A stretch of 48,367 nt of DNA from Singulisphaera sp. GP187 (GTDB taxonomy: Bacteria > Planctomycetota > Planctomycetia > Gemmatales > Gemmataceae), in NCBI GenBank assembly GCA_945905925.1, contig CAMDQN010000041.1, positions 1-48,367 of the forward strand, read 5' to 3'. This document shows, piece by piece, positions 1 to 48,367 of the stretch. A program made the position numbers and the translations under genes. Under the pieces are notes generated by a model. It was given only the letters and a program-made list of their open reading frames with translations. It made no database searches and was not told the DNA's origin. Position 1 is the stretch's first letter; each line of letters opens with the position of its first letter.

Positions 1-2
1 TC

Positions 3-128
3 GCGGACATGCTCGGCGCCTTACGCCTGCAATTGTGGGAAAAACGAATTGCTGTGACTTCGGGAACGCAACCAGACGAACCCGAAATCCTCGACACACT
101 CGTGAACTGGGTTGCCGCCGTTCGGTAA
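3..128 (+). CDS. C-terminal end of an unidentified protein (truncated by window edge)
   Basis: An open frame enters from the left edge and ends at TAA 126-128, giving 41 residues ending in NWVAAVR. The composition (mixed hydrophobic and charged, with a possible C-terminal helix LDTLVNWVAAVR) fits a real protein tail, but no family is recognisable. Because an IS3 transposase remnant follows within about 90 bp, it may belong to another mobile element, but the sequence does not show this. Codon use is less G/C-biased at third positions than in the main genes, which weakens the call. Confidence 0.3.
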   Translation, partial: ADMLGALRLQLWEKRIAVTSGTQPDEPEILDTLVNWVAAVR

Positions 129-212
129 AGTCCGAAACTCCAGTCTGAAGTTCCCCACGAATAGTGGGCGGTGGGAACGCAGTGTAAACTCGGATCACGA
201 AGAGGAACACCG

Positions 213-452
213 ACGGCGGGTAAGCGCAAGGTCTACGCGGCGGAGTTCAATCTCCGGGCCGTCAAGATGATCACCGAGCAGAAGTTCTCCGTCACCGAGC
301 GACCTCGGCGTCTCGGAGAAGGCAAGCATCTTCGAGTACATCGAAGCGTTCTACAACCGCGTCCGACGGCACTCGTCACGGGACTACGTCGCCCCAGACG
401 AGTACGATCGCACACATATCAAACGACCAGCCGCTACAACCGGAACTTCCTC
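213..452 (+). pseudogene. IS3-family transposase remnant (orfA start joined to orfB end)
   Basis: Two transposase pieces lie in different frames. From about 213, one frame reads [20 protein letters not shown], the typical N-terminal HTH start of IS3-family OrfA, ending at SVTE near 299. After a frameshift at about 300 the next frame reads DLGVSE, the continuation of the same HTH. It then runs directly into [18 protein letters not shown] and YVAPDEYDR, the C-terminal end of the IS3 OrfB DDE integrase. About 300 residues including all catalytic acidic residues are missing, so the element is dead. No terminal inverted repeats could be assigned. The deletion joins the start of orfA to the end of orfB, as expected for an old internally collapsed insertion. 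Confidence in the family is good; the exact ends are approximate. Confidence 0.75.
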
Positions 453-629
453 GTGTGAGGGGCACTTCTTACCAGCGTTTTTCGACGACAACCGGGATCC
501 TATTTGGTATCTTAAAGAGGCACACTTAGTTTTTAAGTGTGCAATTGATTCACTACCAAACTCTGAGGTATCGTCATCATTTCCCCAACAAGTTCCACAC
601 CACTCCGAGTCGAATCGCTCGAAGACCGC
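453..629. other. A+T-richer intergenic stretch upstream of the DUF4214/gamma-CA gene
   Basis: This 177-bp stretch is clearly richer in A+T than its surroundings. It contains a 9-bp perfect hairpin (520-542), listed separately, and from 567 onward an open frame continuous with the next gene that encodes a planctomycete-type VESLEDR motif. Promoter elements are presumably here, but no convincing -35/-10 pair could be fixed. Confidence 0.5.
520..542. repeat. Perfect 9-bp hairpin in A+T-rich DNA
   Basis: GCACACTTA (520-528) and TAAGTGTGC (534-542) are exact inverted repeats around a GTTTT loop. It lies between the IS3 remnant and the DUF4214 gene. It could be an operator, a leader hairpin, or a leftover of an insertion-sequence end; the sequence alone does not decide. 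Confidence 0.5.
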
Positions 630-2402
630 GTGATGCCGGACGCGACCGGTTTCGTCGGCGAACTCTATGGCACGATGCTGGGGCGCCGACCCTCGGCGCC
701 CGAGGCAGCCAGTCAGGTCGCCGTTCTGTCGGCGGGGGCCACGCGCGACGCCGTTGTTGATGGAGTTGTCCGCTCAACCGAATACTTGGGACTGCAGGTC
801 GAGAACGCATTCACGTCGCTACTGGGGCGTCAGGTCGATGCCGCGAGCAAGAGCAGCGCCGTGGCCTTCCTCAGCCAGACGGAAAACGGCATCAATACCG
901 TGCTACGTGGCATTCTGGGATCCGCGGAGTATACGGCTGCGCACCCCGGCGCGGACGCCTTCGTCGAGTCGCTGTACGAGTCTGTGCTCGGCCGGGACTC
1001 CGACGCGGCGGGCAAGGCGAGTTTCATCGCCAACCTGAACGCTGGGCGTTCGGCCGCCGACGTGGCGGGCGCCTTCCTGGCTAGCGCGGAAAGGGTCGGC
1101 ATCGAGGTCGAGAGCCTGTACCTTGAGGTATTGCACCGCACCGCCGACGACACCGGACGTGGCAATGCCGTGGCCGGCGTCGTGGGGGGTGGGAGCCTCA
1201 ACACAGTATTGCGCAATCTGTTCACTTCCACCGAGTTCCAGAGCCGACGCGAGCCGGACAGCACTGACCGGTCGCGCTCGCCGCGGTCGGCCAATCTGCC
1301 CGTGCTGGACGCCAACGCCCCGTTTGACGAGGCCACGTTCATCGACCCGACCGTGACGCTAATCAGCCCCGCGAACATGACGCTGGGCAAGAAAGTTTAC
1401 GTTGGTACGTTCGCAACACTGGACGCCAGCGCGGGGACGATCTCGATCGGCGATGGCTCGAACGTTCAGGACAACGTCTCGATCACGGCTGGTCCCGGCG
1501 GCGTGGTTATTGGCGACAGCGTCATCCTGGCGCATGGCGTGACGGTACAGGGCAACGCGAGGATCGGTGAGGCGGGCGGCGAGCCGGTGTTCCTCAGCTT
1601 CAACTCCTTCATCGATGGCGCGACGCTTGAGCCGGACACGATCGTCATGGCGCTGGGCCGAGTCGGGCCGGGCGTCGTGCTGCACTCGGGCATGGCAGTG
1701 CTGCCCGGCAAGTTCGTGCAAACCCAGGCCGAAGCCGACGACCCAAGCCTGGGCAAGGTCACCCTCGTGACTGCCGAGGACCACGAATTCATCGAGGACG
1801 TCCTGCACGTCAACACGTCACTGGCGAAGGGCTACGCGAGGCTGTATCTCGAGCAGGGCTTCGCAGCGCTGCTGGGCGTCTCGCGCGATCCGGGCGGCAG
1901 CGACTTCAATCCCGTGAGCGACACCCCGACATTCGCTGGCGTCGGGCGCACTTCCCCGCTGTTCCGCAACCGGATCATCGGCCAAGTTGACCTGGCCGAC
2001 TCGCTCGAACAACTGGACGCGGTGACCGGCAACGCCGACGTGATTCGCGTTGACGAGGGTGAGCCGTTCGAGTTCGGCACGATCGCCGGTTTGGGTGACC
2101 GCTTCACGGCCCACGCCCTCGAGTTCTGCGAACTCCAGGTCGGCAACAACTTCCGGGCCGGGTTCCATTCCGTGCTGCACGCCGGCGAGGACGACGGTAA
2201 CGCTGACCCGACCGAGCGCACCGTCGTCGGCGACAACGTGACGATGGCGGATTGGTCGGTCGTCTTCCGCTCGACGATCGGGGCAGGTTCGACGATCGGC
2301 TTCCGCGCACTGGTCGATGGCTCCCAGTTGGCCCCCAACACGGTCGTACCGGATCGGGCCATCATCGTTAACAACGTGCTCGTGGGCACAGTCGAGTGGT
2401 AA
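630..2402 (+). CDS. DUF4214-repeat protein fused to tandem gamma-carbonic-anhydrase-like beta-helix domains
   Basis: The product is 590 residues counted from GTG 630 (ATG at 633). Residues about 7-207 form four related repeats of roughly 48 residues with the pattern LY..xLGR..D..G...F...L..G, typical of DUF4214 in exported bacterial proteins. From about 260 the sequence turns into hexapeptide-repeat left-handed beta-helix ([20 protein letters not shown]). The order of segments and the tail QAEAD...[11 protein letters not shown] match the archaeal carbonic anhydrase Cam family. Of the three zinc histidines, only the H117 equivalent (H302) is present; the others read T286 and Q307. A second hexapeptide module (about 490-585) keeps an H81-like His (H517) but has D541 and F546 at the other two sites. 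In-frame codons upstream of 630 read VESLEDR, an envelope-protein motif common in planctomycetes, so the true start is probably upstream or lost. Catalysis is doubtful; a structural or binding role is possible. Confidence 0.8.
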
Positions 2403-2435
2403 TCCGCCCAGTGCGGCACAACGTAGTCCAGCGCC

Positions 2436-2477
2436 ACCATCAGCCGCTCGTGGTCAAGACCACGAGCGGCTGATGGT
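2436..2477. terminator. Perfect 20-bp palindrome downstream of the DUF4214 gene
   Basis: Left arm 2436-2455 and right arm 2458-2477 are exact reverse complements separated by AA. The right arm encodes the DHERLMV of the DUF1501 tail remnant, so the left arm is an inverted duplicate of that coding sequence. It starts 34 bp after the stop codon of the upstream gene and could act as its transcription terminator, although no T-tract follows. Confidence 0.5.
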
Positions 2478-2541
2478 CCGGCACGCGGGTCGCGACTTCC
2501 GGCTCACAGCCCTTCACGGCAACGAGGGTCTGTTCGCCTGA
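2458..2541 (+). pseudogene. DUF1501 C-terminal remnant
   Basis: The 27 codons before TGA 2539-2541 read HERLMVRHAGRDFRL then TALHGN. This matches the extreme C-terminus of the complete DUF1501 proteins in this window (for example [20 protein letters not shown] in the gene ending at 24862). Nothing upstream in any frame continues the family, so only the tail survives. Its first codons form one arm of a perfect palindrome. It is probably a relic of a fifth DUF1501 gene deleted during the rearrangements that also left the IS3 scar nearby (inference). Confidence 0.75.
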
Positions 2542-2557
2542 ACCACAACACCGGCAG

Positions 2558-3934
2558 TCATTTCCGACGGTCGTCCGCCTTCGCGGAAAAACCCTCGACC
2601 GTGTTGCCGTCGAGTGTGATGTCCTTTGTGTCTTTGCCGAGCCGGAACCCGACCCGCTTCGCCGGGCCGCGGGTTTCCGTCAGTGTGTTCTTGCGGAACA
2701 CCAGGCCCCCCGTCGTACCCTGCACGTCCACTGCCGCGGCGCCCTCGCCACCTGTATCGACCACCGTGTTCCCCTCGACTGTGTTCCGGTCGCCGGTGAA
2801 CCCGGCTCCGCGCTCGGCGCGGAACAGGATGCCGGCTTGCCCGCTGCGCTTCACGGTGTTGCCGCGAATCACGTTGTCGGTGTCACGGTGGCCCACGGAG
2901 ATGCCCGCGGTCTTGGTGTCCTCGATCGTGTTCTTCTCCGCAAGCCCGTACTTCACACCCCAGCAGAAGAACAGCCCGATGTGGCACCCGACGATCGTGT
3001 TGCCACGCATCACCGGGCGCTGCGATCCCGAACCCGGGTGCAATCCCAACCCGGTGTGATTGCGGCTCTCGCACTCCTCGACCGCGACGTCGTGACAGAT
3101 CTGCCAACTGATTCCGTCACCCCGATAGTCGCGGGCGATTACCTTCCGAATCATTACGTCAGCGCAGTCCTGCATGAAGATGCACCCGGCGTAGTTGCCG
3201 TCGAGTTCGTCGTTGTTCGCCTTGTTCCCGTCCAGCGCGAGGTTCTCAATCACCAAGTTGGTGACGAACTCGCCGCTCAAGAGCGGGAACAGCGTGGAGG
3301 CGGTCGGCGTGCCGCTCCCCCAGAGGTTCTCGCGCAGCCCCTTGTCGAGTTTGAACCGGTTCCCGGACCGCGCGACGAGCGTCCGTTTGATGACCGTGGA
3401 GCCGCCGTGGTGCGGGTTCTTCGCCCGCAGGCAGATGCCGTCGCCTACCTGGAATCCCTTCGCGTCCGCGAGCGTGATCTCCTGATCGTACCAGTCCGAA
3501 TCCGCCGCGAGTTTCGACACGACCGACGGTTCCTTCACGAGAATCGTCTCCGGTCCACTGCCGACGAGGCGCAGATTCGGGCACAGATGCACCGCGTTCC
3601 GCAGCCTGAAAGTGCCGGGCAGGAGCTTCACCGTGCCACCGCCCATTCTCGCGACGGTATCGACCGCGGCCTGGATCACGCGCTGGTCTTTCCCACACAG
3701 GTCGCCCTTGTCGTTGCCCACGGTTAGCGTGAACATCTCCTCCCACTTCGGTCCGTGCTTGGTGTCGCCCGAAGTCGCTCGCGGGTTGGTTACTGGCGGC
3801 CGGTCGTCTCCTCCCGCGGGTCGGGCCGGGGCGTCGGCCGCACGAGCAGTCGCGAGCGAACCCGCGAGTGCTGCCGACGCGGACGCGGTGCCGAGGAAGT
3901 GGCGGCGGTCGAGTGCGGGGCCGGTGTCGGGCAT
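2558..3934 (-). CDS. Tat-exported right-handed beta-helix (pectate-lyase-like) protein
   Basis: The product is 458 residues from ATG 3934. The N-terminus LDRRHFLGTASASAALAGS is a twin-arginine signal with cleavage near ATARA. After a linker rich in Pro and Asp, residues about 75-130 contain IQAAVDTVARMGGGTVKLLPG, the opening turn of pectate-lyase-superfamily parallel beta-helices. The rest is a run of short Asn-rich coils (RGNTIVG, EKNTIED, RGNTVKR, EGNTVVD) typical of PbH1/NosD-type beta-helix repeats. This architecture is used by polysaccharide lyases, epimerases and glycosidases acting outside the cell; the substrate cannot be read from the sequence. The open frame extends further upstream, but that part is antisense to the gene at 4062 and lacks a signal peptide, so the Tat-bearing ATG was chosen. 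It is divergent from the 4062 gene and may share regulatory DNA with it. Confidence 0.85.
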   Translation of the reverse strand: MPDTGPALDRRHFLGTASASAALAGSLATARAADAPARPAGGDDRPPVTNPRATSGDTKHGPKWEEMFTLTVGNDKGDLCGKDQRVIQAAVDTVARMGGGTVKLLPGTFRLRNAVHLCPNLRLVGSGPETILVKEPSVVSKLAADSDWYDQEITLADAKGFQVGDGICLRAKNPHHGGSTVIKRTLVARSGNRFKLDKGLRENLWGSGTPTASTLFPLLSGEFVTNLVIENLALDGNKANNDELDGNYAGCIFMQDCADVMIRKVIARDYRGDGISWQICHDVAVEECESRNHTGLGLHPGSGSQRPVMRGNTIVGCHIGLFFCWGVKYGLAEKNTIEDTKTAGISVGHRDTDNVIRGNTVKRSGQAGILFRAERGAGFTGDRNTVEGNTVVDTGGEGAAAVDVQGTTGGLVFRKNTLTETRGPAKRVGFRLGKDTKDITLDGNTVEGFSAKADDRRK

Positions 3935-4061
3935 TGGGAAACCTCGCCAGATGGGGTAGAATCGCCCGAGTGTAACCGGGCCTCGGCTCAACCGCCACGA
4001 GACAACCCGGAACCGCGTCGGTCCCGTCGCGTAAACAACCACCGGATTCTGGAGCACGGTC

Positions 4062-4652
4062 ATGAAAGCTTTGGCCTTCCCGCGACTTGCCGTCCTCGCG
4101 TTCGTGGCGCTGTTCGTGTTGACCGTCGGCCCCGACGCGCTCACGCGATTTGCACGGGCCGACGACGCGAAACCCGCCAAACCCACGGTCGCCGTCCTCG
4201 TCGGAGGAGCCGACGCGGACCTGAAGGTGCTTCGCGAAATCCTGGAGAAGGTTCCCGGCATCAAATTCAAGGCGGACGAGATCAAGTTCGCCGACTTCGG
4301 CCGCGACGGTGGGATGTTCACGAGCTTCTTCGCGGTCGAAATCGCGGACCTCGCCAAGACCGAAATCGGGGCGATTGCAAAGGCCGTGGCTGCGGCAAAC
4401 ACGTCGAAGAAGGAGAAGTGTCCGCCCGCACTGTTCGTGATCCTCAAGTACCGGCCCGACAGCGTGAAAACGGAACAACTCCGCAAGACGCTCGCTAACG
4501 TCAAGGGGGTTGCGGCCGACAAATCGTGGGCGGGTGACGCCAATCTCTGGATCGGCGTGGACGGGTCCGGTCAGGGCAAACTGTCCGAAATCACCAAGGC
4601 GCTCCACGACGCGGGTGTCAAGTTCCGCGATCCGACGGACATCAAAGATTGA
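4062..4652 (+). CDS. Small exported protein with two ferredoxin-like (HMA-type fold) domains
   Basis: The product is 196 residues with a Sec-type signal peptide (hydrophobic core LAVLAFVALFVLTVG, cleavage near ARADD). The mature part appears to be two alpha/beta units. The first begins TVAVLVGGADADLKVLREIL (about 42-115) and the second PALFVILKYRPDSVKTEQLRK (about 128-190). Each has the strand-helix-strand-strand-helix-strand order of heavy-metal-associated-like domains and ends with a helix of the type ITKALHDAGV. The CxxC metal site of true HMA domains is absent; a lone Cys lies in KEKCPPA between the units. A GGAG ribosome site lies about 8 bases upstream. It is divergent from the beta-helix gene and convergent with the DUF1501 gene. 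I do not recognise a named family, so the function is unknown. Confidence 0.7.
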   Translation: MKALAFPRLAVLAFVALFVLTVGPDALTRFARADDAKPAKPTVAVLVGGADADLKVLREILEKVPGIKFKADEIKFADFGRDGGMFTSFFAVEIADLAKTEIGAIAKAVAAANTSKKEKCPPALFVILKYRPDSVKTEQLRKTLANVKGVAADKSWAGDANLWIGVDGSGQGKLSEITKALHDAGVKFRDPTDIKD

Positions 4653-4677
4653 CGACGCGGGGCGGCGTATCTTGTGC

Positions 4678-4693
4678 GTGGTGAGGCCACCAC
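4678..4693. terminator. Hairpin between convergent genes
   Basis: GTGGTG (4678-4683) and CACCAC (4688-4693) form a 6-bp stem with loop AGGC. It lies between the stop codons of the convergent genes ending at 4652 and 4696. There is no T-tract, so this is only a candidate bidirectional terminator. Confidence 0.3.
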
Positions 4694-4695
4694 AC

Positions 4696-6111
4696 CTACG
4701 CCAACACTTCCTTGACTACAGTTCCATGCACGTCGGTAAGGCGGTAGTAACGTCCCTGGTGCTTGTAGGTCAACTTCTCGTGGTCGATGCCGAGTTGGTG
4801 CAAGATCGTCGCCTGGAGGTCGTAAACGCTGGTGGCACCTTCCGCGACGTTGTAGCCGAGTTCGTCGGTGGCCCCGTGAGTCGTGCCCGGCTTCACGCCG
4901 CCGCCGGCCATCCACATCGTGAAGCAACGCGGGTGGTGGTCGCGCCCGTAATCTGTCGCGGTCAACTTGCCCTGCGAATAGTTGGTGCGCCCGAACTCGC
5001 CTCCCCACACCACCAGCGTGTCGTCGAGCATGCCCTTGCGCTTCAGGTCCGTGAGCAACCCGTAGCACGCCTGATCCACGTCTTTGCACTGTCGGCGAAT
5101 CGCACCGGGTAGGCCGCCGTGCTGGTCCCAGCCCGGGTGGTAAAGTTGGATGAATCGCACGTTCCGCTCGGCGAGCCGGCGAGCGAGTAAGCAGTTCGCC
5201 GCGAACGTGCCGGGCGTCTTCGCGTCTTCGCCGTACAGATCGAACGTCTCCTTCGGCTCTTTGCGAGTGTCAATCACATCGGGCACGCTCGTCTGCATGC
5301 GGAACGCCATTTCGTACTGCGCGATACGCCCCGCGACTTCCGGTTCGCCGAGGTCATCGGCATGCAACTGTTGAAGTTCGGCGAGCCGGTCGAGCGCGAG
5401 TTTGCGGCCGTCCGGCGTGATGCCCGGCGGGTTGTCGAGGTAGAGGACCGGCGCGCCGCCGCTGCGGAACTGCACGCCCGCGTGAGCGCTCGGCACGAAC
5501 CCGTTGCCCCACAACCGCGAATAGAGCGGTTGGTCGATGCGGTCCTTCGAGATCAGCACGACGAACGCGGGGAGGTTTTCGTTCGCGCTGCCGAGGCCGT
5601 AACTGAGCCACGACCCCATGCTCGGCCGGCCCGCGAGGTGGTGCCCGGTTTGGAAGAACGTGATCGCGGGGTCGTGGTTGATGTGTTCCGTGTGGACCGA
5701 TTTGATGAAGCACAATTCGTCTGCGACCTTCGCGGTCCACGGCAGAAGTTCACTGACGGTTGCTTCGCTCTTCCCGTGCTTCGCAAACTTGAAGACGGAA
5801 CCGGCGAGCGGAAGCGTGGCCTGATGGCCGGTCATCCCGGTGACGCGCTGACCCATGCGAACGGACGCGGGCAGATCCTGACCGTTGAGTTCGTTGAGCT
5901 TCGGTTTGTGGTCGAAGAGATCGAGTTGGCTCGGCCCGCCGCTCATGAACAGGTAGATGATGCGCCTGGCCTTCGGCGCGTGGTGCGGCTTGTCGAGGAT
6001 GCCCGCGAACGGCCCCGGCTTCTTCGCGTCCGCGGCGTGCAGTAACTCGCCGAGCGCGATGCCGCCAAGACCCATCGCGGAGCGGGTGAGGAACGAACGA
6101 CGGTTGGACAT
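4696..6111 (-). CDS. DUF1501 protein, Tat-exported (pair A)
   Basis: The product is 471 residues from the third of three consecutive ATGs (6117, 6114, 6111). GGAG immediately precedes the first ATG, so the third has the best ribosome-site spacing. The leader NRRSFLTRSAMGLGG is a twin-arginine signal. Family landmarks are all present: MSGGPSQLDLFDHKP (about 54-68), HINHDPA, WDQHGG, WGGEFGRT, and GRDHHPRCFTMWMAGGGV near the C-terminus. These Asp/His clusters correspond to metal-ligand positions of the alkaline-phosphatase/sulfatase fold to which DUF1501 is related. No reaction has been established for the family. It starts 33 bp after the DUF1549/DUF1553 gene ending at 6145 and is almost certainly co-transcribed with it. 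The tail HEKLTYKHQGRYYRLTDVHG matches its paralogs. Confidence 0.92.
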   Translation of the reverse strand: MSNRRSFLTRSAMGLGGIALGELLHAADAKKPGPFAGILDKPHHAPKARRIIYLFMSGGPSQLDLFDHKPKLNELNGQDLPASVRMGQRVTGMTGHQATLPLAGSVFKFAKHGKSEATVSELLPWTAKVADELCFIKSVHTEHINHDPAITFFQTGHHLAGRPSMGSWLSYGLGSANENLPAFVVLISKDRIDQPLYSRLWGNGFVPSAHAGVQFRSGGAPVLYLDNPPGITPDGRKLALDRLAELQQLHADDLGEPEVAGRIAQYEMAFRMQTSVPDVIDTRKEPKETFDLYGEDAKTPGTFAANCLLARRLAERNVRFIQLYHPGWDQHGGLPGAIRRQCKDVDQACYGLLTDLKRKGMLDDTLVVWGGEFGRTNYSQGKLTATDYGRDHHPRCFTMWMAGGGVKPGTTHGATDELGYNVAEGATSVYDLQATILHQLGIDHEKLTYKHQGRYYRLTDVHGTVVKEVLA

Positions 6112-6128
6112 CATCATCTCCGCGTATG

Positions 6129-6140
6129 GCCGCTTGCGGC
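6129..6140. repeat. Short palindrome in the pair A intergenic gap
   Basis: GCCGCTTGCGGC is a 5-bp stem with a TT loop, sitting between the DUF1549/DUF1553 stop and the DUF1501 start. The same 12 bases occur at 23460-23471 in the corresponding gap of pair C, in the opposite orientation relative to the genes. This suggests a dispersed short repeat rather than shared ancestry of the gap. Confidence 0.5.
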
Positions 6141-6144
6141 TTGA

Positions 6145-9100
6145 TCATCTGCGCATCACGGCTTCGTCGTGGCTGAACAGCACGTTCGCCAACACCGTCG
6201 CCGCTGCAAGGTTCACCACGGGCAGCGTCGCGTCGGCTGGTTTTTCGCCCACGGCGAGCAGTTTCTTCGCCGCGGCCGGGTCTTTCTCGAAGAGCGCCTT
6301 CTGTTCCGCGAACATCTTCACCAACACCGCGCGTTCCTTGTCGCTCGGCGTGCGGCCCGTCACGACGCGGAACGCCCACGACACGCGGTCCTCAACTGTC
6401 GCGCCGCCTTCCTTCAACATGCGCTGACCGATGAACCGCGACGCTTCCACGAACTGGATGTCGTTCAGCAGGACGAGTGCCTGCAACGGCGTACTCGTGC
6501 TTTGTCGCTTCACGGAACACACGCTCCGGTCCGCCGCGTCGAACGTCGTCAGCGATGGTGGCGGGACGGTGCGCTTCCAGAACGTGTACAGGCTGCGGCG
6601 GTACAGATCGTCGCCCTTGCCCTGGTCGTATCGCGGGCGGCCCATCGCGATCTCTTCCCACAACCCCGCGGGTTGGTACGGCTTCACACTCGGTCCGCCG
6701 AGCTTCTCGACGAGTAACCCGCTCGACGCGAGCGCCTGGTCGCGGAGCATCTCGGCCGTGAGGCGCTTCGCGGGTCCGCTCGCGAGTAGTTCGTTGTGCG
6801 GGTCGCGCGCTCGCAAGTCCGGCGAGCTTTTCGATGACTGGCAGTACGTCGCCGACATCGCGATAGTTTTGAGAAGTCGCTTCTGGTCCCAGCCGGTGCG
6901 CACGAACTCGCGGGCCAGCCAGTCGAGCAGTTCGGGGTGCGTGGGTCGGGCGCCCTGCGTGCCGAAGTTGTCCGCGGTTTCGACCAGCCCGCGACCCAAC
7001 ATCAGTTGCCACGCTCGATTGACGGTCACGCGAGCCAACAGCGGGTTTTCGGAATCGGTTAGCCACTTCGCGAGTCCGAGCCGGTTCCGCGGCGTGTCCT
7101 TCGGGAACGGCGGAAGTACCTTCGGCGTGTCGGGCGTTACCTTGTCACCGGGAGTGTCGTAGGCTCCGCGCTTGAGAACGTGCGCGGGCTTCGGTGTCGG
7201 CATCTCGTCCATCACCATGATCTCGGAGATAGGTTCGACGAACGCGGTGAATGCCTTTCTCGCGGCGCGCAGTTCCTGCGCGGCCGTAATCGAAGGCTCG
7301 TGAATCGCGGACGCGAAATAGTCGAACAGCGCGTCGTCGTTCGGAGTATCGACGATTTCGGCGACCGTGAGCGCACGGTTGTAGACGCGGAACTCATCGA
7401 CCAGTCCGCCCTTGAAGCCGTTGTCGCGGAAGCGGTGGCCAACCGCGAGATTCGGTTCGCCGCCGTAGGTGATGTCCTTCGTCAACTTGTCGCGGATCAC
7501 GTCCACTTCGAGCTGCTTGCCAGCGAGGTACAGTCTGACGCCGGCCGCGGTGCTGGAGCCGTCGTAGGTCGCGGTGATGTGTCCCCACGCGTTCGCGGGG
7601 ATCGCGGTCTTGCTCCGCACTTTCAGCGAGTTGCCCGGCCACATGTGGTGCAAGCCGAATGCGACTTTCCCATTCTCCAGAAGCAATTCGTAGCCGCGAC
7701 TCCCGGCGTCGATTGGCGCCCGACTGTGATGCACCAGAACCGCTCGCGGTGTGAGCGCCGGCGCCTTGATCCAGAGGCTCAGTGTGAAGGGATCGTCGCG
7801 CGTGAAGTGACCGACACCGGGGAAGGTGAAGCCGTTCTCGCCGGTGAGTTCCGCGGCCTGGCCCAGTTTGCCGGGCACTAACTTCGGGCCTTCGACCGCG
7901 CTCCCCGGTGTCTTCGGGTTCGCGCCGTTCTCGACCTTGCCGGCCTTGATTTCATCGAAAGAATACGAGCCGACGAGGCCGGTCGCGTCGAGCTTCGCCG
8001 GGCGATTCCACTTCGCGAACTCGGCCTTCGCGTCCTCGCGGCTCTTCGCCAGTGCCGTCTGTTTCGTCTTGAGAGCGGTACGCAATTCGGCCAACTTCGC
8101 ATCTTGCGTGTCGGTCGTCAGAAGGAGCGCCGGCACCGGGGTGGCCGCCGTGAAGTAGCTCGTCTGCCCGCTCTCGTCGATGTTCTGGAAGAACGCGAAC
8201 AGCGAGTAGTAGTCCTTCTGCGTGATCGGGTCGAACTTGTGGTCGTGGCACCGACTGCACTCGAATGTCAGACCGAGGAACGCCGTGCCGAACGTGGTGG
8301 TGCGGTCGTTCACGTAGGCCACGCGGAACTCTTCTTCGACGATGCCGCCCTCTTCGTTCTGCATGTGCAGCCGGTTGAACGCGGTCGCGAGGCGCTGTTC
8401 CTTGGTGGCATTGGGGAGCAGGTCGCCCGCGATTTGCCACGTCGCGAAGTCGTTGAACGGCAGATTGCGGTTGTACGCGGAGATGACCCAGTCGCGGTAC
8501 GGCCACACGGGTCGGGCACGGTCCATCTGGTAACCGTGCGTGTCGGCGAAGCGCGCGAGGTCGAGCCACTCGCTGGCCATCCGCTCGCCGTAACGCGGCG
8601 AAGCGAGCAGCCGGTCAACGACTTTCTCGTAGGCATTCGGGGCGGAGTCTTTCACAAAGGCGTCAGTCTCGGCGACGGTCGGCGGCAACCCGGTCAGGTC
8701 GAAGGTGACGCGACGAATCAGGCGCTCTTTGTCCGCAAGTGGCGCGGGGCTGAGTTTCTCCCGTTCGAGGCGCGACAGCACGAACGCATCAACCGGGTTC
8801 TTGACCCACTCCTGGTTCTTCAGGTCGATCGGCACCGCCGGCTTCGCGATCGGCTCGAAAGCCCAGTGGCTCGTCCACTTCGCGCCCTGTTCCACCCAGC
8901 GATTGAGTGCGTCGATCTGTTGGGCCGAGAGCTTCCGCTTCAGGCTCGGCGGCGGCATTACCACATCGGGATCGGCACTTGTGATCCGATCGACGAACGC
9001 ACTTTCCTTCGGTTTACCTGGAACGATGACCCCACGCTCAAAAGGCGATTTCTTGTCGTCGAAGCGGAGCTTCGCCTTGCGCGTGTTCGCGTCCGGGCCG

Positions 9101-9237
9101 TGGCACTGGAAGCAGTAATCCGAGAGCACCGGGAACACGTCGCGACTGAAATCGACCGGCACCGGTTCGGCGGCCCGAGTCACCGGAGCAAGCGCGGACA
9201 CCAGCACAAGGCAAGCGATTCGGAGCATTGAAAGCAT
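6145..9237 (-). CDS. DUF1549/DUF1553 planctomycete cytochrome protein with inserted LamG domain (pair A)
   Basis: The product is 1,030 residues from ATG 9237 (an alternative ATG is at 9228). The upstream in-frame extension lacks a leader. A Sec signal (LRIACLVLVSALAPV) is followed by a planctomycete cytochrome C-type module with C42-FQ-C45-H46 and a possible Met ligand in DVVMPPP. DUF1549 spans about 125-335 and contains a second motif, C327-SR-C330-HDHKFDP. A charged helix (about 375-405, likely coiled coil) leads into a laminin-G/concanavalin-like domain (about 425-625), a fold that usually binds or displays glycans. DUF1553 covers about 712-985 (NRAWQLMLGRGLVETADNFG). It is the longest of the four paralogs because of the LamG insert. 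The protein is probably a periplasmic or surface c-type haem protein acting with the DUF1501 partner downstream; its substrate is unknown. Confidence 0.92.
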   Translation of the reverse strand: MLSMLRIACLVLVSALAPVTRAAEPVPVDFSRDVFPVLSDYCFQCHGPDANTRKAKLRFDDKKSPFERGVIVPGKPKESAFVDRITSADPDVVMPPPSLKRKLSAQQIDALNRWVEQGAKWTSHWAFEPIAKPAVPIDLKNQEWVKNPVDAFVLSRLEREKLSPAPLADKERLIRRVTFDLTGLPPTVAETDAFVKDSAPNAYEKVVDRLLASPRYGERMASEWLDLARFADTHGYQMDRARPVWPYRDWVISAYNRNLPFNDFATWQIAGDLLPNATKEQRLATAFNRLHMQNEEGGIVEEEFRVAYVNDRTTTFGTAFLGLTFECSRCHDHKFDPITQKDYYSLFAFFQNIDESGQTSYFTAATPVPALLLTTDTQDAKLAELRTALKTKQTALAKSREDAKAEFAKWNRPAKLDATGLVGSYSFDEIKAGKVENGANPKTPGSAVEGPKLVPGKLGQAAELTGENGFTFPGVGHFTRDDPFTLSLWIKAPALTPRAVLVHHSRAPIDAGSRGYELLLENGKVAFGLHHMWPGNSLKVRSKTAIPANAWGHITATYDGSSTAAGVRLYLAGKQLEVDVIRDKLTKDITYGGEPNLAVGHRFRDNGFKGGLVDEFRVYNRALTVAEIVDTPNDDALFDYFASAIHEPSITAAQELRAARKAFTAFVEPISEIMVMDEMPTPKPAHVLKRGAYDTPGDKVTPDTPKVLPPFPKDTPRNRLGLAKWLTDSENPLLARVTVNRAWQLMLGRGLVETADNFGTQGARPTHPELLDWLAREFVRTGWDQKRLLKTIAMSATYCQSSKSSPDLRARDPHNELLASGPAKRLTAEMLRDQALASSGLLVEKLGGPSVKPYQPAGLWEEIAMGRPRYDQGKGDDLYRRSLYTFWKRTVPPPSLTTFDAADRSVCSVKRQSTSTPLQALVLLNDIQFVEASRFIGQRMLKEGGATVEDRVSWAFRVVTGRTPSDKERAVLVKMFAEQKALFEKDPAAAKKLLAVGEKPADATLPVVNLAAATVLANVLFSHDEAVMRR

Positions 9238-9387
9238 CTCGACGGGCACGCACGGTCGCGCCACATTATCGTACGGTGATCGACGACGATGTCGTCCCAC
9301 GGTGGCGCGAGTTGTGACTTCTCGGATTTATTCAGGAGTTACGCAGTTGGCTGAAGTTCCTCTCGAACACGTGGTTGGGCAGCAAGC
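9238..9387. other. Gap between the pair A DUF1549 gene and the dehydrogenase gene
   Basis: This 150-bp gap separates the start of the minus-strand DUF1549 gene from the stop of the minus-strand dehydrogenase gene. Around 9328-9350 the text TTATTCAGGAGTTACGCAGT resembles DNA seen next to some insertion-sequence ends, but no partner repeat or transposase is present. The promoter of pair A should lie here; no convincing hexamers were fixed. Confidence 0.3.
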
Positions 9388-10392
9388 TCAATACCACTTC
9401 TCCTTGTCCACGACGTTGCACAACGGCTCGCCGCGCACGAAGCGTCTAACGTTGTCGAGGAGCGCTTCGAGGTGGCGACCGGCGATGCAGGGCGAGTAGC
9501 CGGCCACGTGCGGGGTGAGGATGACGCGCCCCGGCATTCTCCACAGCGCGTGATCGGGCGGCAGCGGTTCGGTCTCGAAGACGTCGAGTGCAGCGCCCGC
9601 GATCTCGCCCCCCTCCAGCGCCGCGACGAGGTCGTCCAGCACGACGATTGCCCCGCGGCCGATGTTGATCAGGTACGCGTCGCGCTTCATCTGCCGGAAT
9701 TGTAGCCGATGAAACATCGCCGCCGATTGCGGCGTGTGCGGCGCCGCGATCACGACGAAGTCGCTCTGCCCCAACAGTTGCGGCAACTCCTCCACCGGCC
9801 AGAGTGCCGCGACCTCCGGGGGTGGGTCCATCGGCCGCGGGTCAACGGCGATGACACGCATCCCGAACGCGGCGGCACGCCGCGCGACCTCGCGGCCGAT
9901 CGCGCCAAGACCGACGATACCCAGCGTCATGTCGGCGAGGTGGCGGTGAGCGCGGTCCATGTCGCTAACGAGAGCCGGCCCCGATGCGAAGTTGACACGC
10001 GCGGCCTCCCCGCCGACCGGAGCCCACCGGCCGGCCGCCGCTTGCAGGACGTAGACGTGCAAATTGCGGGCGAAGCAGATGACGTAGCCCATCACTTGGT
10101 CGGCGATGACATCGGAGAACAGACCGCGCATGTTGGTTAGCACGCACGCGTGGGAAACGAGTTCGGGGAACAGGTAGTGCTCGAGGCTGGCCGTCGGCGC
10201 CTGCACCCAGCGCAGCCTCGACGCAACCGCGAGCAACCGCGGGGTGATCTTGCCGAAGAACGCGTCGGCATCGGGCATGTGGTGGAGGGCATGAGCTTCG
10301 TCGTCGGCGTTCACCACGGCCATCGGGCCGGCGATGGCCGTGATTTGGCCGAGGCGTTCAGGTTCGACGGGCGGGTGAATGACGAGTTTCAT
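9388..10392 (-). CDS. D-2-hydroxyacid dehydrogenase, NAD(P)-dependent
   Basis: The product is 334 residues, the usual length for the D-isomer-specific 2-hydroxyacid dehydrogenase family, with no signal peptide, so it is cytoplasmic. The nucleotide-binding Rossmann motif is G161-LGAIG166, with D184 at the end of the second strand favouring NAD. The catalytic triad positions are visible: R246 in NIGRGAIV, E275 in DVFETEPLP and H295 in LTPHVAG. The N-terminal half (about 1-95) and the extreme C-terminus form the substrate-binding domain. Members reduce 2-keto acids or oxidise D-2-hydroxyacids (glyoxylate/hydroxypyruvate, glycerate, phosphoglycerate types); specificity cannot be read here. It lacks the ACT domain of full-length SerA. 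It is the only clearly cytoplasmic redox enzyme in the window and is divergent from pair B, so it could process an imported sugar-acid product (inference). Confidence 0.9.
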   Translation of the reverse strand: MKLVIHPPVEPERLGQITAIAGPMAVVNADDEAHALHHMPDADAFFGKITPRLLAVASRLRWVQAPTASLEHYLFPELVSHACVLTNMRGLFSDVIADQVMGYVICFARNLHVYVLQAAAGRWAPVGGEAARVNFASGPALVSDMDRAHRHLADMTLGIVGLGAIGREVARRAAAFGMRVIAVDPRPMDPPPEVAALWPVEELPQLLGQSDFVVIAAPHTPQSAAMFHRLQFRQMKRDAYLINIGRGAIVVLDDLVAALEGGEIAGAALDVFETEPLPPDHALWRMPGRVILTPHVAGYSPCIAGRHLEALLDNVRRFVRGEPLCNVVDKEKWY

Positions 10393-10519
10393 CAGTTGGT
10401 CCGATGTGGTACATCAGCGCGTAACGGTACGGGACAGATAACTGTACAAGTTCATTCGGCGAGTCCCTACTTGCTCAATTACTCCGGCGCACCCAAATCG
10501 CGTATCGCGAAGTGATCTG

Positions 10520-10549
10520 TTTACGCGGCGAGTCCGGTTCCGTTACAAT
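10520..10549 (+). promoter_or_regulatory. Candidate sigma70-type promoter for pair B
   Basis: TTTACG (10520-10525) and TACAAT (10544-10549) are separated by 18 bases in the gap between the divergent dehydrogenase and DUF1549 genes. The -10 element is good and the -35 moderate. Transcription would begin near 10556, giving a leader of about 85 bases before ATG 10641. Confidence 0.35.
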
Positions 10550-10640
10550 CGAGCCACTGCCACGACCAGGGACGGACCTGCCCGAAACGTTCACGACGAC
10601 CAAGCGTCGTGTTCTTCCTCGAAACCAGAAGGTGTCGCGC

Positions 10641-12968
10641 ATGCGCGGTTCGATCACGCTCGCGGTGCTGCTGACGCTGAGCGCCAGCCAGGGTCGGGCC
10701 GCGGAGCCTGACGCCGCGGCCGTCGCGTTCTTCGAGAAGCAGGTGCGCCCCCTGTTAGTCGAACACTGCCACGCGTGCCATTCCGTAAAGGCGAAAAAAA
10801 CGCACGGCAGTCTCCTGCTCGACAGCCGCGAAGCGATTCTGAAAGGCGGCGATTCTGGATCCGCGGTCGTGCCCGGAAAGCCCGAGAAAAGCTTGCTGAT
10901 GGCAGCCGTACGCGCGACGAGGGCCGATTTGCAGATGCCGCCGAAGGGGAAACTGTTGCCGGCGCAGATCACCGCCCTCGAAACGTGGATCCGCGATGGA
11001 GCGGTTTACCCCGCCGGTGCGAAGGCTGTGGCGGCAACGGCGCTCGATCCGACCTCGCCCGAGGCGCGGCAGTTTTGGTCGTTCCAACCCCTGCGCAAAC
11101 TTCCCGCTCCGATCGTGCAAAACGCGAAGTGGCCGCAGCGGCCGATCGACTCGTTCCTGCTAGCCGCGATGGAACAGCGGAAACTCACCCCGTCTGCGGG
11201 CGCGGACCGCCGTAGCCTCATCCGTCGCGCGTCGTTTGATCTGACCGGCCTACCGCCGACGCCCGAGGAAGTCGATGCCTTCGTCCGCGACACGAAATCG
11301 GACGCGTACTCTCGCCTCATCGACCGGTTGCTGGCCTCCCCGCACTACGGCGAACGCTGGGCTCGCTACTGGCTCGATCTGGCGCGATACTGCGACGTCC
11401 CAGAAAACTGGCTGAAGCCGCGCGGCCAAGCCTGGCCGTACCGCGACTGGGTGGTGAAGTCGCTGAACAGCGACCTGCCGTATGACCAGTTCGTGATGCG
11501 CCAGTTGGCCGCTGACCTCATGCCGGGCGTTGATCCGAAGGAACGCGCCGCGTTGGGATTCCTGGGCGGCAGTCCAGACTACTGGAAGGAACTGCAACTC
11601 GACGTGGACGTGATCAAGTCCATCGTCGCGGACGAGTGGGAGGAGAAAATCGACGCGGTGAGCAGCACGTTCCTCGGCCTCACGGTTGCCTGCGCGCGAT
11701 GCCACGACCACAAGTTCGATCCGATCAGTAACCGCGACTACTACGCGATGGCGGGCGTGATCGCGGGCGTCCGACTGCTCGACCTTCCGCTCCTTCCCGA
11801 TGCAGAAGCCGCGACCGTGCGGAAAGCGGAGTCCGAAATCCAGACCTTGGAAGAGCAGATCAAGACACTGAAGGCGAAGAAACCCGCCCCGGCTGATGCG
11901 AAGACCCAACTGGATGAACTCGCGGCCCGCATCAAGCGACTCGAAGAGACGCCGGGCTACAAAGCGGTCCCGGTTCGCGGGGTCGCGGACGGGCACGTGT
12001 CGGTAGTGTCGCGCGGTCCGAACAAGACGCGGTTGGAATACGAGGACGGCGTCGGCCACGACATCGCCATGCACACACGCGGCAACGCGAACAAGCCGGG
12101 GCCGGTCGTACCGCGGCGATTCCTCACCGTACTCGCGCGCCCGGAGGCGAAGCCGTTCACACAGGGCAGCGGCCGACTCGAACTCGCCAAAGCCATCGTT
12201 ACCGACGGTGCCCCACTCGCGGCCCGCGTGATCGTGAACCGCGTCTGGAAGCACCACTTCGGCCGGGCGCTGGTTGACACTCCCAGCGACTTCGGCCGGC
12301 AGGGCGATCGGCCCTCGCACCCCGAATTGCTCGACGACCTTGCCGCGCGCTTCGTGGCGAACGGCTGGTCCCTGAAGTGGCTGCACCGCGAGATCATGCT
12401 CTCGTCCGCGTATCAGCAGGCCAGCGCGCCGGACGCCGCGAAGCACGCGGTAGACCCAGACAACCGCTGGCTGTGGCGCATGAACCGGCGCAAGCTCGAA
12501 GTCGAATCCTGGCGCGACGCGATGCTCGCGGTGAACGGCACGCTCCGCCCGGAACTTGGCGGCCCGGCCCTGGAACTGACCGAGGCGAACAACCGACGGC
12601 GCACGCTGTACGGCCTCATCCGCCGGAGAGATCTGACCGACCTCCTGCGCCTGCACGACTTCCCCGACCCGCTGACCCACAGCGCGAACCGGATTCCGAC
12701 CACGACGCCGTTGCAGCAACTCTTCGCGCTCAACGGTCCATTGCTCCGCCAGGAAGCTGCGGCACTTGCGAAGCGGCTCGAAGCGGACGCGCCCGCGGGC
12801 GGAGCGGCTCGCGTTCGCCGGGCCTACGACCTTCTGTTCAACCGCGTACCCACCGAGAAGGAAATCAAACTCGCGATGGCATTCCTCGGCGAGAAGCCGA
12901 ACGCGGACGCCTGGAGCCGGTACGCTCACGTGTTGCTCGGCAGTAACGAGTTCCTGTTTATCGATTGA
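10641..12968 (+). CDS. DUF1549/DUF1553 planctomycete cytochrome protein (pair B)
   Basis: The product is 775 residues from ATG 10641, preceded by AGAAGG; the open frame upstream has no leader. A short Sec signal (ITLAVLLTLSASQGRA) precedes the cytochrome-like module with C43-HA-C46-H47 and the Met-containing LQMPPKG. DUF1549 (about 140-365) carries C351-AR-C354-HDHKFDP. A heptad-rich helix (about 397-435, EIQTLEEQIKTLKAKK) forms the linker, occupying the place where the paralog ending at 6145 has a LamG domain. DUF1553 (about 510-750) has NRVWKHHFGRALVDTPSDFG and the terminal NEFLFID. It is followed after 103 bp by its DUF1501 partner. The two CxxCH motifs suggest covalent haem, which would require cytochrome c maturation outside the cytoplasm; haem loading is not proved by sequence. 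Confidence 0.93.
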   Translation: MRGSITLAVLLTLSASQGRAAEPDAAAVAFFEKQVRPLLVEHCHACHSVKAKKTHGSLLLDSREAILKGGDSGSAVVPGKPEKSLLMAAVRATRADLQMPPKGKLLPAQITALETWIRDGAVYPAGAKAVAATALDPTSPEARQFWSFQPLRKLPAPIVQNAKWPQRPIDSFLLAAMEQRKLTPSAGADRRSLIRRASFDLTGLPPTPEEVDAFVRDTKSDAYSRLIDRLLASPHYGERWARYWLDLARYCDVPENWLKPRGQAWPYRDWVVKSLNSDLPYDQFVMRQLAADLMPGVDPKERAALGFLGGSPDYWKELQLDVDVIKSIVADEWEEKIDAVSSTFLGLTVACARCHDHKFDPISNRDYYAMAGVIAGVRLLDLPLLPDAEAATVRKAESEIQTLEEQIKTLKAKKPAPADAKTQLDELAARIKRLEETPGYKAVPVRGVADGHVSVVSRGPNKTRLEYEDGVGHDIAMHTRGNANKPGPVVPRRFLTVLARPEAKPFTQGSGRLELAKAIVTDGAPLAARVIVNRVWKHHFGRALVDTPSDFGRQGDRPSHPELLDDLAARFVANGWSLKWLHREIMLSSAYQQASAPDAAKHAVDPDNRWLWRMNRRKLEVESWRDAMLAVNGTLRPELGGPALELTEANNRRRTLYGLIRRRDLTDLLRLHDFPDPLTHSANRIPTTTPLQQLFALNGPLLRQEAAALAKRLEADAPAGGAARVRRAYDLLFNRVPTEKEIKLAMAFLGEKPNADAWSRYAHVLLGSNEFLFID

Positions 12969-12984
12969 TTCCAGCGCAGTCCGG

Positions 12985-13044
12985 ACGAGCCGCGACCGCA
13001 AGGGAGCGGTTCAGCTTGGCCGCTCCCTTGCGGTCGCGGCTCGT
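12985..13044. repeat. 25-bp-arm palindrome between the pair B genes
   Basis: Arms 12985-13009 and 13020-13044 are exact reverse complements around a 10-base loop (TTCAGCTTGG). The core is AGCCGCGACCGCAAGGGAGC. It occupies most of the 103-bp gap between the DUF1549/DUF1553 stop and the DUF1501 start. A stem this strong could stabilise or attenuate the upstream mRNA, or be a REP-like dispersed element. I believe similar palindromes recur in Gemmata-type genomes, but that is unverified here. Confidence 0.8.
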
Positions 13045-13071
13045 TGAAAACCTGAATGCGAACGAGAAGTA

Positions 13072-14451
13072 ATGATGAATCTCACCGAACCCCTGGCCTG
13101 CACGCGCCGCGAAATGCTCCAACGGCTCGGCGGCGGGGTTGGCACACTCGGCCTCGCGGCCCTGCTCGCACCGACCGCTGGCGCGGCCCCGGGCGGCGCG
13201 CACTTCAAGCCGAAGGCAAAGCGGGTCATTCACCTGTTCATGAACGGCGGCCCGTTTGGCCCGGACTTCCTCGACCCGAAGCCCGCCATCAACAAGTTCG
13301 CGGGCCAGCGGCCGAAGGAGGTCGATCTCCGCACTGAGCGCCCGACCGCGGGCCTGCTCAACGTGCCGTTCAAGTTCAAGCAGTACGGGCAGAGCGGCCT
13401 GGAGATGAGCGAACTGCTTCCGCACCTGTCGGCCCACGCGGACGACCTGTGCGTGCTGCGCGCGGTCCACGGCGACAACCCGAACCACGGCCCGGCCCTG
13501 TTCATGATGAACAGCGGTGTTCTCACGCCGAACCGACCCAGCCTCGGCGCGTGGCTCACTTACGGGCTAGGCACGGAGAACGCCGACCTGCCGGGCTTCG
13601 TGGTGCTGTGCCCCGGTCGGCCCGTGCGGTTCGCCGAACTCTGGGCGAGCGCGTTTCTCCCGTCCGAGTTCCAGGGCACGTACATCAACCACACGAACCT
13701 CGATCCGCGCGCGATGGTGCCTCACCTGCACAACCCCACCACGACCGCCACGGCCCAGCGCAAGCAACTCGACCTGTTGGGCGAACTGAACCGCGACCAC
13801 GCGGACCAGCGCGGCGGCGACCCGGCGCTGGAGGCCCGCATCTCCACGATGGAGACCGCGTTCCGGATGCAAACCGCGGCGTCCGACGCATTCGACCTGA
13901 ACCGCGAGCCGGTGCGGGTGCGGGACATGTACGGGCGCAGTCACTTCGGGAACGCGTGCCTGCTGGCCCGGCGGTTGGCCGAGCGCGGGGTTCGCGTCAC
14001 GCAGATCTACTACGGCAACGGCCAGCCGTGGGACACGCACGGCAAGCACAACGAGATCATGCGGACGCTGGCAGCGGACATGGACCGCGCCGCGGCGGCG
14101 CTGCTCACGGACCTGAAGGCCCGCGGGCTGCTCGACGACACGCTTGTGATGTGGGGCGGCGAGTTCGGGCGCACGCCGACCACCGAGGGCGGCGACGGGC
14201 GCGACCACAACCACCACGGTTTCACGATGTGGATGGCGGGCGGCGGTGCAAAGGGCGGCACGGCCTACGGCGCCACCGACGACTTCGGCTTCAAGGCCGT
14301 GCAAGACAAGGTTCACGTCCACGACCTGCACGCGACCGTGTTGCACCTGATGGGCTTCGACCACGAGAAGCTCACCTACCGGCACGCCGGAAGAGACTTC
14401 CGCCTCACCGACGTGTCCGGGAGAGTCGTGAAGGAGATCGTCCGGAGTTGA
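13072..14451 (+). CDS. DUF1501 protein, Tat-exported (pair B)
   Basis: The product is 459 residues; start ATG 13072, with a second in-frame ATG at 13075. The leader TRREMLQRLGGGVGTLG is a twin-arginine signal with cleavage near AGAA. Family landmarks are NPNHGPA, WDTHGKH, WGGEFGRTPTTEGGDGRDHNHHG and FTMWMAGGG. The first motif is unusual: GGPFGPDFLDPKP replaces the GGPSHLDTFDPKP seen in the pair C paralog. The Ser and His are lost while both Asp positions remain, so the metal site may be intact but its surroundings changed. The C-terminus HEKLTYRHAGRDFRLTDVSG is canonical. It is co-directional with the DUF1549/DUF1553 gene upstream and convergent with the amidohydrolase gene, only 15 bp away. 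Confidence 0.92.
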   Translation: MMNLTEPLACTRREMLQRLGGGVGTLGLAALLAPTAGAAPGGAHFKPKAKRVIHLFMNGGPFGPDFLDPKPAINKFAGQRPKEVDLRTERPTAGLLNVPFKFKQYGQSGLEMSELLPHLSAHADDLCVLRAVHGDNPNHGPALFMMNSGVLTPNRPSLGAWLTYGLGTENADLPGFVVLCPGRPVRFAELWASAFLPSEFQGTYINHTNLDPRAMVPHLHNPTTTATAQRKQLDLLGELNRDHADQRGGDPALEARISTMETAFRMQTAASDAFDLNREPVRVRDMYGRSHFGNACLLARRLAERGVRVTQIYYGNGQPWDTHGKHNEIMRTLAADMDRAAAALLTDLKARGLLDDTLVMWGGEFGRTPTTEGGDGRDHNHHGFTMWMAGGGAKGGTAYGATDDFGFKAVQDKVHVHDLHATVLHLMGFDHEKLTYRHAGRDFRLTDVSGRVVKEIVRS

Positions 14452-14466
14452 CGACAAACCGGCGCA

Positions 14467-15306
14467 TCACTTCTTCTTCGCGAAGAAGAACTCCTCGGCC
14501 GTCTTGCGCATCAGTGAGTCCCGCTCGTCGGCGGTCAGGAAGTCGAGTTGCTTCACGACGAAATCCACGCTGTCCTGGTAGGTGTGACCCGTGCCGACCT
14601 GGAACGGGCAGTCGGTTTCCCACATACACCGTTTGGCGCCGAACGCTTTGACTACCGACTTCGCGAGCGGTACCAAATCGGCATACGGCGGCTTCTTCTT
14701 TCCGAACGCGTAGAACGCCCCGACCTTTACCATCACCCGCTTGTGCTTCGCCATCGCGCACAACGCGTCCACGTCCTTCTCGCGGATCGTGCCGTCACCA
14801 CCAATGCGGCACAAGTGGTCAATGATAACCGGTGTGTCCGGGTACTTCGTACACATGCGGTCCAGCTCGGGGAGATCGGCCGGGTTGATGAGGCAACTCA
14901 TCGCCTGATTCGCCTTCGCTCCCTCGACGAACATCTCCGCATACCCTTCCGGTTCCAGCCACTTCTCGGCCTTCACCAGCCTCGGATGAATGCGGAACGC
15001 GCGAACGCCCTTCGGGGCGAGTTCGCGCATCCGCTTGACCGGTTCGGCCGCCGGGTCGATGACGGCGGTGCCGACGAACACCTCGGGGTAGAGCTTAATC
15101 GCGTCCAGCATGTACGAGTTGTCGAACCCGTAGAAGCTCATCTGGATAAGGTTGACGCGGGTGACACCAGCCGGCTTGGAGTACTTGAACAACTCCTGCG
15201 GCGTGAACGACGGTGGCTTCATGTCGTCCTTTTTGAAGCCAGCCACGAGCGGGTAGTGGGCGGTGTCCGGTGTCCAGACGTGAACGTGTGCGTCAATGTA
15301 GTTCAT
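14467..15306 (-). CDS. Amidohydrolase family 2 (TIM-barrel metal-dependent hydrolase)
   Basis: The product is 279 residues from ATG 15306, with GGAG 11 bases upstream; the longer open frame adds 12 residues of no clear value. The N-terminal DAHVHVW places the metal-binding HxH at residues 7 and 9 on strand 1. Later landmarks are PVIIDHLCRIGG (His on strand 6) and WETDCPF (Asp on strand 8), matching amidohydrolase-2/decarboxylase-like lactonases. No signal peptide is seen, so it is cytoplasmic. The family includes sugar lactonases, 2-pyrone-4,6-dicarboxylate hydrolase and decarboxylases, so a lactone hydrolase in sugar-acid breakdown is plausible but unproven. It follows the glycosidase-like gene (start 16742) on the same strand after a 65-bp gap and may share its transcript. 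Confidence 0.85.
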   Translation of the reverse strand: MNYIDAHVHVWTPDTAHYPLVAGFKKDDMKPPSFTPQELFKYSKPAGVTRVNLIQMSFYGFDNSYMLDAIKLYPEVFVGTAVIDPAAEPVKRMRELAPKGVRAFRIHPRLVKAEKWLEPEGYAEMFVEGAKANQAMSCLINPADLPELDRMCTKYPDTPVIIDHLCRIGGDGTIREKDVDALCAMAKHKRVMVKVGAFYAFGKKKPPYADLVPLAKSVVKAFGAKRCMWETDCPFQVGTGHTYQDSVDFVVKQLDFLTADERDSLMRKTAEEFFFAKKK

Positions 15307-15371
15307 CGGAATCTGATCTCCGTTTCTCTGGGCGGCTCCCAAGAAGACTCGTCGCCGCGGCCGTCACGCGA

Positions 15372-16742
15372 TCACTTCTGAAACTGCAGGGCGAACAGAT
15401 CCGCCTCCTGCATCACGAACCGGAGGCGGACGGTCTGCCCCGCGAGTTCCCCAATGCCCTTCCCCTTCGTCCAACTCACCTTCTGCTCGACCGCATCACC
15501 CACGAAGTTGCGGCAGTCGGCCAGCGCGAAGCCGGGAACCGCCTTCCCTTCCGCGTCCTGAAGCTCGACGCGCAGGCTCCCGCCGGCGCTGGTCGCGAAG
15601 TTGACGACCAGTTCCTTGCCGGCGAACTTCAGCGGGCGCGTCAGCATCTCGCCGACGTCCGCCCCAGCGTGGCTCGACGCGAAGCCATCTGTGCGGAGCG
15701 TGAACCGGCGGAACGGCGTGGTGTAGATCGACATCTCGTTCGGACCGGTCGGGACGACGTTCAGCGCCGCGTAGTTCGACCGATTGCCCCAGCGCGCCGG
15801 GTCGAGGCCCGGGCGGATGAACGCTTCGCGAAAGGTGCGGTCGAACGGAGCGGCGCCGCGGGCGGTCATGAACAGGACGTCGGTACTCTCGCCGCGCTCC
15901 GGGTGGAACCGCGTCGGCAGGGCGACGTAGATGTGCGGGGCGCGGAAATACGGGTGCGTGAGAGTCGTGTACAGGTGCTCGCCGGGGAAGTTCGGCTTCA
16001 TCGGCACCGGCTCGGACCACTTCACGTAATCCGGCGAGGTCGTGCGGCAGACGGACCGCAGTTTCTTGTCGAGGAAGTGGCGGAAGTAGCAAACGTAACA
16101 CCCCTCGCTCTCGGACCAGAACGAGACGTTCTGCGAGTCGAAGGCGTACTCCTTCGTGTAGGTGATGACCGGTTCGGACCGCAGTTTCTTCCAGTGGACG
16201 CCGTCCGCGGAGGTGAACGCGACCAACCCCGACTTCACCGTACCGGCCAGCGCCTTGAACCGCTCCTCCTTCACGACCCCCGGTTTGGCGTCGAGTACCG
16301 GGCAGAAGTTGTGGCAGAACGGCGATTCGTGCAGGATGACGTTGTTCTCTTTGCTGCCGTCAATCTCGTGCAACCCGAGTTTGGGCTTCGTCCATCTGAT
16401 CCCGTCGCGGCTCTCGCAGTACCGGGTGACTTCCGGTTCGTCTCCGTCACGCTTCGCGCCGCGGCCGTCGCGTGTGTAGAGCCGGAACAGGTCGCCGTCC
16501 TTGATCACCGTGCCGTACTCCATGTTGTCGGCCGGTTCGCTCATGACCGGTGCGAGGCGCGGTTCGTGCAGTTTGAGTTGCGTCCCCTTCTCCTGCTCGA
16601 TCAGAAATCGGTCGATGAACAACTCGCGCCGCGAGCCGATGTCGCGGACCGCGACAGGCCCGTCGGCCGCGGCCCGGCCAGTCGCAGCCAGCGCGGCACC
16701 GGCGGCGAGCGTGGTCGAGAGGAAGCGACGGCGCGTGGGCAC
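15372..16742 (-). CDS. Tat-exported glycosidase-like five-bladed propeller protein
   Basis: The product is 456 residues. The leader PTRRRFLSTTLAAGAALAA is a textbook twin-arginine signal, cleaved near GRAAADG. The mature protein begins with RRELFIDRFLIEQ and repeated blade-like segments (YGTVIKDGDLFRLYTRDG, SRDGIRWTKPKLGL, SADGVHWKKL, TSPDYVKWSEP). These SxDGxxW turns are typical of planctomycete proteins related to GH32/GH43-like propellers. The last roughly 110 residues look like a beta-sandwich (LKFAGKELVVNFATSAGGSL). Catalytic acids cannot be assigned with confidence, so activity on glycans is inferred from fold resemblance only. It precedes the amidohydrolase on the same strand. Confidence 0.75.
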   Translation of the reverse strand: MPTRRRFLSTTLAAGAALAATGRAAADGPVAVRDIGSRRELFIDRFLIEQEKGTQLKLHEPRLAPVMSEPADNMEYGTVIKDGDLFRLYTRDGRGAKRDGDEPEVTRYCESRDGIRWTKPKLGLHEIDGSKENNVILHESPFCHNFCPVLDAKPGVVKEERFKALAGTVKSGLVAFTSADGVHWKKLRSEPVITYTKEYAFDSQNVSFWSESEGCYVCYFRHFLDKKLRSVCRTTSPDYVKWSEPVPMKPNFPGEHLYTTLTHPYFRAPHIYVALPTRFHPERGESTDVLFMTARGAAPFDRTFREAFIRPGLDPARWGNRSNYAALNVVPTGPNEMSIYTTPFRRFTLRTDGFASSHAGADVGEMLTRPLKFAGKELVVNFATSAGGSLRVELQDAEGKAVPGFALADCRNFVGDAVEQKVSWTKGKGIGELAGQTVRLRFVMQEADLFALQFQK

Positions 16743-16867
16743 GGGGAGTCTCCGGGCTGGGGTGAGCGGGTTCGATCCCGGTCGAGGCTCGGGTTACCGT
16801 CCGACGGTAGCCGTGTCTTCCAGGCAAGTCAAACGCCAATCGCCCTGGGCCGTTGGGGAGAATCGTT

Positions 16868-16914
16868 GCAACTTCCTCTTCGGAGGAGTAACCTCGGCTG
16901 CGGGAGTTGCAGCC
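16868..16914 (+). promoter_or_regulatory. Possible structured leader with alternative stems
   Basis: A UUCG-capped stem (16874-16887, TCCTC/GAGGA) can nest inside a TGCAACT/AGTTGCA stem (16867-16873 with 16905-16911). GGCTGC (16896-16901) can instead pair with GCAGCC (16909-16914). The last two pairings exclude each other, as in attenuator-type leaders. The segment lies 64-110 bases before the PQQ-propeller start. Evidence is base complementarity only. Confidence 0.25.
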
Positions 16915-16977
16915 CCTCCCCCGCTGTGATTCTAAGAAAGTTCGGGTCACTCCTTCGGCCGCGCGGAGACGGATTTC

Positions 16978-19620
16978 ATGAAGTCCTTCACACCACTGAT
17001 CCTGTTGTTCCTGTCCGCCACAGCCGCACGCGGCGACGACTGGGCACAGTTTCAAGGCAACGCTCTCCGGTCTGGCAACGCGCCCGCCGCGGCGGTGAAG
17101 ACGCCCCTCGGCCTGGTCGGCGCTGTGCCGCTGACCGATGGCGTCTACGCGGCCCCCGTTGTCGCCGCGGGCAAGGTCTTCGTGGTCGATGGGTCGGGCG
17201 TCGTCGTGGCGTTCGACTCGCAGACGCTGAAGGAACTGTGGCGGTTTGCCACACGCGGCGGGTCGGGGAACTGCAACAACGTCGCCGCGCCCGCGGTCAT
17301 CGGGAAGTACGTTCACGTCGGCACGACGGCCGGTTACTACTACGTCCTCGACCGGGACACCGGGAAGGTGGTTCGCGAGATCGACTGCAAGGAGCCGATC
17401 TTCTCGTCGCCCGCGGCGGGAGCCGATCGCGTTTACTTCGCGACCCTGGGCGCGCGGGTCTTCGCGCTGAAGCCGGACGGCGAACAAATCTGGACCTGGG
17501 ACTTCGTCAAGGAGGTCATCAAGTTCGACGGCGACCGCTGGAGCGGCGAGGACTGGTTGAAGGTCCGCAAGGACCGCGTCACCTGGAAGGATCACTTCGT
17601 CTGCTCACGCGACATCTGTCTGATCGGCAAGACCGTCGTGATGCCGGCCGGGGGCCGCACCATCTTTCTCGAAGACGCCGGCGCTGCGCCGACGTTGAGC
17701 GTGGTCGGCGTGATCCCTTCCTACGATGGCTCCGAATATCCCGCCACGTTCGGCCAGAGCGCCGACGAGGCCGGCAACGTCTACGTCCAGTGGCACCGCC
17801 GCGACAACGCGGGTCGGGTCGAAATCCTGAAACTCGCCGATGGCAAGGTGCAGGCCGATTTCGTCAAGGGAACTGAAACGTCGATTCACCTGCCCGGGTT
17901 GCTGAGCTTCGCGTCGGTGGCCGTTCGCGACAAGGACGTGTACCGCGTGCGGCCCGAGCAGGGTATGGGGCTGTGTCGGCATCGCGCCGGGGAGAAGAAG
18001 CCGGAAGTGCTCTGCGCCGCGGCTTCGATCTGCCCGCCGGTGTTGACGAAAGAGCACGTCATTTACGGCGGTCTGGACGGCAAACTGTACGTCGTTCCGC
18101 TGACCGGCGGCGAACCGTGGTCGTTTGCGACGGCGTTCGGCGCGTCGATCACCGCGCCCGTTGCCGTGGCCGACGGACGAGTGTTCGTGCCGTGCGAGGA
18201 CGGCTACCTCTACGTGCTGGCGCCCGACGGGAAGGCGCCGCTCCCGGCGAAGGATCTGGAGATCGCGAAGATTCGCAGCCCGATTGCCGGGCCGCTCGCG
18301 GACGCCAAGTACGACTGGTACACGAACTACGGCGACTTCGCGGGGTCGAACGCGAACAGCCAGGGCTTGCAGACGCCACTGCGGATGCGATGGGCACGCC
18401 GCCTGGAAGGGACCATCAAGCACCTACCGGTCTGCGGCGGGGGCCGCATGTACGTCCACACGGCCGAAGGGCAAATCCTCGCCTTCGAGCAGGACACCGG
18501 CCGGCTGCTGTGGCGCCGCTACTCGCCCGACGTCTACCTGTCGTTCACCTCGCCGCTGTACCACAACGGCAAACTGATCGTCCCGCAGGCCGGTATCAAG
18601 GACTCCGTGATGCGCTGCTTCGACGCGGCCACGGGCAAGCTCACGTGGCAGGCGAAGTTCACCGGTTCGCCGAGTTGGAGCCGGCAGTTCCCGCCGCTCG
18701 TCCACGGTAACCTCGCGATCTACGCCTCCGGTTCGGGCGAGTACGCGTACCAGGGGACCGAGAAGCCGTTCACGTTCAAGGGGACGCCGGTGAAGTCGGA
18801 AGACGGGAAAGAGGTGATGTCCTGGATCTACTCGAACGACAACCCGTACTACCCGAAGGACAACCACCCGCTGCTGTGGGCCTGGGATCTGGATACCGGC
18901 AAGGTGGTGTGGACGAAAGACTTCTCGAAGGAGGGCCGCGGCGGGAACGACTGCGGCATCTGCCTGCTGGACGGCAAGCTGTTCTACTCCACGTTCTTCG
19001 GCTACTCGGCGAGCGAGCGGAAACGCCGCGGTCTTCCAGAAGAGAACAACGGCCTGACCGCGTGCCTCGACCCGAAGACCGGTGACGTCATCTGGAAGAC
19101 GACCAAGTACTTCGTCACCGCGAAGTGTACCCTCTCCGCGCGTGACGGCCGGCTCTACCTCGGCGGCAACAACCCAGCGAAGGAGGGAACGAAGGACCGC
19201 TACGTGTGGTGCCTCGAAGCCAAGGACGGTTCGCTCGTCTGGCAGTCCGACCCGATCACGTCCGCGCTCAACGTCGTCACGGTGGGTGAGGAGTATATCT
19301 TCAGCAACGCGCTGCGCGGTCGCGGGAACGTGTTCGACCGGAAGACCGGCAAGGTCGTCGGTGGCGTGGACCACAACTACGCCTGCTGCCGGTTCACCAT
19401 GTCGGGTTCCTTCATCCTGGGCGCCAACATGGACATGATCGATCTCGCGGCCGGCGGCAAACTGGTCTCGACCGGTCCCGCGATCGACTCGCGCGAGTGT
19501 CTGGGCGCGGTCGTTTCCAACGGTCGCATCTTCTACGCCTCGCAAGCGAGCGGCTTCATCGTGTCGCAAACCTACGGCAAGGACTCCAAGAAGTTGCCCG
19601 CGGTCTGGGATCGGCCGTAA
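16978..19620 (+). CDS. Exported PQQ-like beta-propeller protein (tandem propellers)
   Basis: The product is 880 residues with a Sec signal (FTPLILLFLSATAARG) followed at once by DDWAQFQGNALRSG, the usual entry to bacterial PQQ-like/quinoprotein propellers. Repeated blade motifs include FVVDGSGVVVAFDSQTLKEL, YYYVLDRDTGKVVRE, RVYFATLGARVFALKPDG and LYLGGNNPA. Two propeller-like halves are suggested (about 20-440 and 450-870), the second reopening at NYGDFAGSNANSQG, similar to the first. Catalytic residues of true quinoprotein alcohol dehydrogenases (Ca-binding Asp/Glu and the disulfide Cys pair) were not identifiable, so cofactor binding is uncertain. A scaffold or sugar-binding role is equally possible. 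GGAG lies about 10 bases upstream. It is convergent with the YbjQ-like gene. Confidence 0.85.
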   Translation: MKSFTPLILLFLSATAARGDDWAQFQGNALRSGNAPAAAVKTPLGLVGAVPLTDGVYAAPVVAAGKVFVVDGSGVVVAFDSQTLKELWRFATRGGSGNCNNVAAPAVIGKYVHVGTTAGYYYVLDRDTGKVVREIDCKEPIFSSPAAGADRVYFATLGARVFALKPDGEQIWTWDFVKEVIKFDGDRWSGEDWLKVRKDRVTWKDHFVCSRDICLIGKTVVMPAGGRTIFLEDAGAAPTLSVVGVIPSYDGSEYPATFGQSADEAGNVYVQWHRRDNAGRVEILKLADGKVQADFVKGTETSIHLPGLLSFASVAVRDKDVYRVRPEQGMGLCRHRAGEKKPEVLCAAASICPPVLTKEHVIYGGLDGKLYVVPLTGGEPWSFATAFGASITAPVAVADGRVFVPCEDGYLYVLAPDGKAPLPAKDLEIAKIRSPIAGPLADAKYDWYTNYGDFAGSNANSQGLQTPLRMRWARRLEGTIKHLPVCGGGRMYVHTAEGQILAFEQDTGRLLWRRYSPDVYLSFTSPLYHNGKLIVPQAGIKDSVMRCFDAATGKLTWQAKFTGSPSWSRQFPPLVHGNLAIYASGSGEYAYQGTEKPFTFKGTPVKSEDGKEVMSWIYSNDNPYYPKDNHPLLWAWDLDTGKVVWTKDFSKEGRGGNDCGICLLDGKLFYSTFFGYSASERKRRGLPEENNGLTACLDPKTGDVIWKTTKYFVTAKCTLSARDGRLYLGGNNPAKEGTKDRYVWCLEAKDGSLVWQSDPITSALNVVTVGEEYIFSNALRGRGNVFDRKTGKVVGGVDHNYACCRFTMSGSFILGANMDMIDLAAGGKLVSTGPAIDSRECLGAVVSNGRIFYASQASGFIVSQTYGKDSKKLPAVWDRP

Positions 19621-19654
19621 GCCCCCCGAGGTTCCCCTGACAGGCGCTTCACGA

Positions 19655-19682
19655 CAGCAGACCGTGTTGCGCCGGTCTGCTG
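19655..19682. terminator. Hairpin between convergent genes, likely bidirectional terminator
   Basis: CAGCAGACCG (19655-19664) pairs exactly with CGGTCTGCTG (19673-19682) around an 8-base loop. It lies 35 bp after the PQQ-propeller stop and 45 bp before the stop of the opposite-strand YbjQ-like gene, the expected position for a shared terminator. No T-tract is present, as is common in high-G+C genomes. Confidence 0.5.
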
Positions 19683-19727
19683 CCTTCACGCGCCCGGCCA
19701 ACCTCCACGTCGCCGACGCACGCTGGG

Positions 19728-20840
19728 TCAGTGCCGGTCGAGTTTGCCAGTGTTGTGGGTCTCGTCGAGGAACGTCGAGCGGTCGCGGATGATCGCCTGC
19801 GGGATCAGCGCCGAGGATTTCGTCCCCAGCCCCTCCATCTTCTTCACCGCCGTCCCGATCGCCAGCACCTCCACGAACCCGCCGCCCATCTCGTAGATGA
19901 ACACCTTCGTCCCGATCACCGCGTCGGCACCGATCTCCGTCGCCTCCGACTCGATGTGCGCCAGGCAGTTCTCGCGCGCCTTGTAGATCAACTGCGTCAC
20001 CGAACTGACCTCGCCCCGCGACAGACCCTTGAACAGCGCCCCGATCCCGCCCGTCAGCCCGAGCGAGTACACCGAGGTGCCCAGCACCAGGCGTAGCGGC
20101 CCGTACCCCATCTTCGTCAGGTTCCAGAGTTCCTCACCCGTCAGTTCGGACGTGACAGGCCGCGCCGGGTTCCCGAACGCAGGGTGGTGCGACGCGGTGC
20201 CCACCATCAACATCTCCCTGGCGCCTGCCCCGAGCGGAAGAATCACCGTCTGGATGTCCACCACCGCGTTGGCCCCGCGTTCGCGGGCCTCGGCCTCGAG
20301 CCGTTCGAGGGCCAGGTGCCGGGTGTGGTTGTACATCTGGGAGAACTCTTTCACCTCACCGCCGGCGAACCCGCGCAAAAACCCAAACAACCCCCGGCTG
20401 ACCCCGAGGGCGTACGCCACGTTCCCGATCACGAAGTGTCGCGGGTCGTACCCGGCATCGAGTTGGCAGTACAGGTCCTGCCCGGTACACGCGGTCGTGA
20501 AGAACGGGCCGTGGTAGTCGAGTCCTTTCACCGACGACCCGATGGCGATGAACTCACGCATCCCGCCGAGCGTCTTCAGTTCCGACGTGACCCCGGTGAC
20601 GCCGTGTGCGCCGTGTTCCTGGGCCTCCTTCTCGAGCCGGTTGATCGCCGCGTGCCGACCCTCGGTGATGAGTTGCGTGAGGTTGGCGATCTCGCCCCCG
20701 GCGAGCGTCTTGAGACTGCTCGACAGCCCGCCGACAAGCCCGAGCGACTGAACGCTGTTCCCGACCACGATGCTGCCTGGAGCGAACCCCTTCTCCGCGA
20801 GGACGAAGATCTCGTTGCCCGACAAGCCGCTGACGATCAC
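19728..20840 (-). CDS. Triple YbjQ-like (UPF0145) domain protein
   Basis: The product is 370 residues from GTG 20840, supported by GGAG six bases upstream; no ATG lies between there and the first domain. Three tandem copies of a YbjQ/UPF0145-type domain span about 7-107, 119-219 and 230-335. Each contains a G(F/Y).P..(I/L/F)V(V/I)(G/L)(N/G) segment, a Gly-rich turn (SLGLVGG, ALGVSRG, SLGLTGG), a GGE/RGE loop, a long helix with L..(L/I)E.EA.E.GA, and a final (I/V)GT/GS strand. Single-domain YbjQ proteins are about 100 residues and form pentamers, so a three-copy fusion is unusual. No signal peptide is seen with this start. Function is unknown in the family; heavy-metal binding has been suggested by name only, and no Cys/His cluster is visible here. 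Confidence 0.85.
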   Translation of the reverse strand: MIVSGLSGNEIFVLAEKGFAPGSIVVGNSVQSLGLVGGLSSSLKTLAGGEIANLTQLITEGRHAAINRLEKEAQEHGAHGVTGVTSELKTLGGMREFIAIGSSVKGLDYHGPFFTTACTGQDLYCQLDAGYDPRHFVIGNVAYALGVSRGLFGFLRGFAGGEVKEFSQMYNHTRHLALERLEAEARERGANAVVDIQTVILPLGAGAREMLMVGTASHHPAFGNPARPVTSELTGEELWNLTKMGYGPLRLVLGTSVYSLGLTGGIGALFKGLSRGEVSSVTQLIYKARENCLAHIESEATEIGADAVIGTKVFIYEMGGGFVEVLAIGTAVKKMEGLGTKSSALIPQAIIRDRSTFLDETHNTGKLDRH

Positions 20841-21044
20841 GGGTGACTCCGAGGAGCGAGGGAAGTGTCCGCATTCCGTACCACGTCGGCCGGTGTTCGG
20901 TACGGGAATGCTACGCGACTTCCGTTCCGCGTTCCACAACCGCGTCCCGCCAATCGGAGCCGCTGACGTGGAGTTCTGTTCGGCGAGACTTACTATAATC
21001 CGCTGCAACCCTTCGACACTCCCGCCTCAGTTCCGGTGACGGTC
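20841..21044. promoter_or_regulatory. Divergent intergenic region with a consensus -10 for pair C
   Basis: This 204-bp gap separates the divergent YbjQ-like and DUF1549 genes. TATAAT at 20994-20999 (plus strand) is a perfect -10 hexamer 45 bases before ATG 21045; no good -35 is found at 16-18 bases upstream (GGAGTT/GAGTTC). The minus-strand promoter could not be located. Confidence 0.4.
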
Positions 21045-23441
21045 ATGCACGCCGAAACTCGCTCGACCCGCACCGCCCGATCGGTGTCTCGCCGCCAAGC
21101 GTGGCCCGTTATGGCTCTCCTGCTCGCTACTCTCCTGCCGACCGATGGCCGCGCCGACGAAGGGGTCGATTTCTTCGAGAAGAAGGTTCGGCCGATCCTC
21201 GCCGAACACTGCTATTCCTGCCACTCGGCGATCGCGAAGAAAGAAAAAGGCGGTCTCCAACTCGACACTCCAGAGGCGATTCGCAAAGGCGGCGAGTCCG
21301 GTCCGGTTGTCAAAGCCAAAGACGAAGAGAGTTTACTACTGCGCGCCGTCGCGCACTCACCGGGTTTCCCCGCGATGCCTCCAAAGGAGAAAGGGAAACT
21401 GTCCGATGCGGCCGTCGCGGACCTCCGGCAGTGGGTCAAGATGGGAGCACCGGTCCCGGCGGCGACCGTCGTGAAGCCCGCGATTGGCGATGCGGCCCGC
21501 AAGTTCTGGTCGTTTCAGCCCGTTGCCGAACACCCAGCCCCGAAGGTGTCAGACCCAAAGTGGCCGGTCAAGAAAGCCGACTTCTTCGTCCTGAAGAAGC
21601 TCGATGAGCAGAAGCTCATGCATGCCCCGCTCGCGGACAAACGCACCCTGATCCGCCGCGTCTACTTCGATCTTGTGGGGCTTCCGCCGACATTCGAGCA
21701 GGTCGAAGCGTTCGCCGCCGACACGCGACCCGACGCTTACGAACGGTTGGTTGAAGAGTTGCTCGCGTCGCCGGGGTTCGGGGAAAAGTGGGCGCGACAC
21801 TGGCTCGATGTGGCCCGCTACGCGGAGGACAACTCGACCAGCGAATCGACGTGCAAGCCGCCGCGGTTCCCCTACCGGTATCGCGACTGGGTCATCCGGG
21901 CGTTCAACGCCGATGTGCCCTACGACCGGTTCGTGAAGCTCCAGATTTCTGCCGACCTGATCCCAGGCACCACACCGGAAGACTACACGGCGCTCGGGTT
22001 CCTCGGCCTCTCGCCGGTCTACCACAAGGAGCCGAAGGTCTCCAAGGACGTGATCGCGGCGTTCGTCGCCGACGAGTGGGACGAGCGCGTGGACGTTATC
22101 ACTCGCGGGTTCCTGGGGCTGACGGTCGCGTGCGCGCGGTGCCACGACCACAAGTTCGACCCGATTTCCACCGAAGACTACTACGCGCTCGCGGGGGTAA
22201 TGGCGAACACGCAGCTCGCGGAGCGCCCGCTGAAGCCCAACGCCGACGCGGGGCAGGAGGCGCTCACGACCGTCCGGCGCGACCTGCTCGACGCAACGCA
22301 GCGTCTGAGCTACGCGAAGGACATGCGCAGTACGGCCATCAAGGAGAAGAAGGACACCGCGCCGTTCGAGCAGCAGATCAAGGTGTTCGAGGCGCGGGTA
22401 GCGGACCTCCAGAAGCGCGAAAAGGGGCTGGACACCGGCCCGACCGCGAACGTCGTGCGGGATGCCGGGACGTGGGTCAACGGCGACGACCCCGCCTGGA
22501 CGGTGGTCGATTACCGACCGGGCCGATACCGCGACCTGCCCGTCTTCGTTCGTGGCAATCCGGCACGGCCGGGGGAACTCGTCCCGCGGCGGTTTCTCGG
22601 CGTGCTATCACCCGGCGAACCGCGACTGTTCAAGGCGGGAAGCGGTCGGCGGGAACTGGCCGACGCGATTACAACCGACGCATCGAGTTTGACCGCGCGA
22701 GTGTTCGTGAACCGCACCTGGGGTTGGGTGTTCGGGCGGCATCTCGTGACCACTCCGAGCAACTTCGGGGCGCTCGGCGACCGCCCGACCCACCCCGAAC
22801 TCCTCGACGACCTCGCGGCCAGGTTCGTTGCGAATAAGTGGTCGATGAAGTGGCTCGTCCGCGAGTTGGTGCTGTCCGCGACGTACCGGCAATCGAGCCG
22901 GCACGACGACACGTTTGCCGCCGCGGACCCCGACAACCGGTGGCTCTGGCGTGCCCCCCGCAAGCGGCTAGAACTGGAAGCGTGGCGGGACGCGATCCTT
23001 CAGGTGAGCGGTCAACTCAGCCTCGCGGGCGGCGGCCCGTCGGACAATCTGGACGCCCCCAAGAGCGTCCGCCGAACGGTCTACGGGAAGGTGAGTCGCG
23101 AGCGCCCGGCCGACATTCACCGCTTGTTCGACCTGCCGGACCCGCGCGGTCACGGCGAGAAACGGGAAGTCACCACCACCCCGCTTCAACAACTCTACTT
23201 CCTGAACAGCCCGTTTGTGCGCCAGTCCGCTGCGGCGCTGGCGAAGGCGGCGACCGTCGGCAAGACCGGCGAGGACACGGTGAAGGCGCTGTTCCGGCGG
23301 GCGCTCCTTCGCGACCCGACCGCCGACGAGTTGGCAACCGCCTTGAAACTGGTTCGGCCGGCGAAGGAAAGTGACACACCCGCGTGGGAGTTGCTCGCAC
23401 AGGCGATCCTGGCGAGCAACGAGTTTTTGTTTCTGAACTAA
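21045..23441 (+). CDS. DUF1549/DUF1553 planctomycete cytochrome protein (pair C)
   Basis: The product is 798 residues from ATG 21045; an in-frame GTG at 21036 is an alternative start. After a basic stretch, the leader core VMALLLATLLP and GRADE cleavage region indicate Sec export. The cytochrome-like module has C56-YS-C59-H60 and a Met in PAMPPKEKG. DUF1549 (about 155-380) carries C363-AR-C366-HDHKFDP. A heptad-like helix (about 411-462) links to DUF1553 (about 532-780), with NRTWGWVFGRHLVTTPSNFG and terminal NEFLFLN. It is closest in layout to the pair B paralog. The DUF1501 gene follows after 47 bp, and the sulfatase cluster lies downstream on the same strand. Confidence 0.93.
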   Translation: MHAETRSTRTARSVSRRQAWPVMALLLATLLPTDGRADEGVDFFEKKVRPILAEHCYSCHSAIAKKEKGGLQLDTPEAIRKGGESGPVVKAKDEESLLLRAVAHSPGFPAMPPKEKGKLSDAAVADLRQWVKMGAPVPAATVVKPAIGDAARKFWSFQPVAEHPAPKVSDPKWPVKKADFFVLKKLDEQKLMHAPLADKRTLIRRVYFDLVGLPPTFEQVEAFAADTRPDAYERLVEELLASPGFGEKWARHWLDVARYAEDNSTSESTCKPPRFPYRYRDWVIRAFNADVPYDRFVKLQISADLIPGTTPEDYTALGFLGLSPVYHKEPKVSKDVIAAFVADEWDERVDVITRGFLGLTVACARCHDHKFDPISTEDYYALAGVMANTQLAERPLKPNADAGQEALTTVRRDLLDATQRLSYAKDMRSTAIKEKKDTAPFEQQIKVFEARVADLQKREKGLDTGPTANVVRDAGTWVNGDDPAWTVVDYRPGRYRDLPVFVRGNPARPGELVPRRFLGVLSPGEPRLFKAGSGRRELADAITTDASSLTARVFVNRTWGWVFGRHLVTTPSNFGALGDRPTHPELLDDLAARFVANKWSMKWLVRELVLSATYRQSSRHDDTFAAADPDNRWLWRAPRKRLELEAWRDAILQVSGQLSLAGGGPSDNLDAPKSVRRTVYGKVSRERPADIHRLFDLPDPRGHGEKREVTTTPLQQLYFLNSPFVRQSAAALAKAATVGKTGEDTVKALFRRALLRDPTADELATALKLVRPAKESDTPAWELLAQAILASNEFLFLN

Positions 23442-23459
23442 GGCAAGCGCCTTTCTTCT

Positions 23460-23471
23460 GCCGCTTGCGGC
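23460..23471. repeat. Short palindrome in the pair C intergenic gap
   Basis: The 12-base palindrome GCCGCTTGCGGC repeats the element at 6129-6140 exactly, including the following TT. It sits between the DUF1549/DUF1553 stop and the DUF1501 start. Confidence 0.5.
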
Positions 23472-23488
23472 TTCGCGAGTGAACCCCG

Positions 23489-24862
23489 ATGACCGAACAA
23501 GACCCCACCGACCCGTTCGGACCGACCCGCCGACGGTTCCTTCGCGAACTCGGCGGCAGCGTCGGCTTGCTCGGACTGGCGAGCTATTTACAAGCCGCGG
23601 CACCGCCGACCGCGACACCGAAGAAGCCGCATTTCAAACCGCGGGCCAAGCGGGTGATCTTCCTGTTCATGGCGGGCGGGCCGTCGCACCTCGACACCTT
23701 CGATCCCAAACCCGACCTCGCGAAGCACGCCGGAAAGCGACCGGGGGCGACCGATCTGCGCACCGAGCGCGTCACCGGCGGGTTGCTCCCCTCACCGTTC
23801 CAGTTCCGCCCGGGCGGGAAGTCCGGCCTCCCGGTGAGCGACCTTCTCCCAAACCTTCGCGAGTGCGCCGACGAACTGTGCGTGCTACGCGCCGTTCATG
23901 CGATCAACCCGAACCACTCGCCGGCCGCGAATTTCCTCGCCAGCGGCCGGATCGATGCCATTCACCCGGGGATTGGGGCGTGGGTCTCTTACGGTCTTGG
24001 TTCCGCGAACGCGGACCTGCCCGGCTTCGTCTCCCTCGGCGGCGGGTTCGGCCAGGTGGGGTTCGAGCGGAGCGGGTATCTCCCTGGACAGTTTCAGGCA
24101 ACGCGGGTGGCCGCCGCGGAAGCGGATCCCGAGAGGATGATCAAGCACCTCAAGAACCCGGCCGTTGGCCTCGACGACCAGAAGCGACAACTCGACGCGA
24201 TTCAAGCATTGAACCGGGGTCACGCCGCGGCGAACGGGAACGACCCACAACTCGAAGCCCGCGTGAAGGCGATGGAGACCGCGTTCAGGATGCAGTCCGC
24301 TGCGGGGGAAGCGTTCGACACGCGACGCGAGCCGGTGCGTGTGCACGAGTCCTACGGCACGGGCGAGTTCGCACGCGGCTGTCTGCTCGCCCGAAGACTC
24401 GTGGAGCGCGGCGTCCGGTTCGTGCAGTTATCGTTGGGCGGGTGGGACCATCACGCCAACATCAATGCTGAACTGAAGAAGAAGTGCGTAGAGATTGATC
24501 GCCCGATCGCGGCTCTGTTGAAGGATCTCCGCCAGAGCGGACTTCTGGACGACACGCTGGTCGTTTGGGGAGGTGAGTTCGGACGCACCCCGGTGTCGGA
24601 GAACGGTGACGGCCGCGACCACAACCACTACGGGTTCACCATGTGGATGGCCGGCGGCGGGGTTAAAGGAGGGGTTGCGTATGGAGCGACCGACGAGTTC
24701 GGCTTCAAGGCCGCGGAGGGCCGCGTGAGCGTTCACGACCTTCACGCAACCGTGCTGCACCTGCTCGGCCTCGATCATGAGAAACTGACGTACCGCTACA
24801 GCGGGCGCGACTTCCGGCTGACCGACGTACACGGCAAGGTGGTGGAAGGAATCTTGGCGTAG
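23489..24862 (+). CDS. DUF1501 protein, Tat-exported (pair C)
   Basis: The product is 457 residues. The leader TRRRFLRELGGSVGLLG is a twin-arginine signal. It has the most canonical DUF1501 motifs in the window: MAGGPSHLDTFDPKP (about 62-76), NPNHSPA, GGWDHHANI, WGGEFGRTPVSENGDGRDH and FTMWMAGGGVKGG. The family resembles the alkaline-phosphatase/sulfatase fold, and these Asp/His clusters are the expected metal ligands, but no substrate is known. It is co-directional with the DUF1549 gene upstream and is followed after 77 bp by a run of three sulfatases. This supports a role near sulfated-glycan breakdown (inference). Confidence 0.93.
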   Translation: MTEQDPTDPFGPTRRRFLRELGGSVGLLGLASYLQAAAPPTATPKKPHFKPRAKRVIFLFMAGGPSHLDTFDPKPDLAKHAGKRPGATDLRTERVTGGLLPSPFQFRPGGKSGLPVSDLLPNLRECADELCVLRAVHAINPNHSPAANFLASGRIDAIHPGIGAWVSYGLGSANADLPGFVSLGGGFGQVGFERSGYLPGQFQATRVAAAEADPERMIKHLKNPAVGLDDQKRQLDAIQALNRGHAAANGNDPQLEARVKAMETAFRMQSAAGEAFDTRREPVRVHESYGTGEFARGCLLARRLVERGVRFVQLSLGGWDHHANINAELKKKCVEIDRPIAALLKDLRQSGLLDDTLVVWGGEFGRTPVSENGDGRDHNHYGFTMWMAGGGVKGGVAYGATDEFGFKAAEGRVSVHDLHATVLHLLGLDHEKLTYRYSGRDFRLTDVHGKVVEGILA

Positions 24863-24939
24863 AGTGCGGGATCGTATCATGCTCGTGATTCCGTGCCGCC
24901 CGTGCGGAACAATCGCTTTCGAATCGAGGAAGGGCTGCC

Positions 24940-26289
24940 ATGATCAGAACCGGCCTGCTCACCGCCGTTGCCCTCCTCGTGTCGGCCCCGCTTGGGGCGG
25001 CCAATCAACCGAACGTCGTCATCGTGCTCGTGGACGATTTCGGCTGGGGCGATCCGTCGTGTTACGGCAACACGATGGTGAAGACCCCGAACATGGACCG
25101 ACTCGCGACGGAAGGCGTGCGGTTCACGCAGGGCTACGTCGCGGCGCCGATCTGTTCGCCGTCGCGGTGCGGTATCGTCACGGGACAGTTCCCGGCCCGG
25201 TGGAAGATCACCAGTTTCCTTCAAACGAAGGCCGGTAACCGAGCGTGCGAGCAAGCCGACTACCTCGACCCGAAGGCGCCGTCGCTGCCGCGAATGCTGA
25301 AGGAAGCCGGGTACGCGACCGCGCATATCGGCAAGTGGCACCTCGGCGGCGGGCGCGACGTAACCGACTCGCCGAAGTTCAAAGAATACGGTTACGACCT
25401 CGGACTCGGCACCTACGAAAGCCCGGAACCGGCCGCGCCGCTCGGCCTCAAGACAACCCCGTGGGGGCCGCAAGACAAGCTCGAACCGCAACAGGTTCCG
25501 CGTCACGAGCGGTCCAAGTGGATGGTCGATGAGACGCTCGCGTTCCTGAAGAAGAACACCGGGAAGCCGTGCTTCGTGAACCTCTGGCTCGACGACACGC
25601 ACACGCCATTCGTCCCCTCGGAAGCGCAGATGAACGCTGTGCGCGCGAAGGGCGAAGCCGAACTCAAGACGAAGTACAAGGCGGTTCTCGCGGACCTCGA
25701 CAAGCAAATCGGTCGGTTGCTCGACGGCCTGAAAGGAACGAACACACTCGTGCTGTTCCTCGGTGACAACGGGGCGTCACAGCCGTTCGCGCGCGAGCGC
25801 GGTGGCGGGTTGCGTGGGCAGAAGCTCAGTCTCTACGAGGGCGGTATCCGGGTGCCGTTCGTCGCGTGGTGGCCGGACAAGGTCAAGGGTGGCGTCGTCA
25901 ACGACAAGACGGTCATCGCGTCCATCGACTTCCTGCCGACGCTCGCGAGTGTGTGCGACGCGAAACTGCCGAAGGGCTACGCGCCCGACGGCGAGGATAT
26001 GACCGCTGCAATTAAAGGTGAAGCACCGGTTCGCACCAAACCACTGTTCTGGGAGTACGGGCGGAACGCGACCGCGTTCGCATACCCGAAGGACAACGAA
26101 CACCGCAGCCCGAACCTCGCCGTGCGCGACGGGAACTGGAAGTTGCTCATGAACGCCGACGGCACCGGTGCGGAGTTGTACGACCTCTCGAAAGACCACG
26201 TCGAAGCCAAGAACGTGATCGCGGCTCACCCCGAAGTCGCGAAGCGGCTCACCGAGAAAGTGCTGACCTGGAGGAAATCCGTACCGTGA
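24940..26289 (+). CDS. Sulfatase, Sec-exported (first of three coupled)
   Basis: The product is 449 residues, typical for type I sulfatases. A Sec signal (LLTAVALLVSAPLGAA) precedes NVVIVLVDDFGWGD, the first metal-binding strand with D32-D33. The formylglycine motif C72-SPSR76 is intact, so activation by a formylglycine-generating enzyme encoded elsewhere is expected. Other landmarks are GKWHLGG, the second metal cluster FLGDNGA, and a C-terminal LYDLSKDHVEAKN. It should hydrolyse sulfate esters, most likely on polysaccharides, in the periplasm or at the surface; substrate cannot be read from the sequence. A GAGGAAGGG ribosome site lies just upstream of ATG 24940. The stop overlaps the next start (GTGA). 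Confidence 0.93.
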   Translation: MIRTGLLTAVALLVSAPLGAANQPNVVIVLVDDFGWGDPSCYGNTMVKTPNMDRLATEGVRFTQGYVAAPICSPSRCGIVTGQFPARWKITSFLQTKAGNRACEQADYLDPKAPSLPRMLKEAGYATAHIGKWHLGGGRDVTDSPKFKEYGYDLGLGTYESPEPAAPLGLKTTPWGPQDKLEPQQVPRHERSKWMVDETLAFLKKNTGKPCFVNLWLDDTHTPFVPSEAQMNAVRAKGEAELKTKYKAVLADLDKQIGRLLDGLKGTNTLVLFLGDNGASQPFARERGGGLRGQKLSLYEGGIRVPFVAWWPDKVKGGVVNDKTVIASIDFLPTLASVCDAKLPKGYAPDGEDMTAAIKGEAPVRTKPLFWEYGRNATAFAYPKDNEHRSPNLAVRDGNWKLLMNADGTGAELYDLSKDHVEAKNVIAAHPEVAKRLTEKVLTWRKSVP

Positions 26290-27920
26290 GCAAATTCATC
26301 CTGTCAGCGATTGTGTTCGCGCTTCTCGCCGCACACGCGATCGCGGCGGAACCGGCGCCCAAGCCAAACGTGCTCCTCATCCTCGCCGACGATCTCGGGT
26401 ACTCCGACATCGGGTGTTACGGCGGCGAAATCGCGACCCCGAACCTCGACGCGCTCGCGAAGAACGGCCTGCGGTTCCGTCAGTTCTACAACGGCACGCG
26501 CTGCTGCCCGACGCGGGCCAGTCTGCTCACCGGGCTGTACGCGCATCAGGCCGGCGTCGGCGACATGACCGGCGACGAGGGCCAACCGGGCTATCGCGGC
26601 TTCCCGCAGCCGAACACGGTTACCATCGCGGAAGTGCTGAAGACGGCTGGCTATCACACGTCGATGGTCGGCAAGTGGCACCTCGGCGGGCCGAAGCGCC
26701 CGTCCCCGGTTGCTCGCGGGTTCGACGAGTTCTATGGCATGATCGGCGGGTTCAACTCGTGCTTCCAGGAAGACCCGTCCTACACCCGCCTGCCGGCCAA
26801 CCGCAAGAAGCGAACCTACGCGAAGGACGCGTTCTACAGCACCGACGCGTTCGGCGATTACTCACTCGATTTCCTCGCGCTCGCGCGCACCGAGAAGAAG
26901 CCGTTCTTCCAGTACCTCGCGTTCAACGCTCCGCACTTCCCGCTGCACGCGAAGCCCGACGACATCAAGAAGTACGCCGACACTTACACAGCCGGCTGGG
27001 ACAAACTGCGCGAGACCCGGCACGCGAAGCAGCTCGAACTCGGGCTGTTCCCGAAGGGCACGCCGCTCAGCCCGCGGTCGCCGTTCACCACGCGGCGCGA
27101 CTTCCTGCGTTCGGGCAACAACCCGGCGTGGGACAAACTCGACGATGACCGCCGCGCCGACCTCGCCCGCCGCATGGCCATCTTCGCCGCGATGGTCGAG
27201 TGCATGGACCGCAACATCGGCCGCGTCGTCGCGGACCTGAAGAAGAACGGCGAACTCGATAACACGCTGATCCTCTTCCTGAGCGATAACGGGGCGTGTG
27301 CCGAGTGGGATCCATTCGGGTTCGACGTCAACAGCGGGCCGAAGAACGTTCTGCACACCGGCGAGGAACTTGCCGCGATGGGAGGACCGAAGACGTACCA
27401 CAGTTACGGCAGCGGGTGGGCGAACGCGGGCAACACTCCATTCCGGCTCTACAAGCACGACTGCTACGAGGGCGGTATCCGCACGCCGCTGATCGCGCAC
27501 TGGCCGAACGGCATCACAACGAAGGGCGAGTTCCGCGACCACGCCGGTCACATCATCGACGTGATGGCGACGTGCGTGGAGGTGAGCGGGGCCGCGTACC
27601 CGGCGAAGCGGGGCGACACGGCGGTCACCCCGATGGAGGGCAAGAGTCTGCTGCCAGCGTTCGCGGGGAAGGCGACCGACCGCGACCTGCTCGCGTGGGA
27701 GCACGAAGGCAACCGCGCGGTTCGCATCGGTAAGTGGAAGCTCGTCGCGACGGCAGGCAAGCCGTGGGAGCTGTACGACATCGACACCGACCCGGTGGAA
27801 CTCACCGACCTCGCCGCGAAGAACCCGGAGCGCGTGAAGGAACTCACCGCGAAGTGGGACGCCTGGGCGAAGCGGTGCAACGTGCTGAAGGAACCGGTCC
27901 CCAAGAAAGGCAAGCCATGA
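26286..27920 (+). CDS. Arylsulfatase-type sulfatase, Sec-exported (second of three coupled)
   Basis: The product is 544 residues and starts with GTG 26286, overlapping the previous stop by four bases, so translation is probably coupled. The Sec leader (FILSAIVFALLAAHAIA) is followed by NVLLILADDLGYSDIG. The formylglycine motif is C73-CPTR77, the CxPTR variant common in planctomycete arylsulfatases. GKWHLGG, FLSDNGAC and a C-terminal ELYDIDTDPVELTDLA complete the family pattern. An insert of about 80 residues in the middle (KSDDIKKY-type region to RRDFLRSG) makes it longer than its neighbours. A distinct sulfate ester from the first enzyme is likely, given the sequence divergence (inference). 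Confidence 0.93.
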   Translation: MSKFILSAIVFALLAAHAIAAEPAPKPNVLLILADDLGYSDIGCYGGEIATPNLDALAKNGLRFRQFYNGTRCCPTRASLLTGLYAHQAGVGDMTGDEGQPGYRGFPQPNTVTIAEVLKTAGYHTSMVGKWHLGGPKRPSPVARGFDEFYGMIGGFNSCFQEDPSYTRLPANRKKRTYAKDAFYSTDAFGDYSLDFLALARTEKKPFFQYLAFNAPHFPLHAKPDDIKKYADTYTAGWDKLRETRHAKQLELGLFPKGTPLSPRSPFTTRRDFLRSGNNPAWDKLDDDRRADLARRMAIFAAMVECMDRNIGRVVADLKKNGELDNTLILFLSDNGACAEWDPFGFDVNSGPKNVLHTGEELAAMGGPKTYHSYGSGWANAGNTPFRLYKHDCYEGGIRTPLIAHWPNGITTKGEFRDHAGHIIDVMATCVEVSGAAYPAKRGDTAVTPMEGKSLLPAFAGKATDRDLLAWEHEGNRAVRIGKWKLVATAGKPWELYDIDTDPVELTDLAAKNPERVKELTAKWDAWAKRCNVLKEPVPKKGKP

Positions 27921-29308
27921 CACGCGGTCTCCGGTGGCTGGTCGCGCTGGCGCTCGGGTTCGCGCACGCTCCGGGATTCGCAATCGCGGCGGACCCGCCG
28001 AAACCGAACGTCGTGCTCTTTCTCGCCGACGACCTCGGGTGGGCCGACTGCTCGCCTTACGGCGGGAAGGAAGTTCCCACGCCGAACATGGCCAGGCTCG
28101 CGGCCGACGGAGTGACGCTCACCCACGCATTCGTCGCCTCTCCGAGCTGCGCCCCGAGCCGTGCGGCTCTACTCACCGGGCTGGACCCGATGCGCAACGG
28201 GGCCATGCTCAATCACGCCAGGCCGAAGGCCAACGTGAAGAAGTGGCCAGCGTACTTCAAGGAACTCGGGTACGAAATCGTCGCCATCGGGAAGGTAGCA
28301 CACTACGCCCAGGTGACGGAGTACGGGTTCGACCACACCAGCCACTTCAAGTACCACGAGGACGAGTGTGTTGAAACTGCGGTCAAGTGGCTCGAAGCCC
28401 GCAAGCCCGGCAAGCCGCTGTGTTTGCTGGTCGGAACCAACTGGCCGCACGTCCCGTGGCCGAAGGAGACGAAGTTCGACTCTGCGAAACTGAGCCTTCC
28501 GCCGACACTCGTGGACACGAAGGAAACCCGGCAGGCCCAGGCGCGATACCTGGCCGCCGTCGCGAACGCCGACCGCGACCTCGGACTGGTGCACGATGCG
28601 GCTCGCAAGCACCTCGCCAAAGATACGCTGTTCCTGTTCACCGCGGATCATGGATCGCAGTTCCCGTTCGGCAAGTGGAACGGTTACGACGCGGGCATTC
28701 GTACACCCCTCATCGCTGCGTGGCCGGGGCGCATCAAACCAGGAACGACCTCCGGCGCGATGGTGAGCTGGATCGACCTGCTCCCGACGTGTCTGGACGC
28801 GATCGGGGCGAAGCCGCCCGAGGGACTTAGCGGGAAGTCTTTCCTCAGTGTTCTTCGCGGAGAGAAAGACGCGCACCGGGACAAGGTGTTCGTGACTCAC
28901 AGCGGCGACGGAGCCATGAACCGGTATCCGCTGCGTGCGGTTCGCACGCGCGACTGGAAATACGTCCGCAACCTCGACTCGGACGCCGAACACCACACGC
29001 ACGTGGACCTGGCAAAGGCCGGAACGGACGGACGCAACTACTGGGATTCGTGGGCCGAGAAGGCGAAGACCGATCCGGTCGCGGCAGCCGTCGTGAAACG
29101 CTACCACAAGCGCCCGGCCGAGGAGGTGTACGACCTCGCGGCCGACCCGTGGGAACTGAAGAACCTCACCGCGGATCCCAAACACGCGGAGAAGTTGAAA
29201 GCACTACGCGCCGACCTCGACACCTGGATGAAGAGCCTCGGCGACGAGGGCTTGAAAACCGAGCGTGCCCTCCCCGACCCAGCGCCCAAGAAAAAAGACA
29301 AACCCTGA
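27917..29308 (+). CDS. Sulfatase (iduronate-2-sulfatase-like), Sec-exported (third of three coupled)
   Basis: The product is 463 residues from ATG 27917, in an ATGA overlap with the previous stop. The leader (WLVALALGFAHAPGFAIA) is followed by NVVLFLADDLGWAD. The formylglycine motif C78-APSR82 is intact. FTADHGSQ is the second metal cluster. The layout SPSCAPSRAALLTGLDP, then GNWPHVPW-like KPLCLLVGTNWPHVPW, then a late RYPLRAVRTRDWKYVRN, resembles the iduronate-2-sulfatase/heparan-type branch, though this is only resemblance. The C-terminus is Lys-rich (PAPKKKDKP). It completes a three-sulfatase cassette following pair C. Confidence 0.92.
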   Translation: MTRGLRWLVALALGFAHAPGFAIAADPPKPNVVLFLADDLGWADCSPYGGKEVPTPNMARLAADGVTLTHAFVASPSCAPSRAALLTGLDPMRNGAMLNHARPKANVKKWPAYFKELGYEIVAIGKVAHYAQVTEYGFDHTSHFKYHEDECVETAVKWLEARKPGKPLCLLVGTNWPHVPWPKETKFDSAKLSLPPTLVDTKETRQAQARYLAAVANADRDLGLVHDAARKHLAKDTLFLFTADHGSQFPFGKWNGYDAGIRTPLIAAWPGRIKPGTTSGAMVSWIDLLPTCLDAIGAKPPEGLSGKSFLSVLRGEKDAHRDKVFVTHSGDGAMNRYPLRAVRTRDWKYVRNLDSDAEHHTHVDLAKAGTDGRNYWDSWAEKAKTDPVAAAVVKRYHKRPAEEVYDLAADPWELKNLTADPKHAEKLKALRADLDTWMKSLGDEGLKTERALPDPAPKKKDKP

Positions 29309-29456
29309 CCCGCCACTGCCGTTCGGTGGTTTCTACGGCGTTGTGGCCGATGGTCGAACGCGATCAGCCGGTCCAGGGTGCGCCCCGTCATCACGGTCGC
29401 CTCCGAGTTCCTCGACCGTTACCTCAAGAAGTGATCTCACCCCAGGAGCCGATCTC

Positions 29457-30647
29457 ATGCCGTTCACCCGTCGCAACGTGTTGACCTCGGCCGGCGCGTT
29501 CGCCGCCGGCGCGACTTTCATTCCCGAACCGGTCGCGGCGGCGCAGAATCCCGCGGCGGAGGTCGGCGACCGCACGTCCTCGATTCGCATCAAGAGCCTG
29601 AAGGCCACCCCGTTCGGACCGAAGGTGTACGTCAAGATCGAGACGAACCACGGGGTCACCGGCTGGGGCGAAATCGATCAGCTCGAACCGAAGGTCGCGG
29701 CGGCACTCGCGGAGTCGCTGTTCACCCTCCTCGACGGCGAAAACCCGACGCGAATCGAACACCTGTGGCAGAAACTGTACCGCGCGCACCGGGACATGCG
29801 CGGCGGGCCGTTCATGGTTCACACCATCGCCGGTATCGACATGGCGCTCTGGGACATCACCGGGAAGCTGTGGGGCGTCCCGGTGTACCGCATCCTCGGC
29901 GGGCCGACGCGCGACAAGATTCGCGTGTACCCGTCCGCAAAGGTAACCAAGCCCGGTGCCGGCCCGGCCGAGTTCGCCGCCACGCCCGCGGACGTGAAGC
30001 GTTACGTCGAGTACATCCAGGGTGAGCGGAAAAAAGTCGGCGCCGACGGCTTGGTCATCTTCGATGCGCACTGTGCCTTGCCCCCGCCGTTCCTGATCCA
30101 ACTGGCGAACGCGCTGGAACCGACCGACGTCGCGTTCATCGAAGAACCGGCCGTGCCCGGAAACATCGAAGTGTTCAAGCGTCTGAAGGCCGCGATCAAG
30201 ATTCCGCTGGCAACGGGAGAGCGCGACCGAACCCTCTGGGAGTTCGTGCCGTACCTTCAGGAACGGTGTATCGACGTGCTTCAACCCGACTGCGCCCACT
30301 GCGGCGGGATCACGCAGATGAAGAAGATCGCGACGCTCGCCGAGGCGTACCACGTGCCGCTCGCCCCGCACTGCGTCACCACCGAACTCGGCGTGTCGGC
30401 GAGCCTGCACGCGTCCGCGTCGATCCCGTTTTTCATCGTTCACGAATACTACCCGCAGATCACGCCTGTGGGGCTGGTGAAGAAGAGTTGGTCGGTGGAC
30501 AAGGACGGGTACGCGTCGCTCCCGCAGGGACCGGGGCTGGGCGTGGAGATCGACGAGGCGAAGCTCGAAGAGCTGGCCAAGAAGCCGCACAAACCCGAGT
30601 GGCCGCTACGCGGCCGACTGAAGGACGGGTCCATAGCCGACTACTGA
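29457..30647 (+). CDS. Enolase-superfamily dehydratase (mandelate racemase/galactonate dehydratase-like) with Tat leader
   Basis: The product is 396 residues from ATG 29457, with AGGAG eight bases upstream. The open frame extends upstream but without a leader. Unusually for this superfamily, it begins with a twin-arginine signal (FTRRNVLTSAGAFAAGATF), so it is probably exported already folded. The N-terminal capping domain covers about 45-165 and the barrel the remainder. Metal ligands are D203 (IFDAH), E229/E230 (FIEEP) and E255 (ATGER); H305 in APHC is the likely general base. This set fits sugar-acid dehydratases such as D-galactonate dehydratase. Exported sugar-acid dehydration next to sulfatases suggests uronic/aldonic acid processing outside the cytoplasm (inference). 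Confidence 0.88.
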   Translation: MPFTRRNVLTSAGAFAAGATFIPEPVAAAQNPAAEVGDRTSSIRIKSLKATPFGPKVYVKIETNHGVTGWGEIDQLEPKVAAALAESLFTLLDGENPTRIEHLWQKLYRAHRDMRGGPFMVHTIAGIDMALWDITGKLWGVPVYRILGGPTRDKIRVYPSAKVTKPGAGPAEFAATPADVKRYVEYIQGERKKVGADGLVIFDAHCALPPPFLIQLANALEPTDVAFIEEPAVPGNIEVFKRLKAAIKIPLATGERDRTLWEFVPYLQERCIDVLQPDCAHCGGITQMKKIATLAEAYHVPLAPHCVTTELGVSASLHASASIPFFIVHEYYPQITPVGLVKKSWSVDKDGYASLPQGPGLGVEIDEAKLEELAKKPHKPEWPLRGRLKDGSIADY

Positions 30648-30698
30648 CGCCGCGCAACCCACCGCGACCGGAAACGAACTCAACCGAGGAGCGAGACC

Positions 30699-31934
30699 AT
30701 GAGCGAACCGACCGGACCGACGCGTCGCGAAGTGCTGGGAACGGCTGCCGTCGCGGGCAGTGCCCTTCTCTCTCACGGCGCCGCGGGAGCAGCGGAAGTA
30801 CCAGCGAAGGCCGAGTTGCCCCACGTCAAGCCGGAGGACATCGGCCTCGACCCGAAGCAACTTCAGGTGGCCTACGATCTGATGGAGAAGTGGACGACCG
30901 GGAAAGACGCGCCGGTGCCGGGCGGGGCGATCCTCGTCGGGCGCAATGGGAAGGTCGTCGCCCCGCGATTCTTCGGTCATCAGGGACCGGAACCGGGCGC
31001 GGAACCGATCCGCAAGGACGCGATGTTCTACCTCGCGTCGGTCACCAAGCCGGTGATCTACATGGCCGCACTGCGTCTGGTCGAGCGCGGCAAAATCAAC
31101 CTCAGCGACCGCGTAACGCGATACATCCCGGAGTTCACCGGCGGCGGGAAGGAAGACGCGCTGGTGTTGCACCTGTTCACGCACACGTCGGGGCTGCCGG
31201 ACGAGTTGCCGAACAACGCCGAGTTGCGGAAGAAGCAATCCCCACTGAAGGCCTTCGTCGAGGGCGCGATCAAGGCTGATCTGCTGTTCAAGCCGGGCAC
31301 GCGGCACAGCTACGCGAGTTGTGGCACCATCCTCGTCGCCGAGATCATTCAGCGGCTCTCCGGGCAGTCGGTGCGCGAGTTCGTGAAGCACGAGATCATC
31401 GACCCGCTGGGGCTAAAGTCCACCGGTCTGGGTTCGCAAGGCTTCGCGGCGGAGCGGCTGGTGCGCGCGGTCGTGCCCGATTACCAGAAAGACAAGGACG
31501 CCGACTGGAACAGCACGTACTGGCGCGAGTTCGGTTCGCCGGCTGGCGGGATGTTCAGCACGCCGGAGGATGTCGCCGTCGTCTGCGCTCTGATGCTGAA
31601 TGGTGGTAAGTGGAACGGTACAAAGCTGCTGTCGCCCGCAACCGTTCGCATGATGACGAGCAGCCGGCTGGACGACATGCCGGACATGCCGGAGCCGGTG
31701 CGCCGGACTCAGCCGTGGGGTCTCGGCTGGCGGCTCAACCACGCGGGGACACCGGACAGTTGGGGCGACCTGCTGGACCGCCGCGTGTTCGGCCACACCG
31801 GGTCGGTCGGCAACGCCGTCTGGATGGACCCGCACACGAAAGGCTTCTGCATCCTGCTGTCGAACTACCTCCGGTCGCGGGCGCCGTGGCGGCTGGTCCA
31901 CCTGTCGAACGCAATCGCCGCAGCGTTCGACTGA
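30699..31934 (+). CDS. Tat-exported serine hydrolase (beta-lactamase/esterase class C-like)
   Basis: The product is 411 residues. The leader PTRREVLGTAAVAGSALLS is a twin-arginine signal. The active-site motif S114-VTK117 and the Y205-AS207 motif (SYASCG; YxN in true class C beta-lactamases, with Ser here) identify the penicillin-binding-protein-like serine hydrolase fold; HTSGLPDELP is a further family signature. The C-terminal GHTGSVGN takes the place of the KTG box as HTG. These changes point to an EstB-type esterase or peptidase rather than an antibiotic-hydrolysing enzyme. AGGAGCGAG lies upstream of ATG 30699. It follows the dehydratase after 51 bp and closes the plus-strand run; the opposite-strand PVC fusion gene converges 38 bp away. 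Confidence 0.88.
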   Translation: MSEPTGPTRREVLGTAAVAGSALLSHGAAGAAEVPAKAELPHVKPEDIGLDPKQLQVAYDLMEKWTTGKDAPVPGGAILVGRNGKVVAPRFFGHQGPEPGAEPIRKDAMFYLASVTKPVIYMAALRLVERGKINLSDRVTRYIPEFTGGGKEDALVLHLFTHTSGLPDELPNNAELRKKQSPLKAFVEGAIKADLLFKPGTRHSYASCGTILVAEIIQRLSGQSVREFVKHEIIDPLGLKSTGLGSQGFAAERLVRAVVPDYQKDKDADWNSTYWREFGSPAGGMFSTPEDVAVVCALMLNGGKWNGTKLLSPATVRMMTSSRLDDMPDMPEPVRRTQPWGLGWRLNHAGTPDSWGDLLDRRVFGHTGSVGNAVWMDPHTKGFCILLSNYLRSRAPWRLVHLSNAIAAAFD

Positions 31935-31942
31935 CGCCGGCG

Positions 31943-31970
31943 CCTCTCGCCCTAACCACCCGCTGAGAGG
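31943..31970. terminator. Weak hairpin between convergent genes
   Basis: CCTCTC (31943-31948) and GAGAGG (31965-31970) can pair around a 16-base loop in the 38-bp gap between convergent stop codons. It is a weak terminator candidate. Confidence 0.25.
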
Positions 31971-31972
31971 AC

Positions 31973-34900
31973 TCACGGCTTCGGGTCCGGGTGCTTGTCC
32001 TTCGAGTGGGCGGGCACCTTGTACCCGACTTCGAGAAACCCGAGCAGGTCGAGTACCTCCTCGCGAGTGAGGACGTTCAGCAACCCGGTCGGCATCGGAG
32101 ATACCTTCGACGGCACCTTCCGCACCACGTCCTTCACCGGAATCCGCGTCACCGAATTCGGGGTCAGCAGGTTCGCGAGGACGTGGTACTCGCTCCCCAC
32201 TTCCTTCAACACCACACCGGTGACGACGCGGTCATCGGCCAGTTCGAGCCGCTGATTGAGATACTTCTCAGGGATCTCGCTCGACGGTTCGATGATCTGT
32301 CGGAGGAGTTTGTCGCCCTTGTACCGGTCGCGCACGTCGCACAGATCAGGTCCGAGGTTCACGCCATGGCCGAACACCTGATGGCACTGCGTACACTGAG
32401 CCTTCATGAACGCTTTCAGCCCGCGTGCGGCCGTCTCCTTGTCTTGCTTCACGGTGATGTCGGCGAAGTCCTTCATCGTCCACTCGGCAACAACAGATGG
32501 TTTGCGGGCCGCGAGCAGCGCCGGCACGTCCGCGAGGTTCTTCGCGACGACCATCTCGCCTTTCATTACCACCCAGTGCCCAGGGAACGTACACACGAAG
32601 GGGTAAATGCCCGGTTCCGCGGGCGCCGTGAACCGCATCACCGCGACCTGCGATTGCCGCGTCGAGCCGACCATTGGGGTCGCGTGCAGGATCAGATTCT
32701 TCTTCTCGGGCGGGATGAAGTCGGAGTTGGCGTTGCGCGGGTCTTTCGCCATCTCGTTGGCGGCCATCCCGACTTCCGCCAGCGCGTCCGGCTTCACGAT
32801 CACGAGGTTGTGGTCGGTCGCGTCCGGGTTGGTGAACACGATCTTCACCGGTTGACCGGTCGTGACCGCGAACTGATCGACGGTAAACAGCATCCGCTCC
32901 GGGAGGCACGACACTCGCACGGCGGCGAGGTTCTTCTGCGCGTCGAACTGCGCCTGAGCCGCGGTCGGAACCGGTTCCTTGAAGTCGTCGCGGGGCGTGA
33001 GTTCCTTGAGCAACTTCGCGACACCGTACTTCGGGTTCGCTTCCCAGATCGGCTTCAGCGTGTGCGACCCAAGCGCGCACCGGACGGCGTAATCGAGGTG
33101 TTCGCCGCGCGGGTGCTTGAACACGTCCAGCAGCGCGTCGAGCGCGTCCGGCGTGCCGACGTAACTCGCGGCAATAGCCGCCTCCATTCGGACGATTCCG
33201 TTCGGGTCGTTGGCCGCTTTGCGAAGCAGCACTGTGGCGTCGGTAAGGTGCGGGTGCCAGTACCGGAGTTGCTGCGTAGCGGCGGCGCGGGCGTGGTGGT
33301 CCTCACACTTCAGCAGTTCCCGGAGTAGCAGAGCGTTCACCGCGCCGACCCAGCGGTACGCCCACACCGCCTCAATCTGGTGGTGCCGGTATCGCGGGTC
33401 GGTCGGCTTCAGCTCCGTCACCCACTTGTCGAGCGCCGCGCGGACCGCCGCCGGGTCGCGTTCGCGCAGTTCGCGCTTCGCCCAAAAGCGGTAGCGAGAT
33501 TCGGGGCGCTTCAACACGTCGAGCAGTTCGTTAACAGAATCGCCCGCGATCTTCGGCGCGTCTTGAAGCGTGTGACCCTTCGCGGTGATCCGCCAGATGC
33601 GTCCGGAGTGCCGGTCGCGCCGCTCGTCGCGGAGCGAGTATTGCATGTGCCCCTTCACCGGGTTGTACCAGTCACACACGAACAGATCGCCGCGCGGCCC
33701 GAACTGCAGATCGACCGGAATGAAACTCAGGTTGGTCGAGAACAGCAGATCGCCGACGTACTCCTCCGCGAATCCGAACGACCCCTCTTTCCACTTGTGA
33801 ATCTCGACGCGGTTCGTGGGTTTGTACCGCACCTTGATGAACCCGCCCTGGAGTTCCTTCGGGAAGGTCGGCGAATCGACGAACTGGTGCCCGCACACGC
33901 CCGAGTACGCTTGCAGCCCCTTCGGTGCCGGGTGCTGCTGCGGGTACGCAGGGTCGAGCGAGTGAAATGCCGCAGCGTAGACCGGGTGGCTCGCGACGTG
34001 TTGCCCCCAGTCGTCGAACGTCACGCCCCACGGGTTGGTGCTGGGGTAACTGCCGAAGCTGGTCAACCGGTGAGTTCGCGGGTCGAACCGGAACCACCCG
34101 CTGTTCTGCTGCCGCACTGGGCCGTACGGCGTCTCCACTTGCGAGTGGTGGAAGACCGACTCGCGGAAGATGAGTTCGCCGTCGGGGGTCCAGGTGAGGT
34201 CGTGGAGCGAGTGGTGCGAATCCTCGGTGCCGAACCCGCTCAGCACGGTCCGGCGCACGTCCGCTTTGCCGTCACCGTCGGTATCCTTGAGGAAGGTCAG
34301 GTTCGGCTGCTCGGACACGTAGACCCCGCCGTCGCCGAACTCGAACGACAACGGGATGTGCAGCTTGTCCGCGAACACCGAGCACTTGTCGGCCTTGCCG
34401 TCGTTGTCGGTGTCTTCAAGGACGATGATCTTGTCGTTCGGCTCGTGGCCAGGGTATACGTGTGGGTACGTGTTCGAGCAACTTACCCACAGCCGCCCCT
34501 TCGCGTCCCACCGCATCTGAATCGGGTTGGCGAGATCGGGGAACTGCTCTTCACCCGCGAACAGGTTGACATCGAAGCGCGGATCAACTTTGAACGCTTG
34601 ACGCTCCTTCTCCGCCGTCATCCACTCGTTCACCCCGCGAGCCTGAACCGTCTTCGGCAGCGCCGGCACGTTTAAATCATCGACCTTCGCCGGCACCGCC
34701 TTTCCCTGTGCGATTTCCCAGATGCGGCGGTCGCGGTTGGCAACCATCAGGTCGAAGTTCCGCATCGCCGGGAGGAAGTCGAGGTAGCCGTAGTCCTTGT
34801 TCCGGCCGCCGGTGTAGTAGAACGTGTTCAGCGGTCGAAATCGCCGGAAGAACTGACGGTCCTTGTCGATCACGGCTTGCCTGAGCACCGGGTCCACCGC

Positions 34901-35746
34901 CGGTGGCACTGCCCCAAACGTCCCCTTGTAGAGCGCGTCGGCGAACAGCGCGTAACCCTTCTCGTTCAGGTGGCAACCGTTGGTCGTGAGGTCGGTGGCG
35001 GGATCGCGCATCGCGTCGAGAGTCGGCGCGAACACGTCCACGAACCCGACGCCCTGTTCCTTCGCGATCTCGCGCATCGCGTCCGCGTAGAGCTTGATGC
35101 GGGCGTTGTTCAGGTCCGCGGCGGGCACTCCTTTGACGTTCTCGTTGGCGACCGGCGACACGAGCACGATCCGCGAACCGGTCTTGCCGTTGAACGCTTT
35201 CGTTTTCAGGTCGGTGAGGTACGTGGCGAGTTGTTTCTTGAACGCGGGCAACCCGGCTTCGCCCGCGAACGACTCGTTGAAGCCGAACGCGGCGAAGATC
35301 ACGTCCGCCTTTTCGTGCGTGAGGTGCTGTTCGGTATCGGCGAAGTTCGCGGGGCGCGGCTGGAGACCGATCTCGTCCGCCGACCACGCGAGCGTCCGTA
35401 CCGTGAGTGCGTGTTCGGGGAACTGCTTCTGGAGCATGGCCTCGAAGTGGCCGTACTCCTGCGCCCGCTCGAACAGCGTGTTACCGATGAACGCGATCCG
35501 GTCGCCCGCGGCAAGCTTCAGCGGCAGTGCGGTCGCGACAGCCTTCGTTGCTTTCGGTCGCGGTGCGGTCTTCTCGTAAATACCGAACTTCGCGAACTCT
35601 CCGTCCGACGGAGTCGGGTCCGCGGGCGTCTTCTTCCCTTTCGTGACTTTGTCCTGAGCGGCGGTCGTCCCGACCTCCGGGAGCGATGCGACAAGGGAAG
35701 CGCCGACGAGAGCGACCGCGACCAGTCGTGTGCGCGTGACGGGCAT
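31973..35746 (-). CDS. PVC multidomain protein: SGNH-like + dehydrogenase propeller + HEAT + cupredoxin + cytochrome c
   Basis: The product is 1,257 residues from ATG 35746; the longer frame adds 14 residues before the signal peptide (LVAVALVGASLVASL). Residues about 75-265 resemble an SGNH hydrolase, but the nucleophile block reads IGNTLF instead of GDS, while FNES and NGCHLN recall blocks III and V; it is probably non-catalytic. About 375-725 is the PVC membrane-bound-dehydrogenase propeller (WDAKGRLWVS, DTDNDGKADK). About 740-915 is HEAT-like. About 945-1070 is a cupredoxin with the full type 1 copper set H979, C1052, H1057, M1061. The C-terminal haem domain has C1118-TQ-C1121-H1122 and M1218 (SPMPTG). 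A copper and a haem centre at one end of a propeller suggest internal electron transfer. It is last in a five-gene minus-strand run and should be exported. Confidence 0.9.
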   Translation of the reverse strand: MPVTRTRLVAVALVGASLVASLPEVGTTAAQDKVTKGKKTPADPTPSDGEFAKFGIYEKTAPRPKATKAVATALPLKLAAGDRIAFIGNTLFERAQEYGHFEAMLQKQFPEHALTVRTLAWSADEIGLQPRPANFADTEQHLTHEKADVIFAAFGFNESFAGEAGLPAFKKQLATYLTDLKTKAFNGKTGSRIVLVSPVANENVKGVPAADLNNARIKLYADAMREIAKEQGVGFVDVFAPTLDAMRDPATDLTTNGCHLNEKGYALFADALYKGTFGAVPPAVDPVLRQAVIDKDRQFFRRFRPLNTFYYTGGRNKDYGYLDFLPAMRNFDLMVANRDRRIWEIAQGKAVPAKVDDLNVPALPKTVQARGVNEWMTAEKERQAFKVDPRFDVNLFAGEEQFPDLANPIQMRWDAKGRLWVSCSNTYPHVYPGHEPNDKIIVLEDTDNDGKADKCSVFADKLHIPLSFEFGDGGVYVSEQPNLTFLKDTDGDGKADVRRTVLSGFGTEDSHHSLHDLTWTPDGELIFRESVFHHSQVETPYGPVRQQNSGWFRFDPRTHRLTSFGSYPSTNPWGVTFDDWGQHVASHPVYAAAFHSLDPAYPQQHPAPKGLQAYSGVCGHQFVDSPTFPKELQGGFIKVRYKPTNRVEIHKWKEGSFGFAEEYVGDLLFSTNLSFIPVDLQFGPRGDLFVCDWYNPVKGHMQYSLRDERRDRHSGRIWRITAKGHTLQDAPKIAGDSVNELLDVLKRPESRYRFWAKRELRERDPAAVRAALDKWVTELKPTDPRYRHHQIEAVWAYRWVGAVNALLLRELLKCEDHHARAAATQQLRYWHPHLTDATVLLRKAANDPNGIVRMEAAIAASYVGTPDALDALLDVFKHPRGEHLDYAVRCALGSHTLKPIWEANPKYGVAKLLKELTPRDDFKEPVPTAAQAQFDAQKNLAAVRVSCLPERMLFTVDQFAVTTGQPVKIVFTNPDATDHNLVIVKPDALAEVGMAANEMAKDPRNANSDFIPPEKKNLILHATPMVGSTRQSQVAVMRFTAPAEPGIYPFVCTFPGHWVVMKGEMVVAKNLADVPALLAARKPSVVAEWTMKDFADITVKQDKETAARGLKAFMKAQCTQCHQVFGHGVNLGPDLCDVRDRYKGDKLLRQIIEPSSEIPEKYLNQRLELADDRVVTGVVLKEVGSEYHVLANLLTPNSVTRIPVKDVVRKVPSKVSPMPTGLLNVLTREEVLDLLGFLEVGYKVPAHSKDKHPDPKP

Positions 35747-35881
35747 GGGGCACCGTGATGTGCCGCTGGGCCGGCCGGGAGTGAACACCGGCCGCGCCCC
35801 GCGTCTGCGTTACTGAGTTGAGGGAACCAATCAATCGGCGGCGCTTGGGCGCTCATCGACCCCGGGTATACCGCCGGGCCG

Positions 35882-37348
35882 TCAGTCCGGGTTGGTCGTC
35901 AGGTCGCCGGCGGGTTGCTTGTCCTTCATGTTCCACACGCGAACTTTGCCTGTAAAGTCGCCGGCGAAGACGCGTCCGCCGTCGTGCGAGAACACCACCT
36001 TTGAGGGCACATCGGTGAAGCCTTCCAGCCGCGCGACCTGGCTGCCGTCGGCCTTCCAGATGCGGGCCGTGTTGTCGCGCCCGCAGGTGACAAGTTGACC
36101 GTCGCGGGCATACTGCACCGCGAGCACGCCGGGCAGTTTGTTCCGCGCCGCGCCCACGGCCTTCGCATCGACTTGCGCGTTGATCGAGCGCGTCGGGAAC
36201 CCGTCCTCCGCGTACCACAAGATGACGCGGCCATCTTCGCTGGACGACGCCAGCATTTGCGAATCGGCGCGCCAGCTCAACGCGGTCACCGCGTCCTTGT
36301 GGTCTCCGAGCGTGAACACGATGCCGCCGGTTCCCGGCTCCCACACATACGCGCCGCCGTTGCGGTCGCCGCTCGCGAGCATCTCGCCGTCTGGGCTGAA
36401 CTCCATCGTGGTCACCCAGTCAGTGTGTTTCTTGATCTTGCGCTTCAGTTCGCCGGTCGCGGTGTCGTAAATCTTGACGAGTTTGCCGGGGCCACCGAGG
36501 GCCACGAGTTTGTGGTCCGGGCTGATGTCGGCCGCGAGCACGATGTCGGCCTCGTCGCCGATCTCGGTCACACGCTTGCCGGTGGTCACGTCCCAAATCA
36601 CAACGCGGCCTGCGGACGCGCCGCGTCCGCCACCGGCCAGCAGCCATTTCCCGTTGCGGCTGAACTTTAGCACGTGAACGACGCGCTCCGGAAACGGCAG
36701 CATGCCGAGCAACTTCAGCGTGTCGGAGTTGTACAGCAGAACGCGCTCGTGCCCGGCAACGGCCAGGACCGGCGCCCACGGACTGGCGGCCATCGCGGTG
36801 ACCGGGTGCGCGCGTTCGGTCTTCGCGAGCTTCACGTCGGGGAGCGCGCCGGGCATCGGTGGCGGGCCGTCCGGCTTGCCCTTCGTGATCGCGACCGGGT
36901 CGATCTCAACTTTGCGGGCAGCGGTCTTGGCAGCGCCCACGGCGGTTTCAGGCGCGCCGCCCTCGATCCACTTCTTGATAACGGCGAGGTCGGCGTCGGG
37001 CACCTTCGGTCCCTTCGGCGGCATCTTCGGTTCGATCTCGTGCGCGGTCATGCGATAGAGGTTGCTCTGACCGGGGTTGCCGGCTTTCACCGCTTCGCCG
37101 CTGGACCCACCGGCCATCAGCGCCTGGTACGTGGACACGTCCAGGTCGGACGTCGCTTTGTCCGCGTTGTGGCAATTCAGGCAGTGCTTGCGCAGGATCG
37201 GCTGGACGTGATCCTTGTACGTCACGGCCGCGGCCTTTGGATCGACCTTTGGATCAACTTTCGGCGCCCCGGTCTTCGGCGGCTGCGCGTGCGCGAGGCC
37301 AAACGCCAGAGACGAGAGTACGATCAGGCAAAGGGTGCGCGTCGGCAT
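35882..37348 (-). CDS. Exported cytochrome c (PSCyt1-type) / WD40 propeller fusion
   Basis: The product is 488 residues from ATG 37348, where a Sec leader (LCLIVLSSLAFGLAHA) begins; the open frame upstream comes from a palindromic repeat. A linker of PKVD repeats precedes the haem module with C56-LN-C59-H60 and the Met ligand in EPKMPPKG (about 109). WD40 repeats follow (about 180-480), visible as GKWLLAGGG, DWVTTMEFSPDGEMLASGD, DAVTALSWRADSQMLASSSEDG and VWNMKD. The architecture is common in planctomycetes and is expected in the periplasm. It lies between the Ig-like/DUF1549 gene and the large PVC fusion on the same strand. A role as electron relay or scaffold for the neighbouring haem proteins is inferred. 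Confidence 0.9.
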   Translation of the reverse strand: MPTRTLCLIVLSSLAFGLAHAQPPKTGAPKVDPKVDPKAAAVTYKDHVQPILRKHCLNCHNADKATSDLDVSTYQALMAGGSSGEAVKAGNPGQSNLYRMTAHEIEPKMPPKGPKVPDADLAVIKKWIEGGAPETAVGAAKTAARKVEIDPVAITKGKPDGPPPMPGALPDVKLAKTERAHPVTAMAASPWAPVLAVAGHERVLLYNSDTLKLLGMLPFPERVVHVLKFSRNGKWLLAGGGRGASAGRVVIWDVTTGKRVTEIGDEADIVLAADISPDHKLVALGGPGKLVKIYDTATGELKRKIKKHTDWVTTMEFSPDGEMLASGDRNGGAYVWEPGTGGIVFTLGDHKDAVTALSWRADSQMLASSSEDGRVILWYAEDGFPTRSINAQVDAKAVGAARNKLPGVLAVQYARDGQLVTCGRDNTARIWKADGSQVARLEGFTDVPSKVVFSHDGGRVFAGDFTGKVRVWNMKDKQPAGDLTTNPD

Positions 37349-37376
37349 GATATATATAAATGGGTTGGGTGTTCGA

Positions 37377-37453
37377 GGTTTAGCGTTGGTCCCGCAGGGG
37401 CCACTTTGCGTATGCGGGCAGAGGCGCGGCCCCTGCGGGACCAACGCCAAACC
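37377..37453. repeat. Imperfect 26-bp-arm palindrome (dispersed repeat)
   Basis: Arms 37377-37402 and 37428-37453 are reverse complements with one mismatch, around a 25-base loop. The core is CCCGCAGGGGCC. A single related arm recurs at 47070-47095. It fills the gap between two genes of the minus-strand run and could act as an mRNA-stabilising hairpin or be a REP-like element. Confidence 0.75.
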
Positions 37454-37488
37454 TATCGTGGGAGGGCGCTGGGCTTTGCTCAACTCAA

Positions 37489-40125
37489 TCAGTGGTTGAA
37501 CGTGAACTCGGTGGAGTTAAACAACCCCCACAGGATGTCGCCGTAGACCGTCTGCGCGGCGGTGGCCTCGAACCGCTTGCGGGTCACGGTCTGAGCCTGT
37601 TCGAGCGTAGTAACCTGCTTGGCGAGCGCCGCGGCTTCCTTCGAGTCCTTCGGCAACTTGGCGAGATCGGTCTTCATCGCTTTCAGACGATCCTCACCGC
37701 GCTGGAAGACGACGTCGAGCTTCAGTTGCACCGCGGCCAGTTCGACAAGGCGGTCCGGCTCCGTCTCGCGGCGCACGATGTCGGCGAGCTTCTTCACCTC
37801 AGTGGCAGTCGGCTTGCGGCACAGCGTCCGCAGGTACAGTTCCTCGATGATCGCTTCTGGCGTCTTCTTCTCCGCGAGCAGCGCGGGCATGAGCTTACCT
37901 TGCGCGATCTTTAACGTGATCGTGTCGCCGTTGACGAGGTGCAGCGCCTGCGACAGGTTCGCCTCCATGTTCACCTCGCACGAACACGCGGTCTCACGAG
38001 GAGCGCGGCCAAAGGTCGTCAGGAAGTAGGTGGACACCTCGCCGCTGTGAATCTGCACGGCGCGCGTTCCGGGCGGCGATAGTGCAAAGCGATCCTCGGT
38101 GCCGGTGACGCGAGTGATCGTGTCGAGCAGCACTTCGGCGCGCAACCGGCGCACATAAGAGTGCGAGAAGTACACCTCGTCCAGCTGGTTCGTCGGGTTT
38201 GTCGCAGCCGCGAGTTGGTACGTTCGCGAGTTGCAGATGTCGCGCACGAGTTTCTTCTTGTCGAACTTGTACGCGGCCAACTTCTTGCCCAACTCTTCGA
38301 GCAATTCCTTGTTGCTCGGCGGGTTACTGATGCGCACGTCGTCCACCGGATCGACGATCCCGCGACCGAAGAAGTGCGCCCAGATGACGTTCGCCATCGT
38401 CTCGCGGAACGCGGCGTTGTCGGCCGATGTCAGCCACCCGGCCAGCGCCTTGCGCGGGTCTTGGCCTTCGACCTGCGGCGTGGCGCCGCCCAGGAATTTG
38501 GGCTTCATCTGCCGTCCGTCTACCGGGTGCGCCACGGTGTTCGCGACGTTGTTGTTCGTGACCACAACCTCGCGACCCTCGACGCCGCGCTTCAGGTTCA
38601 CACCCGCGAAGAACGCCGAGAACCCGTAGTAATCGTCCAACGTCCAGCGGTCGAATGGGTGGTTGTGGCACTGCGCACACTGGATGCGGGTGCCCAGAAA
38701 CACCTGCGCGATATCTTCAGCGGTCTTCTGCGGCGTGAGCCGTTCGCTCGCGGTGTAAAGGTTCGCGGTCGGCGACTTGAAGTTGCTCCCGCTACCGACG
38801 AGCAACTCGGCCGCGAACTCGTTCAGCGGGCGGTTCTGCGCCATCTGATCCTTGACCCAGGCGGCGTAGGAGAACATCGCCTTCGCGTCGCGCCCGTACT
38901 GCGGCACCTGGTTGTACGCCCGGATGCGGAGCAGTTCGCCCCACTTCATCGTCCACACGTCCACGAACTCGGGCCGGTCGAGCAGCGCGTCGATCAACTT
39001 CTCGCGCTTCTTGGCGTCCTTGATTGCAAGGAACGCGTCGTACTCGTCGCGCGTCGGCGGCAGCCCGATCAGGTCGAGGTACACGCGCCGCAAGAACTGT
39101 TCGTCGGAACACAGATCCGACGGCGCGAGGTGCAATTTCTTGAGTTTGTCGAAGACGATCGCGTCGATGTAGTTGTGTTCCGGCGGGTTCGGCCACGTGA
39201 ACTTGTCGTCGGTGGGAAGCACGATCACTTCGCTGCCGACGGTGTACTTGCCGAAGCGGGCGAAGACGAACGCGCCACCGCGACCGCCGCCCGTCACCAC
39301 GCCGTCCTTGCCGATCGCCGCGATCGCCTCGTTGTTGGTCATGTAGAGCGCGAGGCGCGTCACGTCGCGCACGGAGCCATCACTGTACTTCGCGAGCACA
39401 ACGGTCTTCTGTGTCGGCGCCTTGCCGGAGAACACCACTTTCGAGGGGAGCAACTCAACACCGACCGGTTCGGGCGCGTTCGGGCCGTCGTCCGGGGCGC
39501 CAGCCTTCAGCCAACTGAGCAATGTCTTGTAGTCGTCGTGTTTGGTGTCGAAGAGTTTACCGCCGGTGTGCGCGACCGTGCCGGTGACCTTCTCAAGCAT
39601 CAGGCTCTTTTCCGGCGCGGCGAGATCGACGCGGCGACCGACGATCGCGCGCGTGAGGCGGTAGTAGTCGCCGGCCGGGTCGTACCCGAACAGCGACAGC
39701 ATGAACCCGTCCTTGCCGCGAGCCGCGCCGTGGCAACTGCCGTTGTTGCACCCGTGCTTCATGAACACCGGCATCACGTCGAGCCGGAAGCTTACGGCCC
39801 TCGCCGTGCCCGCGTCCACCACCACGACGGGTACTTCGGCTTTCAAGCCACCGGCTTCGACCATGAGTTTGGTCTTGCCGTCCTTCTTCGGGCTGAGCGT
39901 TTGCCCGGCGAGGGTGGCGACCGCAGAGTCAGCGACGGAGAACTTCGCGGTCGCGGTCACGTCTGTGGTCGTGCCTTTCTCGTCGGTCACCTGAACGACG
40001 AGCGTTTGTCGATCGTCCTGCCCCTTGAGTTCGACGGTCGCGGGGAAGACTTTCAGCGTGGACGCGGCCTCCGCGTGTGCGGCGAGCGCGAGAACGGCGA
40101 TAGTTGCGAGGTACAAGGTGCGCAT
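37489..40125 (-). CDS. Ig-like (BIG2) + DUF1549/DUF1553 protein with CX4CH motif (pair D)
   Basis: The product is 878 residues from ATG 40125, with a Sec leader (LYLATIAVLALAAHAEA). The frame upstream of this ATG is repeat-derived and was excluded. A bacterial Ig-like domain (about 22-104) precedes the haem-like module, in which the motif is C126-NNGS-C131-H132, that is CX4CH instead of CxxCH. A second Ig-like segment lies at about 222-303. DUF1549 (about 317-500) has C483-AQ-C486-HNHPFDRW and DUF1553 about 550-800. No coiled-coil or LamG insert separates the two. This is the Ig-bearing subtype of the family and differs from the three other copies here. It belongs to a run with DUF1501 and PPC proteins upstream and two cytochrome fusions downstream. 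Confidence 0.92.
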   Translation of the reverse strand: MRTLYLATIAVLALAAHAEAASTLKVFPATVELKGQDDRQTLVVQVTDEKGTTTDVTATAKFSVADSAVATLAGQTLSPKKDGKTKLMVEAGGLKAEVPVVVVDAGTARAVSFRLDVMPVFMKHGCNNGSCHGAARGKDGFMLSLFGYDPAGDYYRLTRAIVGRRVDLAAPEKSLMLEKVTGTVAHTGGKLFDTKHDDYKTLLSWLKAGAPDDGPNAPEPVGVELLPSKVVFSGKAPTQKTVVLAKYSDGSVRDVTRLALYMTNNEAIAAIGKDGVVTGGGRGGAFVFARFGKYTVGSEVIVLPTDDKFTWPNPPEHNYIDAIVFDKLKKLHLAPSDLCSDEQFLRRVYLDLIGLPPTRDEYDAFLAIKDAKKREKLIDALLDRPEFVDVWTMKWGELLRIRAYNQVPQYGRDAKAMFSYAAWVKDQMAQNRPLNEFAAELLVGSGSNFKSPTANLYTASERLTPQKTAEDIAQVFLGTRIQCAQCHNHPFDRWTLDDYYGFSAFFAGVNLKRGVEGREVVVTNNNVANTVAHPVDGRQMKPKFLGGATPQVEGQDPRKALAGWLTSADNAAFRETMANVIWAHFFGRGIVDPVDDVRISNPPSNKELLEELGKKLAAYKFDKKKLVRDICNSRTYQLAAATNPTNQLDEVYFSHSYVRRLRAEVLLDTITRVTGTEDRFALSPPGTRAVQIHSGEVSTYFLTTFGRAPRETACSCEVNMEANLSQALHLVNGDTITLKIAQGKLMPALLAEKKTPEAIIEELYLRTLCRKPTATEVKKLADIVRRETEPDRLVELAAVQLKLDVVFQRGEDRLKAMKTDLAKLPKDSKEAAALAKQVTTLEQAQTVTRKRFEATAAQTVYGDILWGLFNSTEFTFNH

Positions 40126-40156
40126 ATGAATGATTGGTTGAGTTTGGTTTCTCAAG

Positions 40157-40288
40157 AACCTCTCCCCCCAACCCCCTCCCCTAAGAAGGGAGGGGGAGAA
40201 GAACCAAAACAGGAGAGGCATTTCGCCAACAGGTCGTGTCTTCGGTTTTAAGCCCCTCCCTTCTTAGGGGAGGGGTTGGGGAGGGGTT
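40157..40288. repeat. Long imperfect C/G-rich inverted repeat
   Basis: A C-rich arm (about 40157-40196) and its near complement (about 40252-40288) share the core CCCCTCCCCTAAGAAGGGAG and are separated by about 55 bases. It fills the gap between the PPC-domain gene (stop 40294) and the DUF1549 gene (start 40125). It is probably a dispersed intergenic element that may fold in the polycistronic mRNA. Confidence 0.75.
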
Positions 40289-40293
40289 GCCTT

Positions 40294-42768
40294 CTATTTC
40301 CCCTTCGGGGGCGCGCCGCGTTCGGCGTCGATTCGCAGGATGCCGTTGCCACTGAGCTGCCGTACCGACTGGCCGTTGTCGATCACGGTCACGTCGAGCA
40401 CCACCCCCTGGTAGTTGCCGACGAGAGCGTCCGTGGTGGCTCGCAGGGTAAACGTCACTTCCTTGTCGGCCGACGTGATCTCTCGCATCGGTTCGACCAG
40501 TTCCACGCCGCGCGGCAGACGGGCGAGCGTTACCTTCGCCTTGCCCTCAAACGCTTGAAGGTGGTTCAGTTTGCAGACCAGCGTCGTCGTCTTGCCTCGC
40601 TCGATCGACGTGCGCGGGATGCGCGCCTCGACGTGCGGTTCCGCCACCGCAAGTTTGAACGGCTGCGAGGCGATGTAAGTGCGGCCGTCGCCGTCCTGGT
40701 AGCCGCGGCGGGCGGAGCCGCTCATTGCGGTAAGCGTAATTAGGTGCGTGCCCGCTGTCGCGTTGCGGGATGCACCAAGTTGGTACACGCCCTCGGTCTG
40801 ACCCGCAGGCACCGTCACCGGCGTCGCGGTGCTCACACCAGTCGGCTTGCCTTCGAGTTGCACCGTCACCGGTCCATCGAAGCCCTTCGCACGGACGACA
40901 GTGAACTTGAGGGCCATCTCGCCGTTCTGAACGAGCGCCGACTTCGGCTCTTCCACTTTCACGCTGAAAGGGGCCGGTTCGGTGATCGCGAGCGCGAGCC
41001 GGTCGATCGGGGTGTGCATGTAGTAATCGTTGTTGCCGTAAGCGTTCATCAGGATCGTCTGGCGGTAGCCGCTCTCCAGCGCCGAGCCGGCGCCGACCGG
41101 TCGCACAACCAGGTCAATGAGCAGCGATTCGGGCTTGGTGCCTTCGGCCGCCTCGAACACGACCGGCACTTTCGTCATGCCGGGCGTGATCTTGGGTGCG
41201 TGCAGCGTCACGCCTTTGGGCAGGTTCACGCCGACCAGTTCCAACTCGCCCGCGAATGGTCGGTTCGTGGCGAAGATGCCGACTTGCACCGTGGTGCGGT
41301 TCCCGGCCGGGATTGAGATCGCTTGCCGCAACTGAGGCGCGAACTGGTTTTCGGGTTCCGGCGCGATGTACGTGTGGACCGCGTTCGTTTGCGGCGTGAC
41401 CTCGACGCGATAGACGTAATCCGCGCCGCCCTCGCCGCGTTCGTCTTCGATGCCGAGGATGTACTCGCCGTCGGCCGGTGCGGTGAACTCCAGAACCGGG
41501 TCGTGCGTCTCGCGGTTGAGGCCGCCCGCGGGCGCGTAGCCAAGTTGGTTCGGTCGCGAGTCAGTGACACGTTGACCCGGCGCGCCGGTCTTCGCGCCCA
41601 CGGCCTTCACCCAGATGACCGGGTCGAGCGGCGAGCCGAGCGTTTGCGCCATCGCGTGGAACTTGAATTGCTCGCCCTTCTTTGCGCGGAACTTGAAACA
41701 GTCCACATCGCCGGGTTTGTCGATGATGCCGTTGAACGCGACCGGCAGCGAAGCGACACCGGTCGCCGTTTCAGGCGCGTCGTTCGGTTCGACTTCCAGG
41801 ACGTTCGGGAACGCTGACACCCGGAGCCGGTTCGGCGAGGGAGCAGGTACGCCATCGGCCACCGCGACGAATGGGAAGTCACCGGGCGCCTTCGACAGTT
41901 TTACGCTCTGGCTCCACGCGCCTTTCGGGTCGCCGAGAATCTTGATCTTGAGTTCTTCGCCCGCAGGACCGCCCGCGGGATAGATCGCGGTGGGCCGGCT
42001 GAAAGTGCCGACGTGAAGTCGGTACACGTCGCCCGCCCCGTTGTACATGCTGTGCCGCACTTCCACGAAATACGCCCCATCGCGATCCGCGAGGATCGAC
42101 AACACCGGGTCTTGCACAAACAGCGCGGAGTCGTCCACGCTGGCGAGTTTCTTGCCGTCGGCGTCGTAAATCGCGAGGTGCAAGTCGGGGATACCGCGTT
42201 CGACGCCCAGCCGCGCCGCCTCGATCTCGGCCGACACGCGCTGACCCTTCTTTACTTCGATCCGATACAGGTCGACGTCGGTCGCATCGTTGAGTTTGCC
42301 GAGGACGGTGGAGTTCGCGGGAACACTGGTCGCGGTCTCGCGCTTGTCGTTACGCCCCTTGGTGGGAATCTCGTTCTCCTCGACGGTCGGGAACGGCCCG
42401 ACGAAGAATCGCTGGTATTCGGTCAGCCCGTCGGCGGTACGAAGACGCAGCCCGTGTGGCCCGAGCGGACAATCGGCCGCGATCTTGATCTTCACGCGAA
42501 CGCGAAGCCCCGGTTCGACAGGCACTGACTTGCCGTTCGGCCCGGTCGCGATCTCGACCACCTCGATGGATTGGACCGTGATGCCGCTCTCGTAGAAGAG
42601 AACCTCGCGCGGTTGCTCCAAGTGGCGACCGGAGAACTCAACCTCAACGGTCGTCCCGCGCTGCCCGCCGGGCGGCGACAGTCGCGCGAGTTTCGGCGTA
42701 CCGGCAGCGGCGCTGGTCGCGGCAAAGAGGACTGCGACGCAAGCGAGGGTCGTGCGGAGGGATCGCAT
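40294..42768 (-). CDS. Exported PPC-domain (pre-peptidase C-terminal) beta-sandwich protein
   Basis: The product is 824 residues with a Sec leader (TTLACVAVLFAATSAAA). The entry KLARLSPPGGQRGTTVEVEF resembles an IPT/TIG-like strand pair. Two PPC-type domains follow: about 150-235 (DVDLYRIEVKKGQRVSAEIE ... GAYFVEVRH) and about 325-455 (DVDCFKFRAKKGEQFKFHA ... DGEYILGIED). The remainder is a series of beta-sandwich segments ending with FTLRATTDALVGNYQG. No catalytic motif is seen, so it is probably a binding or adhesive component. It sits between the DUF1501 and DUF1549 genes of the same run, a position in which PPC proteins recur in planctomycetes (recalled, not checked). Confidence 0.88.
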   Translation of the reverse strand: MRSLRTTLACVAVLFAATSAAAGTPKLARLSPPGGQRGTTVEVEFSGRHLEQPREVLFYESGITVQSIEVVEIATGPNGKSVPVEPGLRVRVKIKIAADCPLGPHGLRLRTADGLTEYQRFFVGPFPTVEENEIPTKGRNDKRETATSVPANSTVLGKLNDATDVDLYRIEVKKGQRVSAEIEAARLGVERGIPDLHLAIYDADGKKLASVDDSALFVQDPVLSILADRDGAYFVEVRHSMYNGAGDVYRLHVGTFSRPTAIYPAGGPAGEELKIKILGDPKGAWSQSVKLSKAPGDFPFVAVADGVPAPSPNRLRVSAFPNVLEVEPNDAPETATGVASLPVAFNGIIDKPGDVDCFKFRAKKGEQFKFHAMAQTLGSPLDPVIWVKAVGAKTGAPGQRVTDSRPNQLGYAPAGGLNRETHDPVLEFTAPADGEYILGIEDERGEGGADYVYRVEVTPQTNAVHTYIAPEPENQFAPQLRQAISIPAGNRTTVQVGIFATNRPFAGELELVGVNLPKGVTLHAPKITPGMTKVPVVFEAAEGTKPESLLIDLVVRPVGAGSALESGYRQTILMNAYGNNDYYMHTPIDRLALAITEPAPFSVKVEEPKSALVQNGEMALKFTVVRAKGFDGPVTVQLEGKPTGVSTATPVTVPAGQTEGVYQLGASRNATAGTHLITLTAMSGSARRGYQDGDGRTYIASQPFKLAVAEPHVEARIPRTSIERGKTTTLVCKLNHLQAFEGKAKVTLARLPRGVELVEPMREITSADKEVTFTLRATTDALVGNYQGVVLDVTVIDNGQSVRQLSGNGILRIDAERGAPPKGK

Positions 42769-42823
42769 GTGGGAGTCCTACGGAGCGAAATGGTGGCGAA
42801 GGAAAAGGATCGAGTCCAGTGCT

Positions 42824-42909
42824 CTTCGCCCCGAAGGGGCGTTGGGTGGGCCGCCGAAGACCCAGGGCTTTCGCCCTGGGCTATTACCCAACGCCCCTTC
42901 GGGGCGAAG
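42824..42909. repeat. Nested double palindrome (24-bp outer arms, 8-bp inner stem)
   Basis: Outer arms 42824-42847 and 42886-42909 are exact reverse complements with core GCCCCGAAGGGGCG. Between them CCCAGGGC (42861-42868) pairs with GCCCTGGG (42873-42880) around TTTC. It fills the gap between the DUF1501 stop (42930) and the PPC start (42768) and could fold in the mRNA of the run. Confidence 0.85.
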
Positions 42910-42929
42910 ACGAAAGGCACCTACTCCGA

Positions 42930-44252
42930 TCAACCCAGAAGATCCTTCACCACGGTGCCGCCGTCGATGATCTCGATCGGCCGGGCGCCGGGCGCCATCA
43001 GTTCCTTGTCGGCGTTGATGCCGAGTTGGTGGTACACGGTGGTCAGCACGTCTTCGACGCGCACCGGGTCTTCTTCCGGCTCGCTCGCGGTCGAGTTGGA
43101 CGAACCGTAGACGAGACCCTTCTTGAACCCGCCGCCCGCAACCGCGAGCGAGAACACCCGCGGGAAGTGGTCGCGACCAGCCGAGGCGTTGATCTTCGGC
43201 GTCCGGCCGAACTCACTGGTGACCAGCACGACCGTCGAGGCCAGCAGCCCGCGTTCGTCGAGGTCGCGGATCAGAGCCGCGAGTGCCGTGTCCAGGCCAG
43301 GCGCCTGGCGGCGCATCGCGTTCTCGATACCCGCGTGCATGTCCCAGCCGCCATAACTGACGGTCACGAACCGCACCCCGGCTTCGACCAGGCGTCGCGC
43401 CAGGAGGAACCGCGGGCCGGCGTCCGACGTGCCGTACTGGGCGCGGGTCGCGGTCTTTTCCTTTTCGATGTCGAACGCTTCGCGGGCGGCCGGTGAACTG
43501 ATGAGCGCGTAAGCCCGCGCGTAGAACTCGTCCATCGCGCCGAGTGCTTCGGCGCTCTTGGCCTGCGTGCGGAAGTGATCATCGACCACGCCACGAATCT
43601 CGCGACGCGTGCTGAACCGGCGGTCGTCTACGCCGGGCGGGAGCATCAGGTCGCGGACCTTGTACCCGTTGCGGGCCGGGTCGCTGCCGATGCCGAACGG
43701 CCCGAACTGCGAGCCGAGGTAGCCGGTGCCGCCGTACTCCGACGCGGACGGAACCGCGACGTATGGCGGCAGGTCTTTGCGCGGCCCGAACTCGTGCGAC
43801 ACCACGGCGCCGAGGCTGGGGTGCTCAAGGGCCGGACTCTTGCGGTAGCCGGTGAACATCGTGTACGACGCGCGCCCGTGATCCGCTTCCTTACCAGCGA
43901 TTGAGCGGATCACCGTCATCTTGTCCGCGACACCGGCGAGGCTCTTGAAATTCTCGTTGAACACGACGCCGGGGAGTTTCGTCTTGGCGACACCGAACGG
44001 CCCGCGGTACTCGAGCGCCGCTTCGGGCTTCGGATCCCACGACTCTTGATGCGCCATGCCGCCGGGCAGCACGATCTGGATGACGCTCTTGGCGACGCCT
44101 TCCTTGCTGATGTAGTTCTTCTGGTCGCCGCGCGCCTGCATCGCGAAGAAGTCGCCGAGAGTGAGGCCGAGGCCACCGATCACGCCGACGCGAAGGAACT
44201 CGCGGCGACCCGGCTTGTCGTTTTGCGTCGCGGCGCCATGCTTGAGGAACAT
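42930..44252 (-). CDS. DUF1501 protein, Tat-exported, divergent subtype (pair D)
   Basis: The product is 440 residues from ATG 44252. The leader KPGRREFLRVGVIGGLGLT is a twin-arginine signal set about 13 residues from the start. The metal-ligand motifs differ from the other three copies: GGMAHQESWDPKP replaces GGPSHLDTFDPKP (Glu for the first Asp), SEFGRTPKI replaces GGEFGRTP, and GRDHFPRVFSLAVAGGG replaces the MWMAGGG version. The C-terminus lacks the HEKLTYR...DFRLTDVHG tail and ends PIEIIDGGTVVKDLL. It is the first gene of the minus-strand run. Here it precedes rather than follows its DUF1549 partner, with a PPC gene between, so this is a distinct sub-type of the pair. Confidence 0.92.
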   Translation of the reverse strand: MFLKHGAATQNDKPGRREFLRVGVIGGLGLTLGDFFAMQARGDQKNYISKEGVAKSVIQIVLPGGMAHQESWDPKPEAALEYRGPFGVAKTKLPGVVFNENFKSLAGVADKMTVIRSIAGKEADHGRASYTMFTGYRKSPALEHPSLGAVVSHEFGPRKDLPPYVAVPSASEYGGTGYLGSQFGPFGIGSDPARNGYKVRDLMLPPGVDDRRFSTRREIRGVVDDHFRTQAKSAEALGAMDEFYARAYALISSPAAREAFDIEKEKTATRAQYGTSDAGPRFLLARRLVEAGVRFVTVSYGGWDMHAGIENAMRRQAPGLDTALAALIRDLDERGLLASTVVLVTSEFGRTPKINASAGRDHFPRVFSLAVAGGGFKKGLVYGSSNSTASEPEEDPVRVEDVLTTVYHQLGINADKELMAPGARPIEIIDGGTVVKDLLG

Positions 44253-44599
44253 GCGAAGACACCTCTGTGCGGGTGAACGGAAGGTAGGTTGGGGCGGGAA
44301 AACGTTCAAAGAGCGTTAACTTCGGCGGTGTGTACCAGGTCGAATATCGAAGGTGAAGCGCCCGGCTAAGGGACGCCAACGACACAATGGAAATATAGTA
44401 CCTTTGGGCCACAATCACGCAACTGCGAATCCGCTCGATTTGAATCCGGTCAGAACCACAACCAGCACAGCGCTCGTGTGATCGCCAGATCATCGACGGC
44501 GTGCGCGAAAGCGATTCCCATTACCAACTGGACCGGTGGTGCCTGCTGCGAGTACGTTGGTGATCCGATGTTGCCACCGTCTCCCGTGCGAGGCCAACC
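44253..44599. other. Divergent intergenic region (347 bp)
   Basis: This gap separates the divergent DUF1501 and tandem-hydrolase genes. It is richer in A+T near 44385-44430, where a minus-strand promoter is proposed. AACG...CGTT (about 44302-44317) gives a short inverted repeat of doubtful meaning. No coding frame with family resemblance was found. Confidence 0.5.
44395..44422 (-). promoter_or_regulatory. Candidate sigma70-type promoter for the five-gene minus-strand run
   Basis: On the minus strand, TTGCGT (44422-44417) and TACTAT (44400-44395) are separated by 16 bases; an alternative -10 TATATT lies three bases downstream. Transcription would begin near 44388, giving a leader of about 135 bases before ATG 44252. 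Confidence 0.4.
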
Positions 44600-46699
44600 G
44601 TGTCTGCACTCTCCCGCCGTCATTTCTTCCGCGCGACCGGGCTGGCGTCGTTCGCGCTCGGCTTCGATGGTCTTGGCTCGCTCGCGCAAGAGAAGCAACC
44701 CGCGAACGCGCTCTCGCCGCTGAACCGGTTCCCGCGAACCGTGCAGGACTGGTACGTGGAACAAGTCCGCACCGCGGAGAAGATCGGCACCGACGCGCGC
44801 GCCAAGCTCAAGACGAAGGCCGACGCGGAGACGTACATTCGCGGCGTCCGCGACAAGATCGCGACCTGCTTCGGCAAGTTCCCGGAGAAGACGCCGCTCA
44901 ACGCGAAGGTCACCGGCAAACTCGAACGCGACGCTTACACCATCGAGAAGGTGATCTTTGAAAGTCGGCCCGGTTTCTACGTGACGGCCAATCTCTACGT
45001 CCCGCACGCGGCCAAGAAAAAGAAGTTACCCGGCGTCGTCGGGTCGTGCGGGCACTCCCACAACGGGAAAGCGGAGCCGGCGTACCAGTCGTTCTGCCAG
45101 GGCCTCGCGCGGATGGGCTATGTCGTGCTCATCTTCGACCCCATCGGTCAAGGCGAGCGCCTCCAATACGCACACCTGGAAAAGCCCGGACGCCCGGGTG
45201 TCGGCGTGGGCGAACACCTGCTCGCGGGGAATCAGCAGTTCCTCGTCGGTGAATTCTTCGGCTCATGGCGTGCCTGGGACGGCATTCGCGCGCTCGACTA
45301 CCTGCTGTCGCGCCCGGAGGTCGATCCGAAGCACGTCGGCATCACCGGCAACTCCGGCGGCGGCACGATGACGACGTGGCTCTGTGGCGTCGAACCGCGT
45401 TGGACAATGGCCGCGCCGAGTTGTTTCGTCACCACATTTCGGCGGAATCTGGAGAACGAGCTACCCGCTGACACGGAGCAGTGCCCGCCGCGGGCGCTCG
45501 CGCTCGGTTTGGATCACGCGGACTTCATCGCGTGTCTGGCACCCAAACCGGTCGTCATCATGGCGAAGGAAAAGGACTACTTCGACGTGCGTGGCGCGGA
45601 GGAAACTTACTCGCGGCTCCGGGGCATCTACAAGTTGTTCGGCGTGGAAGACAACGTGAAGTTGCACGTCGGCCCGACCGGGCACGGCTACACCATCGAA
45701 AACCGCGAAGCGATGTACCAGTGGTTCAACCGGGCGACCGGCGTCTCGGACCTGAAGACCGAACCGAAGCTCACCATCGAGAAGGAAGAAGACCTGCTGT
45801 GCGCGCCAAAGGGCCAGGTGAGCGAACTGAAGTCGAAGACGGTGTTCTCGTTCACCGAGAAGGAGGGGGTGCGAACAGCTCTCATCTGGCGGACGGCCCG
45901 GCAGGTGATAATTCGCGGCGTTATCGAAACACTGGCGGAGAAGTGGGAACGGCCCCTGTGGGCATCCCTTCACCTCCCCAAGCGCGACGGCGTACCGGAC
46001 TACCGCATCTTGCGGCCGACCACCGACCGCAAGTATCCGAAGCCGCACGCGACCACTTACGTCATCGAAACCGAGAAGCCCGCGGTCGCGGTCGTGTACC
46101 GGCTGAGCGACGCGGCGCACCTGTCGCGCCCGCCGAAAGACGAGAAGCCCGCGATCCTTTACATCTCGCATCACTCGGCCGACTCGGAGTTGCGCGACGA
46201 ACCGCTCGTCGCGGAGTTGGTGAAGGCGGAGCCGAAAACCGCGTTCTACGCGTGCGACGTGCGTGGCATCGGTGAGTCGCGACCCGACACGTGTGGCACG
46301 AACCAGTTCCTCGTGCCCTACGGCAACGACTACTTCTACGCGATCCACGGTCTCATGCTCGACAAGCCGTATGTCGGGCAGAAGACGTTCGACGTGCTGC
46401 GCGTCCTCGACTGGCTGAAGGACATCGGCCACAAGGAAGTTCATCTGGTCGCGAAGGGGTGGGGCACAATCCCCGCGACCTTCGCGGCGCTGCTGTCGGA
46501 GTTGGTCACACGCGTCACGCTGAAGAACGCGCTCACCAGTTATGAGGACGTGGCGCGGTCGGAAACCTATACGTGGCCGCTGTCGTCGTTCGTGCCGGAC
46601 GTGCTGAAGTCGTTCGACCTGCCGGACTGCTACAAGGCGCTCGAAGCGAAGAAGCTCAACCAGATCGCCCCGTGGAACGCGAACGGCAAGCCGAAGTGA
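44600..46699 (+). CDS. Tat-exported tandem alpha/beta-hydrolase (acetyl-xylan-esterase-like)
   Basis: The product is 699 residues from GTG 44600; an AGG lies seven bases upstream and the leader SRRHFFRATGLASFALG is a twin-arginine signal. The first alpha/beta-hydrolase domain (about 110-385) has the nucleophile elbow GNS252GGG, likely acid D326 (KEKDYFD) and H362 (GPTGHGY), a full triad like that of dienelactone-hydrolase/acetyl-esterase relatives. The C-terminal half (about 500-690) again looks like an alpha/beta-hydrolase fold: PAILYISHHSADSEL, YACDVRGIGES, and an elbow VAKG620WGTIP in which the nucleophile Ser is Gly. It therefore appears to be an active plus inactive tandem. De-esterification of glycans is the likely role (inference). 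Confidence 0.85.
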   Translation: MSALSRRHFFRATGLASFALGFDGLGSLAQEKQPANALSPLNRFPRTVQDWYVEQVRTAEKIGTDARAKLKTKADAETYIRGVRDKIATCFGKFPEKTPLNAKVTGKLERDAYTIEKVIFESRPGFYVTANLYVPHAAKKKKLPGVVGSCGHSHNGKAEPAYQSFCQGLARMGYVVLIFDPIGQGERLQYAHLEKPGRPGVGVGEHLLAGNQQFLVGEFFGSWRAWDGIRALDYLLSRPEVDPKHVGITGNSGGGTMTTWLCGVEPRWTMAAPSCFVTTFRRNLENELPADTEQCPPRALALGLDHADFIACLAPKPVVIMAKEKDYFDVRGAEETYSRLRGIYKLFGVEDNVKLHVGPTGHGYTIENREAMYQWFNRATGVSDLKTEPKLTIEKEEDLLCAPKGQVSELKSKTVFSFTEKEGVRTALIWRTARQVIIRGVIETLAEKWERPLWASLHLPKRDGVPDYRILRPTTDRKYPKPHATTYVIETEKPAVAVVYRLSDAAHLSRPPKDEKPAILYISHHSADSELRDEPLVAELVKAEPKTAFYACDVRGIGESRPDTCGTNQFLVPYGNDYFYAIHGLMLDKPYVGQKTFDVLRVLDWLKDIGHKEVHLVAKGWGTIPATFAALLSELVTRVTLKNALTSYEDVARSETYTWPLSSFVPDVLKSFDLPDCYKALEAKKLNQIAPWNANGKPK

Positions 46700-46701
46700 G
46701 T

Positions 46702-46986
46702 TCACGCGCGCTTGCGTCGGTTCGCGTGCTTCGTGAGCAGTGCGTCCTTCGCCGCGCGGGACAGCTTCTTGATCGCGAGTTCGCGCCGTAGCGCATCGCC
46801 GTGCGTCTTCGCGGTCTCGCGGTACGCGAGTGCCACCGGACGGCGCGCCCGCGTGTACTTCGACGCGGTGCCGGCGTTGTGCTGCTGCAACCGGCGCACA
46901 ACGTCGGTGGTGATGCCGGTGTACAGCGTGCCGTCCGCGCACCGCATGACGTACACCACCCAGCGCGGCTTCTTCGCCTGTGGCAT
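46702..46986 (-). CDS. GIY-YIG endonuclease-like small protein (UPF0213/YhbQ type)
   Basis: The product is 94 residues from ATG 46986 (GAGGG seven bases upstream; an in-frame ATG at 47007 is an alternative). The core WVVYVMRCADGTLYTGIT is the GIY-YIG nuclease signature in its YhbQ-like form, followed by RRLQQHN and a basic tail (NRRKRA). Such stand-alone domains are widespread; a DNA-repair or nuclease role is suspected but not settled. It is convergent with the tandem-hydrolase gene, with two bases between the stop codons. Confidence 0.88.
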   Translation of the reverse strand: MPQAKKPRWVVYVMRCADGTLYTGITTDVVRRLQQHNAGTASKYTRARRPVALAYRETAKTHGDALRRELAIKKLSRAAKDALLTKHANRRKRA

Positions 46987-47069
46987 CTTCGACCCTCGGT
47001 TTATCATTGCGATTGTGGCGAATGTCGTGCGGGGCCGATAGAGCGCTTTCGGGCGATGCGTCGGGATCA

Positions 47070-47095
47070 GGTTTAGCGTCAGCCCCGCAGGGGCC
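47070..47095. repeat. Solitary arm of the 37377-type palindrome
   Basis: Twenty-six bases starting GGTTTAGCGT and ending CCGCAGGGGCC match the left arm at 37377-37402 with three mismatches. No complementary arm follows, so it is a half element. It lies upstream of the WD40 gene. Confidence 0.6.
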
Positions 47096-47123
47096 GCGCT
47101 CGTGTTACCGACGAGGGAATCGG

Positions 47124-48029
47124 ATGTTAGCGTTCAAGACGGGCACGGGCACGGTCACCGGTCTGTGCTTCACCCCAGACGGGCGCGGGTTGGTGACCGG
47201 GTCGGGTGCTGGTGTCACGCTGTGGGATCTGACCGGCACGCCGACCGTGCGCCGGCAATTCGGCGAGGGAAGTTACTTCACTTGCCCGGTCGCGGTGTCG
47301 CCGTGCGGTCGGTTCCTCGCTTCTGGTGGCGATTCGCTCCATGTGTTCGACTTGACCGATGAGCAGCGGGAACCGGTGGTTCTGCCGGGCAGCGCGGAAA
47401 CGGTTGCGTTCGCACCGGATGGCACCGAGTTCACGATCCCGGGTCTCACCCCACGGCGCTGGGCCGTACCGTCGTGGGACGCGATCCGCGCCGAGTCGGT
47501 TGCTAAACGCCCAAACCGGAGCGAGATCTTCACCGGCGCGCTCGCGTACACGCCCGACGGAAAGGGACTCGGCGTGTCACTCGGGGTGCTGGCCGAAGAC
47601 GGGTCGCGCTACCACCCAGTCGTCGTCCTGTTCGACCGCGCCACCGGCGCGCGAACAAAAACGCTGGCGGGAACGTTTCGGTACGCGTACCCGACGCAAA
47701 TCGCGTTCAGCCCGGACGGGTCCGTGGTCGCGGGCAACTTCGGCCCGGTGCTGGGCGTCGTGTCGGTCACGGACGGCACCGAGGTCGCATGCATCAAGGT
47801 GGGGACGAAGCACATCACCGCACTCGCGTTCACGCCGGACGGCTCGAAGCTGGTCGCCGTGAGTAACGACACGCGCATTCGCGTATACGATGCGCGGACC
47901 TGGACGGAAACCACCGGCTACGAGTGGAAGGTCGGCAAGTTGCGCTCGGTCGCGGTCGCTCCCGACGGGCTGCGAATGGCCGCTGGCAGCGGAACGGGGA
48001 AGGTCGTCATTTGGGATGTGGACGGCTGA
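47124..48029 (+). CDS. WD40-repeat protein without signal peptide
   Basis: The product is 301 residues from ATG 47124, with GAGGGA seven bases upstream; the longer open frame includes a palindrome arm and was not used. WD40-type blades are clear: TVTGLCFTPDGRGLVTGSG, VAVSPCGRFLASGG, TQIAFSPDGSVVAGN, HITALAFTPDGSKLVAVSND and LRSVAVAPDGLRMAAGSG ending in VIWDVDG. About six or seven blades fit the length. No leader or haem motif is present, so it is probably a cytoplasmic stand-alone propeller, unlike the cytochrome-linked WD40 protein at 35882. Partner proteins are not evident. Confidence 0.85.
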   Translation: MLAFKTGTGTVTGLCFTPDGRGLVTGSGAGVTLWDLTGTPTVRRQFGEGSYFTCPVAVSPCGRFLASGGDSLHVFDLTDEQREPVVLPGSAETVAFAPDGTEFTIPGLTPRRWAVPSWDAIRAESVAKRPNRSEIFTGALAYTPDGKGLGVSLGVLAEDGSRYHPVVVLFDRATGARTKTLAGTFRYAYPTQIAFSPDGSVVAGNFGPVLGVVSVTDGTEVACIKVGTKHITALAFTPDGSKLVAVSNDTRIRVYDARTWTETTGYEWKVGKLRSVAVAPDGLRMAAGSGTGKVVIWDVDG

Positions 48030-48367
48030 ACCGCACCGACTACGTTAATGAGCGTTCCTGCGATCGGTTTAGCTCGTCGCTCTGCGACGGGACGATGTTG
48101 CGTCGTCCGAGCTTCTGCCTCCACACTCCGCGCGGGGAAGGCTGTTCCAGCACCGCTATCGGAAGTGTTCGCCGAATTCGGCGTACTGACTGGAGCAACC
48201 CCACGGATCGCGGTTCAGTACGCAATAGTGTTCGGCACGGCATTTGTTGTCAGTGCGAAGCAGGCGTCCGCCCGCGTCGATCCTGACGGAGTTTGCTGTC
48301 GGCCGCGTGAAGGGCATGATTACAGACACAATCGCCGGAAGTGGTGTTGGTTACCGCGCAGCGTCGA
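48030..48367. other. Right-edge region without a supportable gene
   Basis: The last 338 bp hold no frame with family resemblance. CGTCGC-TCT-GCGACG (about 48075-48089) forms a 6-bp hairpin that may terminate the WD40 gene. A plus-strand open frame crossing the right edge (including TPRIAVQYAIVFGTAFVVSA) has irregular codon use and was not called. Confidence 0.4.

Follow-up and report, generated by a model that had tools for sequence, protein, structure and literature searches.

What does a protein do that joins a beta-propeller, a blue-copper domain and a haem c domain in one chain? Such a protein is encoded on a 48,367-nucleotide stretch of the Singulisphaera sp. GP187 draft genome (assembly GCA_945905925.1, contig CAMDQN010000041.1; hereafter the window), for which a first-pass annotation had proposed an electron path from a propeller active site through copper to haem, with an inactive esterase-like domain perhaps used for glycan binding. 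Here, we find that this planctomycete protein is real, and we argue, at a probability of about 0.5, that it is an exported redox enzyme for carbohydrate, perhaps sulfated, from which electrons would pass to copper and on to haem c.

Domain layout of a single gene

The gene is one intact open reading frame, and Pfam and NCBIfam profiles confirm in it the five parts that the first-pass annotation had assigned to a single protein. Positions in the window are as follows.

31973..35746, minus strand: whole gene, ATG at 35746, 1257 amino acids without internal stop; domain order signal, SGNH, propeller (DUF7133/TIGR02604), HEAT, cupredoxin, haem c (TIGR02603)
35654..35746, minus strand: putative Sec-type signal sequence, residues ~1-31, read by eye from the sequence
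34877..35536, minus strand: degenerate SGNH domain, residues ~71-290 (Pfam, alignment, fold comparison)
33575..34627, minus strand: beta-propeller with PQQ sugar dehydrogenase fold, residues ~374-724
32999..33535, minus strand: HEAT-like helical repeats, residues ~738-916 (HEAT_2 match; helices in the model)
32540..32932, minus strand: type 1 cupredoxin domain, auracyanin-like, residues 939-1069
32810..32812, minus strand: copper ligand H979 (sequence and alignment)
32564..32593, minus strand: copper ligand loop C1052-H1057-M1061 (sequence and alignment)
32030..32434, minus strand: haem c domain (TIGR02603), residues ~1105-1239 (NCBIfam profile)
32381..32395, minus strand: CTQCH haem attachment motif, residues 1118-1122 (sequence and alignment)
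32093..32095, minus strand: M1218, which lies in a conserved S-x-M-P motif and is probably the distal haem ligand

Pfam matches above gathering scores were obtained for GDSL_2 (residues 94-267), DUF7133 (379-592) and HEAT_2 (807-882) and, in the C-terminal part, for Copper-bind (949-1067) and Cytochrom_C (1106-1154); Lipase_GDSL and Cupredoxin_1 matched below their gathering scores. Both NCBIfam models of the PVC-type heme-binding CxxCH proteins exceed their curated cut-offs, TIGR02604 with 213.8 bits (cut-off 122.2) and TIGR02603 with 80.1 bits (cut-off 68.15), which places the protein in that family. The names of these models include neither a cupredoxin nor an SGNH domain, whereas here a blue-copper domain stands between the HEAT repeats and the haem. 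PSCyt1, PSCyt2 and PSD domains were not found in the protein (Pfam, E up to 0.1), nor were RNA families or tRNAs inside the gene. Judging from its N terminus, the protein is probably exported.

Copper and haem ligands and their relatives

The copper ligands and the haem motif are complete, as first described: all eight residues (H979, C1052, H1057, M1061, C1118, C1121, H1122 and M1218) stand where they had been numbered, and the protein has a single CxxCH. In the alignment, all 88 rows carry the four copper ligands and the CxxCH, and M1218 is kept in 87/87. Loci were collected with two scan patterns, one containing H979 and neither containing the other seven ligands, so that the conservation of H979 was partly selected for. 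Among the 88 rows, at least two loci are repeated (>98.5% identical: L002/L038 and L008/L051) and three pairs are >95% identical, in a check that took only loci complete at both ends and left out L093, L099, L103, L110 and open-ended ORFs. For the S-x-M-P motif, 74 of 80 rows were kept (leaving out L093, L099, L103, L061, L108 and L113); a 71-row set was formed by leaving out repeats, open-3' rows and short rows. Relative to locus L038, codon-position differences number 93/63/347 over 1256 codons, and the proteins are 96% identical in the copper domain, 94% in the linker and haem and 93% in the propeller; for these reasons we regard the locus as more than chance.

A cupredoxin fold with His, Cys, His and Met predicts copper binding of type 1, and CxxCH with a probable distal Met corresponds to a c-type cytochrome. 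The two sites are adjacent along the chain, as had been proposed, with 57 residues from M1061 to C1118; the model of the tail has a pTM of 0.53, too low for trusted domain placement.

In structure comparison of the model, the copper domain matches auracyanin 6kol with a Z of 18.1 (120 residues, 1.8 A), and this match, with the ligand set, supports the type 1 copper domain as predicted. The same fold is found in the auracyanins 6kol, 2aan and 1qhq (Z 16.5-18.1; 29-35% identity in Foldseek); the solved auracyanins, however, are from Chloroflexus and Roseiflexus and are chains of 123-140 residues, whereas here the domain lies within a large chain beside a haem. Two other assignments were rejected: azurin proper (TIGR02695), at 33.5 bits against an equivalog cut-off of 105.1, and CuA, which in N2OR and oxidase subunit II needs two Cys in a ligand loop that here has the single C1052. 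Analogous layouts occur in nitrous oxide reductase (1fwx), a propeller plus cupredoxin, and caa3 oxidase subunit II (2yev), a cupredoxin followed by cytochrome c. Both are among the Foldseek matches, weakly over the whole length (TMt 0.20-0.23), and their cupredoxins hold CuA, in contrast to the type 1 set with one Cys seen here. Chloroflexi NirK/NirS fusions, as described in PMC8756737, whose authors regard their NirK case as possibly an assembly artefact, likewise combine a cupredoxin with haem c in a single polypeptide, but they are nitrite reductases with other domains in another order.

The protein is also relevant to the occurrence of blue copper among Planctomycetes: its domain is not azurin proper, yet the copper-domain profile matches 72 of 392 sampled genomes of the phylum (at most nine candidates scored per genome). 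An azurin survey gives one Planctomycetes match, judged contamination or wrong annotation (PMC8779525). Within the genome itself, a Pfam Copper-bind search returned no match and missed even the window's own domain; a custom alignment replaced this insensitive search, and the genome holds a second copper-haem member.

Propeller pocket and SGNH domain

Because the propeller profile gave weak, local matches to PDB sequences (best E 0.062), we used fold comparison of the model and a GSDH profile instead. The nearest folds are the AA12 structures 6i1q and 6h7t (Z 24.4), and sugar-dehydrogenase types occupy ranks 1-9 among the best 50 matches listed (Z 22.6-24.4). The propeller shares its fold with AA12 and PQQ-dependent pyranose and aldose dehydrogenases (6i1q, 6h7t, 3a9g, 2g8s), but at only 14-16% identity, and PF07995, the sequence family of PQQ sugar dehydrogenases, had no match in the protein (Pfam, E up to 0.1). 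In sGDH, a His is catalytic and PQQ is bound by R228, R406 and R408. The profile match to GSDH-type proteins aligns H512 on the catalytic His, and N571, the counterpart of an Asn, is also kept, but the places of the three PQQ-binding arginines are taken by T570, I676 and V678, in an alignment at 16% identity whose register could shift and in which a GSDH relative (L150) has Ser at the third place. Since the three arginines are missing, PQQ use is not supported. A search for pqqC gave no match in the genome and none in the controls either, and is therefore uninformative.

H511 and H512 are present in 48 of 48 rows, made up of 25 orthologues (the window and 24 loci hand-picked from 80) and 23 paralogues (L009-L030 and L120), and many polar residues of the propeller are invariant across the same rows. 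Position 676 is Ile in 25/25 of the gene's group and Arg in 23/23 paralogues; the pocket therefore differs from that of the paralogues and might be inactive. Of the proposed dehydrogenase propeller, the fold and the catalytic-His counterpart stand, the three PQQ-binding arginines do not, and "dehydrogenase" is a name by fold only.

It is possible, though we lean against it, that the propeller and SGNH domain only bind a glycan or a partner protein, while the copper-haem tail relays between other redox proteins and no oxidation takes place in the chain. The lost PQQ-type arginines would fit, as would an SGNH domain mostly without its Ser and Asp, the position of the copper and haem parts as the most conserved relative to L038, and the existence of a copper and haem protein without TIGR02604 match (L044:17529-19499); the propeller, however, keeps its 93% identity to L038, and the polar residues invariant in the 48 rows seem more than a plain scaffold needs. 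We consider it improbable that the propeller is an SMP-30/DFPase-like hydrolase, lactonase or isomerase with a redox tail serving another step. DFPase-type folds do follow close behind (Z ~21 to 21.6 over ~260 residues) and the classic PQQ ligands are incomplete, but the top nine fold matches are all of sugar-dehydrogenase type, H512 aligns with that family's catalytic His, and most of the members inspected have a haem domain either in the same chain or in the adjacent gene.

The SGNH/GDSL assignment follows from the GDSL_2 profile, at 58.6 bits against a cut-off of 32.9. The canonical motifs GDS and DxxH are replaced by GNT and NGCH, alongside a GFNE motif. At the nucleophile position (T90 in the window's protein), 73 rows have T54 S5 M5 G4 A4 L1, such that Ser is lost in 68 and kept in 5; in the Asp-His pair, Asn takes the place of Asp in 74/75 rows, where His259 is kept in 74, Gly155 in 75 and Asn157 in 74. 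The domain is thus degenerate, as first described, and its supposed inactivity is uncertain given the five rows that keep Ser. A working esterase with a Thr (or Ser) nucleophile, in a two-enzyme chain that deacylates and then oxidises, would suit the retained His259, Gly155 and Asn157, the Thr or Ser at position 90 in 59/73 rows and nearest folds that include Axe2 and sialate O-acetylesterase (Foldseek), but M, G, A or L at that position in 14/73 and the near-universal Asp-to-Asn replacement make it very unlikely.

Family spread, neighbours and a possible substrate

An assembly error, or a chance joining of unrelated genes, in a draft of 251 contigs is refuted, since independent genomes carry the same whole-length protein: 59 loci of other records, including the chromosome records CP036272, CP036432 and CP036526, align across residues 58-1257 or nearly (L061 stops early). 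The copper-haem module also occurs with other domains added. An N-terminal extension is present in 13 of 60 5'-closed loci (near-duplicates L093, L099 and L103 and open-5' ORFs left out) and is ThuA in 10 and sulfatase in 2. The best-scoring cupredoxin loci, with L120 added, make up a set of 30 that shares at least seven genes with the 88 rows and was drawn from a list with >80 further matches; in 26 of the 30, CxxCH lies 47-64 residues downstream, and in 4 the ORF as read has none.

The module is also split into two neighbouring genes. Free-standing SGNH-propeller-HEAT paralogues exist without CxxCH or copper motif in their own ORF, and the next same-strand ORF after 11 such genes is haem in 7 and cupredoxin plus haem in 1; all eight downstream haem ORFs exceed the TIGR02603 cut-off. 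Downstream of 3/11, no haem or cupredoxin ORF was found (ORFs >150 aa, 3.3-3.6 kb). The 11 comprise eight of nine ended genes (excluding L012, which lies at a contig edge) and three chosen by length, with own ORFs not screened for CxxCH, from a scan that scored at most six candidates per genome.

Other genes of the window that bear on function are these.

35882..37483, minus strand: WD40 propeller with PSCyt1 haem domain, upstream neighbour
37489..40221, minus strand: PSCyt2-PSD1 (DUF1549/DUF1553), upstream neighbour
40294..42768, minus strand: gene with PPC domain, upstream neighbour
42930..44309, minus strand: DUF1501, upstream neighbour
24940..29308, plus strand: three sulfatase genes (24940-26289, 26286-27920, 27734-29308)

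The window's sulfatase genes lie 2.7-7 kb from the gene's 3' end, on the opposite strand, with two other genes between. Across loci, ORFs of a sulfatase cluster are denser near the gene: 362 kb of flanking sequence up to 3 kb away contain 19, versus 8 in the 528 kb beyond (near-duplicates L093, L099 and L103 left out), and of the 11 that lie closer than 1.5 kb, 10 are on its strand. The cluster was built by single linkage with one member Pfam-checked, and a sulfatase-type signature is present in 23/27 of its ORFs. Seven of the 19 near ORFs are not independent because they stem from four related loci (L074, L078, L084 and L090). A conserved operon was not found, recurrent neighbour clusters occurring in at most 21/77 loci (the same three left out), and DUF1501 and PSCyt2-PSD1 were not enriched near orthologues. 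One neighbour cluster first taken as a partner was rejected; it mixes several haem proteins.

PSCyt/PSD proteins are haem proteins of PVC phyla with unknown function (He et al. 2017, PMC5615132). The passages of that paper that describe them report that some carry carbohydrate-binding modules and that they are frequently encoded close to sulfatase genes, comparable to the protein here; their domains, however, are PSCyt1-3 and PSD1-5, not DUF7133/TIGR02603, and a cupredoxin is not mentioned in those passages. In the window, PSCyt/PSD domains sit in neighbouring genes and not in the gene itself.

In the redox enzyme that we favour, the propeller site would oxidise a carbohydrate or carbohydrate-derived substrate, probably met during the breakdown of sulfated glycans; among the site's invariant polar residues is the counterpart of the catalytic His, and the classic PQQ-binding arginines are missing. 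Electrons would pass from the propeller to the blue-copper domain, to haem c and to a periplasmic respiratory acceptor; the SGNH domain may be a mostly non-hydrolytic, probably substrate-holding remnant, and the HEAT repeats may hold the propeller and redox domains together. Support comes from the invariant ligands, the propeller fold nearest sugar dehydrogenases with H512 on the catalytic His, the haem beside the cupredoxin (26/30) and in split pairs (8/11), and the Cytochrom_C_asm and COX1 matches (two each) in the genome. The ThuA and sulfatase extensions, an F5/8C (galactose-binding-like) domain in an own-genome paralogue and the denser sulfatase ORFs point to carbohydrate. Against this enzyme count the three absent PQQ-Arg counterparts and the difference from paralogues at 676, the 3/11 free-standing paralogues and 4/30 cupredoxin loci without a haem partner in the sequence read, the partial non-independence of the near sulfatase ORFs, the other strand of the window's own sulfatases, and the lack of enrichment of the neighbouring DUF1501 and PSCyt2-PSD1 genes. 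A bolder version is doubtful: a PQQ-free planctomycete oxidation of sulfated sugars outside the cytoplasm, in which a new propeller cofactor or metal site would be wired through copper to haem c, sulfatase and ThuA would prepare or finish the substrate, and copper would be a plug-in relay in some members.

New here are the auracyanin-like copper domain, the ThuA- or sulfatase-extended and split modules and the greater density of sulfatase ORFs nearby; no account of this architecture was found among the literature matches listed, which cover open-licence papers. The family carries weight, with 23 TIGR02603 haem-domain matches in this one genome and TIGR02604/TIGR02603 names that are silent on function. 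The variant suggests an electron path (pocket, copper, haem) and, via fusion and neighbourhood, a substrate class (sulfated glycans), and with a candidate for each it could therefore reveal the role of the PVC haem family at large.

Parts of the protein and their conservation

Features considered in the window are as follows.

31973-35746, minus strand: copper-haem propeller gene (product P0001), single ORF of 1257 aa, ATG at 35746
Upstream of the P0001 gene, same strand: four genes, for DUF1501, PPC, PSCyt2-PSD1, and WD40-PSCyt1 proteins
2.7-7 kb from the P0001 gene, opposite strand: three sulfatase genes
42861-42906, plus strand: Acido-Lenti-1 RNA (RF01687), lying between the PPC and DUF1501 genes and scoring 48.6 bits (gathering score 37)

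A first-pass annotation had described one chain joining a degenerate SGNH domain, a dehydrogenase propeller, HEAT repeats, a type 1 copper site, and a haem c. The single ORF and its Pfam matches above gathering score (GDSL_2, DUF7133, HEAT_2, Copper-bind, and Cytochrom_C; Lipase_GDSL and Cupredoxin_1 fell below theirs) bear out this five-part make-up, and every residue it named lies at the position given. Two NCBIfam models match above their cut-offs, “PVC-type heme-binding CxxCH protein” (TIGR02604) and “putative heme-binding domain” (TIGR02603), and P0001 contains one CxxCH motif. The copper and haem ligand sets are complete, as claimed: the four copper ligands (H979, C1052, H1057, and M1061) and CxxCH occur in 88 of 88 aligned rows and M1218 in 87 of 87, in an alignment that includes repeated and near-identical loci and for which H979 was in one scan pattern. 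A second His near the haem motif (CxxCHxxxGHG; residue 1127, window 32366-32368) is found in 86 of the 88 rows.

Between P0001 and L038, a locus from another genome record, codon positions 1, 2, and 3 carry 93, 63, and 347 differences over 1256 codons, and the gene looks to be under purifying selection from these sequences. Identity is 96% in the copper domain, 94% in the haem domain, and 93% in the propeller, and lower, 82%, in the SGNH domain. At the SGNH nucleophile position, Ser is present in only 5 of 73 rows (Thr 54, Met 5, Gly 4, Ala 4, Leu 1), and Asn replaces the Asp of the Asp-His pair in 74 of 75; His259 (74/75), Gly155 (75/75), and Asn157 (74/75) are retained. The domain thus appears degenerate as an esterase, in agreement with the first reading, yet not to be drifting freely.

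An AlphaFold2 model of residues 58 to 1257 (60 sequences) reached a mean pLDDT of 83.1 and a pTM of 0.78. Its top Foldseek matches in the PDB were three auracyanins, followed by BT4096 and SGNH esterases (e.g., Axe2 and a sialate O-acetylesterase); N2O reductase and DFPase also appear in this set of matches. In a separate model of the copper-haem tail (residues 930 to 1257; 75 sequences; pLDDT 83.6, pTM 0.53), the cupredoxin resembles auracyanin 6kol (Z 18.1, 1.8 Å over 120 residues, 38% identity).

The propeller pocket

By VIA-align, the propeller is nearest to AA12 pyranose dehydrogenase (6i1q and 6h7t; Z 24.4, 285 residues, 3.1-3.3 Å). Other sugar dehydrogenases are also near, and DFPase-like propellers reach Z values of about 21 to 21.6. 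Three arginines bind PQQ in soluble glucose dehydrogenase. We collected GSDH-family relatives and compared them, profile to profile, with rows from 25 orthologues and 23 paralogues, a match of 91.5% probability at 16% identity. H512 aligns with the catalytic His, and N571 aligns with the Asn that forms an Arg-Asn pair; the places of the three arginines are occupied by T570, I676, and V678, a result to be read with caution, since L150, one of the GSDH relatives, carries Ser at the third of these places. Position 676 is Ile in all 25 orthologues and Arg in all 23 paralogues, position 642 is Lys in all of the former and Ile in all of the latter, and the paralogues also lack Arg at 570 and 678. 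Judged from these rows, the pocket of the orthologue group is different, and PQQ use by the propeller is not supported. The description as a dehydrogenase holds at the level of the fold; the counterpart of the catalytic His is kept, and those of the PQQ-type arginines are not. The propeller may act through another cofactor or metal, or may have lost activity. In the main rival reading, the propeller would merely bind, and the copper-haem tail would relay electrons for other proteins.

Fused and split forms of the module

Cupredoxin matches (E up to 1e-10) occur in at least 72 of 392 genomes of the phylum, with up to nine candidates scored per genome. Among the 30 best-scoring loci opened, CxxCH follows the cupredoxin by 47 to 64 residues in 26 and was not found in the ORF as read in 4. 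Three cupredoxin ORFs (L134, L135, and L145, the last match listed with one in-frame TAG) end directly after the copper domain, without CxxCH. P0001's own genome encodes a second cupredoxin and haem member, an ORF of 1731 aa in which an F5/8C domain precedes the cupredoxin.

At 9 of 22 paralogue loci, the ORF stops past the HEAT part, without CxxCH or copper motif. We looked downstream of 11 such free-standing SGNH-propeller-HEAT genes, eight from this group of nine and three chosen by length from the matches in related genomes: the next same-strand ORF encodes a haem protein in seven cases and cupredoxin plus haem in one, and neither was found in three. All eight downstream haem ORFs exceed the TIGR02603 cut-off (92.6-101.5 bits against 68.15); HEAT_2 reaches gathering score in four and falls below it in four. 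From these split pairs and fusions, SGNH-propeller-HEAT and haem units tend to co-occur, fused or adjoining, and copper is an optional component of the module. Shorter cupredoxin and TIGR02603 haem proteins (L044:17529-19499, minus strand, 657 aa; L184:1099-3048, minus strand, 650 aa) have no TIGR02604 or SGNH match.

Sulfatases, distribution, and proposed role

The 362 kb of orthologue flank searched out to 3 kb contain 19 sulfatase-cluster ORFs, 7 of them from four related loci, versus 8 in the 528 kb beyond. Within 1.5 kb, 10 of 11 share the orthologue's strand. Of all 27 ORFs, 23 carry a sulfatase-type signature. DUF1501 and PSCyt2-PSD1 showed no rise in the same flank count. One sulfatase-cluster ORF (L087:5753-7123, plus strand) lies one base upstream of the orthologue ORF, read stop to stop, on the same strand. 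More than 200 residues precede the SGNH part at 13 of 60 loci with a closed 5′ end; these extensions match ThuA in 10 cases and sulfatase in 2. The extended loci are spread over several tree clades. ThuA extension is seen in L040, and the N-terminal stretch of ThuA-extended L004 is common to L005 and L006. L102:5885-11008 (L103 is >95% identical) and L111:1934-7396 encode sulfatase-SGNH-propeller-HEAT-copper-haem in one chain of 1708 to 1821 aa.

Some match to P0001 (E up to 1e-50) was found in 96 of 99 related genomes, with up to six candidates scored per genome. Among the matches listed, full-length ones of at least 63% identity come from eight genomes: its own, a second from its genus (89%), and six from other families of the class (63-71%); the remaining matches listed have 35-47% identity. 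Either transfer or repeated loss may account for so patchy a distribution. A copper-haem tail scan of public genomes gave 138 relatives, and we retained the best 80; record titles name planctomycetes wherever a group is named, and a few say “bacterium” alone. FastTree pairs P0001 with L038 (support 100, stem 0.3) and places the pair among other lineages with weak support (17).

No description of this architecture was found among the matches listed in our literature search. In the portions available, He et al. (2017; PMC5615132) treat PVC haem proteins of a kind other than P0001, PSCyt/PSD, which have sulfatase neighbours and whose function is unknown; an azurin survey (PMC8779525) has one Planctomycetes hit, judged contamination or wrong annotation; Chloroflexi nitrite reductases combine cupredoxin and cytochrome (PMC8756737); and the corresponding portions of PMC4585252, PMC8567305, and PMC5566968 contain nothing on P0001.

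The sequences show the parts and their conservation; oxidation, transfer order, substrate, and location are inferences beyond them. In the best-supported view, P0001 would be an exported redox protein whose sugar-dehydrogenase-like propeller gives electrons to the blue copper and thence to haem c, a chain that may serve the breakdown of (sulfated) carbohydrates.
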